This document shows, piece by piece, positions 1 through 41,081 of a stretch of 41,081 nt of DNA. Numbering within the stretch: the stretch's first letter is position 1; every line of letters starts with the position of its first letter. Source of the DNA: a virus; the IMG/VR virus record IMGVR_UViG_3300036851_000125, positions 1 to 41,081 of that record; one strand, written 5' to 3'. The notes under the pieces were generated by a model. That model made no database searches. It saw only the letters and a list, made by a program, of their open reading frames with translations, and had not been told where the DNA came from. Both the position numbers and the translations under genes were made by a program.

Positions 1-120
1 CACGCCGCAGCGACGGGCGACAGAGGTCACGCCGCAGCGACGGGCGACAGAGGTCACGCCGCAGCGACGGGCGACAGCGGTCACGCCGCAGCGACGGGCT
101 ACAGAGGTCACGCCGCAGCG
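1..120. repeat. Terminal direct repeat, left copy (identical to 40962-41081)
   Basis: The first 120 bases (four 27-bp units plus 12 bases) match the last 120 bases exactly, including the order of variant units. The frame of the gene at 40527 continues into base 1 only when one copy is removed (145 codons up to 40961, then 146 codons from 1 to 438). This is best read as the overlap of a circular assembly, not as a physical terminal repeat, because it lies inside a coding tandem repeat. The unit count could be under-called by short reads. Confidence 0.9.
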
Positions 121-216
121 ACGGGCTACAGCGGTCACGCCGCAGCGACGGGCGACAGAGGTCACGCCGCAGCGACGGGCGACAGAGGTCACGCCGCAGC
201 GACGGGCGACAGCGGT
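1..216 (+). repeat. In-frame 27-bp tandem repeat (nonapeptide repeat)
   Basis: Eight units of 27 bp vary at only two codons: GAC or TAC (Asp/Tyr) and AGA or AGC (Arg/Ser). The order is DR, DR, DS, YR, YS, DR, DR, DS, so the triplet DR-DR-DS recurs. A diverged ninth unit (TGKNS) ends the tract. The near-perfect identity of the silent positions points to recent expansion by unequal exchange or slippage. There are no spacers between units, so this is not a CRISPR array. Confidence 0.95.
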
Positions 217-438
217 CACGCCGCAGCGACGGGCAAGAATTCCATAGCAGCCGCTCTCGGCATTGCCGGAACCGCAACCGCAGCAGTCGGCGGCGCGATT
301 GTGCTCGCAGCCTACGACCCGAACGACAGCTACCGCCTAGTCGCTGTTCGTGCCGCTCTCGTCGGCACCAACGGTATCGAAGCCGGCAAGACCTACAAGC
401 TCACGACTACCGGCGAATTCATCGAATCCCATCTGTAG
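1..438 (+). CDS. DUF7666-type repeat protein, C-terminal part (continues from 40527-40961)
   Basis: This is the rest of the gene that begins at 40527. It holds eight perfect 27-bp units, then a ninth diverged one, encoding the nonapeptide HAAATG(D/Y)(R/S)G. A conserved-looking C-terminal domain follows: a GIAGTATAAVGGAIVLAAYD stretch, then a segment ending GIEAGKTYKL and GEFIESHL. Joined to the N-terminal part the protein has 290 residues. Phage proteins with an N-terminal DUF7666 domain, G-x-x-G-x-AAATG repeats and this kind of C-terminus are familiar from many temperate phages, but their role is unknown; the regular nonapeptides suggest a stacked beta-solenoid. The stop at 436-438 overlaps the ribosome-binding site of the next gene. 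It is the first sizeable gene behind the rightward early promoter. Confidence 0.75.
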   Translation, partial: HAAATGDRGHAAATGDRGHAAATGDSGHAAATGYRGHAAATGYSGHAAATGDRGHAAATGDRGHAAATGDSGHAAATGKNSIAAALGIAGTATAAVGGAIVLAAYDPNDSYRLVAVRAALVGTNGIEAGKTYKLTTTGEFIESHL

Positions 439-448
439 GAGAACCCCG

Positions 449-763
449 ATGGCCACGAACACAGCAGCCAAGCACGAGTCCGGAGTGAACAGAAGCGCTG
501 AAGATTTTCGGCGCGCGGCGACCGACAAGAAGCTCGGTGGGTTGCATCTGCGTGATTGCAGCATGTGCGGCTACCCAATCGCCTACTACTTCGGCCAAGA
601 CGGTGTGTCGCTCGACACCGGTTGCGACTGCGTGACCTACGGTCCCGTTATTCGGCCGTCAACGTGGCAGACCATTGCGGACCACTACAACGCGCAAAAG
701 AACGCGGACTACATCGCGAAGCTCGATGCGTGGTTTGGATTTGATGCCCAAGGAGCCAAGTAG
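449..763 (+). CDS. Small zinc-ribbon-like phage protein
   Basis: A 104-residue soluble protein. The start at 449 is chosen because AGGAGA, overlapping the stop of the previous gene, lies just upstream; a longer frame from 350 would overlap that gene deeply. A CSMCGYPIAYYF segment and a later CDC motif (GCDCVTYGP) place four cysteines as in a small zinc-binding fold, followed by a RPSTWQTIADHYN segment typical of a phage hypothetical family. The stop touches the next start (TAGATG), which implies coupled translation in the early operon. The function is unknown. Confidence 0.7.
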   Translation: MATNTAAKHESGVNRSAEDFRRAATDKKLGGLHLRDCSMCGYPIAYYFGQDGVSLDTGCDCVTYGPVIRPSTWQTIADHYNAQKNADYIAKLDAWFGFDAQGAK

Positions 764-1264
764 ATGGCCATCACACCTGACAACGCATCTGACTCTCTGA
801 TCGCCCGACTGTTCGGCGACGAGCTGAAAGCAGCCGAGGCGACCGCGAAGGCGATGGACCGCATCAACGAGCTGATGCGCCCCGCCCCGAACGCCGAAAC
901 GCTCGCCAACGGCCGCTCGAATGAGATCGACCTACGAGGCAAGGACCTCGACATTCGCTACGAGTACCACGGCGCGTTCCGCGGCAAACAGCACTGGTCG
1001 TGCTGGGATCACCGGAGCTATGACGGCGAGGAATCTGCGATTGGCTCCGGCGAATCGAAAGAGGACGCGCTCGTGGACCTCATGGACAAGATCGGAGCCG
1101 AGGCCGCGGAACCGGAGCCAATGGTTCGCACGGTCAAGCTTGGCAACGTCGTAGCTGGTAACGGCAACGATTCCCCTCTGGAGTACAGCGAGCCTCGCTA
1201 TCAAGACCCGGACGAGGACGACGGCGTGACGTTTGATTCCGACCTGGAGGATGCGCGTGAGTAA
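764..1264 (+). CDS. Hypothetical early protein (166 aa)
   Basis: The ATG directly follows the previous stop. The protein is acidic and hydrophilic, with a helical N-terminus (LIARLFGDELKAAEATAKAM) and a strongly acidic tail (DPDEDDGVTFDSDLEDARE). It has no signal peptide, membrane segment or recognisable motif. The last 8 bases overlap the GTG start of the next gene, whose ribosome-binding site GGAGG lies inside this coding region. I do not recognise the family. Position in a tightly packed early operon suggests an accessory host-takeover or regulatory role, but nothing in the sequence shows it. Confidence 0.6.
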   Translation: MAITPDNASDSLIARLFGDELKAAEATAKAMDRINELMRPAPNAETLANGRSNEIDLRGKDLDIRYEYHGAFRGKQHWSCWDHRSYDGEESAIGSGESKEDALVDLMDKIGAEAAEPEPMVRTVKLGNVVAGNGNDSPLEYSEPRYQDPDEDDGVTFDSDLEDARE

Positions 1265-1607
1265 CTCGGTTCCGTCTGGCGCAGACGCGGCATTTGTTGT
1301 GTCGCCCATCCCGAGCGAGACAGAACTGGCGCTCAAGCCGTCTCGCGGCGTGCCCCGCTGGCTGCGTATCGAGGTCCGGCATGGATTTCTTCGCGCCGTC
1401 GTCAACCCACCGCGGAACAACCACGGCCCGTGGCTCGCGTGGCGGCGGGCATCACTCGACGAGTGCGACGTTCACGCCGTTGGCTTTACGCCGATGCTTG
1501 GCGTTGGCGGCTGCGCATTCGAGATCACCGAGGCCGAAGCGAAAAGGATCATCGAAACGTTTGGCGTGCGAGATGTGCGCCCGTCCTCCACCGACGGAGC
1601 CAAGTAA
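1257..1607 (+). CDS. Hypothetical early protein (116 aa)
   Basis: The start is a GTG at 1257, six bases after GGAGG at 1246-1250. The in-frame ATG at 1251 would sit against that site with no spacing, so GTG is preferred. The C-terminal half (GCAFEITEAEAKRIIETFGV) looks like a compact alpha/beta domain. No catalytic motif is visible. The stop overlaps the next ATG (TAATG). The function is unknown. Confidence 0.6.
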   Translation: MSNSVPSGADAAFVVSPIPSETELALKPSRGVPRWLRIEVRHGFLRAVVNPPRNNHGPWLAWRRASLDECDVHAVGFTPMLGVGGCAFEITEAEAKRIIETFGVRDVRPSSTDGAK

Positions 1608-1798
1608 TGCAGCGCTACACAGTTCACATGGCGAATTCGTTCTTGCCGAACGACGACAGGGTGAAGGGGCAGTACGGCCTCCCCGTCTACCTCGCCCAAG
1701 ACGTAGAAACGCTGATTGCCGATCTACGCCGCAAGTGGGAATCCGGCGAAGCCAACGCCGTCACCGATTTCTTAGCGGCGTTCTCTGCCGACCGTTGA
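1607..1798 (+). CDS. Small hypothetical protein (63 aa)
   Basis: The ATG at 1607 overlaps the preceding TAA. The protein has no cysteine pairs or membrane segment; its C-terminal half (DVETLIADLRRKWESGEANA) is predicted helical. A second possible start is ATG 1628. A short A/T-rich gap of 37 bases follows before the next gene. The function is unknown. Confidence 0.55.
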   Translation: MQRYTVHMANSFLPNDDRVKGQYGLPVYLAQDVETLIADLRRKWESGEANAVTDFLAAFSADR

Positions 1799-1835
1799 TT
1801 AATTTTTGACCACACACACTCACATGGGAGATTCC

Positions 1836-2132
1836 GTGAAAAAGACCAAGACCAACGGCGAGCGCGCCGTCCTCGTGACGACATCGCATCGCGGGGTGTT
1901 CTTCGGGTACGCGACCAAGACCGATGGAACGACGATCAAGCTGCGAGCGGCCCGCAACTGCATCTACTGGCCGACCGGACAGAAAGGGTTTCTCGGGCTC
2001 GCGAGCGATGGCCCGCTGACTGGCGCTCGCGTCGGTCCGGCCGCAGACATCGAAGTCCGCGACATCACGTGTGTTGCCGAATGCACCGAGAAGTCGGTTG
2101 CAGCTTGGGAGGCGGCGCCGTGGTCGCGTTGA
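1836..2132 (+). CDS. DUF6948-like phage protein
   Basis: A GTG start at 1836 follows GGGAG at 1825-1829; a frame open from 1806 adds only TTHTHMGDS and lacks a good site. The body, with AVLVTTSHRGVFFGY, then ARNCIYW, GFLGLA and VGPAADIEVRDIT, ending AVAAWEAAPW-like, matches from memory a common small phage family (DUF6948) found in temperate phage accessory regions. It is all-beta in appearance, with no enzymatic motif. The function is unknown. The last 13 bases overlap the next gene, whose ribosome-binding site is inside this one. Confidence 0.65.
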   Translation: MKKTKTNGERAVLVTTSHRGVFFGYATKTDGTTIKLRAARNCIYWPTGQKGFLGLASDGPLTGARVGPAADIEVRDITCVAECTEKSVAAWEAAPWSR

Positions 2133-2662
2133 TTCTTGCCGGAGCCGTCCCTGAATTTGCCGGCGACGGCTCCGGCTACGGCTCCGGCGACGGCTACGGC
2201 TCCGGCTCCGGCGACGGCTCCGGCGACGGCTCCGGCTACGGCTACGGCGACGGCTCCGGCTACGGCTCCGGCGACGGCTACGGCTCCGGCTCCGGCGACG
2301 GCTCCGGCTCCGGCGATTACTGGTGCAAAACGATTCAGTATTTCGCCGGTCGATGGACGAGCGCGCAGCGCTCGCGTCTAGCGGAGCTGCAAAAGCTCGG
2401 GGCCAAAATCGCTTTCTGGAGAAGCAACGAGGCCGGCGACGCTTGTAATGGCGGAGCGTTAGCGACACCGGCAAGCTCAGGCGTGTTGCACAAGGAAAAG
2501 GGGCCGCTGCGGTTGTGCGCAAAGGGCACGCTGCACGCGACGCTGATCCCGCCGAAGTGGGAGGGGCCGCGCGTGTGGATCGTGGCCTTGCTCGGCGAAG
2601 TCGTCGGCGATGACGAGAAATTCGGCGCGCTTGAGCGCGAGATCATCGGCGAGGCTTTGTGA
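2120..2662 (+). CDS. Gly-Ser-Asp-Tyr repeat protein with conserved C-terminal domain
   Basis: A 180-residue protein starting at GTG 2120, seven bases after GGGAGG at 2107-2112. After MVALILAGAVPEFA come 26 Gly-X dipeptides in which X is Asp, Ser or Tyr only (residues about 15-66). A globular C-terminal domain follows, with AFWRSNEAG, PLRLCAKGTLHATLIPPKW and a final EREIIGEAL. This arrangement recurs in many phages and prophages, but no function is established. The repeat is flexible, hydrophilic and Tyr-containing, and could serve as a linker or phase-forming segment; that is inference. The gene shares a 4-base GTGA overlap with the next one. Confidence 0.7.
   Translation: MVALILAGAVPEFAGDGSGYGSGDGYGSGSGDGSGDGSGYGYGDGSGYGSGDGYGSGSGDGSGSGDYWCKTIQYFAGRWTSAQRSRLAELQKLGAKIAFWRSNEAGDACNGGALATPASSGVLHKEKGPLRLCAKGTLHATLIPPKWEGPRVWIVALLGEVVGDDEKFGALEREIIGEAL
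2162..2317 (+). repeat. 26 x 6-bp GGC-NNC coding repeat with a duplicated 60-bp block
   Basis: Each 6-bp unit is GGC followed by GAC, TCC or TAC (the last is GAT). Writing only the second residue, units 1-10 (2162-2221) and 15-24 (2246-2305) are the same: D S Y S D Y S S D S. They are separated by D S Y Y (2222-2245). The identical codons show a recent 60-bp duplication. The complementary strand reads as an Arg/Ser-rich open frame, which is a by-product. Confidence 0.95.
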
Positions 2663-3072
2663 ACGCGTCTTCAAACAAGGCGTCACTAGACGGCTGCGAC
2701 ATCTGCGGCGGCGCACACACGAACGCCGAGCACGTGGCGAACAGCGACGCGGACGGACGTTACTCGCCGCCCCCTTCTCAGGGGGGAACACCAACTCGCC
2801 CGCGGCTCTCGTATCTGCCGGCGATGAAGGACAAGCACGGCAATCGAATCATCGGGCTCATGGGCCAGTACGACGACCGTAACGAGGCGATGCAGAAACA
2901 GCTCGCCGACTTCATCTGGTGGATTCCGTTCGGCCTGAGCACCGATGGCATCGTTGAGTACGACCGCGAGGTCGGATTGCCCAACGTGAAAATGGAAATC
3001 ATGAAGTACGAGTGCGCCGTCATTTCCGGCCCGGAATTTGATCGCGTGCTTCAGCAGCCCTCGCGCGAATAA
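2659..3072 (+). CDS. Hypothetical protein with N-terminal Cys-His motif (137 aa)
   Basis: The GTG start at 2659 overlaps the previous TGA. Near the N-terminus, CDICGGAHTNAEH could bind zinc. A Pro/Gly-rich linker (SPPPSQGGTPTRPR) leads to a second domain containing QKQLADFIWWIPFGLSTDGI and VKMEIMKYECAVISG. I do not recognise the family. It lies just ahead of the recombination genes; a 23-base gap with AGGAG precedes the ATPase. Confidence 0.6.
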   Translation: MNASSNKASLDGCDICGGAHTNAEHVANSDADGRYSPPPSQGGTPTRPRLSYLPAMKDKHGNRIIGLMGQYDDRNEAMQKQLADFIWWIPFGLSTDGIVEYDREVGLPNVKMEIMKYECAVISGPEFDRVLQQPSRE

Positions 3073-3095
3073 CCGATTTCAACAGGAGAACAAAC

Positions 3096-4022
3096 ATGGC
3101 CCTAAAGATTCACAAGGCGTCCGACCCCATCGAGGTCACGCAAATCAAGATGCTCGTTTACGGACAGCCAGGTATCGGCAAGAGCTCGTTCGGCTTCACG
3201 GCCGACGCTCCGCTGACACTCGACTTCGATGACGGCGCACGCCGCTCCTCGTTCCGTCAGGACATCGTGCAGATTGCCACCTGGGCGGATGCCAACAGCA
3301 TCACTGCCGAGGACCTGAAGCCTTACAGGACCATCGTGGTCGATACGGTCGGGCGGGCGCTCGACTTCATCGCGGCCAGCCTGATCGCCGACAACCCGAA
3401 GAACGCGAACAAGTCTGGCGGGCTCACCCTCCCTGGTTTCGGTGCGCTGAAGTCGTCGTTCACGTCGTGGCTGACGCGGCTCAACACGCTCGGCAAAGAC
3501 GTGGTGATGATCGCGCACGACAAGGAGTCCACGAACGAGCGGGACATCAAGATCGTGCGGCCTGACGTGACGGGCGGTTCGTACAACGAGATTTTCAAGC
3601 TGGCCGATTCCGTCGGCTACATGTACTCCACGAGCGGCAAGAAGTACGGCGTGCTCGATTTCAACCCGACCGAGAACTACGTGGGCAAGAACCCGGCGCA
3701 GTTCGAGCCGATCATCGTGCCAGACTACCTGAAGGAGCCGCGCTTCGCCGCCGACCTGATCGCGAAAGTCAAGGGCGCGCTCGGCTCAATCTCCGAGGAG
3801 TCGCGCAAGATCGTGGAAGCGGTGACGCGGTTCCGCGCTGACGTGGACGGGCTCACCGAGCCGGCCGAGCTGACGAAGCTGATCGAAGGCGTCAACGCGC
3901 TCGAGGAGCCGGTCAAGTCGCAGTGCAAGTTCGTTCTGAAGCAGCGAACCGACGTGCTCGGCTTGGTGTTCAACAAGGACACCAAGGCGTTCGAGCCGGC
4001 GAAGGCGTCGGAGGCTGCGTAA
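3096..4022 (+). CDS. Sak4-like RecA-family ATPase (phage recombination)
   Basis: A 308-residue ATP-binding protein of the AAA_24/Sak4 type. Walker A is GQPGIGKS at residues 23-30, a Walker B-like VVDT ends a beta strand at 81-84, and the sensor-like strand DVVMIAHDKES lies further on. Sak4-type proteins are small RecA-core ATPases that help a phage single-strand-annealing or exonuclease system. The stop is immediately followed by the start of a RecB/Cas4-like nuclease, a pairing seen repeatedly in temperate phages, so I infer an ATPase-plus-exonuclease recombination module. The ATG has AGGAG at a normal distance. No SSB or annealing protein was recognised beside it. Confidence 0.8.
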   Translation: MALKIHKASDPIEVTQIKMLVYGQPGIGKSSFGFTADAPLTLDFDDGARRSSFRQDIVQIATWADANSITAEDLKPYRTIVVDTVGRALDFIAASLIADNPKNANKSGGLTLPGFGALKSSFTSWLTRLNTLGKDVVMIAHDKESTNERDIKIVRPDVTGGSYNEIFKLADSVGYMYSTSGKKYGVLDFNPTENYVGKNPAQFEPIIVPDYLKEPRFAADLIAKVKGALGSISEESRKIVEAVTRFRADVDGLTEPAELTKLIEGVNALEEPVKSQCKFVLKQRTDVLGLVFNKDTKAFEPAKASEAA

Positions 4023-4667
4023 ATGCGTTTGAGCGTCACCACCGTCGAAGCTTTCCGGCTCTGGCGCGACACCGGGGACTGGATGGATCTAGCCGACTTA
4101 GAGGCCACGATCATGCGAACGACCGTGCCTAGCGAAAAGATGCTGCGCGGGATTGCGTTTCATTCGGTGCTCGAACACCCCGCGGTCTGTCGCGAAGTCT
4201 CGCTAGAGGGCCACCAGTACCGCATTGCTGCCAGGGACGGTGGCCGCGACTTCGTGTTCGCTGGCGAGGGAACCGACCGCGCTTTGGACCTTTGGCCGGA
4301 CGGAGCTCGCGAGATCAAGACCACCTGCGACATTGACGGGATCACGCTGGCCTGTATCGCGGACGTGCTCAGTGGAAACGAAGTCGGTGAGGCGAAATGC
4401 ACCGAGAAGATCGACGTGGAGCACTACTTCGATTCGTTCCAGTGGCGCGCGCTTCTGAAGGTCTTCAGCGCCTCTGTGGCGCGTTACGTGCTCGCCCAAG
4501 GGCGGGACTGCGGTGGGCGCTTCATCGCCATCGACAACGTGTTACCGATGACGCTGTACCGCTACCGCGGGCTGGATGACGACGTGCGCCGGCTCGTCGG
4601 TGACTGCGTGCAGTTCATCGAGCAACGGAAGCTGACCGACTACGTGCTCGACAAGGAAGCCGCGTGA
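4023..4667 (+). CDS. RecB/Cas4-like PD-(D/E)XK exonuclease
   Basis: A 214-residue protein in which the PD-(D/E)XK core can be followed. GIAFH at residues 43-47 corresponds to the family's Gly-x-x-x-His. D114 is followed by EAK at 123-125 (E and K on the second strand), and QW at 140-141 is the conserved Gln motif. This is the layout of phage RecB-like or Cas4-like 5'-3' exonucleases that resect DNA ends for recombination. There is no clear C-terminal iron-sulfur cysteine cluster, unlike true Cas4. It starts one base after the ATPase stop, so the two are almost certainly co-translated. Confidence 0.75.
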   Translation: MRLSVTTVEAFRLWRDTGDWMDLADLEATIMRTTVPSEKMLRGIAFHSVLEHPAVCREVSLEGHQYRIAARDGGRDFVFAGEGTDRALDLWPDGAREIKTTCDIDGITLACIADVLSGNEVGEAKCTEKIDVEHYFDSFQWRALLKVFSASVARYVLAQGRDCGGRFIAIDNVLPMTLYRYRGLDDDVRRLVGDCVQFIEQRKLTDYVLDKEAA

Positions 4668-4843
4668 TGACCCAGCACAACCGCTATCTGCGCAAGCACC
4701 GCCCGATTGGATTCGCCCCGAGCGAGTTCAAGCCGGAGGTTGTCCCTCGAACCGAGAACGAGGAAACGCGCAGAGCGGCTAGGGATTGGTTGCGGGATCG
4801 GAGCGACGACGACGTGATCGAGTTTGAAGAGGAAGCGTCGTGA
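4667..4843 (+). CDS. Small hydrophilic protein (58 aa)
   Basis: A short frame whose ATG overlaps the exonuclease stop (TGATG). It begins MTQHNRYLRKHRPIGF and ends in a very acidic helix (DRSDDDVIEFEEEAS). The basic N-terminus and acidic C-terminus recall small DNA-mimic or host-inhibitor peptides, but there is no homology argument for that. Its overlap with both neighbours is the main evidence that it is a gene. Confidence 0.5.
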   Translation: MTQHNRYLRKHRPIGFAPSEFKPEVVPRTENEETRRAARDWLRDRSDDDVIEFEEEAS

Positions 4844-5010
4844 TTCGCAGGACTGCTTATCCAGAACAGAAGTTTATGGACGGTGAATGCTGCCTTACCA
4901 AAAGCGCCCCGGTGTTGCTGGCAGCGAGGCCGGGCACCGTCCACCTTTCTCGCTGGCACTACGCCGGAGCGGCGGCTCTGCTCGCGATCCTGGTTTGGAG
5001 TGCCTTCTGA
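4840..5010 (+). CDS. Small single-pass membrane protein (56 aa)
   Basis: The GTG start at 4840 overlaps the previous TGA and is preceded by GAGG in the tail of that gene. The C-terminus is a clear transmembrane helix (YAGAAALLAILVWSAF) that ends the protein, so it would be tail-anchored. The N-terminal part carries two adjacent cysteines (GECCLTK). The stop overlaps the next ATG. The function is unknown. Confidence 0.45.
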   Translation: MIRRTAYPEQKFMDGECCLTKSAPVLLAARPGTVHLSRWHYAGAAALLAILVWSAF

Positions 5011-5186
5011 TGGACGAGCGATTCTACTACGCACGCAAGCAACTCAACGATGCCGCATGGAGCGCGGCCGAACACATCGTGTGGGTTATCGCGCGCGAGA
5101 CCGGCAAGAACATCGGCAGCGACAAGGCCGCGGAGCGCGAGCGCGACAAGCTGGCCCAGGCTGTCGATTCGTTCTTGAAAAGCTGA
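5010..5186 (+). CDS. Small helical protein (58 aa)
   Basis: The ATG at 5010 overlaps the preceding TGA (TGATG), which decides the start over an in-frame ATG at 4887. The product starts MDERFYYARKQLNDAAW and is predicted all-helical, with charged residues suggesting dimerisation (KAAERERDKLAQAVDSFLKS). The function is unknown. Confidence 0.5.
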   Translation: MDERFYYARKQLNDAAWSAAEHIVWVIARETGKNIGSDKAAERERDKLAQAVDSFLKS

Positions 5187-5201
5187 GTTGGGGTTAGGAC
5201 T

Positions 5202-5402
5202 ATGAGTTTGCCACACGAGTGCAAGTGCGGAACCTGCGGACATTCGATGATGCCGTTCGCTCCGGTTCAGCCGGCGTACTACACGTTCTCGAACGTCGCT
5301 GGACACTGCGGCAAGTGCGGAGCGCCGTACACGTACAACCCGATTGATGGCAGCACCGCGGCCGAGTACGAGCCGACGTGCCGATGCTGGAATCGTGGCT
5401 AG
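5202..5402 (+). CDS. Small zinc-ribbon protein (66 aa)
   Basis: Two CxC/CxxC clusters (CKCGTCG near the N-terminus and CGKCG in the middle), plus a terminal CRCW, indicate zinc binding. The ATG at 5202 follows TAGGA. Such small ribbon proteins are abundant in phage accessory operons; several more occur further right. No specific function can be given. Confidence 0.6.
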   Translation: MSLPHECKCGTCGHSMMPFAPVQPAYYTFSNVAGHCGKCGAPYTYNPIDGSTAAEYEPTCRCWNRG

Positions 5403-5420
5403 TCGGTAGCGGGCACGAGC

Positions 5421-5921
5421 ATGATCTATCTAGTCAAGTGCGGCGAGTACTACAAGATCGGCTACACGAGTGGCCGCACGGCAAACGAGCGCTTGAATTC
5501 GATGCAGACCGGCAACCCATACCCGATGACGCTGGCCGGTTTTTGGGAAGGCACCCGAGATCACGAAGCCGAGCTACATACCCATTTCGCGACACGCCGG
5601 GTCAGCGGCGAATGGTTTGCTCTGACTGACGAGGACGTTGCGACAGTCGAGTCCATTGCTAAGGCGATCGTGACCGGGGAGAGGCTGATACCGGAGACGC
5701 CGAAAGAGCCGCCGCGTTCTAAGTTCCCCGAAGGACTCAATGTGCCGGTCGAGGGATGCTACTGCGCGGGGTGTGCTTCACTGGTTCACTTCGTCGGCTC
5801 GCTCGATTATGTGGTCTGCGAGTTCTGCAAATGCCAGCTTTCGCAGAACTTGTATTTGCGATCTTCACGACGCGACCGCCGCGAGGCAATGCACGCCGTC
5901 GTTCGCGCTCACAAGCTATGA
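5421..5921 (+). CDS. T5orf172 / GIY-YIG-fold protein with C-terminal zinc ribbon
   Basis: Residues 1-75 fit the T5orf172 domain, a GIY-YIG relative: IYLVKCGEYYKIGYT, then LNSMQTGNPYPM, then EAELHTHF and GEWFALT. GIY-YIG proteins cut or bind DNA; in the T5orf172 group the nuclease activity is often unproven. After a linker, CYCAGC and CEFC are likely to form a zinc ribbon (residues about 112-140). It overlaps the integrase start by four bases (ATGA), placing it in the integrase transcription unit. It could be a homing-type or accessory nuclease. Confidence 0.7.
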   Translation: MIYLVKCGEYYKIGYTSGRTANERLNSMQTGNPYPMTLAGFWEGTRDHEAELHTHFATRRVSGEWFALTDEDVATVESIAKAIVTGERLIPETPKEPPRSKFPEGLNVPVEGCYCAGCASLVHFVGSLDYVVCEFCKCQLSQNLYLRSSRRDRREAMHAVVRAHKL

Positions 5922-7039
5922 CCCAGTACCTCAGCCACACCGAGGCCCTCGAATACGTGCAGCGCATGGCGGGACTGTCGCGCGACACATTCGACTCGAA
6001 CATTCGTCCGCGACTCGTTGAGCGCGCTTACTCCGACCGCGTGACCCGCTTCAGCCGTATTGCTATCGAAGCAGCAATCGACAACCCTTCGTTCGAGGAG
6101 GGCACAGAGATGCTGCTAAGAAGAAGAAACGTGTCCGATGCGCTCGAGGCCAACTGGGAGGCCGAGTGGTGCCGCCAGAAAGGTTCCAAGACGCAACGGT
6201 CCCTGGTTGATCAGGTCAAGCGCGAGATCGGCGACTGGGTGCTGAAGAAGATCGACTACAACCGCATCGAGAGCTGGGTCAAAGAGTTGCGGGATCGCGG
6301 GCTTGCTGAGGCCACGATCTCTCGCCGGCTCACCTGCCTCATGCGGGCATTGCGCCACGCCAAGATCAAGGGATGGCTCGCCGTCTTGCCCGAGAAACCG
6401 TCTATCTCGATCGACAACACGCGAGAGCGCTATCTCACGAGGGCCGAAGAAAACGCATTGCTCGCGGCTTGTGATCAGCTCGGCGACCGCGGTCGGATCA
6501 TGCGGCACGTCATCACGTTCCTGCTCGACACCGCGGCGCGCGTGTCGGATCTCGCCAAGGTCACTCCGGGCGACGTAACGACCGATGGCGTGATCTTCCG
6601 CGACCGCAAGGGCGGCGGGTCCAACAAGGTGCCGCTAACGGCCCGAGCTCGTGAAGCGCTCGACAAGTTACTGCGCGACGAGTGGTGGCAATCATGGACC
6701 GCGGACGCGCATCACCCCAACAAGGAAGTGCGCGACACCGAACTGAAGAACCTCAAGGACCGGCTAACGCACGACTTCCGGCTGGTTCGCAACAAGGCGC
6801 AGATTCTCGACGTGGTGCTGCATATCTGCCGGCACACGTGCATCTCGCGGCTCGTGCAGGCCGGCATGGATCTCGTGAAGGTGCAGCAGTGGGCCGGTCA
6901 CAAAGACTTCCGGATGACGCTGCGCTACGCGCACCTTTCGCCCACATCGCTGAACGTCGGCAAGGCGATCCTTGAGCGCGATTCGCAAGAAAGCTACAAC
7001 GTCGTGGACTTCGAGAAGCGCCGCATTTCTGAAGAGTAG
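5918..7039 (+). CDS. int: Tyrosine integrase
   Basis: A 373-residue site-specific recombinase. The C-terminal catalytic set is complete: R208 in TAARVSD, K231 in the beta hairpin, H302 and R305 in HICRH, H328 in WAGHKD and the nucleophile Y337 in LRYAH. The N-terminal half holds a SAM-like core-binding domain. The start at 5918 is chosen from the ATGA overlap with the upstream gene; a longer frame runs back into that gene. It would integrate the phage by recombination between attP and a host tRNA gene. attP lies 45 bp beyond its stop, the usual int-attP arrangement. Being in the rightward operon, int would be controlled by the repressor-sensitive promoter at 40161-40188. Confidence 0.93.
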   Translation: MTQYLSHTEALEYVQRMAGLSRDTFDSNIRPRLVERAYSDRVTRFSRIAIEAAIDNPSFEEGTEMLLRRRNVSDALEANWEAEWCRQKGSKTQRSLVDQVKREIGDWVLKKIDYNRIESWVKELRDRGLAEATISRRLTCLMRALRHAKIKGWLAVLPEKPSISIDNTRERYLTRAEENALLAACDQLGDRGRIMRHVITFLLDTAARVSDLAKVTPGDVTTDGVIFRDRKGGGSNKVPLTARAREALDKLLRDEWWQSWTADAHHPNKEVRDTELKNLKDRLTHDFRLVRNKAQILDVVLHICRHTCISRLVQAGMDLVKVQQWAGHKDFRMTLRYAHLSPTSLNVGKAILERDSQESYNVVDFEKRRISEE

Positions 7040-7066
7040 CGCCGCATTACAAAAAAGAGGCTAGCT

Positions 7067-7420
7067 ATGAATGGCGAAAACATTGGTGGAGCAGAAGGGG
7101 ATCGAACCCTCGACCTCCGCATTGCGAATGCGAAAAAGCTCAACGGCCAAGCTGTTGATTTTGAAACGGTAGCACCGAAGAAACGGCGGTCGCGCCGTGC
7201 CAACAAGCGCGCACGGGTGTCAACGGGTGTTCGTGGGCGCCTTCCGCCTGACCCGCGACCGATTCTTTGCACGGGCTGCTACAAGCCGCCGCGGTTCCGC
7301 GATGGCGTTGCCATTGCGTGTTCGTGTGGAGCCGCACCGCACCGCCTTGCGTGGCTGGCGCTGACGGTTCCGATAGGCCCGCTGTCGGTTGCCGAACTTC
7401 GGCGCACGCAACAAAGGTAG
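7067..7420 (+). CDS. Hypothetical Cys-containing protein overlapping attP
   Basis: A 117-residue frame preceded by AAGAGG seven bases before ATG 7067. Residues about 6-22 are simply the translation of the tRNA-like attP core (GGAEGDRTLDLRIANA). The remainder is Arg/Lys-rich, then has a ribbon-like part (CTGCYKPPRF, CSCGAAPH). Integration at attP would separate the start codon from the body, or replace it with chromosomal sequence, so a full-length product could be made only from the free phage. The coding status of the first third is doubtful; a downstream start (for example GTG in ARVSTG) is possible. Confidence 0.45.
   Translation: MNGENIGGAEGDRTLDLRIANAKKLNGQAVDFETVAPKKRRSRRANKRARVSTGVRGRLPPDPRPILCTGCYKPPRFRDGVAIACSCGAAPHRLAWLALTVPIGPLSVAELRRTQQR
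7084..7133 (-). other. attP: attP core: 3' portion of a tRNA-Ala(CGC)
   Basis: Read on the minus strand, this 50-bp stretch folds as the anticodon arm, variable loop, T arm and acceptor 3' strand of a tRNA. The anticodon stem is UCGCA/UGCGG around the loop UUCGCAA (anticodon CGC, Ala). The T arm is GAGGG-UUCGAUC-CCCUU and the acceptor strand is CUGCUCC followed by ACCA. U at position 70 fits the G3-U70 identity pair of alanine tRNAs. There is no 5' half, so this is not a tRNA gene. Phages that integrate into tRNA genes carry such a 3' copy to restore the gene, and its place just after int supports attP. Confidence 0.88.
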
Positions 7421-7426
7421 GCGTTT

Positions 7427-7825
7427 ATGGTGAGCACAACCGTTACTGAAGAGACGACCGTTCATTCGACTCGCATGGTCGCATGCGGTCACATCGTGTA
7501 CCTCGGCCACGAGCAGATGCTCGAGCTCCAGAGGAATCACAAGTTGTTCTACTGCACGTTCTGCGGCAATACGAACCACTACCCAGGGGAGTCGAAAGAA
7601 GAAGCGCTCAAGCGGTTGCTGGCATCCAAGGAGGATCAGCTCGCGACCATGCGCGTTGACCGTGACCGCAAGGAAGCCCAGCGCCGAGCCGAGAAAGCGG
7701 CCAAGACGAAGATCAAGCAGCGCGTCGCGCACGGCGTGTGCCCCTGCTGCACCCGCTCCTTCAGCGACCTGAAGCGGCACATGACGACGAAGCACCCCGA
7801 CTACGCGAATAGCGAGGCCGTCTGA
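7427..7825 (+). CDS. Zinc-finger protein (132 aa)
   Basis: An N-terminal CGH...CTFCGN pair and a C-terminal CPCCTRSFSDLKRHMTTKHP, a C2H2-like finger, flank a long charged helix (residues about 60-105, rich in Lys, Arg, Glu, Ala) that probably forms a coiled coil. AAAGGTAGG precedes ATG 7427. DNA or RNA binding is likely from the finger; the target is unknown. Confidence 0.65.
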   Translation: MVSTTVTEETTVHSTRMVACGHIVYLGHEQMLELQRNHKLFYCTFCGNTNHYPGESKEEALKRLLASKEDQLATMRVDRDRKEAQRRAEKAAKTKIKQRVAHGVCPCCTRSFSDLKRHMTTKHPDYANSEAV

Positions 7826-7826
7826 C

Positions 7827-8009
7827 ATGCAGGCAAGCACAATAGTTTTCTTCTGCGCTCTCGCGGTTATCTGGGTCGCCGCCGCCGTTCGCTACGCTTG
7901 GATCATCGCGGATGACCGCGGCTGGAAGCGCGGCTTCAAGGCTTCACAAGACATCTGGCGGACAGCGTATTACGAGCTGGTTGAGCAAATGAAACGCGAG
8001 GGGAGGTAA
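7827..8009 (+). CDS. Small membrane protein (60 aa)
   Basis: Residues about 4-24 (STIVFFCALAVIWVAAAVRYAW) form one transmembrane helix; the charged C-terminus would face the cytoplasm or periplasm. The ATG is one base after the previous stop. No lysis motif or cysteine is present. The function is unknown. Confidence 0.6.
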   Translation: MQASTIVFFCALAVIWVAAAVRYAWIIADDRGWKRGFKASQDIWRTAYYELVEQMKREGR

Positions 8010-8013
8010 ATCT

Positions 8014-8232
8014 GTGCTGCAAAAACGAATCTCGGTAGCGCGCATTCCTGGTAATGGCGTCCGTATCGAATACACGCCCCCAGGCGCGCTCACGTCTCTA
8101 GAGATACGAGACTTCGCGTTGCCGCTAGAGGAAGTGCCGGACCTGATCCGCTGCTTGTTCGGCTACCTCGCAGCGGCTGACGAGAAGGCGTGCTCGAAGC
8201 TGTTCAAAGAATTGAAGCCACGCCGAAGGTAA
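8014..8232 (+). CDS. Hypothetical protein (72 aa)
   Basis: A GTG start at 8014 with GGGAGG in the tail of the previous gene. A short beta-rich N-terminus (ISVARIPGNGVRIEYTPPG) is followed by a helical segment containing VPDLIRCLFGYLAAADEKA. The family is not recognised. Confidence 0.55.
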   Translation: MLQKRISVARIPGNGVRIEYTPPGALTSLEIRDFALPLEEVPDLIRCLFGYLAAADEKACSKLFKELKPRRR

Positions 8233-8247
8233 ACGGGAGTTTTTGAA

Positions 8248-8463
8248 ATGCGCTACACGATGACGCCCGAACAGCACCGCAAGCTTCTGGAGGCGTGCCA
8301 ACCGATCCCGCTGGTTGCGCTTCAGTGCGGCATGCCTACGTCGCCGCAGGAACGCGCTAACACCGCGTGGCAAGCCTTGGGCGACGAGATCGGGTTCAAG
8401 CACATGACGGTGCGCTCGGTGTATGGGCAACCCGATACGGTCTTTGACGCGGAGCCGAAGTGA
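8248..8463 (+). CDS. Hypothetical phage protein (71 aa)
   Basis: ATG 8248 has GGGAG upstream. The sequence MRYTMTPEQHRKLLEACQPI, followed by a segment ending MTVRSVYGQPDTVFDAEP, resembles a small family common in temperate phage early regions; its role is unknown. The stop overlaps a GTG start of the next small frame. Confidence 0.6.
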   Translation: MRYTMTPEQHRKLLEACQPIPLVALQCGMPTSPQERANTAWQALGDEIGFKHMTVRSVYGQPDTVFDAEPK

Positions 8464-8633
8464 AAACCATCGACATCGTTTTCGACGGCCCGCCGAGTCA
8501 CGACGCGCCGCGATTCGTGGAAGTGGAGCGCGACGGCAAGTCGATCAACTTCGGCGAGTGGGTGCATCGCGACGACGGCTACTGGGCGCTTCGCATTCCA
8601 GATCCCGAGTCTTCGGAGGACTCCCGTGGCTAA
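8460..8633 (+). CDS. Small hypothetical protein (57 aa)
   Basis: The GTG at 8460 overlaps the preceding TGA (GTGA). The product MKTIDIVFDGPPSHDAPRF continues with a small beta-rich body containing FGEWVHRDDGYWALRIPD. The stop lies inside the next gene, whose ribosome-binding site GGAGG is at 8615-8619. The chain of overlaps on both sides supports coding. Confidence 0.55.
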   Translation: MKTIDIVFDGPPSHDAPRFVEVERDGKSINFGEWVHRDDGYWALRIPDPESSEDSRG

Positions 8634-8901
8634 GCGATGCGACTGCGGGCACATGGTAAACGGCCCTTGCGCGCCGGAGTGCCGCGGCGAGCCTCCCCTT
8701 ACCGACGAACAGGCCGAGCTCGTCGAGTCTGCCGTCATCTACGCCTTCCGCGTCGGGCGCTGCAGCGGCGCACGCACAGGCCAAGATGACGGCGCGCCGG
8801 ATGGTTTGTGGCCGATGGTGCTCGGCACGTTCCCCGAGTTGCGCAACCTGTTGCCGAAACGAATTACCGCCGCCTATCTGGAGGTCTCCGATGGCAAGTA
8901 A
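8626..8901 (+). CDS. Cys-rich hypothetical protein (91 aa)
   Basis: GTG start 8626 after GGAGG. Four cysteines in the first 20 residues (CDCGHM, CAPEC) suggest a metal-binding knuckle, followed by a helical domain (EQAELVESAVIYAFRVG). It overlaps the next gene by 11 bases. The function is unknown. Confidence 0.6.
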   Translation: MAKRCDCGHMVNGPCAPECRGEPPLTDEQAELVESAVIYAFRVGRCSGARTGQDDGAPDGLWPMVLGTFPELRNLLPKRITAAYLEVSDGK

Positions 8902-9106
8902 GAACGTCGAGCTTCAGCCGTTCACCGTGCCGAACTACGTCAGGCAGAGCATGCCGCCCGTTAAGCGCCAGGATGGTTGGCACGAAGCGCCGATACACCC
9001 GCTCGGCGATCTCGACGCCGAGACGCTAGCGCAGCTCTGTGACGACTTCCGCCGCGCGGTGTTCGAGAAGGCGGGCAAAGCCGACCCGTCTCGGAGGAAC
9101 GGATGA
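8891..9106 (+). CDS. Hypothetical protein (71 aa)
   Basis: ATG 8891 with GGAGG seven bases upstream, inside the previous gene. The product contains PLGDLDAETLAQLCDDFRRA, a helical segment, and no motif I can assign. Its TGA overlaps the next ATG. Confidence 0.6.
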   Translation: MASKNVELQPFTVPNYVRQSMPPVKRQDGWHEAPIHPLGDLDAETLAQLCDDFRRAVFEKAGKADPSRRNG

Positions 9107-9384
9107 CTTTGAACCAACTGCACAAACGCTTGGGCGCCCTCATCGAGCAGGGCTGCGGCCGTCACCGCGTGGCGATCGACAAAGCCTCGTTCGTGGACAA
9201 CCGCGAATCCGATGGCTGCACGATCCTGCCAGTCATGGCCATCGAGGACGTGTGGATACCCGATGCCGACGACGACGGCGGAACGGCGGTCAACAAGGAC
9301 GGCACAGAGCTCGGCCGATGCACCGTCGTTTTGGGCGGCTGCATGTACGACCGGAAAGAGTCTCGGGAAGACTCGCGCGAGTAA
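9103..9384 (+). CDS. Hypothetical protein (93 aa)
   Basis: ATGA overlap with the previous gene. The N-terminus LNQLHKRLGALIEQGCGRHRV resembles phage proteins of about 80-100 residues that start with an LxxLi helix and a beta strand carrying VAIDK. An acidic loop (DADDDGG) follows. The function is unknown. Confidence 0.6.
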   Translation: MTLNQLHKRLGALIEQGCGRHRVAIDKASFVDNRESDGCTILPVMAIEDVWIPDADDDGGTAVNKDGTELGRCTVVLGGCMYDRKESREDSRE

Positions 9385-9530
9385 TGACGATGGTCGCCGC
9401 ACCGTATGTCGAAGCGAACGGGATCTACGCCGGCGTACCCGGCATTGAGCTCTGGGACGAGGCTCGAGACGCGCGTCTGTACGCGGGGCCGCATCCCGTC
9501 GTCGCGCATCCGCCTTGCAAAAATGGCTGA
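9384..9530 (+). pseudogene. Truncated N-terminal remnant of a larger phage protein
   Basis: A 48-codon frame beginning at ATG 9384 (or 9390), overlapping the previous TAA. Its sequence, GIYAGVPGIELWDEARDARL then AGPHPVVAHPPC, corresponds from memory to the start of a phage protein family of about 200-250 residues that continues after HPPC. Here it ends at once in KNG-stop, and the next gene begins within the same codons (ATG 9523). This looks like an internal deletion that removed four fifths of the gene. No continuation is visible in the other frames downstream. Confidence 0.6.
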
Positions 9531-9981
9531 CGTTACCTGTCCGCAGTGTGAGGGCCGGAAAGAGCCAAGCGTCGTGTTCGTGAACCGCGGCGAAGCCGGT
9601 TGCAGTGTCGAGCAGCGGCCGTGCAGTCGATGCGACGGCAAGGGCACCATAACCGCCTACGAGCACTCGCTGTTCATTGAAGGGCGTAAGGTGCGCGACG
9701 CGCGGATCGCCGCCGACCTGTCGTTACGCGAGGCCAGCAAGGTTCTGGGCTGCTCGGCGCCGGAGTTATCTGCTGTCGAGCACGGCCGCGAGCCCGCGCA
9801 CCACGGCATTCTGATTGCGCGCCTGAGTCCGCAAGTGGACGAGACGCAGAAGGTTCTCAACGGCGGCTCGTACTGCTACCACGTCGAGCAAGGCCGCTAC
9901 TGCGGACGGGCCGACAAGTGGCCCGGGCACGGACACTTCCACGATTTCAAGAGCGCGCCTACTGGAGACGCGAGTGAGTAA
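9523..9981 (+). CDS. Zinc-ribbon plus HTH regulator-like protein
   Basis: A 152-residue protein with two CxxC knuckles of the DnaJ type (CPQCEG, CSRCDGKG; residues about 6-44). A helix-turn-helix of XRE type follows (KVRDARIAADLSLREASKVL, then ELSAVEHGRE; residues about 57-92). The last third holds CYHVEQGRYCG. Phage proteins combining these two parts are common and probably bind DNA. The ATG overlaps the truncated frame before it. Confidence 0.65.
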   Translation: MADVTCPQCEGRKEPSVVFVNRGEAGCSVEQRPCSRCDGKGTITAYEHSLFIEGRKVRDARIAADLSLREASKVLGCSAPELSAVEHGREPAHHGILIARLSPQVDETQKVLNGGSYCYHVEQGRYCGRADKWPGHGHFHDFKSAPTGDASE

Positions 9982-10216
9982 CTACTGCGGGAATTGCGGC
10001 GAGACGCTGACCGGGTGCAACGGCGTTGAGTGCGCGATGTGCGGCCATCAAACGATCACTAGAGCGCCGATTAAGCGGCCAGATAACCTGCCGCGCTTCC
10101 ATCCTCGCTTCGATCACGAGGTGTGCTTGGTGTGCGGCGAGTATCACGGCAACACTGGGCTGCCATGCCCGCGGATGACCCCAATGAGCGAGACGACCGG
10201 AGACTCCGATGCTTAA
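9974..10216 (+). CDS. Zinc-ribbon protein (80 aa)
   Basis: GTG start 9974, overlapping the previous stop, with GGAG upstream. CGNCGETL, CAMCG and CLVCGEYHG give three CxxC knuckles in 80 residues, so a double zinc ribbon is likely. The function is unknown. Confidence 0.6.
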   Translation: MSNYCGNCGETLTGCNGVECAMCGHQTITRAPIKRPDNLPRFHPRFDHEVCLVCGEYHGNTGLPCPRMTPMSETTGDSDA

Positions 10217-10586
10217 AGTACAAGCCGTCCTCTACAACGATCTGCACGCGGTGCGGGACGACTGTCACACCAAGTGCGAACAGGTTGTTACGCTGGCCGA
10301 TCACGCAGCCGCAATCAAAGAGCTTTCCTCCAAGCTAGACGGGCTCACAAAGGAGTTGACCGCCGCGCGCGACGCAGCCTTTAGCGAAGGCGTGAAGTTT
10401 GCCAGGGTGCTCGCCGACTACAACGAGATGATTGCCAACAACCACATCATGAGCAAGAAATTCGAGTGCGCTAGGCAGGCTTGGTCGGTGTTATCCGATC
10501 CGACAGTCGACCAGCACACCGAAGCGCGAAGGCTAGAGGCTCACCAGAAGCTATGGGATGCAATCAAGCCGGGGTTAGGAGCATGA
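10209..10586 (+). CDS. Coiled-coil hypothetical protein (125 aa)
   Basis: ATG 10209 follows GGAG. Residues about 30-60 (HAAAIKELSSKLDGLTKELT) form a heptad coiled coil, which is also seen in the next gene. There is no enzymatic motif. Confidence 0.6.
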   Translation: MLKVQAVLYNDLHAVRDDCHTKCEQVVTLADHAAAIKELSSKLDGLTKELTAARDAAFSEGVKFARVLADYNEMIANNHIMSKKFECARQAWSVLSDPTVDQHTEARRLEAHQKLWDAIKPGLGA

Positions 10587-11155
10587 GCGAAGCCGACGAT
10601 GACGCAGAGTGGTTGCGTGGTTGCGCCGAGTACGCGCCGAGCGAGGAATCCGAAGCGCGGTTTAAGGCCATCGCATTCCGGCTAATTCAGCAAGAGAGCC
10701 GACTAGGCGAAACAGTTGAACAGCGCGACAACGCCATGCGTGAGCTGTTTGAGCTGAACCTACGGCTTGCGGCGGCTGTCTCCGGACTAGACAGTCTCGA
10801 TCAGCGCAACACGATCCTGGAGGTCGAGAACGAGAAGCTGAATGAGCGGCTAGCCGGGGCTCGCCAGGGACGTGATGACGCTCTGCTCAGATTGAACAGC
10901 AGCATTGAAGTCCGGCAGCGAGACGACCTTGAAGGTAAGCCGTTACAGCTCAGCTATCAGGATCACCATTCGATCGGTGCCACGATGTACGACGCACTCA
11001 GGGGGCTAGCGTTCCAGCTTTACAAGACGCGCCCGCTCGACGTGCGCGACTTCGGCGCTGTCGGTGATTCTGTCGTAGAGAAACGCAGCACTAACCCAGC
11101 GGATCATCCGCGCATCGCGGGGTATGCTGAAGACTTTGATGATCGCTCTGAGTGA
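10583..11155 (+). CDS. Coiled-coil hypothetical protein (190 aa)
   Basis: ATGA overlap with the previous gene. An acidic N-terminus leads into a long coiled coil (residues about 35-110). The C-terminal part includes MYDALRGLAFQLYKTRPLDV. Two consecutive coiled-coil proteins may interact, but this is inference. The last 32 bases overlap the next gene. Confidence 0.6.
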   Translation: MSEADDDAEWLRGCAEYAPSEESEARFKAIAFRLIQQESRLGETVEQRDNAMRELFELNLRLAAAVSGLDSLDQRNTILEVENEKLNERLAGARQGRDDALLRLNSSIEVRQRDDLEGKPLQLSYQDHHSIGATMYDALRGLAFQLYKTRPLDVRDFGAVGDSVVEKRSTNPADHPRIAGYAEDFDDRSE

Positions 11156-11312
11156 GGCTGTGGTTCGGGAGACGCCAACAGGAAAAGAGTTCGATTGCCC
11201 GAAGTGCGGCGGGGCGATCAATGTCGGCTGGAAGATGGCGACGTTTTGGACTTGCCCGCACTGCCATGAGTTGGCGCCCGTACCACCGTGGCCAGACGAC
11301 GAAGATGAGTGA
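11124..11312 (+). CDS. Zinc-ribbon protein (62 aa)
   Basis: FDCPKCGGAINVGWKM followed by TCPHCHELAP is a classical zinc ribbon. The start is either ATG 11124 or ATG 11139; neither has a strong ribosome-binding site, and the frame overlaps the preceding gene. The function is unknown. Confidence 0.55.
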   Translation: MLKTLMIALSEAVVRETPTGKEFDCPKCGGAINVGWKMATFWTCPHCHELAPVPPWPDDEDE

Positions 11313-11323
11313 GGCACAAGTTT

Positions 11324-11623
11324 ATGGCAACGATGATGTTCAAAGAGTTGATCGACACGGCTGCGGCTGAAATGGTGGGGAAGCTCGAGAGCGAGGTGCG
11401 CGCCACCCTGGACGGCGCAGAGCCGGGCTTGACGCTGGCAGACATCAAGGCACGCTGCCGGATCGTTACCGTCTTAGGGAGCCCGGTAGAGACGCTGTGG
11501 CTCGACAATCTGCCATTGCTAGAATGGTGGCCGATCGAATCGGAGATGGAGCGCCGAGACGACAGCTACGTCGTCCGATACACGCGGCGGTATCGTCGCC
11601 TAGACGGCGTGCCGCGCGGCTAA
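11324..11623 (+). CDS. Last gene of the rightward operon (99 aa, hypothetical)
   Basis: ATG 11324 is chosen; an in-frame GTG at 11309 overlaps the previous TGA and is equally possible. The product has a helical N-terminus (MFKELIDTAAAEMVGKLESE) and an Arg-rich end. Its TAA at 11621-11623 overlaps the TAG (11620-11622) of the convergent minus-strand gene, leaving no room for an intergenic terminator. The function is unknown. Confidence 0.55.
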   Translation: MATMMFKELIDTAAAEMVGKLESEVRATLDGAEPGLTLADIKARCRIVTVLGSPVETLWLDNLPLLEWWPIESEMERRDDSYVVRYTRRYRRLDGVPRG

Positions 11624-11922
11624 CCTTTGCTCGCCAGCCGCGACAGCAATACCGCCCTCTCCGCCTCGAAGCTACGCAAGTCGATCCGCTCCGCTTCCGT
11701 GAGCTCGCGCAGCGCCGAGATGTCCTTCAGCCTCTGGATCTTGATCTCGATCAGATCGCGTCGGGTTCGTAGGTCTCCGTCCTCGCGGTCGGCGGCGAGT
11801 AGGTCGTGCTGCTGCTGCGCGCTGACCTCGTTCTCATAGCGCGCATCGAAGGCGAGCGTTGACACAACGATCGCGGCGACCGCGCCAGCAAGTCCATAGA
11901 CTGTCGTGATTCCGAGTTTCAT
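11620..11922 (-). CDS. Spanin-like (i-spanin/Rz-type) lysis protein
   Basis: A 100-residue protein with an N-terminal membrane anchor (LGITTVYGLAGAVAAIVVST) and then a charged, helical periplasmic part (QQQHDLLAADREDGDLRTRR and onward) of the kind seen in inner-membrane spanins. It is last in the lysis operon, two bases after the holin stop, where Rz usually lies. Spanins join inner and outer membranes in the final step of Gram-negative lysis. I did not find a separate or embedded lipoprotein o-spanin, so the assignment rests on position and topology. Confidence 0.6.
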   Translation of the reverse strand: MKLGITTVYGLAGAVAAIVVSTLAFDARYENEVSAQQQHDLLAADREDGDLRTRRDLIEIKIQRLKDISALRELTEAERIDLRSFEAERAVLLSRLASKG

Positions 11923-11924
11923 AA

Positions 11925-12230
11925 CTAGGTGGGCGTTGGCGTCTTGACCTTGCGGACGGCCATCCATGCGAGACCGATGGTCGTCACGATGACGCCTGCC
12001 AGCTCCATCAGCGCGTTATCGGATAGCACGAAACCGAGCGGGGCTGCGGCGGTCATCGCATGGCGCAAAAGGCCGAGCACGATTTGGGTCAACACTGCAC
12101 TATTCATGGGTAGTTCCTCTGTCTCGGCAGGTGGTAGCGCCTGCCCCGCTTTCTTTGCTTGCCTATGCGCCTTCCAGCGCTTGATGGGCCGGACGTCGAG
12201 CCACATCACAATTAGTCGGCCGAGGTTCAT
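11925..12230 (-). CDS. Holin, probably with two translational starts
   Basis: A 101-residue frame from ATG 12230, which overlaps the endolysin TGA. A second ATG at 12107 is preceded by AGAGGA at good distance and gives a 60-residue product beginning MNSAVLTQIVLGLLRHAMTA. That part has the short-holin pattern of phages: an LLRHAMTAAAPLGFVL amphipathic helix, a turn, then a membrane helix (LMELAGVIVTTIGLAWMAV) and a basic tail. The extra N-terminal 41 residues are strongly basic (RPIKRWKAHRQAKK). A dual-start holin with a charged extension would recall the holin/antiholin pairs of lambda S, but here this is inference. Confidence 0.7.
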   Translation of the reverse strand: MNLGRLIVMWLDVRPIKRWKAHRQAKKAGQALPPAETEELPMNSAVLTQIVLGLLRHAMTAAAPLGFVLSDNALMELAGVIVTTIGLAWMAVRKVKTPTPT

Positions 12231-12676
12231 GACAGCCGCCTTACTCCGAGCATGCTGTTGATCGGATAGCGCGCGATGTTCACGCTGTTCGATTGGTTGC
12301 CACCAAGGACGAGCACGACGGACTGATCAATGCCAGCGAATAGCCCGACGTGGCCTGGAGCGCCCGAAGTGATTTCTGGTCCAGGCTGCGGTCCTGTACC
12401 TCTCTTCAGGATCACTACGTCGAAGCCAGGGACTGCCAGGTCAATCTCGATTGGACGGCCGACGTTGAGCCATGAGCGAGCCGCAGACGACTTCGAGCGA
12501 GGCAGCCGCAGCATCCATGCCAAGGCATTGACGAAGCTCGAGCACCATGGCACCTCGTCCGGCGTCGATGGATCGAGGCCGCAAAGCGAGTGCGCCCACG
12601 AGATGAAACCGTTGTGCTTGTCGCCCGCGAGTTCGGCCATGCCAACGAAGCGTTGCGCGAGGTCGTAGAGCTTCAT
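12227..12676 (-). CDS. Endolysin, TIGR02594 type (CHAP/NlpC-P60-like peptidase)
   Basis: A 149-residue cytoplasmic enzyme without signal peptide, so it depends on the holin. DEVPWCSSFVNALAWML at about 40-56 gives the nucleophile C45. GHVGLFAG gives H109 and LGGNQSNSV gives the third polar residue at N127. This Cys-His-Asn arrangement and the motifs WCS, GHVG and GGNQ are those of the TIGR02594 family, which cuts peptidoglycan peptides. The start at 12676 is set by GGAGGGCGG upstream and by the TGA/ATG overlap with the small gene before it. Confidence 0.82.
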   Translation of the reverse strand: MKLYDLAQRFVGMAELAGDKHNGFISWAHSLCGLDPSTPDEVPWCSSFVNALAWMLRLPRSKSSAARSWLNVGRPIEIDLAVPGFDVVILKRGTGPQPGPEITSGAPGHVGLFAGIDQSVVLVLGGNQSNSVNIARYPINSMLGVRRLS

Positions 12677-12771
12677 ACCGCCCTCCGCATCAGGAACCAC
12701 AGCGCGAGATATATGGCGCGGCCACCGTAATGCGGCATTTGAATTCCTCGAAGTGTCGCCATGTCATCCAT
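12673..12771 (-). CDS. 32-residue membrane peptide ahead of the endolysin
   Basis: ATG 12771 has a near-perfect AAAGGAG four bases upstream, and the TGA (12673-12675) overlaps the endolysin ATG. The product starts MDDMATLRGIQMPHYGGRAI and ends with a hydrophobic helix YLALWFLMRRAV. It is the first frame downstream of the putative late promoter at 12788-12816. A start signal stronger than its neighbours' and exact coupling make it likely to be translated. It could be a small lysis regulator or only a leader that couples translation of the endolysin. Confidence 0.55.
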   Translation of the reverse strand: MDDMATLRGIQMPHYGGRAIYLALWFLMRRAV

Positions 12772-12787
12772 CGCTCCTTTGAGCAGT

Positions 12788-12816
12788 ATTGTTAGATGCA
12801 TCAATGTCAAAACCAA
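12788..12816 (-). promoter_or_regulatory. Putative late promoter/activator element, lysis operon copy
   Basis: On the minus strand the element reads TTGGTT-TTGACA, ten variable bases, then TAACAAT. The same two blocks with the same 10-bp gap occur at 33222-33250, ahead of the structural operon. Taking TAACAAT as the -10 and TTGGTT as the -35 (16-bp spacing), transcription would start just before AAAGGAG of the first lysis gene. A plain sigma-70 reading of TTGACA has no -10 at 16-18 bp, so a phage-specific activator is possible. Confidence 0.6.
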
Positions 12817-12926
12817 CTTTCCTCTTGGGGTTATTGAGTACGAGACCTAGTCAGGAGCGACCAGATGTATTGCTAGCGACAATAGCCCACGGCTAAGATG
12901 CAAACCCGCAAGTCGCGGCAGTATTC

Positions 12927-14078
12927 GTGTTTGACAAACATCTCTCCGTTCTTGCCTTTGCCGAGCGAATAATGCCCCGACTGTTCGCGCGGCTGGCCCG
13001 TTGGCTACTTACCGTCGCAGTCGGCCGTCGAAACTTCGAATATAGATTCCATCGCCGCTCGCGATATTTGCGCCGCGCTCTAGCGGGCAGGGCTGTAGGC
13101 GAAGCTGTCGATGACAGCCAGCTCGTTTCCAGAATCATCGCTTCCTACCGTTCCTTCTCTCATGAAGTATTCGGCGAATCCATGTGGAGCGACTTCTACA
13201 ACAGTCTGCACACGGATCTCCATGCTGCTCTCATGCACGGAAGCGCGGGGAGCGTTGCAGCACTCCTGCAAAACCCCGCTTCCTCGGATCTCTTCTACGG
13301 CTTCGAGAACTTATCGAAGTCGTTGCTGGCCGCCCCTCGATTGGAGGACATCAACGACCCGGCTCAAGCGCTCGATAGTCTTCTCTGCTTCGCCGAAGCC
13401 ATGGACGTGATCCGGCTCGAGAACCCGGAGAGCTATGGTCTGCGTGGACCGCGCCCTATTCCAGATGCAGACGAGATACTGGATGCAATTGAGCACCGCC
13501 TCGGCGTCGAACTGCCGATCCCCAACCCCTACCCAAAGGAATACGGCCTACAGACGCGCCGCGGCATACTCTCCTACCGCGCAGCCCAGGCCATGTACCA
13601 AGCCTGGCGCATCTGCGAATTAGTAGCCGGCATCGACAATCCGCGTGTTGTGGAAATCGGCGGCGGCCTCGGCCGCACTGCGTTCTATGCCAGAGTCATG
13701 GGCATCCGCCGCTACACGATCGTCGATGTCCCTATTTCGATCGTTGCGCAAAGCTATTTTTTGGGCCGCACACTGGGCGAGACATCCTTCGCCATCAGCC
13801 CAGAGCGTGGCGACTTCTGTCTCCAGTTGCCGCAAGACTTCTTCTCGGACCACACCACGTTTGACCTAGCCCTCAACGTGGACTCGCTAACCGAGCTAGA
13901 CCTCTACGTCGCCGAGCAGTACATAAACTCTCTTTCGGAGAGAGCCAAAACGCTGCTTTCTATCAATCACGAATCGAACGGCTTCACTGTCGCCAATCTA
14001 ACGCGGAAATATCGGCGCACCAGATCGCCATGTTGGACACGTCGAGGATACACCGAGGAATTGGTCTTCTTCTCTTAG
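12927..14078 (+). CDS. Putative sugar O-methyltransferase (moron)
   Basis: A 383-residue protein with a class I SAM-binding site: VVEIGGGLGRTAFYARVMGI at 241-260 and acidic D267 in YTIVDVP at the end of the second strand. The overall layout fits the 'putative sugar O-methyltransferase' family (TIGR04371) found in O-antigen and exopolysaccharide loci. It is alone on the plus strand between two minus-strand late operons, so it must have its own promoter and could be expressed in the prophage. Methylating a surface sugar would alter the host's phage receptor; this is inference. The start is GTG 12927 or ATG 12972; neither has a clear ribosome-binding site. The 110 bases before it hold no other gene. 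Confidence 0.65.
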   Translation: MFDKHLSVLAFAERIMPRLFARLARWLLTVAVGRRNFEYRFHRRSRYLRRALAGRAVGEAVDDSQLVSRIIASYRSFSHEVFGESMWSDFYNSLHTDLHAALMHGSAGSVAALLQNPASSDLFYGFENLSKSLLAAPRLEDINDPAQALDSLLCFAEAMDVIRLENPESYGLRGPRPIPDADEILDAIEHRLGVELPIPNPYPKEYGLQTRRGILSYRAAQAMYQAWRICELVAGIDNPRVVEIGGGLGRTAFYARVMGIRRYTIVDVPISIVAQSYFLGRTLGETSFAISPERGDFCLQLPQDFFSDHTTFDLALNVDSLTELDLYVAEQYINSLSERAKTLLSINHESNGFTVANLTRKYRRTRSPCWTRRGYTEELVFFS

Positions 14079-14105
14079 GCAATCGTACGGCCGTTATTGA
14101 ACAGC

Positions 14106-15857
14106 TCAGTTCACAGAACGAGCGACCTCGCGAAAATTCGTACCATCGAAAAGCAGTGTGATCGTGTCGTTAGCTGATGTGACAAAATTGCTAGACAACA
14201 GCAGGTTGTTACCGTCCGTGAACGTCAGCACATCAGCAAACTGAAGCACGTAGATCCCCGGCAGTAGCCCGGCGGTCACGATCGACGTGATGTTGGTTGT
14301 GCCTGTGATGTTGAAAAAGCGCGGTCCCACAGGAAGCGTGAGCGCAGCAGCCGACGCAGCATCTACCACAAGAGGACTCTGTACGGTGCCGCGGTTCGTA
14401 GCGCCAAACGACGGGTTTGAGCCAACATCAAGCGCATAGCCAGCGCCGTAGCACTGGTTGTCGCTCACAATTGCTTGAGTAGCGGTTGCGGCAAGATGAA
14501 TATCAGCAGTTGAAGCATTGGCGATCAGGTTTGCGAGGATGACGGCCTTTTCGTCGTGGGTGCCCTCTAGGCTGATGCCGTATGCGACTGTGCCCGTGGG
14601 ATACACAACAATTTCGTTGCCTTCGTAGATGCTCCCGTTTTGCCCAGATGAAGCATGATCGTTGACTGCGAGAATTCCGGAATTGGCCGTTGCCCCAGCT
14701 GCGAGTGCAATGTAGTTACCACAAACCTTGTTGTTGTACGACGGGGCTGTAGCAGAAGAAAAGAGGAAAACGCCGATGTCTCCGCACGAATCGAGTTCGT
14801 TATTTTCGATAACGAAGCTGAGTACGGCGAAGCCCTGAATCCCGCGCTGGAACCCAAAAAAGGTACTGTGATGGACTTTCCAACCTTCTTGGTTCAGCAC
14901 TCCGTCCCCGGCTTCCAAGCCGCGGCTGCCGGCATCGTTTCCCCCAACGAACTGAGAGTTTGCGATCGTATTGAGAAGCGATTGGCCGCTGGACTTCACG
15001 CCCTTCAAGAGAAAACTTCCGTAACATCCGTCGATCAGCGCAGAGTCGGTGCAGCCCAAATCAATAGCCGTGTTAAAGCCGTCGATGAATAAATCCTCGA
15101 ACACCGGCTGCTGACACTTGCTGGCGGTGGTGCCGTTCAACCCAATTCCGATATGCGTATTCGGAGCTGTCGTGTACCGCACTCCATGCGCCAGGCTGAA
15201 TCCACGGAAGGTCAAAAACGATAGCCCAGCTGCGCACGAAAACCCGGAGCAGTTGTCTGCCAAGATAAGGCTCAATCCCTTGCCGTCGCCAACCAACCCG
15301 GAGCGGCCGTTGGAAACTGTGATGTTGGTCGTGATTCGACACTCCCCTGCGTCCGCAGGCAGGTACACAGCAGCCCTAACCTCGGCTCCAACATCCATCG
15401 CCGCCTGGATAGCAGCCGTCATGTCGGTAGAGCCTGGTGTCGTGTTCGTGCCGTAGCGCAACGGATTGATAGGGTATGGCGGAACGGTGTAGTTAATCGG
15501 CACGATGCCTGCAGCAATCTCAGCGGCGGTTCTAGGATAAAAAATCTCGCCGATGATTTGCTGCGTGAGCCAGTTGATAGTGATGCCATCCACAGTCCAG
15601 ATCGGATTGGTCGGAGGATCTGTATCGCCAGCTGGCGCAAGCGTGAACTTGTACGACAGCAGCGGATCAAGCCACACCCGACACTCGCCTCGATAGTCGA
15701 GCTCGATCGGATTGGTGTTGACCGACAGGCCGGAAGCATCCGTATAGGTCGCAACCTTGGTTGTCGTTCCGGCCTCGTACGTGAATAAAAGCCCACCGAC
15801 CAACGGGCGACCGTTGTTGTCGCAAAACTTTTGGATGGGTAGCGGCGAGAGGTTCAT
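14106..15857 (-). CDS. Tailspike with beta-helix body (receptor-binding protein)
   Basis: A 583-residue protein. Residues 1-95 (KFCDNNGRPLVGG, YEAGTTTK, LDYRGECRVWLDP, PIWTVDGI) form the virion-attachment domain that is repeated in the neighbouring gene. The middle (about 130-500) has the look of a right-handed parallel beta-helix of the pectate-lyase type: AAIQAAMDVG with an AVYLPAG-like strand, then recurrent G, N, I/V strands. The C-terminal 70 residues (LPGIYVLQFADVLTF, NDTITLLFDGTNFREVARS) would close or trimerise the spike. Such spikes bind and often cut surface polysaccharide. ATG 15857 is preferred to the TTG at 15860. It is the last gene of the late operon. Confidence 0.85.
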   Translation of the reverse strand: MNLSPLPIQKFCDNNGRPLVGGLLFTYEAGTTTKVATYTDASGLSVNTNPIELDYRGECRVWLDPLLSYKFTLAPAGDTDPPTNPIWTVDGITINWLTQQIIGEIFYPRTAAEIAAGIVPINYTVPPYPINPLRYGTNTTPGSTDMTAAIQAAMDVGAEVRAAVYLPADAGECRITTNITVSNGRSGLVGDGKGLSLILADNCSGFSCAAGLSFLTFRGFSLAHGVRYTTAPNTHIGIGLNGTTASKCQQPVFEDLFIDGFNTAIDLGCTDSALIDGCYGSFLLKGVKSSGQSLLNTIANSQFVGGNDAGSRGLEAGDGVLNQEGWKVHHSTFFGFQRGIQGFAVLSFVIENNELDSCGDIGVFLFSSATAPSYNNKVCGNYIALAAGATANSGILAVNDHASSGQNGSIYEGNEIVVYPTGTVAYGISLEGTHDEKAVILANLIANASTADIHLAATATQAIVSDNQCYGAGYALDVGSNPSFGATNRGTVQSPLVVDAASAAALTLPVGPRFFNITGTTNITSIVTAGLLPGIYVLQFADVLTFTDGNNLLLSSNFVTSANDTITLLFDGTNFREVARSVN

Positions 15858-15860
15858 CAA

Positions 15861-16808
15861 TCAGCCCAGCGGATACGTGATAGTCCAGGCGAATGGGGGC
15901 CCCTTGTTGCCGCCGGCAGTGAAGCCAGACGGATTGACACCTGCAAAAAAGGTTAGTGTGCTGCCGCCCGAAAATCCGACGCACCCGAGCACGCGCAAGC
16001 CGTTGTCGATCAGTACCGTGGCAATGGTCGGGTCGCCGACGCTGATGTTGGGCATGACTTCTGCTGGCACGTTCGTGATCGTCATCGTTGTGGCGTCCGA
16101 TGTGCCCTGAGCGCCCGCCCATTCAAGCGTGGCGACACGCCCCGTAATTTGCCAGTCCATGACTCCGACCGGAGCGCTGAGCGCCGCGAATCCAGTCCAT
16201 GCTGGGTTCCACGACCCTTCTTGCAGGCTGGCCGCCAGCCCCGACACAAGCAGCACGAACCCAGTGCCGCGATACATGATCTGAGCGACCTGGTTGACGA
16301 CTAGCTGGCCCGCTCTCAGGATTGAGCCGTCCTGATTCGTGATCGCAACAGGTCCCAGCCCGTTCACGTTGATCGTGACTGCGAGGCCCGTGTTGGTATT
16401 GGATGGAATCCAAAAAATGACTGTGCCGTCCACGTACGAATCGAAGTTCGCCGTGAAATTCAGCACGTAGGCGTTGGGGCTGCCCGTATCAACGCCACCG
16501 TAGAGCGTTATGAGCTGCGAGCTCGTGACGTGGTCAACCGACCAAATGGGAGACCCCGGCGGGTCCGTATCGGTTGCAAGCGCAAGCACGTATTTGTAGC
16601 CAACGTTAGGATCCACCCACAGACTGCACTCGCCGCGATAGTCGAGAATGATCGGATTCGTGTTCGGAGTGAGGCCAGTCGAGCTCGTGTAAGTCGTCGC
16701 CTTCGTTGTCGTGGCCGCCTCATATACGAATAACTTGCCCCCTACGAGCGGGCGACCGTTGTTGTCGAAAAACTGCTGTTTGGCAGCGGGGGATAGGACG
16801 GTTGTCAT
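15861..16808 (-). CDS. Tail fibre/adaptor sharing the attachment domain of the tailspike
   Basis: A 315-residue protein whose first 95 residues (FFDNNGRPLVGG, YEAATTTK, LDYRGECSLWVDP, PIWSVDHV) are clearly paralogous to those of the next gene. The rest differs: a middle domain (DGTVIFWIPSNTNTGLAVTI, then AITNQDGSILRAGQLV) seen in many phage fibres, and a beta-rich end with WNPAWTGFAAL, TMTITNVPAEV and VLGCVGFSGG. The ATG at 16808 has GGAGGGCGG upstream. Two proteins with one attachment domain suggest two receptor-binding proteins, or a base on which the second is mounted. Confidence 0.75.
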   Translation of the reverse strand: MTTVLSPAAKQQFFDNNGRPLVGGKLFVYEAATTTKATTYTSSTGLTPNTNPIILDYRGECSLWVDPNVGYKYVLALATDTDPPGSPIWSVDHVTSSQLITLYGGVDTGSPNAYVLNFTANFDSYVDGTVIFWIPSNTNTGLAVTINVNGLGPVAITNQDGSILRAGQLVVNQVAQIMYRGTGFVLLVSGLAASLQEGSWNPAWTGFAALSAPVGVMDWQITGRVATLEWAGAQGTSDATTMTITNVPAEVMPNISVGDPTIATVLIDNGLRVLGCVGFSGGSTLTFFAGVNPSGFTAGGNKGPPFAWTITYPLG

Positions 16809-16854
16809 AACGACCGCCCTCCGTCACAGACAAATCGCAGGACGCCGCGGTGCG

Positions 16855-18897
16855 TCATTGCGTTTCTCGCGATGGCCTAAGCAACTGATTCAATCGCTGC
16901 GCGTCGAGTCCAGCTCCAGGCTTTAGCGCCTCGTCCACGTACTTTGTGGTACGACGCCTCTCGACATAGTTGCGGATCATCGGGATCGGGATGCCCGTCT
17001 TCGCCATCACTGCGCTTTCCATAGCGCCCTGAGCGCCCTCCGCGAGCAACGCGGTCGCCGTGTTCGATGTGTTCACGAACGAGCCTCGAGGTTGCGCGGT
17101 GGTCGCCCGTGCGTACGAACCTAGCGCTTGTAGCTGTTCAGCGGTCTCGGCAGGTAGTAACTCTCGCATCCGCGGGTCAAGCTCGCGCAACGTCTCGTTG
17201 TATCGAGCAGCCGCAAAGTTCCCGGTTGACGGCACGGCCCGTTGCTTCAGGTAGTTCAGCGTTCCAGCCGTGATCGTCTCGCCAGCCATCGGGTCATCGG
17301 CCAGCGTCTGACGCATACGGGCAATGTTGGCGGCACGACCCCGGATCACGTACTGATCGACAAATTTATCGGCCAGCGCGGACGCCTCGCCTAGCGGTAC
17401 GTCATCGTCCACGGCGGCACGGTAAGCAGGATCGAGCTCGATACTACGGAAGCGGCTCTTGGCGGCCGTGCGCGCCGCATCTGCAAGCGGCTTTAACGTT
17501 TCTGCTGCGGGGCCTGCGAGAGGTAGCTCCTCGAGCGCGCTTCGTACTGCACTGATAGCGCCTGCCGCGTTGCCATTGCCTTGTCGTTCCGCTGTACGTG
17601 CCGCGCTCGCTAGAACCGTGCGCATCGTCTCGAAGTCACGGAACGTCATTCCCTCTTTGGCGTCGTTCATCAGCGAGCGAACTTCGGCAGGGAGCCAGTG
17701 CGTCTTGCCCGACTCGCGGAGCGCATTCTCGGCCATGACGCCGAAGGCTTGATGGTCGATCGTCGATCCCGTTTCTTTCATCGCTTCACGCAACGCGGAG
17801 TACTTGGCTGAAATATCCGCGCGCACGTCTGTGTCGTAGGCCTTGTAGCTGTCCACGAGGGTTTGGCCGTTCTGTATAACGTCACTGCCCACAACGTTCG
17901 GTGTGGTCTCGCGGCGGATGTCGTCGAGCTTCTCGACCATCGCTTCGTTCTGGGCTGTAAATCGTGCCCGCAGCCTGTCATCCGTGCCGCGCAAGTTTTG
18001 CTCGCGGGAAATATCGGCCGGATTGCCGGTCGCTTGGCCGCGGGTTAACGGCGGCAAATCGAGCTGGTCGGCCGCGATGTGCGCTTCGGCCACTTCTGGC
18101 TTCAGCGTGCCGGCCGCGGCCTTGGCACGAAGCTCGGCGCGAAGCTCGGGGCTTCGGATCTGGTTCAGGTCGACGCTACGGGCCGCTGCGCCACCACCGC
18201 TCGCGCCGAGTTGTATGGGAGCATCGGGGCGAATCGCCTCACGGCCGAGCACCTCGCCCGACTCACCGTAGATCGTTCTCACAGGAGTGTCGGGGGCGCC
18301 GCGAACTAACCGGGTCGTAGGTGCCAAGGTGAGAGCCGAGGCGGCCAAGTCCGAGATGACCGGGAAATGCTCTTGAGCGGCCTCCAGAACCGGACCCGCC
18401 ACTTGTGGAATGCCCGTGGCCTGTATGACTTCACCGGCAGCAGCTCCCAATTCCCTGCCACCACCAGTTTTTAGGTTGGCCCCTTGTTCGCGATAAGGAA
18501 GTCCGCGCTCACGAGCTCGTGCGGCCTCGTATGTGTCGTTCGGATCAATAGCGCCGATCACCCCAGCCAAGGTGCCGGCAAGCTGATTGCTGGCGGCCGA
18601 AGCCCCGGAGGCGACTAGATCGGCCACCCCAACTCCGGCTCGCACGATATCTTTGCCCGAAGTCAGTGCCGCATTGGGTGGCGTGTCGAAGCCTTGCTTC
18701 CACCACGGCAACGCATCCTCTTCGCGTGGGCCTGAGAATGGGGCTTGCTCGATGGGTCCCACAAAGGGTTTGGCATTAGCGGCTTCGGCGTTGAATTGCG
18801 CAACGAACTCGCTCGCTCGCTGAGGAACGGCCGGAGGTTCGTCGCCGTCGATCTCCGCAATGAGGTCGGCCGCGAATTGGCTCGCTTTTTTGCTCAC
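16855..18897 (-). CDS. Ejected internal virion protein (P22 gp16-like position)
   Basis: A 680-residue, Ala-rich, highly helical protein with no enzymatic signature. It contains a hydrophobic stretch near residues 88-118 (VRAGVGVADLVASGASAASN) that could insert in membrane, and long helices in the C-terminal two thirds. It is the third of three consecutive ejection-type genes, in the place of P22 gene 16, whose product enters the cell envelope with the DNA. No transglycosylase motif is visible. The start overlaps the previous stop. Confidence 0.65.
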   Translation of the reverse strand: MSKKASQFAADLIAEIDGDEPPAVPQRASEFVAQFNAEAANAKPFVGPIEQAPFSGPREEDALPWWKQGFDTPPNAALTSGKDIVRAGVGVADLVASGASAASNQLAGTLAGVIGAIDPNDTYEAARARERGLPYREQGANLKTGGGRELGAAAGEVIQATGIPQVAGPVLEAAQEHFPVISDLAASALTLAPTTRLVRGAPDTPVRTIYGESGEVLGREAIRPDAPIQLGASGGGAAARSVDLNQIRSPELRAELRAKAAAGTLKPEVAEAHIAADQLDLPPLTRGQATGNPADISREQNLRGTDDRLRARFTAQNEAMVEKLDDIRRETTPNVVGSDVIQNGQTLVDSYKAYDTDVRADISAKYSALREAMKETGSTIDHQAFGVMAENALRESGKTHWLPAEVRSLMNDAKEGMTFRDFETMRTVLASAARTAERQGNGNAAGAISAVRSALEELPLAGPAAETLKPLADAARTAAKSRFRSIELDPAYRAAVDDDVPLGEASALADKFVDQYVIRGRAANIARMRQTLADDPMAGETITAGTLNYLKQRAVPSTGNFAAARYNETLRELDPRMRELLPAETAEQLQALGSYARATTAQPRGSFVNTSNTATALLAEGAQGAMESAVMAKTGIPIPMIRNYVERRRTTKYVDEALKPGAGLDAQRLNQLLRPSRETQ

Positions 18898-20336
18898 TGC
18901 GGCAACCGCCCCGTTTCGGTCAGCGATTCCAGATTGGCGAGGTTATTGCCGATCGCGGCACGTTTCGCTGGCTCAAGGTCCTTGAGCAACGCGCGCGCTT
19001 CATCCTCTTTACCGCGGGCGAGGGCGTCCTGGACACGAAGCGCAGTGAGATCTGCATTCTGCTGCCATTCGCGACGAAACAACGGAATCTGCGGCGAGCT
19101 ATAGTCGGGCTTATCGCCGCCAGCGGCGATCTCGAGCCCTTGCCGATAATCGCTCAGTCCGCGCGCCGTGGCCGAATTAATCGTGGCAATTTCGCGCAGC
19201 ACCTTGGGGTTAAATTCAGTCGTCCCCATCGCGTGAGCCGCTGCATCTAGACGCGCGTCGCTTGATCCCCCCATCTCAGCCATCGCGGCGATGCTGTCGC
19301 GGGCGAGGTACTTCTGCATCTCTTGAATCTTGTCACCAGTAAACTGGCCAACAAATCCCAAGCTCTGCAACCTCGACACGAGCGGTCCAGTCTCCGCGCC
19401 CGAATCGAGAATGTTGATCACACTGCCGGAGTTATTCAGCCGCTCTGGCACAGCGTCGGCCGCAGTACGCACACGCGATATGTATTCTTGATTCTGTTTG
19501 ACGGCTTCGGGTTGCCCAACGAACTGCGGCTGAGTGAAGCTCAAGCTCGGCGCAGACGGAGGAGCGCTCGGCGGCGCTGGCACACCTCGAGGCGGTGCGG
19601 CTTGTCCCACCGGCGTAACGGTATTGGTTTGCCGGTCGAACACGAACTGCGCGCCTTTCGCGTCTGTGAGGATTTCAGCGCCGGGCGCGAGCTCCTTCGC
19701 AATCGGGTCTGTCGGTATCGCGTTAGGATTGATGTTCCTGAGCTCGGCCCCAGTATCGGTGAGAACCGGCTGTTGGGCGCCCAACTGCGATTCAATGCTG
19801 GCGCCCTGCAATCCGATGTTGCGCAGCGTGTCTCTGAGCTTGCCCGACGGCGAGGCTTGCACAAACGGCGCATACGCTTTCAGAACCGGGAGCGCATCCT
19901 CGCCGTGAATCTCGCCGAAGTTGACCATCGCTTGCGTGACTTTCTGGCGACCCTCGGGCGTGTCACTCACCACGTCCGGGTCGCTGCGCAGAGCATTCAT
20001 CATCGTCGCGAATTCGCTGCGCTGTGAGCTGCGCAGATTCACCAGCGATTGTTGTGCGGCAAGCTGGCGCTCCTTCATGCTGATCGCGCTTTGCACCACG
20101 CTTTGATACTGATCGCCCGCAGCCGACATCAGCTCCGGATCGTTGAGCGATGGCACATCGATCGTGCCATCGGCTCCTACGTGCCTATTCCAGTCATACG
20201 AGGCGAGCGCGGATTTTTGTCGCTGTTCTTGCTGCTCAACCTGCAACGCGGTGCGGCTGCGCTGCACTGACAGCAGCGACGAGAGACGCTCAAGCGGGTC
20301 GCGGCGCTGAACATGCAGACCGACAGGTTCTGGCAT
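18894..20336 (-). CDS. Ejected internal virion protein (P22 gp20-like position)
   Basis: A 480-residue protein starting MPEPVGLHVQRRDPLERLSS after a strong GGGGAGG site. The N-terminal 120 residues are helical and Gln-rich (ALQVEQQEQRQKSALASYDW). A Pro-rich segment (GQAAPPRGVPAPPSAPPSAP) separates it from a helical C-terminal domain. Position between gp7- and gp16-like genes suggests a DNA-ejection protein. It overlaps its downstream neighbour by four bases. Confidence 0.6.
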   Translation of the reverse strand: MPEPVGLHVQRRDPLERLSSLLSVQRSRTALQVEQQEQRQKSALASYDWNRHVGADGTIDVPSLNDPELMSAAGDQYQSVVQSAISMKERQLAAQQSLVNLRSSQRSEFATMMNALRSDPDVVSDTPEGRQKVTQAMVNFGEIHGEDALPVLKAYAPFVQASPSGKLRDTLRNIGLQGASIESQLGAQQPVLTDTGAELRNINPNAIPTDPIAKELAPGAEILTDAKGAQFVFDRQTNTVTPVGQAAPPRGVPAPPSAPPSAPSLSFTQPQFVGQPEAVKQNQEYISRVRTAADAVPERLNNSGSVINILDSGAETGPLVSRLQSLGFVGQFTGDKIQEMQKYLARDSIAAMAEMGGSSDARLDAAAHAMGTTEFNPKVLREIATINSATARGLSDYRQGLEIAAGGDKPDYSSPQIPLFRREWQQNADLTALRVQDALARGKEDEARALLKDLEPAKRAAIGNNLANLESLTETGRLPQ

Positions 20337-20338
20337 GG

Positions 20339-21502
20339 CTAGCCCCCTCCCCACGTAGCACGTCCGGCTGGCGTGTTGAACAGCCAATAGTTCGTAGCTG
20401 CATCACCCGCCGCACCGCCCGCGCCAACGACTCCACCGCCGTACGCGCTACCTTGATTCATGATCGCCTGGCCACCGGTTGCCGCCGCTTGAGTGCCGGC
20501 CGATCCCACACCGGCCGCCGACGACTGGCCTAAGCGCGCGATATCGGATAGGCGGCTGAAAATGTTCCCTTGCTGCACTTGGTAGCGATTGAACGCATTC
20601 CCATACTCAGTGCTGGCCATGTCTTGGTTGTATGCCAAGAGATCCTTGATCGCGGCACCGGAGAATGCTCCGCTGCCGGCCGACGCTTTGTTGAGCAGCG
20701 CTTGCTCGCCTTGGCGCAGACGAAAGTCGTAGCCCGGGTCCTTGTACTGTTCGAACCGCTCGGCGTCGAACGGCTGCACCAGTTCGCCGCTGCCGCCTTC
20801 AGTCAGCCCGAGAAGATCGGCGAGCTTGGCGTTGCCGGCATAACCGCCCTGCACGAACGGATTCAGTAGCTCGCGGTTCGCTTGGAACATTTCGCGCGAA
20901 AGGTCCGCGGCGTCGCCAGCGGCGTCACCCTGGATCTTGCCGCCGAGCAATGAGCCGCCTGCACTGATGAGGCTTGAAAGGAGCAATGGATTCATACCGC
21001 CGCCTGCTGCTGTTGCCGCACCGCCTGCGAGCGGGCTAACCGAAACTGGACCGCCTGCCGCCAACGGGAACGTGGACGCGCTTCCACCCGCGCTACTGCC
21101 AGCGCCCGCCACAGCACCAGCGCCAATATTGGCCAGCGCCGATCCGATCCCGGCGCCTAGAAATCCGAGCTGGGCGATGTTCGTGCCGGTTTGGGAGAAC
21201 GGGCTCACGACGCCTTGCGGCAAAGCTCGTGCGGCCGTCGCGTTCAGAATCGACGTGAATCGCTGCTCGGGTGTCGTTTGGCCCCACGACCTCACAATCC
21301 CCGGCGAGGACATTCCAGCTCCCGGCGGAGTGTCGGACTGAGACGCCGCAGTGGCTTCCGCCACCAACTGTTGCCACTTTTCGGGAGAGATATGCGGAGC
21401 GGCCCAATCTGGTATGGGAATCTGGCTACTGCCAGCAGCCGTTGATCCCGACATGAAGCCGGACAGACTTTGCGGAGGGGCGTAACCGATAGGGGTCGGC
21501 AT
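20339..21502 (-). CDS. DNA-ejection protein (P22 gp7-like)
   Basis: A 387-residue protein, rich in Gly/Ala/Ser in the first half (low-complexity, membrane-compatible helices such as GFLGAGIGSALANIGAGAVA). A recognisable C-terminal segment follows: DPGYDFRLRQGEQALLNKAS, then GSGAFSGAAIKDL and ASTEYGNAFNRYQVQQGNIF. This corresponds to the conserved 'DFR-QGE-A-SGA-Y-NA-R' pattern of gp7-type ejection proteins. ATG 21502 overlaps the TAA of the previous gene. Confidence 0.75.
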   Translation of the reverse strand: MPTPIGYAPPQSLSGFMSGSTAAGSSQIPIPDWAAPHISPEKWQQLVAEATAASQSDTPPGAGMSSPGIVRSWGQTTPEQRFTSILNATAARALPQGVVSPFSQTGTNIAQLGFLGAGIGSALANIGAGAVAGAGSSAGGSASTFPLAAGGPVSVSPLAGGAATAAGGGMNPLLLSSLISAGGSLLGGKIQGDAAGDAADLSREMFQANRELLNPFVQGGYAGNAKLADLLGLTEGGSGELVQPFDAERFEQYKDPGYDFRLRQGEQALLNKASAGSGAFSGAAIKDLLAYNQDMASTEYGNAFNRYQVQQGNIFSRLSDIARLGQSSAAGVGSAGTQAAATGGQAIMNQGSAYGGGVVGAGGAAGDAATNYWLFNTPAGRATWGGG

Positions 21503-21843
21503 TAGGTCGGCACGAAAGTCACAACGGGGGCGACGCTGTAAGTGACCTCGAGCCGATCGGCAGCGTTCAGGGGGAACATGCCGTTCGTCGCACCGACATT
21601 ATAGAAGGTGGAGCCGTCCCGTGAAAAGCGAATTTGGGAGACTGTGCCGCCGTTCACGATCACCGAGCCCTTTACCGGAGCGGAGTACGTGAACGGTGAT
21701 CCCGTTAGAGTCACCGACGACTCAAACGCAGGCGCCAACCCCTGGAAGAGCCCGACAAAGAAGAAGTACCAATCCTTGTTCGTGACTCCCGCTTGCGAGA
21801 GCGGTTGGTTGAACTGCGGAAGCCTGTTGAACTGTTGCGCCAT
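21502..21843 (-). CDS. Small tail-associated protein (113 aa)
   Basis: A 113-residue beta-rich protein with TLTGSPFTYSAPVKGSVIVN and QIRFSRDGSTFYNVGATNGM, the repeating pattern of a small phage tail or fibre domain. It sits between the tail hub and the ejection proteins, where P22 has its needle and assembly genes, but no coiled-coil needle is visible. TAATG overlaps occur at both ends. Structural role inferred from position. Confidence 0.55.
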   Translation of the reverse strand: MAQQFNRLPQFNQPLSQAGVTNKDWYFFFVGLFQGLAPAFESSVTLTGSPFTYSAPVKGSVIVNGGTVSQIRFSRDGSTFYNVGATNGMFPLNAADRLEVTYSVAPVVTFVPT

Positions 21844-23372
21844 TACGCAGCCTCGACCTCGCCCTGAGCGAACAACGTCGCGCCGACGATATCGCGGCTC
21901 ACGGGGTCGCTAATCGACATCTCGTACACGCGATCACGCGCATGTCCTAAGCGCCGCCAAAGAGCGCGGTTCTTGTAGCGCCCCGCCTTCCCGATGGTCG
22001 TCCAATGCTCATTGCCGAAGGTGCTGCCGCCGTCATCCGACCATCGAAGCATCGCCTGCGGATTCTCGCCCTGCCCTGTTTGAAGTCCGACGCCGGGCGC
22101 GAAGTCGATTTGTAGCGACGCGTGAAACAACCGCTTGCGGTTCTCTCGACTCCACAAGTGCGGAGCTCGGCGCACGGCAACAAGCGGCTGAGTCGTCAGC
22201 GCGCCATTCGAATCAAGCGCGCTATCCTCATACACCTGGCGGCTCAGCAGATTGATGTAGCCGCTTTGATAGTCGCCCATGAGCCGCAGGTTTTGCAGAT
22301 TCATGAAGCAGTTGCCGCGGAAGCGGTGATACGTGCCGGTGACAGAGTCGAACGATGCCCGCTCGTGCCACAAGTTGGTCATTGCGTCGTAAGCCCAGGT
22401 CTTGTCGGCAGTCGGGAACACGAGCAAATAGAAGAGATGGCCGTCCTCTTCGTAGGACAGGCCGATCGCATCGGAAACTAGCGGATAGCTAGCAATGGCG
22501 CTGTTGATGGCCGTCGTCGAAATGATTTCGTAGCTGTATTGATTCGTGCGAACGACGACGTTCTGGCCCTGCTCATTCCGCGCGAGCCACATTAAGTTTG
22601 TGCCGACTCTAGTGAGCGAATTCACAGCCGCACAGCCGATCTGCGGCGCAACTCCGGGGATCCGAGAGAACGAGAAGTTAGCCCCTCCGGCGTTGTACCA
22701 AACCTCTGACGTGCGCTCACCGATCAGCCACAACTCACGGTTGTTCTCCATGAGCGTGATGAGGTTGTCGGAGCTCGAGTCTTTGAGCGCGAAGAACGCC
22801 CCAGCGAATGTGATCGTGTAGGGCAACGGCGCGTTCGTGTAAAACGACTGCGTTCCCGGACGGTTGAAGATCCACCAACCGTCAATGAACGCCACGCGAT
22901 CAGCCCCGAGAAAGGCCGGATCGGTGATCTGAGTTACGGTATTGGTCGCGAGCTCGACGAGATAACCATAGGGCCCATCCACGATCACCGCGTAGCCGCC
23001 CAGCCCGTTATCGCGGATGGATACCGGCCCATGATTCGTCAGTAGCCCTGAATAGATCAGCGAAGCCGAAAACTGTGCGATGCTCGTCTGCGTGGCGGGA
23101 ACGGTCGTCGTGATTCGGTAAACGTCTTCGCTGCACACCACGATGGCGTCAGTTCCGCCTGGTAGCACCCACAAGCCACGGACTTCGGTTGCCGCCGTAA
23201 GCTCGATCAGAGCGCGCTGCCCTGGACAGCCGAGCAACGCAGTCGGGGTTTTGCTCTTGTCGTCCTGGGATATCTCGACGTAGTAGTTGATGCTGCGCTG
23301 CGCATCCTGATAGATATCGGGCGCTTGGTAGGCGGCACCGACGAACCCGAAATCGCCGCCACGGTATGCCAT
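21843..23372 (-). CDS. Tail hub / DNA-stabilisation protein (P22 gp10-like)
   Basis: A 509-residue protein with the start typical of the gp10 family (AYQAPDIYQDAQRSINYYVE, then TALLGCPGQRAL). It has repeated four-stranded sheets expected of a beta-propeller, for example RIPGVAPQIGCAAVNSLTRV, then a YEEDGHLFYLLVFP blade. In P22, gp10 closes the portal channel beneath gp4 and holds the spikes. The next gene upstream is gp4-like, as in P22. Length is close to the P22 protein. Confidence 0.85.
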   Translation of the reverse strand: MAYRGGDFGFVGAAYQAPDIYQDAQRSINYYVEISQDDKSKTPTALLGCPGQRALIELTAATEVRGLWVLPGGTDAIVVCSEDVYRITTTVPATQTSIAQFSASLIYSGLLTNHGPVSIRDNGLGGYAVIVDGPYGYLVELATNTVTQITDPAFLGADRVAFIDGWWIFNRPGTQSFYTNAPLPYTITFAGAFFALKDSSSDNLITLMENNRELWLIGERTSEVWYNAGGANFSFSRIPGVAPQIGCAAVNSLTRVGTNLMWLARNEQGQNVVVRTNQYSYEIISTTAINSAIASYPLVSDAIGLSYEEDGHLFYLLVFPTADKTWAYDAMTNLWHERASFDSVTGTYHRFRGNCFMNLQNLRLMGDYQSGYINLLSRQVYEDSALDSNGALTTQPLVAVRRAPHLWSRENRKRLFHASLQIDFAPGVGLQTGQGENPQAMLRWSDDGGSTFGNEHWTTIGKAGRYKNRALWRRLGHARDRVYEMSISDPVSRDIVGATLFAQGEVEAA

Positions 23373-23376
23373 GGCA

Positions 23377-24321
23377 CTATCTGAAACCGCCGTAGAGATA
23401 CCACCCGGCGTCGGTCATCTGCGCTTGGATGAGCAGATTTGAGTCGTAGTTGCTCACCGGCGTCGGCACAGCGTTGAGCGCTTTTACGTTGTCGTACGCT
23501 TCTTTGTAGAGTCGCTCCTGTTGCTGCGTCCAAATCGCTCCGTACTCAGGCGCCAAGTCGCGTCCTAGCGCGCGCTTGAGCGCTCGGACGTACCCCTGCG
23601 GCAGCGCAACCTCGGTGGTCAAATCCGCGAACACCGTCAACACGTAGTCGGAAAATAGAAATAGCTGAGCCGAGTCCGAAGGGTTCTGATAGAAAAATAA
23701 CGTGCCGAGCGGCATCGTCGGGTTGTACCAAAGCAGAATCGGCCATGGCGCTTGAATCGCTTTGAAGCCGATGTTGACGTACCGCGACTGATCGACGATC
23801 TCAATCGGGTAATCGAGGCCGGAGCCTTGCGTGTAGATACGCGTGAACGCATTCGTGATGCGCAACGGTCGCGGCATCTTGAAATCACCGGGGATCGTGT
23901 AGCCGATTTGCTGCGGCGGCACGCTCACTGTGGCATTCGCCGACATCGTGACCGTGTTGGCGATGGCGTTGAAGCTCACGATCGTCGTGCCTTCGGGAAT
24001 GCCAGCTCCCGTCAGATCGCCGTTCGCAATCATGTCGGCGGGCACCGTGGCTGCGGTGATCGTCGGCGATCCGTTCGTCAGCGTTCCAGCGAATGTCCCG
24101 GCGTCGTAGTTGCCGATCGTGTACTGATACTGACCGGGGACATACGTGAATGTCTGCTCATTGGACGCATAGACGCTGATCTTGTCGGTAGACCACGAGT
24201 CCAGTAGATCGTTGAGCGTCTCAAGCGCATCGTCCGCATCCGCAGAGTCAAGCGACTCGCCTGGGGAGTATTGATTGATGAATCTCAGGCTGCCAATAAT
24301 TAGGTCCTGCGCGGTCGTCAT
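23377..24321 (-). CDS. Head-to-tail adaptor (P22 gp4-like) with an inserted beta domain
   Basis: A 314-residue protein. The helical N-terminus (ALETLNDLLDSWSTDKISVY) and the C-terminal part (LPQGYVRALKRALGRDLAPE, then an EAYDNVKALN helix) fit the gp4 adaptor family that binds the portal and stabilises packaged DNA. It is about twice the length of P22 gp4. The extra length includes residues 75-140, a small beta domain (GTLTNGSPTITAATVP, GAGIPEGTTIVSF) also known as a module in phage tail and head proteins. It directly precedes the gp10-like gene. Confidence 0.75.
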   Translation of the reverse strand: MTTAQDLIIGSLRFINQYSPGESLDSADADDALETLNDLLDSWSTDKISVYASNEQTFTYVPGQYQYTIGNYDAGTFAGTLTNGSPTITAATVPADMIANGDLTGAGIPEGTTIVSFNAIANTVTMSANATVSVPPQQIGYTIPGDFKMPRPLRITNAFTRIYTQGSGLDYPIEIVDQSRYVNIGFKAIQAPWPILLWYNPTMPLGTLFFYQNPSDSAQLFLFSDYVLTVFADLTTEVALPQGYVRALKRALGRDLAPEYGAIWTQQQERLYKEAYDNVKALNAVPTPVSNYDSNLLIQAQMTDAGWYLYGGFR

Positions 24322-24332
24322 TGCGGCTCGCT

Positions 24333-24887
24333 TTAACTTCCTAGGCGACGCAACATCAGCCAGCTACCGCGAAATACAGCGGTGAATCCCGGATCAGACA
24401 CCGCCTGCGCCCACGCGAAAGCGATCGTCACGGTGTCATCCAATGTGACGAAACCGCGGAAATGAATGCCAGTGATATTGGCGTTAGTGAGCGTATAGGC
24501 GAGCCCCGCGGGAACGATCGCGGGTACATGAACCTGAGTGATGTTCAGCGTCGTCGCCTGTTGACCGGCGAGCCCCAGCACGTAAGAACTCGATACCGGC
24601 GTGTCGCTGACGCTGAAGCCGGCACTTAAGCCCGGCGTGTTGTTGGCAGCGTTGGCCGCTACGAAGGCTTCGATTTCATAGGTGCCCGCAACCACATTCG
24701 CGATAGTCAGCTCAGGATCATCTGCAAGCGCTGTGATGCTGACGCGGCTCGTGATGACTGTTTTGTATGCGGCCAGAATCCGATTGGGCGCCGGAATCTG
24801 GCTTGAGGGGATCTGTCCATTCGCATCGAGCGGGCCTGCGCCACCGCCCGCTACGCCGATCACAGAGCCGCCCAGAGACTTGATCAC
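24333..24887 (-). CDS. Virion-associated hypothetical protein (184 aa)
   Basis: GTG 24887 overlaps the previous TGA, so the long in-frame extension upstream is not used. After IKSLGGSVIGVAGGGAGPLD comes a linker (NGQIPSSQIPAPN) and a beta-sandwich-like body (VVAGTYEIEAFVAANA, HFRGFVTLDDTVTIAFAWAQ). It may decorate the head or join head and tail; position among structural genes is the only guide. Confidence 0.6.
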   Translation of the reverse strand: MIKSLGGSVIGVAGGGAGPLDANGQIPSSQIPAPNRILAAYKTVITSRVSITALADDPELTIANVVAGTYEIEAFVAANAANNTPGLSAGFSVSDTPVSSSYVLGLAGQQATTLNITQVHVPAIVPAGLAYTLTNANITGIHFRGFVTLDDTVTIAFAWAQAVSDPGFTAVFRGSWLMLRRLGS

Positions 24888-25252
24888 AGGCCGCCGCCGC
24901 GGGTGAAGATCACATTGCCGGTCGCCGCAGCGGTACCGAGAATGACGGAGGCGCCGCTCACTTCGGGGTGCACGGTCACTACGACAACCGCTCCAGGGCC
25001 AACCGGGTAGCCGTCCGCGACGGTTGCAGGAACGACATTGCCGAAAACGCCGAAGTTCACGTAAGCCCACGAGCTTGACAGGTTCGCTATCTGGAACTGG
25101 ACGAAGTTGTTGCTCTCCGTGCCAGCGAACCGATCGCTCGGGCTTGCTGCATCTGTTGCGGCGACAGTCGTGCTCGGCTCCAGCGTTCCTGCAACGTTCG
25201 GATTCTGCGTGCTCGGCGTGTAGAGCGGAAAGAACGCACGTGTGTCGTGCAT
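24884..25252 (-). CDS. Virion-associated hypothetical protein (122 aa)
   Basis: A beta-rich protein: NNFVQFQIANLSSSWAYVNF, then GPGAVVVVTVHPEVSGASVI. Such short sandwich proteins beside coat genes are often decoration or joining proteins. It lies two bases from the upstream gene and overlaps the next one, so they are co-translated. Confidence 0.6.
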   Translation of the reverse strand: MHDTRAFFPLYTPSTQNPNVAGTLEPSTTVAATDAASPSDRFAGTESNNFVQFQIANLSSSWAYVNFGVFGNVVPATVADGYPVGPGAVVVVTVHPEVSGASVILGTAAATGNVIFTRGGGL

Positions 25253-25254
25253 GG

Positions 25255-25590
25255 CTACACGATCGCAGTCGGCTGCGGTGCCTGATTCTGCGGGCGCGCT
25301 ATGACGACGAGATATGGCTCTGCGGTCAGCGAGGGGGTGGCAGCAGTGAAATTGCCGAAAGTGATTGCCAGTATGTTGGCGGCCGAAACGCGCATATTGA
25401 CAATGCCGATGCCCCCTTGAAACGTCGGCTTGTTGACTGCCATGACGACGTCTCCAGGAAGCACGCCAGGAGCAGCATATGTCCGCTCTTCCGCAGTGTT
25501 GGCCAAAAGCGGAGCGCCAGCGGGAATTGCCACCTGCAGCACCATGGTGAGCTGAATGTTTCCGCGTGCAATGTCTGATGGGCCGGGCAT
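25255..25590 (-). CDS. Virion-associated hypothetical protein (111 aa)
   Basis: ATG 25590 has AGGAG eight bases upstream, just after a strong hairpin. The sequence is beta-rich (IQLTMVLQVAIPAGAPLLAN, PGVLPGDVVMAVNKPTFQGG). It was probably acquired or duplicated within a small cluster of three beta proteins between coat and adaptor. I do not recognise a family. Confidence 0.6.
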   Translation of the reverse strand: MPGPSDIARGNIQLTMVLQVAIPAGAPLLANTAEERTYAAPGVLPGDVVMAVNKPTFQGGIGIVNMRVSAANILAITFGNFTAATPSLTAEPYLVVIARPQNQAPQPTAIV

Positions 25591-25603
25591 GTGTGAGTCT
25601 CCT

Positions 25604-25632
25604 AAAATGCCCCGGTTGTAAGCCGGGGCATT
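25604..25632 (-). terminator. Intrinsic terminator/attenuator after the decoration gene
   Basis: A perfect 10-bp stem (AATGCCCCGG / CCGGGGCATT) with a 7-base loop is followed on the minus strand by only four T. It lies between the coat-region genes and the lower-demand genes downstream. The short U-tract suggests partial termination, which would give coat and its neighbour more transcript than distal genes. On the plus strand it would also stop antisense transcription poorly. Confidence 0.7.
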
Positions 25633-25635
25633 GGA

Positions 25636-26106
25636 CTAGGCAGAGAGGTCGTAGCCGTAGAAATAAACATCCACGGTCACGCTGGGCACGGCCACAGTGT
25701 TGTTCACATAGACCGTCTGGCTTGTGACGATGACTGACAGCGCAGCCACAAGCACCGTCTGCGGGACAACCGTCGTTGGGCCCGTGACACCCGCCAAGAC
25801 GCCAACCGCACGGAAGTTCTGACCCGTCACCCCTGGACCGGCATTGATCGTGATGTTGGCCGCCGCCGCCGATCCGCCCACGGCATTGCCGACCAAGATG
25901 GACGACACGACGTAACTGGTCGCGTTGATGACGGTCATCGCGGCCACATCGCCCGTGCCTGCAAGACTGACGCCCTTGGCTACGGCGAGCAGTCGTAGAG
26001 CATTGGAGCCCTGAACGACAGGATTTCTGTTCGTGCTGACCGGCGTCTGAACTTCGACGGTCTGCGGCGTCTGCGTGACCGCCGGACCTGGATTCACTGA
26101 AGGCAT
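25636..26106 (-). CDS. Probable head decoration/fibre protein (156 aa)
   Basis: ATG 26106 with AAAGGAGA upstream; the longer frame is discarded. A Pro/Thr/Gln-rich N-terminus leads to a beta-rich body (AVAKGVSLAGTGDVAAMTVI, NITINAGPGVTGQNFRAVGV). It lies right after the major coat gene and before a strong hairpin, which implies high expression. Decoration is the best guess, without a homology argument. Confidence 0.55.
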   Translation of the reverse strand: MPSVNPGPAVTQTPQTVEVQTPVSTNRNPVVQGSNALRLLAVAKGVSLAGTGDVAAMTVINATSYVVSSILVGNAVGGSAAAANITINAGPGVTGQNFRAVGVLAGVTGPTTVVPQTVLVAALSVIVTSQTVYVNNTVAVPSVTVDVYFYGYDLSA

Positions 26107-26125
26107 GTTCTTTCTCCTTTTCCCT

Positions 26126-27481
26126 TTAGCCGGCCACTCGGGTGGCCATCTGGCGATACAACCCCGCGTACCCGTACAACACGTCACACCGCGTCGGCAT
26201 GGCGTCGTTGTTCACGGTGTACTGAGTCACCATGCGCATCGACATGCCGATCTCGGAGTCGTTTGCACGCGCAGCCTCTTCCACGCCTCGCGGCAGCGGA
26301 AGGTCCGCGAACGCGAGCGCGAAAGCCGTCTTGTGCATCACGATGCCCTGCGGGCTCACCTTGCTCGCGTTGCCGGTGCCGCCGTTGACGGTCAGCGCCG
26401 AAGTCGCCGTGAAGGCCGAGGTCGTGACCGCGTTCTGGAATTGACCACCCGTGATCACGCACTCGCCGATCAGAATCGACAACGCACCGGCCGCACTCGA
26501 CGTGTAGACGCCGGTCGTCTGATTGAACGAACCGCTCGTCAGCGTCGCGGGGGCGAACGAGAGCCCCGGCGTCGCGGCCCCCGCAGGATTCTGCGTATAC
26601 CCGCCAGGCGGCAGCACGACGAACTGCTTCAGGCTGTTGCCGTACTGCGTGCGGCTCTGCGGATTGGCCGGAAATACGCCGGCAATCTGGATGATGTCGC
26701 CGACCTTGACGACGCCAGTCGAAGCCGTCCAGCCATTCGTTTGAATGAGCCCGGACTGCGCCCAGCCGGTCGTGAGGAACGCACCGCCAGTATTCGCGGT
26801 GAGCAGCGGAGTGCCGCCCTGCGCACCCGTGGTGAAGCTCACGACGTTCTGATCGCGATACCAGTCGAGACCGGCAAAGTTCTTCGCGATGAAGCCGTTC
26901 TTCACGTAGGCGCCGATCTGCGCTTGCGGGTTGAACAGCCCCTTCACGCCATCGACGGCCGATGCCGCAGAGAATGGGTCGAGAATGCAGCATCGTTCAC
27001 CGTCCGCGGGACAGGCTTCGGAGTCGAGCAGTGCATTCGCGGTGGCGAACGTGAGATAGGCGCTCGGACTCACGCCCGGAGTACCGACACTCATCGCCGT
27101 GTTCTGATACGCGAAGTAGAGACCGTCCGAATCGATTCGGTTCGCGACCGTCGCCATCATCGGCTTCAGCACACGCGTCCGGAACAAGTCCATCGACAGC
27201 AGCAAGTCGGCCGTCGTGAACTGCACGTCAACGTGGAACTGATAGTTGAGCGTGACCGGAACGTAGGTCTCGTTCGTGTCCTCGACGTTCAGCGCCGGGC
27301 CGAACGTGCCCAAGTACCGCGGCGGACGCCGCACGTTGCAGGTCGCGCCAATCTTGGCGCCCTTGATCGCGAACTCGTCCGAATACTGCCGATCGACCTT
27401 ATCGGCAAAGATCAGCGTGTTCTCGAGCACCACCAAACCTTCGTTGGTGATGTACGAGATCGTCAGCAAATTGTTTGACAC
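26126..27481 (-). CDS. Major coat protein (P22 gp5-like)
   Basis: A 451-residue protein, close to the length of P22 coat (430). The N-arm region (TISYITNEGLVVLENTLIFA), the KGAKIGATCNVRRPPRYLG segment and the C-terminal RVLYGYAGLYRQMATRVAG-like end fit the P22 coat family (HK97 fold with an inserted domain). The middle (about 200-350) is the variable insertion region. The start is GTG 27481 with AGGAG upstream. An even longer open frame on the other strand (26075-27478) is a shadow. It follows the scaffold gene, as in P22. Confidence 0.85.
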   Translation of the reverse strand: MSNNLLTISYITNEGLVVLENTLIFADKVDRQYSDEFAIKGAKIGATCNVRRPPRYLGTFGPALNVEDTNETYVPVTLNYQFHVDVQFTTADLLLSMDLFRTRVLKPMMATVANRIDSDGLYFAYQNTAMSVGTPGVSPSAYLTFATANALLDSEACPADGERCCILDPFSAASAVDGVKGLFNPQAQIGAYVKNGFIAKNFAGLDWYRDQNVVSFTTGAQGGTPLLTANTGGAFLTTGWAQSGLIQTNGWTASTGVVKVGDIIQIAGVFPANPQSRTQYGNSLKQFVVLPPGGYTQNPAGAATPGLSFAPATLTSGSFNQTTGVYTSSAAGALSILIGECVITGGQFQNAVTTSAFTATSALTVNGGTGNASKVSPQGIVMHKTAFALAFADLPLPRGVEEAARANDSEIGMSMRMVTQYTVNNDAMPTRCDVLYGYAGLYRQMATRVAG

Positions 27482-27514
27482 CGAAGTGGCTCCTGAAAGA
27501 GGTTGTCATGTCCA

Positions 27515-28486
27515 TCACGCCCTCTTCCCGGATGCGCGTTCGGCTTGCCGATGCGCACGCAGCTCTTGGAACGTCATCTTCGACGGATCTTTGGTGACCG
27601 TGCTGGACGACGAACTGTCGATCGGGGTGATGGGCGATGGGGCTCGAGAGACCGTCGCAGGAGCCGGAGTCTTTTCCGGTTTCTTCTCCAGCTTGGTCTC
27701 CAACTTGCCGAGCTCCGCAACGGAGCGCATCGGCGACAGCTTCGACAGCCGTTCGAGTTCTTCAGGATGCTTGGCGAAGTGGTAGCCCAACAGCGGCCCG
27801 AGCTCCGATTCCCGGATGTACTGCGCCATGACTGGCGGTACGATCTGATCGGATGCCGACACAACATCCTCGTAGTCCGGGATTTCCTTCATCGCTTTCG
27901 CGATGCGCTCGGAAAACTCGGAATTGAGTCGCTGTGCCGCTTGCTCTTGCTGCTTCTTGGCGTCCGCCTCGTCCCGAGCCTTCAGCTTTTCTTCCAGCTT
28001 CCAGTCGGTTAAAGCATCCGCGTACTCTGCAACTGTCTTGAAGTCCTCCGGTTTCGGAGCGCCATCGCTCTTTGCCGGCGCGGGCCCTGACTTCGTACCC
28101 TTGAGCGCTTGAATTTCGCGCTCCAGAGCATCTGCCCGCTGCTTCTCTCTCGCTGCCTCCGCGTCGCGCTCGCGCGCGAACTCTTCGGCCTCTTTCATCG
28201 CCCGATGCTTCCTGCCGATCTGGCGCCTCACGCGCTCCGGCAAGTCCGCATCGCCCTCTTCATCGGTCACTGCGGCTTGCGCCGCCTTCTCCTCTTTGGT
28301 CTGAACTTCGGTTTTGACTGCCTCTTCGGCCTTGACGAACTTTCCATCTTCACCGCGCGCCGGCTCAGCCTTCTGCGGCTCCGCGGTTTCTGATTCTTTG
28401 GGCTTGGCGTCGGTCGGCGGAACGAACTCCGGCACCTTTCGGTGCTCGATGAACTCCATCATGTTTTCGTTCGTGACGACCTGCAT
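27515..28486 (-). CDS. Scaffolding protein
   Basis: A 323-residue, very charged, mainly helical protein (EEFARERDAEAAREKQRADA) lying between portal and coat, the place and composition of P22 gp8. It ends in a basic helix (MTFQELRAHRQAERASGKRA), which is how P22 scaffold binds coat. Scaffold directs procapsid assembly and leaves before or during packaging. AAGGT precedes ATG 28486. Confidence 0.8.
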   Translation of the reverse strand: MQVVTNENMMEFIEHRKVPEFVPPTDAKPKESETAEPQKAEPARGEDGKFVKAEEAVKTEVQTKEEKAAQAAVTDEEGDADLPERVRRQIGRKHRAMKEAEEFARERDAEAAREKQRADALEREIQALKGTKSGPAPAKSDGAPKPEDFKTVAEYADALTDWKLEEKLKARDEADAKKQQEQAAQRLNSEFSERIAKAMKEIPDYEDVVSASDQIVPPVMAQYIRESELGPLLGYHFAKHPEELERLSKLSPMRSVAELGKLETKLEKKPEKTPAPATVSRAPSPITPIDSSSSSTVTKDPSKMTFQELRAHRQAERASGKRA

Positions 28487-28489
28487 ACC

Positions 28490-30658
28490 TTATGCGCTCG
28501 GACGACTGTCCTGTGTCCCCGCCCTGATGAGCTTGTCCGCTTCCTTCTCTTCTTCGCGCGACTCCATGTGCGAATTGAGCAACTGAGCCGCACCGTGAAT
28601 TTCCGCTACATCGCGCGCCGTAGTCGCCTTCGAATCTTCGATGGCGAGCGCTTTCTGCGTGTCGATGCCGGCGATGCGCAACTTGGTCTGATTGTCCTTG
28701 TCCGTCTTCTCGCGACGCTCTTCGACCTTGGCCGACTCGATCGTCGCCTTGTACTTGAGCTCGAGCCCCTGCTGCTGGATAACCTGATCCTTTTGCTGCA
28801 ACTGCGCCTGTAGAGCGCCGATGATGGTCTGAGCCTGCTTCGGCAGGTTCTCCATCGCTTTTTGCATCGCTTCGGGATTCGTGACCATGGCCCGGTCGGC
28901 TAACTCATCTGCTCCTGGGAAATCCATATTACGCAACACGATGTCGGCGCCGGTTTTGACAACGACTTCACCGAGCGGAGTACCCAAGAGATTCACCATC
29001 GCCTCGGTGGCTTCCTCGCGTTTCGTCGCGTATCCAGGGCCGGTGTCCATCACCACGTCGTAGCGACCGACTTGCAGATCGTTCTTGACCGTTTGAATCG
29101 CGGGATTCTCGGGGCTCGGCTGCGGCGTATTGATCGGCACGACCTGCGGCACGCCATCGTCGCCGATGATCCGTTGCATGCGCTTCGTGTCGTAGTAGTA
29201 CGGCAGTAGGTCGAGCAAGATCACGCCTGTCGCCGCGATCGATAGCGTCTGATTGTCGTAGTACTGGAAATGGACGAGATCCTGCATACCCTGGCGACGT
29301 TGCAGGTACTTGTTGCCCGATACGACGCGGGCCTGAATGTCGGGATTCTCCGGCGCCATTCCCGCCACCGCCATGAGATTGCGTTCGGCGCTCGAGCTCC
29401 ACTCCGCCATCCCCGCCTCGACGGGAGCCGGCGGCGTGCGCTGCGGAGGCGGCAGCAATGCCGTGCCAGTCGGATCAAGAGTCGGCTTGTAAATGAGCGT
29501 GCTGTAGCTCTTCTGATTCGCGTCATTCCACTCGGGATGCCCGTCGAACTGTCCCTCGGCTCCGACCCACGGAGCCTTCGGCGCGAGCGCATAGCGCTCC
29601 GTCTTCATCGTCTCGGTGTAGTTGAAGATCCGCGCCGGATCCATGATGTCGTAGATCATGCCCTTGCGCTTCACTCGGCCATTGATGGCCGAGACCTGTC
29701 CCTCGCAGCGGATGACCGGGATGTATTTGCCCGGCAGCACCTTGCGATCGACGATCGTCTTGCCGTTCAGCCGGAACCATTCGATCGCCACGCGGTTCGT
29801 CGGGCGCGTGATGTCCTTGCCGTCCTGGCCTTTGGCAATGCGATAGTTCGCCGCGATCATCACCTCGGGCGACGGCAACTCACTTTTGAGCCTCACTGAG
29901 CCGTCGTTCATTTGGCAGAGCACGTCCTTGTGCTCGCGTACTCGAAAATACTCGGCTAGACGAATCTCTTCCTTGCTCTCCCAATCGAGCGTCATGTCGC
30001 CCGGAGCATCGACATAGCGCCAGTCGACGTTTGCAGCCTTCGGATACTTGCGCTTGTACTCCGAGCGCTTCATCGTCTCGGAGATGATGCACCAATCCTG
30101 ATCGAGCCCTGCCGGATGCTTCGCCGCGGGATCCATGTAGACCGTGAAGGTGTTTGCAATTGCCTTTATCAACAACTCCTGGTCGTTTACACCGGCCTTA
30201 CGATCGCCTCTCTCATAGAGATACTCGCTCACGATCCGCCAGTAGCCCCAGCCAATGTCGATCGCAGAGCCCACACCATTGTCATAGGCAACCGAGGCAT
30301 CCGACAGCGCCTCGATGTGCCGAATCAAGCCGTTGACGACCATCGCGGTGTCAACGTCCGCCCCATCCCCGACCGGATGGCACTTGATGCGCGGCCGTTG
30401 CTGTCGCAGTGTGTTTTTGAGCCGATTGACCTGCACCGCCGTGTGATTGATCGTCAAGGCTGGACGGCCGTCGTTCTTGCGCGTGTCCCGAATGTCGTCG
30501 TCCCACTGATTGCCCCACAGGAAATCCAGCGCGGCAAGCCCATTGATGCGGTTCTCCGACTCGGCTGCAGTGGCAATCCGTAGGCGCTCGGCCGCCTCGC
30601 GCCATATCCCCTCGTCAGAGGTGGCGTCGCGGTCGAAGTCTTCGGGAACGGCGCTCAC
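28490..30658 (-). CDS. Portal protein (P22 gp1-like)
   Basis: A 722-residue protein, matching P22 gp1 (725). The N-terminal part (INGLAALDFLWGNQWDDDIR, then RPALTINHTAVQVNRLKNTL) is characteristic of the family. The C-terminal part is a long helical barrel (GALQAQLQQKDQVIQQQGLE). GTG 30658 overlaps the preceding TGA. The dodecameric portal is the DNA entry channel and connects to the gp4/gp10-like tail. Confidence 0.88.
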   Translation of the reverse strand: MSAVPEDFDRDATSDEGIWREAAERLRIATAAESENRINGLAALDFLWGNQWDDDIRDTRKNDGRPALTINHTAVQVNRLKNTLRQQRPRIKCHPVGDGADVDTAMVVNGLIRHIEALSDASVAYDNGVGSAIDIGWGYWRIVSEYLYERGDRKAGVNDQELLIKAIANTFTVYMDPAAKHPAGLDQDWCIISETMKRSEYKRKYPKAANVDWRYVDAPGDMTLDWESKEEIRLAEYFRVREHKDVLCQMNDGSVRLKSELPSPEVMIAANYRIAKGQDGKDITRPTNRVAIEWFRLNGKTIVDRKVLPGKYIPVIRCEGQVSAINGRVKRKGMIYDIMDPARIFNYTETMKTERYALAPKAPWVGAEGQFDGHPEWNDANQKSYSTLIYKPTLDPTGTALLPPPQRTPPAPVEAGMAEWSSSAERNLMAVAGMAPENPDIQARVVSGNKYLQRRQGMQDLVHFQYYDNQTLSIAATGVILLDLLPYYYDTKRMQRIIGDDGVPQVVPINTPQPSPENPAIQTVKNDLQVGRYDVVMDTGPGYATKREEATEAMVNLLGTPLGEVVVKTGADIVLRNMDFPGADELADRAMVTNPEAMQKAMENLPKQAQTIIGALQAQLQQKDQVIQQQGLELKYKATIESAKVEERREKTDKDNQTKLRIAGIDTQKALAIEDSKATTARDVAEIHGAAQLLNSHMESREEEKEADKLIRAGTQDSRPSA

Positions 30659-30942
30659 AGCTTCGCTCGAAACCTCTGCGCCAAGCCCTGAAGCGTCAGC
30701 TTCACCTGCCGCTGAATCTCATCGACCTTCGACTGGCTCGCGAGCTGGCTGATATGAATCGACGCGGCCTCATCGAGCTCGCGCGAGGCGTCCTCGGCGA
30801 GCCGGCGCCAGTCCTCCAGCTCTTTGGCCGCTTGGATCATCGCCGCACGAATCTCTTTACTCGTCGGCTTCGGTGCGTCTTGCTCGAGATCGCGTAGATG
30901 CGTCGCGGTGTCGGTCCGAGACTCGGGCGCTTCGAAGGTCAT
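30655..30942 (-). CDS. Small helical protein between terminase and portal (95 aa)
   Basis: All-helical and charged (EIRAAMIQAAKELEDWRRLA, then IQRQVKLTLQGLAQRFRAKL). ATGA overlap at the start and GTGA overlap at the end tie it tightly to both large neighbours. Small genes at this place occur in other P22-like phages; their role is unclear. The function is unknown. Confidence 0.6.
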   Translation of the reverse strand: MTFEAPESRTDTATHLRDLEQDAPKPTSKEIRAAMIQAAKELEDWRRLAEDASRELDEAASIHISQLASQSKVDEIQRQVKLTLQGLAQRFRAKL

Positions 30943-32285
30943 GACATCCAGCCTTGATTGCGGTTGAACTGCACACGAACTGGCGGCTTGGGCGCCGCTG
31001 CCTTTTCGCGGTATTCGAGAATGGCCGGGAATAGTGCTGACATCCCCCAGATCATGGCGTCCGCTCGATTGGGGCTATCGGCACCGGTATATCCGTGCGT
31101 GGTGAACGCGCAGAGCTCTTCTTCCAGATCAATGAAAACGCCCCCCATACGAACGGTGCCCGTTTCACACATCGTCGAGACTGGCTCAGCTCTCACAGCC
31201 TTGCCGCGACTCGCGCGCACCTCACGGAAAGGCGTCTTCGGCCGCGCCACCTGAATCACATGCTTGACCATTGCCCCGCCGAAGTTGATTTCGGCCACGA
31301 CCGCATCGGCCTGATGACGATCGAACGCTTGGCCGACAATGCGCCCCCACGTCGCCGGGCCGACCTTGCATGTCAGATCCTCCAGTACGTAGCCGTTGCC
31401 GTCGATGCCGAGACCGCACACAACGATGCCGATCTCGTCGTTTTCTTGATTGTCGTCATCCCCAGCACCTGACGGATCGACCGCAACGACGATACGGACC
31501 ATCTCGGGCACGCCGTCGAGTGCGCGCCATCGATCGAGGGTCTCGTCCACGAATAGCGCATTCGGGGCCAGTTCCCGAAACTCGCCGCGTAGAAATCGCG
31601 TTTGGAGCCGAACCGGCAGTCCGCGCAACGTCTGCAAGTATTCGCCGGCTAGATTTTCGGCGTTGTCCTCTGGGTTCATCTGGAGGCACGCATAATCATC
31701 TGCATTCTGAAGCGGCTGCTTCGACTCGGGATCTTGTCGGCTCTTGAATAGCTTGTACGACCAATGCCCTTTGTCCGGGGGGTTCTCGTCGTAATACATC
31801 TTCAACGCCAGCGCATCCTTATCGCCGATGTCCTCATTGACGAGCTGCGCAAGCCTCGTGACCGCCATGTTTCGGCTTGTCCAAGGAATCTGCGAGCACT
31901 CGTTCAGATGCATGGTCGCGTACTCATTGCCGAGAATCTTTTCCGTCCGTTCCTTGTCGTCCAAGCCTCCGAACCAATACTCCGATCCGTTCGGGAATCG
32001 CGCATACCAGTCTGTTTTGTTGACATCGTAGGTCGTGCCTGGAAAGCAGAGCTTCATTACCTTCGGAAACGTATCGAACACGATGCTCGATTTGATGTGG
32101 CCGAACCGGAACCGGAGCGAAATGTGACGACTATTCGGGGCCTTCAACGCTCGCACGACAATCGCGCGCACGATCAGAAATGTCTTGCCGCTCCTCGAGC
32201 CACCGAACAGCATGATGTGATGCGCCGCTGAGGCTAGAAGGCGGTTGGCTTCATCCTGCTTGGCTGTGAGCCTAAAGGGCTGCAT
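30939..32285 (-). CDS. Terminase large subunit
   Basis: A 448-residue packaging motor. ATPase part: Walker A GGSRSGKT at 28-35, Walker B MHLNEC with catalytic E129. Nuclease part: D270 in VAVDPSGAGD, E332 in VAEINFGG and D409 in NRADAMIW, which form the RNase-H-like metal site. Length and motifs fit the terminases of headful-packaging P22/Sf6-like phages, consistent with a circularly permuted genome. The start overlaps the end of the small subunit gene by 14 bases. Confidence 0.9.
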   Translation of the reverse strand: MQPFRLTAKQDEANRLLASAAHHIMLFGGSRSGKTFLIVRAIVVRALKAPNSRHISLRFRFGHIKSSIVFDTFPKVMKLCFPGTTYDVNKTDWYARFPNGSEYWFGGLDDKERTEKILGNEYATMHLNECSQIPWTSRNMAVTRLAQLVNEDIGDKDALALKMYYDENPPDKGHWSYKLFKSRQDPESKQPLQNADDYACLQMNPEDNAENLAGEYLQTLRGLPVRLQTRFLRGEFRELAPNALFVDETLDRWRALDGVPEMVRIVVAVDPSGAGDDDNQENDEIGIVVCGLGIDGNGYVLEDLTCKVGPATWGRIVGQAFDRHQADAVVAEINFGGAMVKHVIQVARPKTPFREVRASRGKAVRAEPVSTMCETGTVRMGGVFIDLEEELCAFTTHGYTGADSPNRADAMIWGMSALFPAILEYREKAAAPKPPVRVQFNRNQGWMS

Positions 32286-32712
32286 CGGTGCCAGAAATTA
32301 CGATTTGCAGCGCTCCTCCACCGGCGCCGCCATGTTCAACGGCCTTGATGTCTCGCCATTCTTGCGGCCGTCGATTCTTCAACCAGAAGATGCAGGCCGT
32401 CGTATCCGGGGGATAGTGCTTCACGATCGGCGTGAGGGTAATTTTGCCCTCGTAGTTGCTGACGTGAACTTCGTCGTGCGAGTACCCAAGCGCGCGGCGA
32501 TACAGCGACTCTTTCACCCTCGAATCGGCCTCTTCCTTCGCAGTTTTTAGGGCCTCAAAAAACTCACTGTGAATCAGCTTCCAGTTGTTGAGCGTCTGTT
32601 CGGTGACTTTGAAGAAGTCAGCCATCTCTCGATCAGTGGCGGCGAGCTTGCACAGCTTCGCCGCTTGATCTGCGAATTCGGGTCGATACTTACTAGGCCG
32701 TCCGCCGCTCAC
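32272..32712 (-). CDS. Terminase small subunit
   Basis: A 146-residue protein with an N-terminal HTH (AATDREMADFFKVTEQTLNN) after a GRPSKYRPEF start, a central helical part (RVKESLYRRALGYSHDEVHV) and PPDTTACIFWLKNRRPQEWR. These are typical of small terminases that recognise pac and form a ring. The GTG start overlaps the upstream TGA. A pac site is expected within or near this gene, but I could not single it out. Confidence 0.82.
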   Translation of the reverse strand: MSGGRPSKYRPEFADQAAKLCKLAATDREMADFFKVTEQTLNNWKLIHSEFFEALKTAKEEADSRVKESLYRRALGYSHDEVHVSNYEGKITLTPIVKHYPPDTTACIFWLKNRRPQEWRDIKAVEHGGAGGGALQIVISGTDAAL

Positions 32713-32846
32713 TTGCGCTTCTCGGCCGTGCTATACGCCACTGCTACCCGCTGCTTGGCATTCGGGAATGACTTCCGAGCTTCCTTCGAACGCATATAGC
32801 GGCCGATGAATTTGTTCAGCGGCTCACCCTTTTCTCGATTAGGCAT
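32709..32846 (-). CDS. Small basic protein (45 aa)
   Basis: Begins MPNREKGEPLNKFIGRYMRS and ends with QRVAVAYSTAEKRK. The start at 32846 overlaps the end of the previous gene; the longer frame upstream is a shadow. Many phages carry a near-identical-looking small basic protein next to terminase genes. The function is unknown; DNA binding is possible from its charge. Confidence 0.6.
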   Translation of the reverse strand: MPNREKGEPLNKFIGRYMRSKEARKSFPNAKQRVAVAYSTAEKRK

Positions 32847-33213
32847 GACGGCTCTCCACGAGGCAGACATCCTTCTCGGAGCACACGAGATGCGTCTCGG
32901 TGCCGATGACGATTTCGGAGAACTGATAGCCGTGGCCGTCGAAGACATTCAGGCCACCGAGCTCGACGATGTCGCCGACGCGGACTTCAGTCGGCTGGAA
33001 GTGACGCGAGTACTCGAATGACGTTCGATTGCCGTTCGCGTCCTTGCGATATTTCTTGGGATACTCGCCCGGACCTACCGCAACAACTGCGCCACGCAAG
33101 GGCCGTCCACTACGGACGACCTCTATAACCTCCGACGGGCGCCATTCGAGCGGCTTGACGATGATGCGAGCACCGAGCGGTCGCACAATGCCTGTGATGA
33201 CTTCGGTTCCCAT
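32839..33213 (-). CDS. GroES-like co-chaperonin (phage)
   Basis: A 124-residue protein with GARIIVKPLEWRPS, LRGAVVAVGPGEYPKKY and VGDIVELGGL in order: the strand-loop-strand pattern of the Cpn10 fold, with the mobile loop replaced by the Lys/Arg-rich KKYRKDANGNRTSFEY. Phage Cpn10 homologues (such as T4 gp31) help the host GroEL fold the coat protein. The ATG lies 8 bases after the conserved TAACAAT of the late element and has no ribosome-binding site, so translation may be leaderless. It is the first gene of the late operon. Confidence 0.72.
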   Translation of the reverse strand: MGTEVITGIVRPLGARIIVKPLEWRPSEVIEVVRSGRPLRGAVVAVGPGEYPKKYRKDANGNRTSFEYSRHFQPTEVRVGDIVELGGLNVFDGHGYQFSEIVIGTETHLVCSEKDVCLVESRHA

Positions 33214-33440
33214 GTGGCGCGATTGTTAGGCGTGCCACTGTCAAAACCAAATGTCATCGGCAGTCTCAGGAACCGGGTAACGAGCGGATCTGCTATGCGG
33301 AGCGCTTTGCGCTGCTGCTGAGCTCTGCGGCGGCATCGAGCACAGACGCGATCGCGGTACCGTACCCCCCCGCCTCCATATTGCCAATAGAACGCTTCTT
33401 CGGGCTGGGATTCGCGGCAGCGCTCGCACTCTTTCGTCAT
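33123..33440 (-). CDS. Cys-rich small protein overlapping the late promoter
   Basis: A 105-residue frame from ATG 33440. The first 60 residues (ECERCRESQPEEAFYWQYGG, then CARCRRRAQQQRKALRIADP) show four cysteines in two CxxC pairs as in phage HNH-like or ribbon proteins. The last part overlaps the GroES-like gene by 91 bases in another frame and also covers the late element, so it may be an unneeded read-through tail. It starts 15 bases after the stop of the secreted protein. Confidence 0.5.
   Translation of the reverse strand: MTKECERCRESQPEEAFYWQYGGGGVRYRDRVCARCRRRAQQQRKALRIADPLVTRFLRLPMTFGFDSGTPNNRATWEPKSSQALCDRSVLASSSSRSNGARRRL
33222..33250 (-). promoter_or_regulatory. Putative late promoter/activator element, structural operon copy
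   Basis: On the minus strand TTGGTT-TTGACA, ten bases, then TAACAAT, matching 12788-12816 in both blocks and in spacing. The gap sequences differ at most positions, so the blocks are selected. With TAACAAT as the -10, the start point would fall at or beside the ATG of the GroES-like gene. It lies inside the 3' part of the small Cys-rich frame. Confidence 0.6.
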
Positions 33441-33454
33441 TTCGGCCAGCGTCC

Positions 33455-34114
33455 CTAAAGCGCTCCCAGCCCGGTAATCGGCCCAGGCACTGGGTTCACC
33501 GTGATTCCGACCGATTCCGTCACCGTCACCATGCCGGTAAACGGCTTCGCTGCGAGGTTGCTCGCTTCGCTGCAAACCGCGCGCATGTTGCACGCGTAGG
33601 CCGCGAACCGCTGTTCGCCGAGCTGGGTGAGGCCCGTCACGGTGTGCGTGGTGAAGGCCGGATCGAGCTGCACGGCGCCCCCGTTCGCCGGGGCGATCAA
33701 GAGCGTGGCGAGTTGCTGCCCGGGCCCGACAAGATCAGTGCGCGGATCGTTCTCAAAGCGCCAGCGGATCACGGTCGCGCCTCGGTCCGTGTACGGCGAG
33801 CCATCGGTGTTCTGCCCGGGGTTCGTCCACGTCAGAGTCTCGATCGCGTCGCCCGGCCAAGTGCACTCGAGGTTGTATGTTTGCGAGATCGAGACGGCCG
33901 GCAGTGTTTGCGTTCCGCTCGCGGCTTTTGCGCCGGCCCAGTCAGCGGCCCCCGACGCGACGCACGACTGCGCGGCGGGCTGCGTTGACCACGTCAACAC
34001 CGGCACGACAGAGCCGTCGCCGGTCGTCGTCGAGGCGCTGAACGTAAGCGTGTTTTGCGCACTCGCGGCGAAACTCGCGAAAACGGCAACGGCCGCTAGG
34101 GAAATATTTCTCAT
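33455..34114 (-). CDS. Secreted Ig-like/fibronectin-like protein
   Basis: A 219-residue protein with a Sec signal peptide (MRNISLAAVAVFASFAASAQ, cleaved after ASA). The mature part is beta-rich: PVLTWSTQPAAQSCVASGAA, YNLECTWPGDAIETLTWTNP, then an FnIII-like half with THTVTGLTQLGEQRFAAYAC. Paired cysteines (Cys in AQSC, LEC, YAC, VCS) would form disulfides in the periplasm or outside. A signal peptide is unusual for a virion part, so this may be a moron exported from the infected or lysogenic cell. The start at 34114 is chosen from the signal peptide; AGAGC lies upstream. Confidence 0.65.
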   Translation of the reverse strand: MRNISLAAVAVFASFAASAQNTLTFSASTTTGDGSVVPVLTWSTQPAAQSCVASGAADWAGAKAASGTQTLPAVSISQTYNLECTWPGDAIETLTWTNPGQNTDGSPYTDRGATVIRWRFENDPRTDLVGPGQQLATLLIAPANGGAVQLDPAFTTHTVTGLTQLGEQRFAAYACNMRAVCSEASNLAAKPFTGMVTVTESVGITVNPVPGPITGLGAL

Positions 34115-34166
34115 TTGCTCTTGCTCCAACTAGGTTGTAAAACGCTGCTCTCGTCCGTATTGCCGC

Positions 34167-34607
34167 TCAATGCTTCTCCCTCCCTGCCTTGGATTCGTCC
34201 GGTTCTTCGTTTGGGTCGGGCACGTACACGCCTCGCTCAGCCATGAATCGCTGAATGAACTCGACGTGCTCGTTGAACTCGATGGTCGATAGCTTGGAGC
34301 TACGACGTACCGGCTTGGCTTTCTTGCGGCCGAAGCCCTCGTGATACTCCCAACCGAAATGCTCGCCCAGAAAAAACTCATGCACGTCGTCGGCCGTCCA
34401 GCCGTCGAGATTCGCGGCCTTGATGATGAGCGGGTAAACGGCGCCCCAGAGGTAGGCGTTCTGCGACGAGCTACGAGTCTTCTTGAACGGCTCGATGGTC
34501 ACTCGCCATCGCTTGTCGACCCCGAGCTGGTGCGCAAAGCGAAGAATCTTGCCGAGCACGTCGGTGCGGTCAGCCGCGGCCGGTAGGACGAAGGTCTGCG
34601 GATTCAT
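34167..34607 (-). CDS. ninB: NinB recombination protein (lambda Orf-like)
   Basis: A 146-residue protein with KTRSSSQNAYLWGAVYPLII, then WTADDVHEFFLGEHFGWEYH, and RRSSKLSTIEFNEHVEFIQR. These are the familiar elements of the NinB/Orf family, a recombination mediator that binds SSB-coated DNA in the lambda Red pathway. The start at 34607 overlaps the NinG stop (ATGA). In this phage it would work with the ATPase and exonuclease at 3096-4667, which lie in the opposite operon. Confidence 0.85.
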   Translation of the reverse strand: MNPQTFVLPAAADRTDVLGKILRFAHQLGVDKRWRVTIEPFKKTRSSSQNAYLWGAVYPLIIKAANLDGWTADDVHEFFLGEHFGWEYHEGFGRKKAKPVRRSSKLSTIEFNEHVEFIQRFMAERGVYVPDPNEEPDESKAGREKH

Positions 34608-35203
34608 GCGGCCTTGCTCTCGCGCGCCGTGCGCAGCGCTCGCCACTTCGCAGTGAACTCCTTGCGAATCTCGACTACCTCGTCTCGGAACCACTTCGAC
34701 GCGCGGTTGTCGTTCTCAAGAGCCTCGACTCGCTCGACGCCTATCTTCGCAACCAATCGAATGCGGTACTCGCCAAGGTTGCCGCTCTTGTGAAAGTTGC
34801 ACTGTCCGCATTGGCGCCAGGCATTGTCCGGATGAAACCGCAGATGCGGAGCTGCGGCAGTCGTCCGAAAATGGCCGGCCGTCCACTGGCCGGAGTAGTT
34901 CGAGCCGACATCACAGGAAACGCAGCCGAGACCATAGTCACGCTGCAACACCCACCGATTGAATTCTCGTTGCGCCTCGGCGAGGAGCTTGCTGATCGAC
35001 TTCAGCTTCTCCAGTCCGTTCGCCTTGTCGCGACGTAGCTCGCTGCGCTCCCGAGCAGTCGCACGCTTTTTCTGGCGCTCCAATCGCTCCGGCGACGACT
35101 CGCGCGCCCAGGCAATGGCGTGCTCCGTTGAGCAGCATTCCTCCGTCGAGCGGAAGCGTGGCTCGAATGGTACGCGGCATTGACTGTAGCGGCACTTCTT
35201 CAT
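34604..35203 (-). CDS. ninG: NinG recombination protein (Rap-type endonuclease)
   Basis: A 199-residue protein beginning MKKCRYSQCRVPFEPRF. The long basic helix is followed by an HNH-like region (GCVSCDVGSNYSGQWTAGHF, then QCGQCNFHKSGN), the layout of NinG/Rap, which cleaves branched recombination intermediates. The ATG start at 35203 follows the overlap with the previous stop. NinG followed by NinB is the lambdoid order. Confidence 0.87.
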   Translation of the reverse strand: MKKCRYSQCRVPFEPRFRSTEECCSTEHAIAWARESSPERLERQKKRATARERSELRRDKANGLEKLKSISKLLAEAQREFNRWVLQRDYGLGCVSCDVGSNYSGQWTAGHFRTTAAAPHLRFHPDNAWRQCGQCNFHKSGNLGEYRIRLVAKIGVERVEALENDNRASKWFRDEVVEIRKEFTAKWRALRTARESKAA

Positions 35204-35532
35204 CGGCAGAACTTCCGCTCGATCGCCTTGGCGAACTCGCAATACTCCGCGTGAACCTTGTCGTGCTCCTCTCGCCACCACTGCGCCTCGGCCTTCCAGT
35301 GAGCGAGCAACTTCTCACGCTGCTCGGCGACCTGAATCATTCCGTCGTTCACGACACGCTGAACGGTGAGCTCGAACGCAATCTGTACGAGCGCGTCGGA
35401 GTTGAGCACTCGGCGGGTGCCTTCGAGTAGGCCATCGTCCCTGCCGGCGTGGTAGTCGGCGCGGCGTTCGCCGATCAATTCGGCCGTCACGTCGACAATG
35501 GCAACGGCGTCCATCTCGTCGGGATCAGCCAC
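35200..35532 (-). CDS. Hypothetical helical protein (110 aa)
   Basis: GTG 35532 overlaps the stop of the upstream gene. The protein is helical and charged (DALVQIAFELTVQRVVNDGM, then LLAHWKAEAQWWREEHDKVH). No motif is recognised. It is linked by overlaps to NinG. Confidence 0.6.
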   Translation of the reverse strand: MADPDEMDAVAIVDVTAELIGERRADYHAGRDDGLLEGTRRVLNSDALVQIAFELTVQRVVNDGMIQVAEQREKLLAHWKAEAQWWREEHDKVHAEYCEFAKAIERKFCR

Positions 35533-35725
35533 TGGCCGCCTTCCTTTTCGCCATGTGGGCGCGGTACTTCGCCTCGTACTCGTGGTAGCAGCGTCGTTCA
35601 CCATCGTTCGGATGGAGATATCGAATGACCTCGGCGCCGCTCGGCGTGGCAAAGCGGTAGGCGCGGATCTCACGACCGAGCACGCCCGATTCTTGGCATT
35701 GGTCGCATTTTTCTTCAGTGCTCAA
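35525..35725 (-). CDS. Small Cys-containing protein with a TTG start (66 aa)
   Basis: The start is TTG 35725, five bases after AAGAGG in the polypurine leader. The N-terminus STEEKCDQCQESG has a CxxC pair; further Cys/His residues (HPNDGERRCYHEY) could complete a zinc site. The basic C-terminus may bind nucleic acid. The function is unknown. Confidence 0.55.
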   Translation of the reverse strand: MSTEEKCDQCQESGVLGREIRAYRFATPSGAEVIRYLHPNDGERRCYHEYEAKYRAHMAKRKAASG

Positions 35726-35905
35726 GAGACCTCTTCTCTTTCTTCTTCATCTTGTGTTTGTCTTCATCTTCTCTTTCCATACAAGACTCTTCGTTCGCAG
35801 AGGGGCAAAGAACCACCCCGCCCGCCGCCGAAAAAACTTCGGACTTCCGCAGTTGGGTGCCCCGCCCTTGGTCCCTGCCCGATTAGCGGCGGCAACCCGC
35901 AACGA
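35726..35905. other. Intergenic stretch with a polypurine tract
   Basis: This 180-base gap is the longest in the leftward early region. Next to the gene at 35725 the minus strand is almost pure A/G for about 50 bases (AAGAAGAAAGAGAAGAGG at its end). The other half is G/C-rich. A 21-codon frame (35780-35715, MEREDEDKHKMKKKEKRSLE and H) exists in the purine tract, but its charged composition is what random purines would give. No terminator or promoter is clear. Confidence 0.5.
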
Positions 35906-36079
35906 TCAGGAGTCGAGCTTCCCGACCGTTTCTCGAATCTCAGTCAAGTCAATGCCATCGCAATCAATGCAATGCTCTACCCAACGGCCGTCGATGCGCT
36001 CCATCCTCCACGCCTTGATCTGCCCCTTACATGTCGGGCAGTAGCGTGAAATGAGAACGGTCTCTGCTTGCGCATTCAC
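35906..36079 (-). CDS. Zinc-ribbon protein (57 aa)
   Basis: GTG 36079 overlaps the helicase TGA (GTGA). CPTCKGQIKAWRMERIDGRW then HCIDCDGIDLTEI form a compact four-Cys ribbon. It may assist the helicase; the coupling of the two genes is the only hint. The longer frame upstream is a shadow of the helicase. Confidence 0.6.
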   Translation of the reverse strand: MNAQAETVLISRYCPTCKGQIKAWRMERIDGRWVEHCIDCDGIDLTEIRETVGKLDS

Positions 36080-37602
36080 TGTTGCTGCCCTCGCGATTTG
36101 TGGAACGCAATGTTCAGCGACTTGATTTTGTTGAGCGTCCCGCGCGTGATCGGCGCAGGGTCGGTTGTTTCGAACTGCCATTCGCGAGGAGGTTTCCGCC
36201 CCGTGATTTTCTGAAACGTGTGCCATGGGTAGCCGGATCGCTTCTCGTACTGACGGGTGTATCCGCAGAGCTGCCGCCACAAATCGAGCTCGCTTGCTGC
36301 GATGACGTTATTGCCGATACGGATCTCGTGCATCTCGCCGGCCGCTGCATTGGCCAGCACTCCGGTTTCTTTCTCGAAGCCGCACTTCAGGCAGCGACGA
36401 CGAAACGGTTTGTGCGAGCACTTCGGACAACCAGCCGGCTCGTACTCGCCTTCGTCCTTGCGAACGACACCATCCAACTTCTCGGCCATGTCGAGCGCCG
36501 TGAAGCCATTGAAGAACACGTCGGTGAATTCGTCGTAGAAGCGACGGATGTTGCCGCTGTGGTCGAGCAGTAGGCAGTCCGTCTTGCCAGTGTCTCGAGA
36601 CGAACGTAGCCCACGGCCCCACATTTGAATCGCGGTCGACAGCGACTTCCGCAGTGGCCGTGCATCAATGACGCAGCCGATGTCCTGTACGTCGAATCCT
36701 TTCGCGAGCGCTTCGACGCTGACGAGAATGCGAATACTCGGGTCTCGCTTCGTGAACTCTGCGAGCAACCGCTGCCGCTCACTGTCCGGAGTCTCGGACG
36801 TGTAGGCGGCGGCGCCGATCCCGGCCTCGTTGAAGGTGCGGACCAACTCCATGCAGTAAGCGATGTCGGCACCGAATGCGATGGTCTTGCGGTTTTCGCC
36901 GTGCTTCTGCCACTCGGCAACTACGTCACCGATGATCTGCATCTCGCGTTCGGAGGCCGCCTTGTTCGTCCACTCCCCGCCCGATGTCTTGGCACCGGCC
37001 ATGTCTGGAGTCACGCACGTCAAGATGCGCATCGGCACGAGTACACCGTCATCCGTAAGCTCGTGCATCGTGGCGGCGTTCACCATGTTCGTGAACGACA
37101 GTCCCAGTCCTTTCGAGCACGGCGTCGCGGTCAATCCGACGACAGCCGACTTGCAGTCCTTGATGTGCTCGACCCACGCGGAGTGCTGCGTATGCGCCTC
37201 GTCGATAATCAGCACGTCAGCCTCGGGCCAGTACCCACGGGCCGCGATCGTCTGAATGCTCGCAACCTGGAACGGCATCGCCGTATCCCGGCGCCAGTGG
37301 TCCGCCTGCACGATGGCGTGATCGGTCAGTCCGTAATCGTCAGCGCGCGCGCTCGTCTGATTGATGAGCGCGGTGCGGTCGCACACGAACACCGCGCGTT
37401 TGCCCTTCGCGAGCGACTCGTGAACGATGCGCAGCCCGATGTAGGTCTTGCCGGCGCCAGTCGGCGCGACGAGCAACTGTTTCTTGTGGCCGTTGCGGAA
37501 TCCGTCACGCAACGACTGGTGCGCGCGATCCTGAAACGCCCGCGGCGCCGGGAACTTCGTGTTCGAGTAATCGGGCGTTCGCGGGAAGAGAGAGCCGTCC
37601 AT
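36076..37602 (-). CDS. SF2 DEAH-box helicase (type III restriction res-subunit-like)
   Basis: A 508-residue helicase. Motif I APTGAGKT at 46-53, motif II DEAH at 134-137, motif III LTATPC at about 158, motif VI QMWGRGLRSS near 335. A C-terminal zinc ribbon (CPKCSHKPFRRRCLKCG) follows. Phage SF2 helicases of this type unwind DNA at replication start or in recombination; no separate DnaB/DnaG pair was seen, so it may be the main replicative helicase. It follows the ParB-like gene with a TAATG overlap. Confidence 0.87.
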   Translation of the reverse strand: MDGSLFPRTPDYSNTKFPAPRAFQDRAHQSLRDGFRNGHKKQLLVAPTGAGKTYIGLRIVHESLAKGKRAVFVCDRTALINQTSARADDYGLTDHAIVQADHWRRDTAMPFQVASIQTIAARGYWPEADVLIIDEAHTQHSAWVEHIKDCKSAVVGLTATPCSKGLGLSFTNMVNAATMHELTDDGVLVPMRILTCVTPDMAGAKTSGGEWTNKAASEREMQIIGDVVAEWQKHGENRKTIAFGADIAYCMELVRTFNEAGIGAAAYTSETPDSERQRLLAEFTKRDPSIRILVSVEALAKGFDVQDIGCVIDARPLRKSLSTAIQMWGRGLRSSRDTGKTDCLLLDHSGNIRRFYDEFTDVFFNGFTALDMAEKLDGVVRKDEGEYEPAGCPKCSHKPFRRRCLKCGFEKETGVLANAAAGEMHEIRIGNNVIAASELDLWRQLCGYTRQYEKRSGYPWHTFQKITGRKPPREWQFETTDPAPITRGTLNKIKSLNIAFHKSRGQQQ

Positions 37603-38456
37603 TACGCGGCTTCCTCCATGATCGCGATGCGCTCACGCATCTTCTCGAGATCGGCCTTAGCCTTGTCGAGCGCCCTGGATAGCTGCTCGGCGCGACGCTG
37701 CTCTTTCTTCAGCAACTTCGTGACGGCATCCTTGCCGTTGAGATAGCCGTCGCGCGAAACCTTCAGCGAGGCAATCTCTGCGGCCTGCCGTTTGATTTCC
37801 GACTGAGCAGCCGCGAGCTTGTCGTCGGCCTTCATTACCTTGTCGATCGACGCGTCGTATTCCTGCTCGGCACGCGCGAGCTTTTCGGCTTCGTCGTCAT
37901 CCGGAACCCAGCGTTCGTCGTCGACAGTGGGATTGCTGGGCTTCGCGGTAGCCGCGGCGAGCTGCTCGGACTTCGGCAAGTCGACAACAGCGGCGGCACG
38001 GGAGACGGAAACGTCGCCGGCTTCGACGGCGCGCTGTAGCGGCTTGCTGCCTTCGTCAATGACCTTGCGCGCACGCGCGGTGTTGCGCTCACTAGCGCCA
38101 ACGAGCGCGGAGCCTCTGCCAATTGGCAGACCCTCCGAGTGCTGGTTATCGCCATTCCGCATCGTCGAGATGCGTGCCGCCGCCATCGCAAGCTGGCTTG
38201 CGTTAAGGTGTCTCCGCTGCACGTTCGCCGAGACCACGAACGCGAGCGCCGCGGCGTCGTCGCCTTTAAAGTCGCGATACTTCGGCTTGATCTTCGCCTT
38301 CTGCGACGCGAGGAACCGATTGCGGCCGTCAAGGATCTTGCCTTTGTAGCGAACGATCGGCTCGCGCAGCCCGTAGCTCTTGATGTCATCGACGAGCGAG
38401 TCAAACTCGGCGCCGTCGATTAGCGGGAATACTTCGGCGTACTCGTGAAACTTCAA
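37602..38456 (-). CDS. ParB-like N-terminal domain protein
   Basis: A 284-residue protein. Residues 1-120 form a ParB/Srx fold (LVDDIKSYGLREPIVRYKGK, ILDGRNRFLA at 41-50, then NVQRRHLNASQLAMAAARIS). The second half is a HTH-like segment and a long coiled coil (about 190-284). Phage ParB-domain proteins may bind DNA, hydrolyse CTP or act as nucleases; none can be chosen here. The start is TTG 38456 with AAAGGTG upstream and a TTGA overlap with the previous stop. Confidence 0.75.
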   Translation of the reverse strand: MKFHEYAEVFPLIDGAEFDSLVDDIKSYGLREPIVRYKGKILDGRNRFLASQKAKIKPKYRDFKGDDAAALAFVVSANVQRRHLNASQLAMAAARISTMRNGDNQHSEGLPIGRGSALVGASERNTARARKVIDEGSKPLQRAVEAGDVSVSRAAAVVDLPKSEQLAAATAKPSNPTVDDERWVPDDDEAEKLARAEQEYDASIDKVMKADDKLAAAQSEIKRQAAEIASLKVSRDGYLNGKDAVTKLLKKEQRRAEQLSRALDKAKADLEKMRERIAIMEEAA

Positions 38457-38686
38457 AATGGCACCTTTGTGTAGTCCGTCGTCTCCGGCACATGCGGCAA
38501 CGGGACGAACGAGTCGGGATTTTCTTCAATGAGGTTCCGCTCGAGCTCGGCGCGTAGATCGACCGGCCGAGCGTGGACGTTCAGGTAAACAAACCTCTCC
38601 GACTGGTAATCGATCCGCACTGGGGCTCGCGGGGATTCGAGCAAGTTGCGGAGGTAGCGTTGGAAGCGGGAGAGAGTAGCCCTCAC
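38453..38686 (-). CDS. Hypothetical protein (77 aa)
   Basis: GTG 38686 overlaps the stop of the membrane-protein gene. The basic N-terminal helix (RATLSRFQRYLRNLLESPRA) is followed by beta strands (VRIDYQSERFVYLNVHARPV) and an acidic tail. I do not recognise it. Confidence 0.5.
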   Translation of the reverse strand: MRATLSRFQRYLRNLLESPRAPVRIDYQSERFVYLNVHARPVDLRAELERNLIEENPDSFVPLPHVPETTDYTKVPF

Positions 38687-38877
38687 GGCAGCCAGCCCAT
38701 TGCGAAGGCAATCCCGACGTACGCGGCCAGCACGGCGGCAATACACAGCCCGATCCACACCCAATCCCGGGGCTCGAGCGGCTCTTCGACGCGGATCCGC
38801 TCGTTGCTACGGGTCCATTCGTCCAGACCTAACGGTTGGCGGTCCTTGCGGGGGCTCACGGCATGGATCGGAGGCAT
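38683..38877 (-). CDS. Small tail-anchored membrane protein (64 aa)
   Basis: The first gene of the leftward group after the terminator. A hydrophilic N-terminus of 37 residues, then a transmembrane helix (WVWIGLCIAAVLAAYVGIAF) to the end. GGAG lies nine bases before ATG 38877. The function is unknown; a superinfection or cell-envelope role is possible. Confidence 0.6.
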   Translation of the reverse strand: MPPIHAVSPRKDRQPLGLDEWTRSNERIRVEEPLEPRDWVWIGLCIAAVLAAYVGIAFAMGWLP

Positions 38878-38930
38878 GGGTAGGGTCTCCAGGTGGGAGT
38901 TACGCGGGGCGTGTTCTTGTAGGGGGCGCG

Positions 38931-38954
38931 CGTCCGGTTTGACGTAACCGGACG
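38931..38954. promoter_or_regulatory. 9-bp palindrome, possible operator
   Basis: CGTCCGGTT and AACCGGACG flank a 6-base centre (TGACGT). It lies in the 166-base leader between the terminator at 39044-39069 and the first gene at 38877. No U-tract follows on either strand, so it is not a terminator. It may be a binding site for a regulator of the leftward genes. Between it and the terminator, a weak promoter-like pair (TTGTGA, 17 bp, TTTAAC) is present on the minus strand. Confidence 0.4.
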
Positions 38955-39043
38955 CTGAACAGAACGTCGTGCGTTATCGGATTCGTTAAATCGCGGGCCG
39001 TTCGGCTTCACAAAACCTGTTTCCGTTGTCAAATCGCTAGACC

Positions 39044-39069
39044 AAAAAACGGCAGCTCGTAGGCTGCCG
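39044..39069 (-). terminator. Rho-independent terminator after the leftward HTH gene
   Basis: The minus strand has CGGCAGC, a 6-base loop, GCTGCCG and then TTTTTT: a perfect 7-bp stem with six U. It lies 17 bases beyond the stop of the HTH gene at 39086. It would end transcription from the operator-controlled leftward promoter unless antitermination occurs, so the replication genes further left may need their own promoter or an antiterminator. Confidence 0.88.
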
Positions 39070-39085
39070 GGCACAACAACTCGAA

Positions 39086-39298
39086 CTAGGACACGCGCTT
39101 GCGCTTGCTCGCCCGCCGCCTTAGCAGCTCATCGACCGTCAATCCCGTGTGCTGGCTGATTTCCATCAGGCTGTCAGCAGACGGCTTGATCTTTCCGCTA
39201 AGCCATTCCGAGATCGTCGGCTGCGAAACATCGAGCGCAGTCGCGAGTTGGGCCTGAGTCAGACCCATCTCCGTCATGTATTCGCGTAGTCGTTCCAT
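39086..39298 (-). CDS. Cro-like XRE-family regulator
   Basis: A 70-residue protein, nearly all one HTH domain: ERLREYMTEMGLTQAQLATA, DVSQPTISEWLSGKIKPSAD and LMEISQHTGLTVDELLRR. ATG 39298 is chosen because the upstream in-frame ATG (39322) lies within the promoter. The likely transcription start is about seven bases before the ATG, so the mRNA is nearly leaderless. Its promoter is overlapped by the two operators at 39315-39353, so it is probably self-regulated and also blocked by the divergent repressor. The small size and early leftward position suggest Cro. Confidence 0.8.
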   Translation of the reverse strand: MERLREYMTEMGLTQAQLATALDVSQPTISEWLSGKIKPSADSLMEISQHTGLTVDELLRRRASKRKRVS

Positions 39299-39311
39299 AG
39301 CTGTGCCTGCC

Positions 39312-39353
39312 AGTATAGGCATTTCCTATGATAGTTCAATAGGAAGTACCTAT
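39312..39353 (-). promoter_or_regulatory. Leftward early promoter with two operators
   Basis: Operators ATAGGCATTTCCTAT (39315-39329) and ATAGGAAGTACCTAT (39339-39353) share ATAGG-N5-CCTAT, with centres 24 bp apart. On the minus strand the -35 TTGAAC (39334-39339) lies in the gap and the -10 TATACT (39312-39317) overlaps the first operator, with 16-bp spacing. The rightward region at 40147-40188 has the same plan. Protein bound here would block the leftward promoter and could affect the rightward start of the repressor gene. Confidence 0.85.
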
Positions 39354-39377
39354 ACCTCGGCGCAGCACAATCAGCGC

Positions 39378-39758
39378 GTGGTCACGAAGCTCAAGAGATC
39401 AGTGCTGGATCGCGCTGTCGAAGCGGCGCGCGAGCACCTTCGGCGCAAAGAAGACCCGACGCTTGAAGATGTCGGAAAGATCGTCGGCGTCAAACAATCG
39501 TCCGTTTCGTTATGGGCCGATGGATCAATGCGCATGAAACGGGCGATAGAATTCGCCACCAAAACAGGGGTGTGCGTTGAGTGGCTGCTCACCGAACGCG
39601 GCCCTAAATACCCACCTATGGCGGCTGATCCCAATACCAATCGGTTGCTTGGTCTCTGGCCGCGAGTGAGCGATGTAACCAAAGGCCGCATTCTTCAGCT
39701 CGCCGAGAACGACGTAGCTGAGGAATCCCCAGGACGACACACCCAGAGCGGCGCATGA
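39378..39758 (+). CDS. CI-like repressor without peptidase domain
   Basis: A 126-residue protein with an N-terminal HTH (EDPTLEDVGKIVGVKQSSVS, then LWADGSMRMKRAIEFATKTG) and VEWLLTERGP, a short linker found in XRE-type phage repressors. There is no LexA/S24 peptidase domain, so RecA-driven self-cleavage is not expected. The start is GTG 39378 or a later GTG (V8 of the longest form), which has AAGAGA upstream; no good promoter is visible, which suits activation by bound protein. It is divergent from the Cro-like gene across the operators. Confidence 0.72.
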   Translation: MVTKLKRSVLDRAVEAAREHLRRKEDPTLEDVGKIVGVKQSSVSLWADGSMRMKRAIEFATKTGVCVEWLLTERGPKYPPMAADPNTNRLLGLWPRVSDVTKGRILQLAENDVAEESPGRHTQSGA

Positions 39759-40099
39759 AAATCATCGTTGGAGTCGTTGCAGCAACCCTTTCCTTTGGCG
39801 CATCCGCCGAATGGCGCGTGCCGCGAACAGGCTTCGACTTGCTACGAGCCCTACAGCAAGGGGTGGTTAGACTAAACTCGGATGAGTACGCGAACGCTAT
39901 CGCTGCGCAAGCCTACGTTTTTGGCGTTGCTGAAACTACAAGTACTCCGCTCTGTTTCCCGCCCGGAGAGCTGACGAACGACGACATCTATCTTGTCGTC
40001 CGCGCCTATCTCGAGCAAAACACAAACTTGCTATCGGGCAAAGCTCGCGAGCTCATAGAAGCCGCGTTGCACAAAGCCTTCCCCTGCCCCACTAACTAG
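39755..40099 (+). CDS. Exported Rap1a/Tai-like protein
   Basis: A 114-residue protein with a signal peptide (MKIIVGVVAATLSFGASA, 18 residues). The mature part shows YVFGVAET, CFPPGELTNDDIYLVVRAYL and EAALHKAFPC with C67 and C111. This is the pattern of the Rap1a/Tai immunity-protein family, periplasmic proteins that neutralise type VI amidase effectors. The ATG overlaps the repressor stop (ATGA), so it is expressed together with the repressor in the lysogen. It may protect the host or its peptidoglycan against attack; that is inference. Confidence 0.65.
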   Translation: MKIIVGVVAATLSFGASAEWRVPRTGFDLLRALQQGVVRLNSDEYANAIAAQAYVFGVAETTSTPLCFPPGELTNDDIYLVVRAYLEQNTNLLSGKARELIEAALHKAFPCPTN

Positions 40100-40146
40100 C
40101 TGCTCCACGGCTAATTGGCCGGCTGGCGTTAGGCTGGTTACAAAAT

Positions 40147-40188
40147 ATAGGTTTCGCCTATTGACTCCATATAGGCGTTCCCTATAAT
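40147..40188 (+). promoter_or_regulatory. Rightward early promoter with two operators
   Basis: TTGACT (40161-40166), 16 bp, TATAAT (40183-40188): a near-consensus sigma-70 promoter. Operators ATAGGTTTCGCCTAT (40147-40161) and ATAGGCGTTCCCTAT (40171-40185) are 24 bp apart, centre to centre. The -35 lies in the gap and the -10 overlaps the second operator, exactly as in the leftward region. It should drive the operon that runs through the circular junction to 11623. Confidence 0.9.
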
Positions 40189-40526
40189 GGACCCATGCAC
40201 TACGACATGGGCACCCAAAGCACCGCTTCTACCCGTCCCGAATCATCCACACCGCTCCTGCGTTGCTGGGTACGTCGGCCGCCCCATCCCTTGGCTCGGT
40301 GGGTCTGTCCTGAACTCCCGCCCACTGCCGGACTTGGGACGCTACCACAGCGCGAACGGCCTTTGTTGCAGAGCGAACGTAATGACTTCAAGGAGCCGAA
40401 CTATGACCGACCCACTGGCCCTTCACTCGCGGTTTTTGCTCTGGACTTGCCGCTGGCCTGGTGGTGCTGGTGGCCGCGCTGAGTGTCGTTGCTTGAACCC
40501 ATTGGCTTAGACGAGGAACGCGATAA
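40189..40526 (+). other. Leader region of the rightward operon, no confident gene
   Basis: About 340 bases between the promoter and the repeat-protein gene. One frame opens at ATG 40195, the expected transcription start (leaderless, 95 codons), but its Pro/Trp/Arg-rich product resembles no phage protein. A 35-codon frame at 40403-40510 (MTDPLALHSRFLLWTCRWPG and on) has AAGGAG seven bases upstream of ATG and is the better candidate. Neither is convincing. A regulatory leader is also possible. Confidence 0.4.
40403..40510 (+). CDS. Possible small leader protein (35 aa)
   Basis: ATG 40403 lies seven bases after AAGGAG, a better start signal than many real genes here. The product is short, Trp/Cys/Gly-containing and has no clear membrane segment. 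The next gene starts 16 bases after its stop. Supported only by the ribosome-binding site. Confidence 0.25.
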   Translation: MTDPLALHSRFLLWTCRWPGGAGGRAECRCLNPLA

Positions 40527-41081
40527 ATGACCACCGCCCGCAAGACCAAGAAGAAAGCAGCGACGATCACCGCGCCGGTCGTTGCTCCGCTCGTGGCGTT
40601 CAAAGCGTTCGGTGCTGACTGGAAGTGCAAAGGTTACGCGTTCGAGGTCGGCAAGACTTACACGCACGACGGCGCGGTGAAGCTCTGCAAGTCCGGCTTC
40701 CACGCCTGCGAAGTGCCGTTCGATTGCTGGGAATACTACGAAGGCTCGATGACGTTCGCGCGCGTCGAGCTGCGCGGGGTCAGTGACGAGCGTTCGGACG
40801 ACAGCAAGCGTGTTGCTGCTTCGATCACGATTTCGGCATCGCTATCGTTGCCGGAGTGGATCAAGGAGCAAGTCTCCGCGGTAGTTGCGCTCTGCAAGGC
40901 CGCGACTGTCACGCTCGTCAGCAAGGAAAAAGAGTGCGCCGCAGCGACGGGCGACAGAGGTCACGCCGCAGCGACGGGCGACAGAGGTCACGCCGCAGCG
41001 ACGGGCGACAGAGGTCACGCCGCAGCGACGGGCGACAGCGGTCACGCCGCAGCGACGGGCTACAGAGGTCACGCCGCAGCG
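40527..41081 (+). CDS. DUF7666-type repeat protein, N-terminal part (continues at base 1)
   Basis: The ATG has GAGGAA eight bases upstream. After a Lys/Ala-rich start, residues about 20-75 match the DUF7666 pattern: FKAFGADWKCKGYAFEVGKT, then LCKSGFHACEVPFDCWEYYE. From residue about 137 the nonapeptide repeat begins (first unit CAAATGDRG). The window ends in the repeat; after removing the 120-bp overlap (40962-41081) the frame continues at base 1 and stops at 438. It is the first clear gene behind the rightward promoter, so it should be made early and in quantity. The function is unknown. Confidence 0.75.
   Translation, partial: MTTARKTKKKAATITAPVVAPLVAFKAFGADWKCKGYAFEVGKTYTHDGAVKLCKSGFHACEVPFDCWEYYEGSMTFARVELRGVSDERSDDSKRVAASITISASLSLPEWIKEQVSAVVALCKAATVTLVSKEKECAAATGDRGHAAATGDRGHAAATGDRGHAAATGDSGHAAATGYRGHAAA
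40962..41081. repeat. Terminal direct repeat, right copy (identical to 1-120)
   Basis: Units in the order DR, DR, DS, YR plus 12 bases, the same as at 1-120. One of the two copies should be removed to obtain the circular genome of about 40,961 bp. Confidence 0.9.

Follow-up and report, generated by a model that had tools for sequence, protein, structure and literature searches.

In phage lambda, the late genes are transcribed from a single late promoter, pR', with the antiterminator Q acting on a leader of roughly 200 nt that ends in a terminator. Phage P2, by comparison, employs several late promoters that cover the capsid and lysis genes under the activator Ogr, the sites of which are TGT-N12-ACA dyads centred near -55. 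In phage Mu, the late promoters Plys, PI, PP and Pmom are activated by protein C (PMC4461284).

The window analyzed here is a virus record of 41,081 bases with a 120-base repeat at both ends; it encodes a temperate phage with podophage-like structural genes. This genome contains two exact copies of a 29-bp pattern, TTGGTTTTGACA-N9-CTAACAAT, both on the minus strand, one at the 5' end of the lysis unit (site 1) and one at the 5' end of the structural operon (site 2). From their sequence and position, we consider it fairly probable that each element represents the core (-35 to -7) of a late promoter, and that a host polymerase of the sigma70 type uses the two under common regulation.

Genome layout and the two late units

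The genes for the helicase, ParB-like, NinG and NinB proteins are located on the minus strand, with ninB/ninG preceding the late operon (Table 1). The first gene of this operon encodes a GroES/Cpn10-like protein, homologues of which sit near or before the terminase gene in many related phages; the ATG at 33213 is backed by homologue alignments that begin at or near this position. An exact-peptide search recovered no relatives of the GroES-like gene or of the zinc/HTH ORF. In the nearest structural relative (TerL 78%), which has only structural genes in common with the window, the GroES-like gene directly follows another ORF. The lysis genes also occupy the minus strand (12.77-11.62 kb) and are separated from the tail genes by a methyltransferase-like gene with its own predicted promoter at 12870. 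The latter gene had no match in named phages and is possibly a cargo gene whose product would modify surface sugars. The first-pass annotation, which placed a lysis cassette downstream of site 1 and a head/tail operon downstream of site 2, was broadly right.

Table 1. Positions of the genes, predicted promoters and predicted leaders discussed in the text
Feature	Coordinates	Strand	Remarks
Integrase	5756-7039		
Spanin candidate, small ORF	11620-11967	minus	sequence only; no meaningful family match
Holin candidate, small membrane-type ORF	11925-12230	minus	sequence only; no family match
Endolysin, TIGR02594-like	12227-12700	minus	E 4e-18, just below NCBI cut-off
Tiny first ORF of lysis unit	12673-12771	minus	32 aa
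Predicted lysis-message leader	12772-12780	minus	9 nt, with Shine-Dalgarno AAAGGAG; start predicted from the -10
Site 1, predicted lysis promoter	12788-12816	minus	12816-12788 reads TTGGTTTTGACATTGATGCATCTAACAAT; -35 12816-12811, TTGACA 12810-12805, -10 12793-12788
Sugar O-methyltransferase-like gene	12927-14078	plus	TIGR04371 E=1e-9, sub-threshold
Terminase, portal, scaffold, capsid, head closure, ejection and tail genes	14106-32712	minus	
GroES/Cpn10-like, first structural-operon gene	32839-33213	minus	Pfam Cpn10 E=6e-4, sub-threshold
Predicted leader of GroES-like gene	33214-33215	minus	2 nt, near-leaderless; predicted start
Site 2, predicted structural-operon promoter	33222-33250	minus	33250-33222 reads TTGGTTTTGACAGTGGCACGCCTAACAAT; -35 33250-33245, TTGACA 33244-33239, -10 33227-33222
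Helicase, ParB-like, NinG, NinB genes	38.5-34.2 kb	minus	
Cro/CI-like regulators	39.1-39.8 kb		

Several other features of the genome deserve mention. A 27-bp tandem repeat (CACGCCGCAGCGACGGGCGACAGAGGT), apparently within a gene, extends across the record ends (1-234 and 40937-41081), and repeat units may have been lost or gained at the circular join of these ends; another short tandem repeat, of the GGCTCCGGCGAC/GGCTAC type, is found at 2138-2320, within the ORF 2069-2662. The N-terminal parts of two tail genes (14106-15860 and 15861-16808) contain near-identical stretches (15667-15880 and 16610-16830), as if one of these genes was produced by a partial duplication, and relatives align to both genes through one shared region. 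A small zinc-ribbon ORF (33123-33441) that matches the N-terminus of HNH/endonuclease VII proteins is placed where lambdoid phages keep Q, and extends in frame through site 2.

The paired element and its probable promoter register

The first-pass annotation described a bipartite element ahead of both the lysis cassette and the head/tail operon, and both copies are present at these positions on the minus strand. The element has 20 fixed bases, and the two copies are identical at 23 of the 29 positions, with 4 matches among the 10 bases of the middle. The two blocks originally described are indeed spaced alike, but the second is one base longer than the TAACAAT given for it. The gap to the first ATG downstream is 16 nt for site 1 (lysis unit) and 8 nt for site 2 (GroES-like gene). 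As had been noted by eye, there is no third copy: genome-wide, the best match after this pair scores 15/20 and lies inside a gene.

All positions on both strands were scored with a simple sigma70 matrix of general hexamer frequencies. At both sites, and with equal scores, the best register of the element is TTGGTT (-35) and AACAAT (-10) separated by 17 bp, which falls at the 99.93 percentile (top 0.07% of positions). The length of the element, 29 = 6+17+6, is exactly that of one -35/-10 pair with canonical spacing. This pair matches the consensus at only 7 of 12 bases, and equally good sigma70 matches are contained in approximately 5-10% of random 130-bp stretches. Site 1 is the top match of its 5' region; site 2 ranks second in its own, narrowly outscored by a match at 33387 within the zinc-ribbon ORF. 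Directly before either late unit, no further strong sigma70 site was detected on the minus strand. The same matrix identifies the early promoters at 40161 (plus strand) and 39339 (minus strand) as strong hits, and both putative late promoters score weaker than these.

The element also includes TTGACA, conserved in the 17-bp spacer at both sites, which the first-pass annotation took for a -35 hexamer that lacks a -10 at the normal distance; this description does not hold given the ordinary TTGGTT-N17-AACAAT pair. The proposal built on it was a dedicated class of late promoters or an activator site, with TTGACA as the -35 and TAACAAT bound by a phage factor that would replace the -10. The perfect and fully conserved TTGACA, along with the partial conservation of the surrounding spacer, speaks for this possibility. 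However, the score of this register is the lower one at both sites, and very low at site 2; TAACAAT would then be unusually placed, at about -20 to -14; with the ordinary register, both blocks are accounted for without a new factor; and no candidate phage factor was found among the proteins scanned. We therefore consider this proposal unlikely: what survives of it is a promoter-like element common to both late 5' ends, whereas a special promoter class is unsupported. Because the ordinary register fits the 29 bp, there is no need for an exotic polymerase or sigma factor, and neither a phage RNA polymerase nor a dedicated late sigma factor was detected among the proteins scanned with PHROGs, Pfam and NCBIfam.

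The shared sequence overlaps the presumed start region of both units, so it could instead be the site of a phage or host regulator rather than the promoter itself, such as an operator keeping the two late units silent during lysogeny. The more obvious operator candidates in this genome are, however, four perfect ATAGG-N5-CCTAT palindromes that form two pairs (39315-39353 and 40147-40185), 24 bp apart within each pair. Each pair overlaps a predicted sigma70 early promoter (39339, minus strand; 40161, plus strand), and the pairs likely correspond to a lambda-like oR/oL arrangement for Cro/CI-like regulators, judging from their layout. Given this overlap, the likely repressor operators differ from the 29-bp element, in which the palindrome is absent; furthermore, the element has no clear dyad and fits the -35 to -7 interval exactly. 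A regulator site distinct from a promoter accordingly appears distinctly improbable.

Chance, conservation and coding potential

A chance resemblance between two AT-rich upstream sequences has to be weighed as well. The zero copies expected for the exact pattern are no guide here, being a circular estimate because the pattern was derived from the sequence itself. Each order-3 Markov simulation of the whole genome yielded 0-3 direct two-block repeats with at least 19 matched bases, so that the similarity alone is unremarkable: such repeats are expected about once genome-wide, and this, together with the lack of conservation among the relatives searched, favors chance. Against chance stands the placement of the two copies. 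Among 225,227 dinucleotide shuffles of the two late 5' regions, 7 reached at least 18 and none exceeded 18, compared with the observed 20. In 1826 same-strand pairs of 5' regions from 15 related phages, the maximum was 16 versus 20 for this pair, that is, related phages yielded no analogous paired element above 16; the next-best pair of 5' regions within the window scores 12. By virtue of its placement at two late 5' regions, the element exceeds chance, and we accord coincidence a low probability.

The first-pass annotation had named, beforehand, conservation in close relatives as a test that could refute its proposal, and the outcome formally goes against it, the element being absent in every relative checked: nothing above the control rate was found in TerL relatives (IMG/VR), endolysin relatives, helicase relatives or the 399 genomes searched from the order that includes Dyella, a cultured organism whose TerL is about 61% identical. 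This absence is weak evidence because what these relatives have in common with the phage is limited to structural, helicase/ParB-like or endolysin genes and does not extend to the regulatory part of its genome. A change of activator, moreover, is expected to bring a change of late promoters. An exact match in IMG/VR was rejected as it maps to the coding region of an apparently unrelated phage. The first-pass annotation knew of no description of the element, and literature searches likewise found none for this sequence.

A coding or RNA-level element is very improbable, whether as the peptide GFD...NN, which one frame of both copies could encode, or as a structure controlling translation close to the start codon: site 2 does lie within the in-frame extension of the zinc-ribbon ORF ending at 33123, and the predicted fold of its RNA is somewhat more stable than those of shuffles (z -2.2), but no comparable fold is seen at site 1 (z 0.08), its GFD frame lacks a start codon and soon ends, so that the peptide was rejected for want of such an ORF at site 1, and there is no Rfam match. 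A tRNA search found nothing.

Proposed co-regulated late promoters and known late-control systems

The presence of one element at the 5' ends of both late units makes coordinated late transcription the best reading. Under the favored interpretation as a pair of late promoters, host RNA polymerase would start both units from twin weak promoters, TTGGTT-17-AACAAT. The elements' sequence, position, register and copy number are observed, as is the lack of a close match in the genomes searched; promoter activity, start sites, late timing and the activator are what we infer. The predicted starts are the A at 33215 for site 2 and about 12780 for site 1. Site 2 would launch the packaging, head and tail operon with an almost leaderless message; the lysis message from site 1 would carry a very short leader, beginning near the Shine-Dalgarno sequence. 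The lysis genes would use their own copy of the promoter, being cut off from the structural operon by the opposing methyltransferase-like gene: the separation by this plus-strand gene is the reason a second promoter would be needed. Read-through from upstream with antitermination is a possible alternative to own promoters.

A phage-made late activator would probably be needed and might contact the conserved spacer TTGACA, a possible extra activator site; such an activator is plausible because both promoters, with their 7/12 consensus bases, are weaker than the early ones. The more specific conjecture that an undescribed phage activator acts between the -35 and the -10, at TTGACA, and co-switches lysis and assembly at near-leaderless promoters is a doubtful one. 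If the promoter interpretation is right, late promoters can be assigned to a group of temperate podophage-like viruses that is otherwise unstudied, and the arrangement shows how lysis can remain coupled to assembly once the late genes have been split by a gene of opposite orientation; it would also illustrate how a -35 look-alike within the spacer can conceal an ordinary promoter.

This phage has lambda-like control: ninB/ninG precede the late operon, and the Cro/CI-like genes are accompanied by paired operators. Unlike lambda, it has two predicted promoters, for which the leaders would measure about 2 and 9 nt. With 8 and 16 nt separating the element from the ATG, a leader plus terminator would not fit, which makes a lambda-Q mechanism for the late units unlikely; in addition, no convincing Q homologue was detected, the best PHROG Q-like match being at E=0.025. 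The likeness to P2 consists in several late promoters, with capsid and lysis genes under one activator; in contrast to P2, no shared sequence of the TGT-N12-ACA type occurs upstream of either element, and the search turned up no Ogr-like protein. Among the ORFs scanned, there is no gene of the C/Mor or Ogr family, and several small ORFs have no family.

Mu and this phage have no detectable relation. The Mu C site is located upstream of or overlapping the -35, whereas here the similarity stops at the -35: there is no conserved activator site upstream of it, and a two-block comparison of the 5' regions gives the element itself as the best match. Likewise, C is known in Mu, whereas no C homologue was found here among the proteins scanned; membership in the Mu C type is thus unsupported. 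One feature of an activator-dependent multi-promoter late system is present, namely one element before both the lysis and the morphogenesis units. Mu has several weak host-polymerase promoters with non-consensus -10 and -35 sequences, one before lysis and others before morphogenesis genes (PMC4461284), and the predicted promoters of this phage would be of the same sort. The C-dependent promoters of Mu are the closest idea, and this resemblance would hold if an activator exists. The element is of an ordinary kind in an unstudied phage, and the strategy is one already known from Mu.
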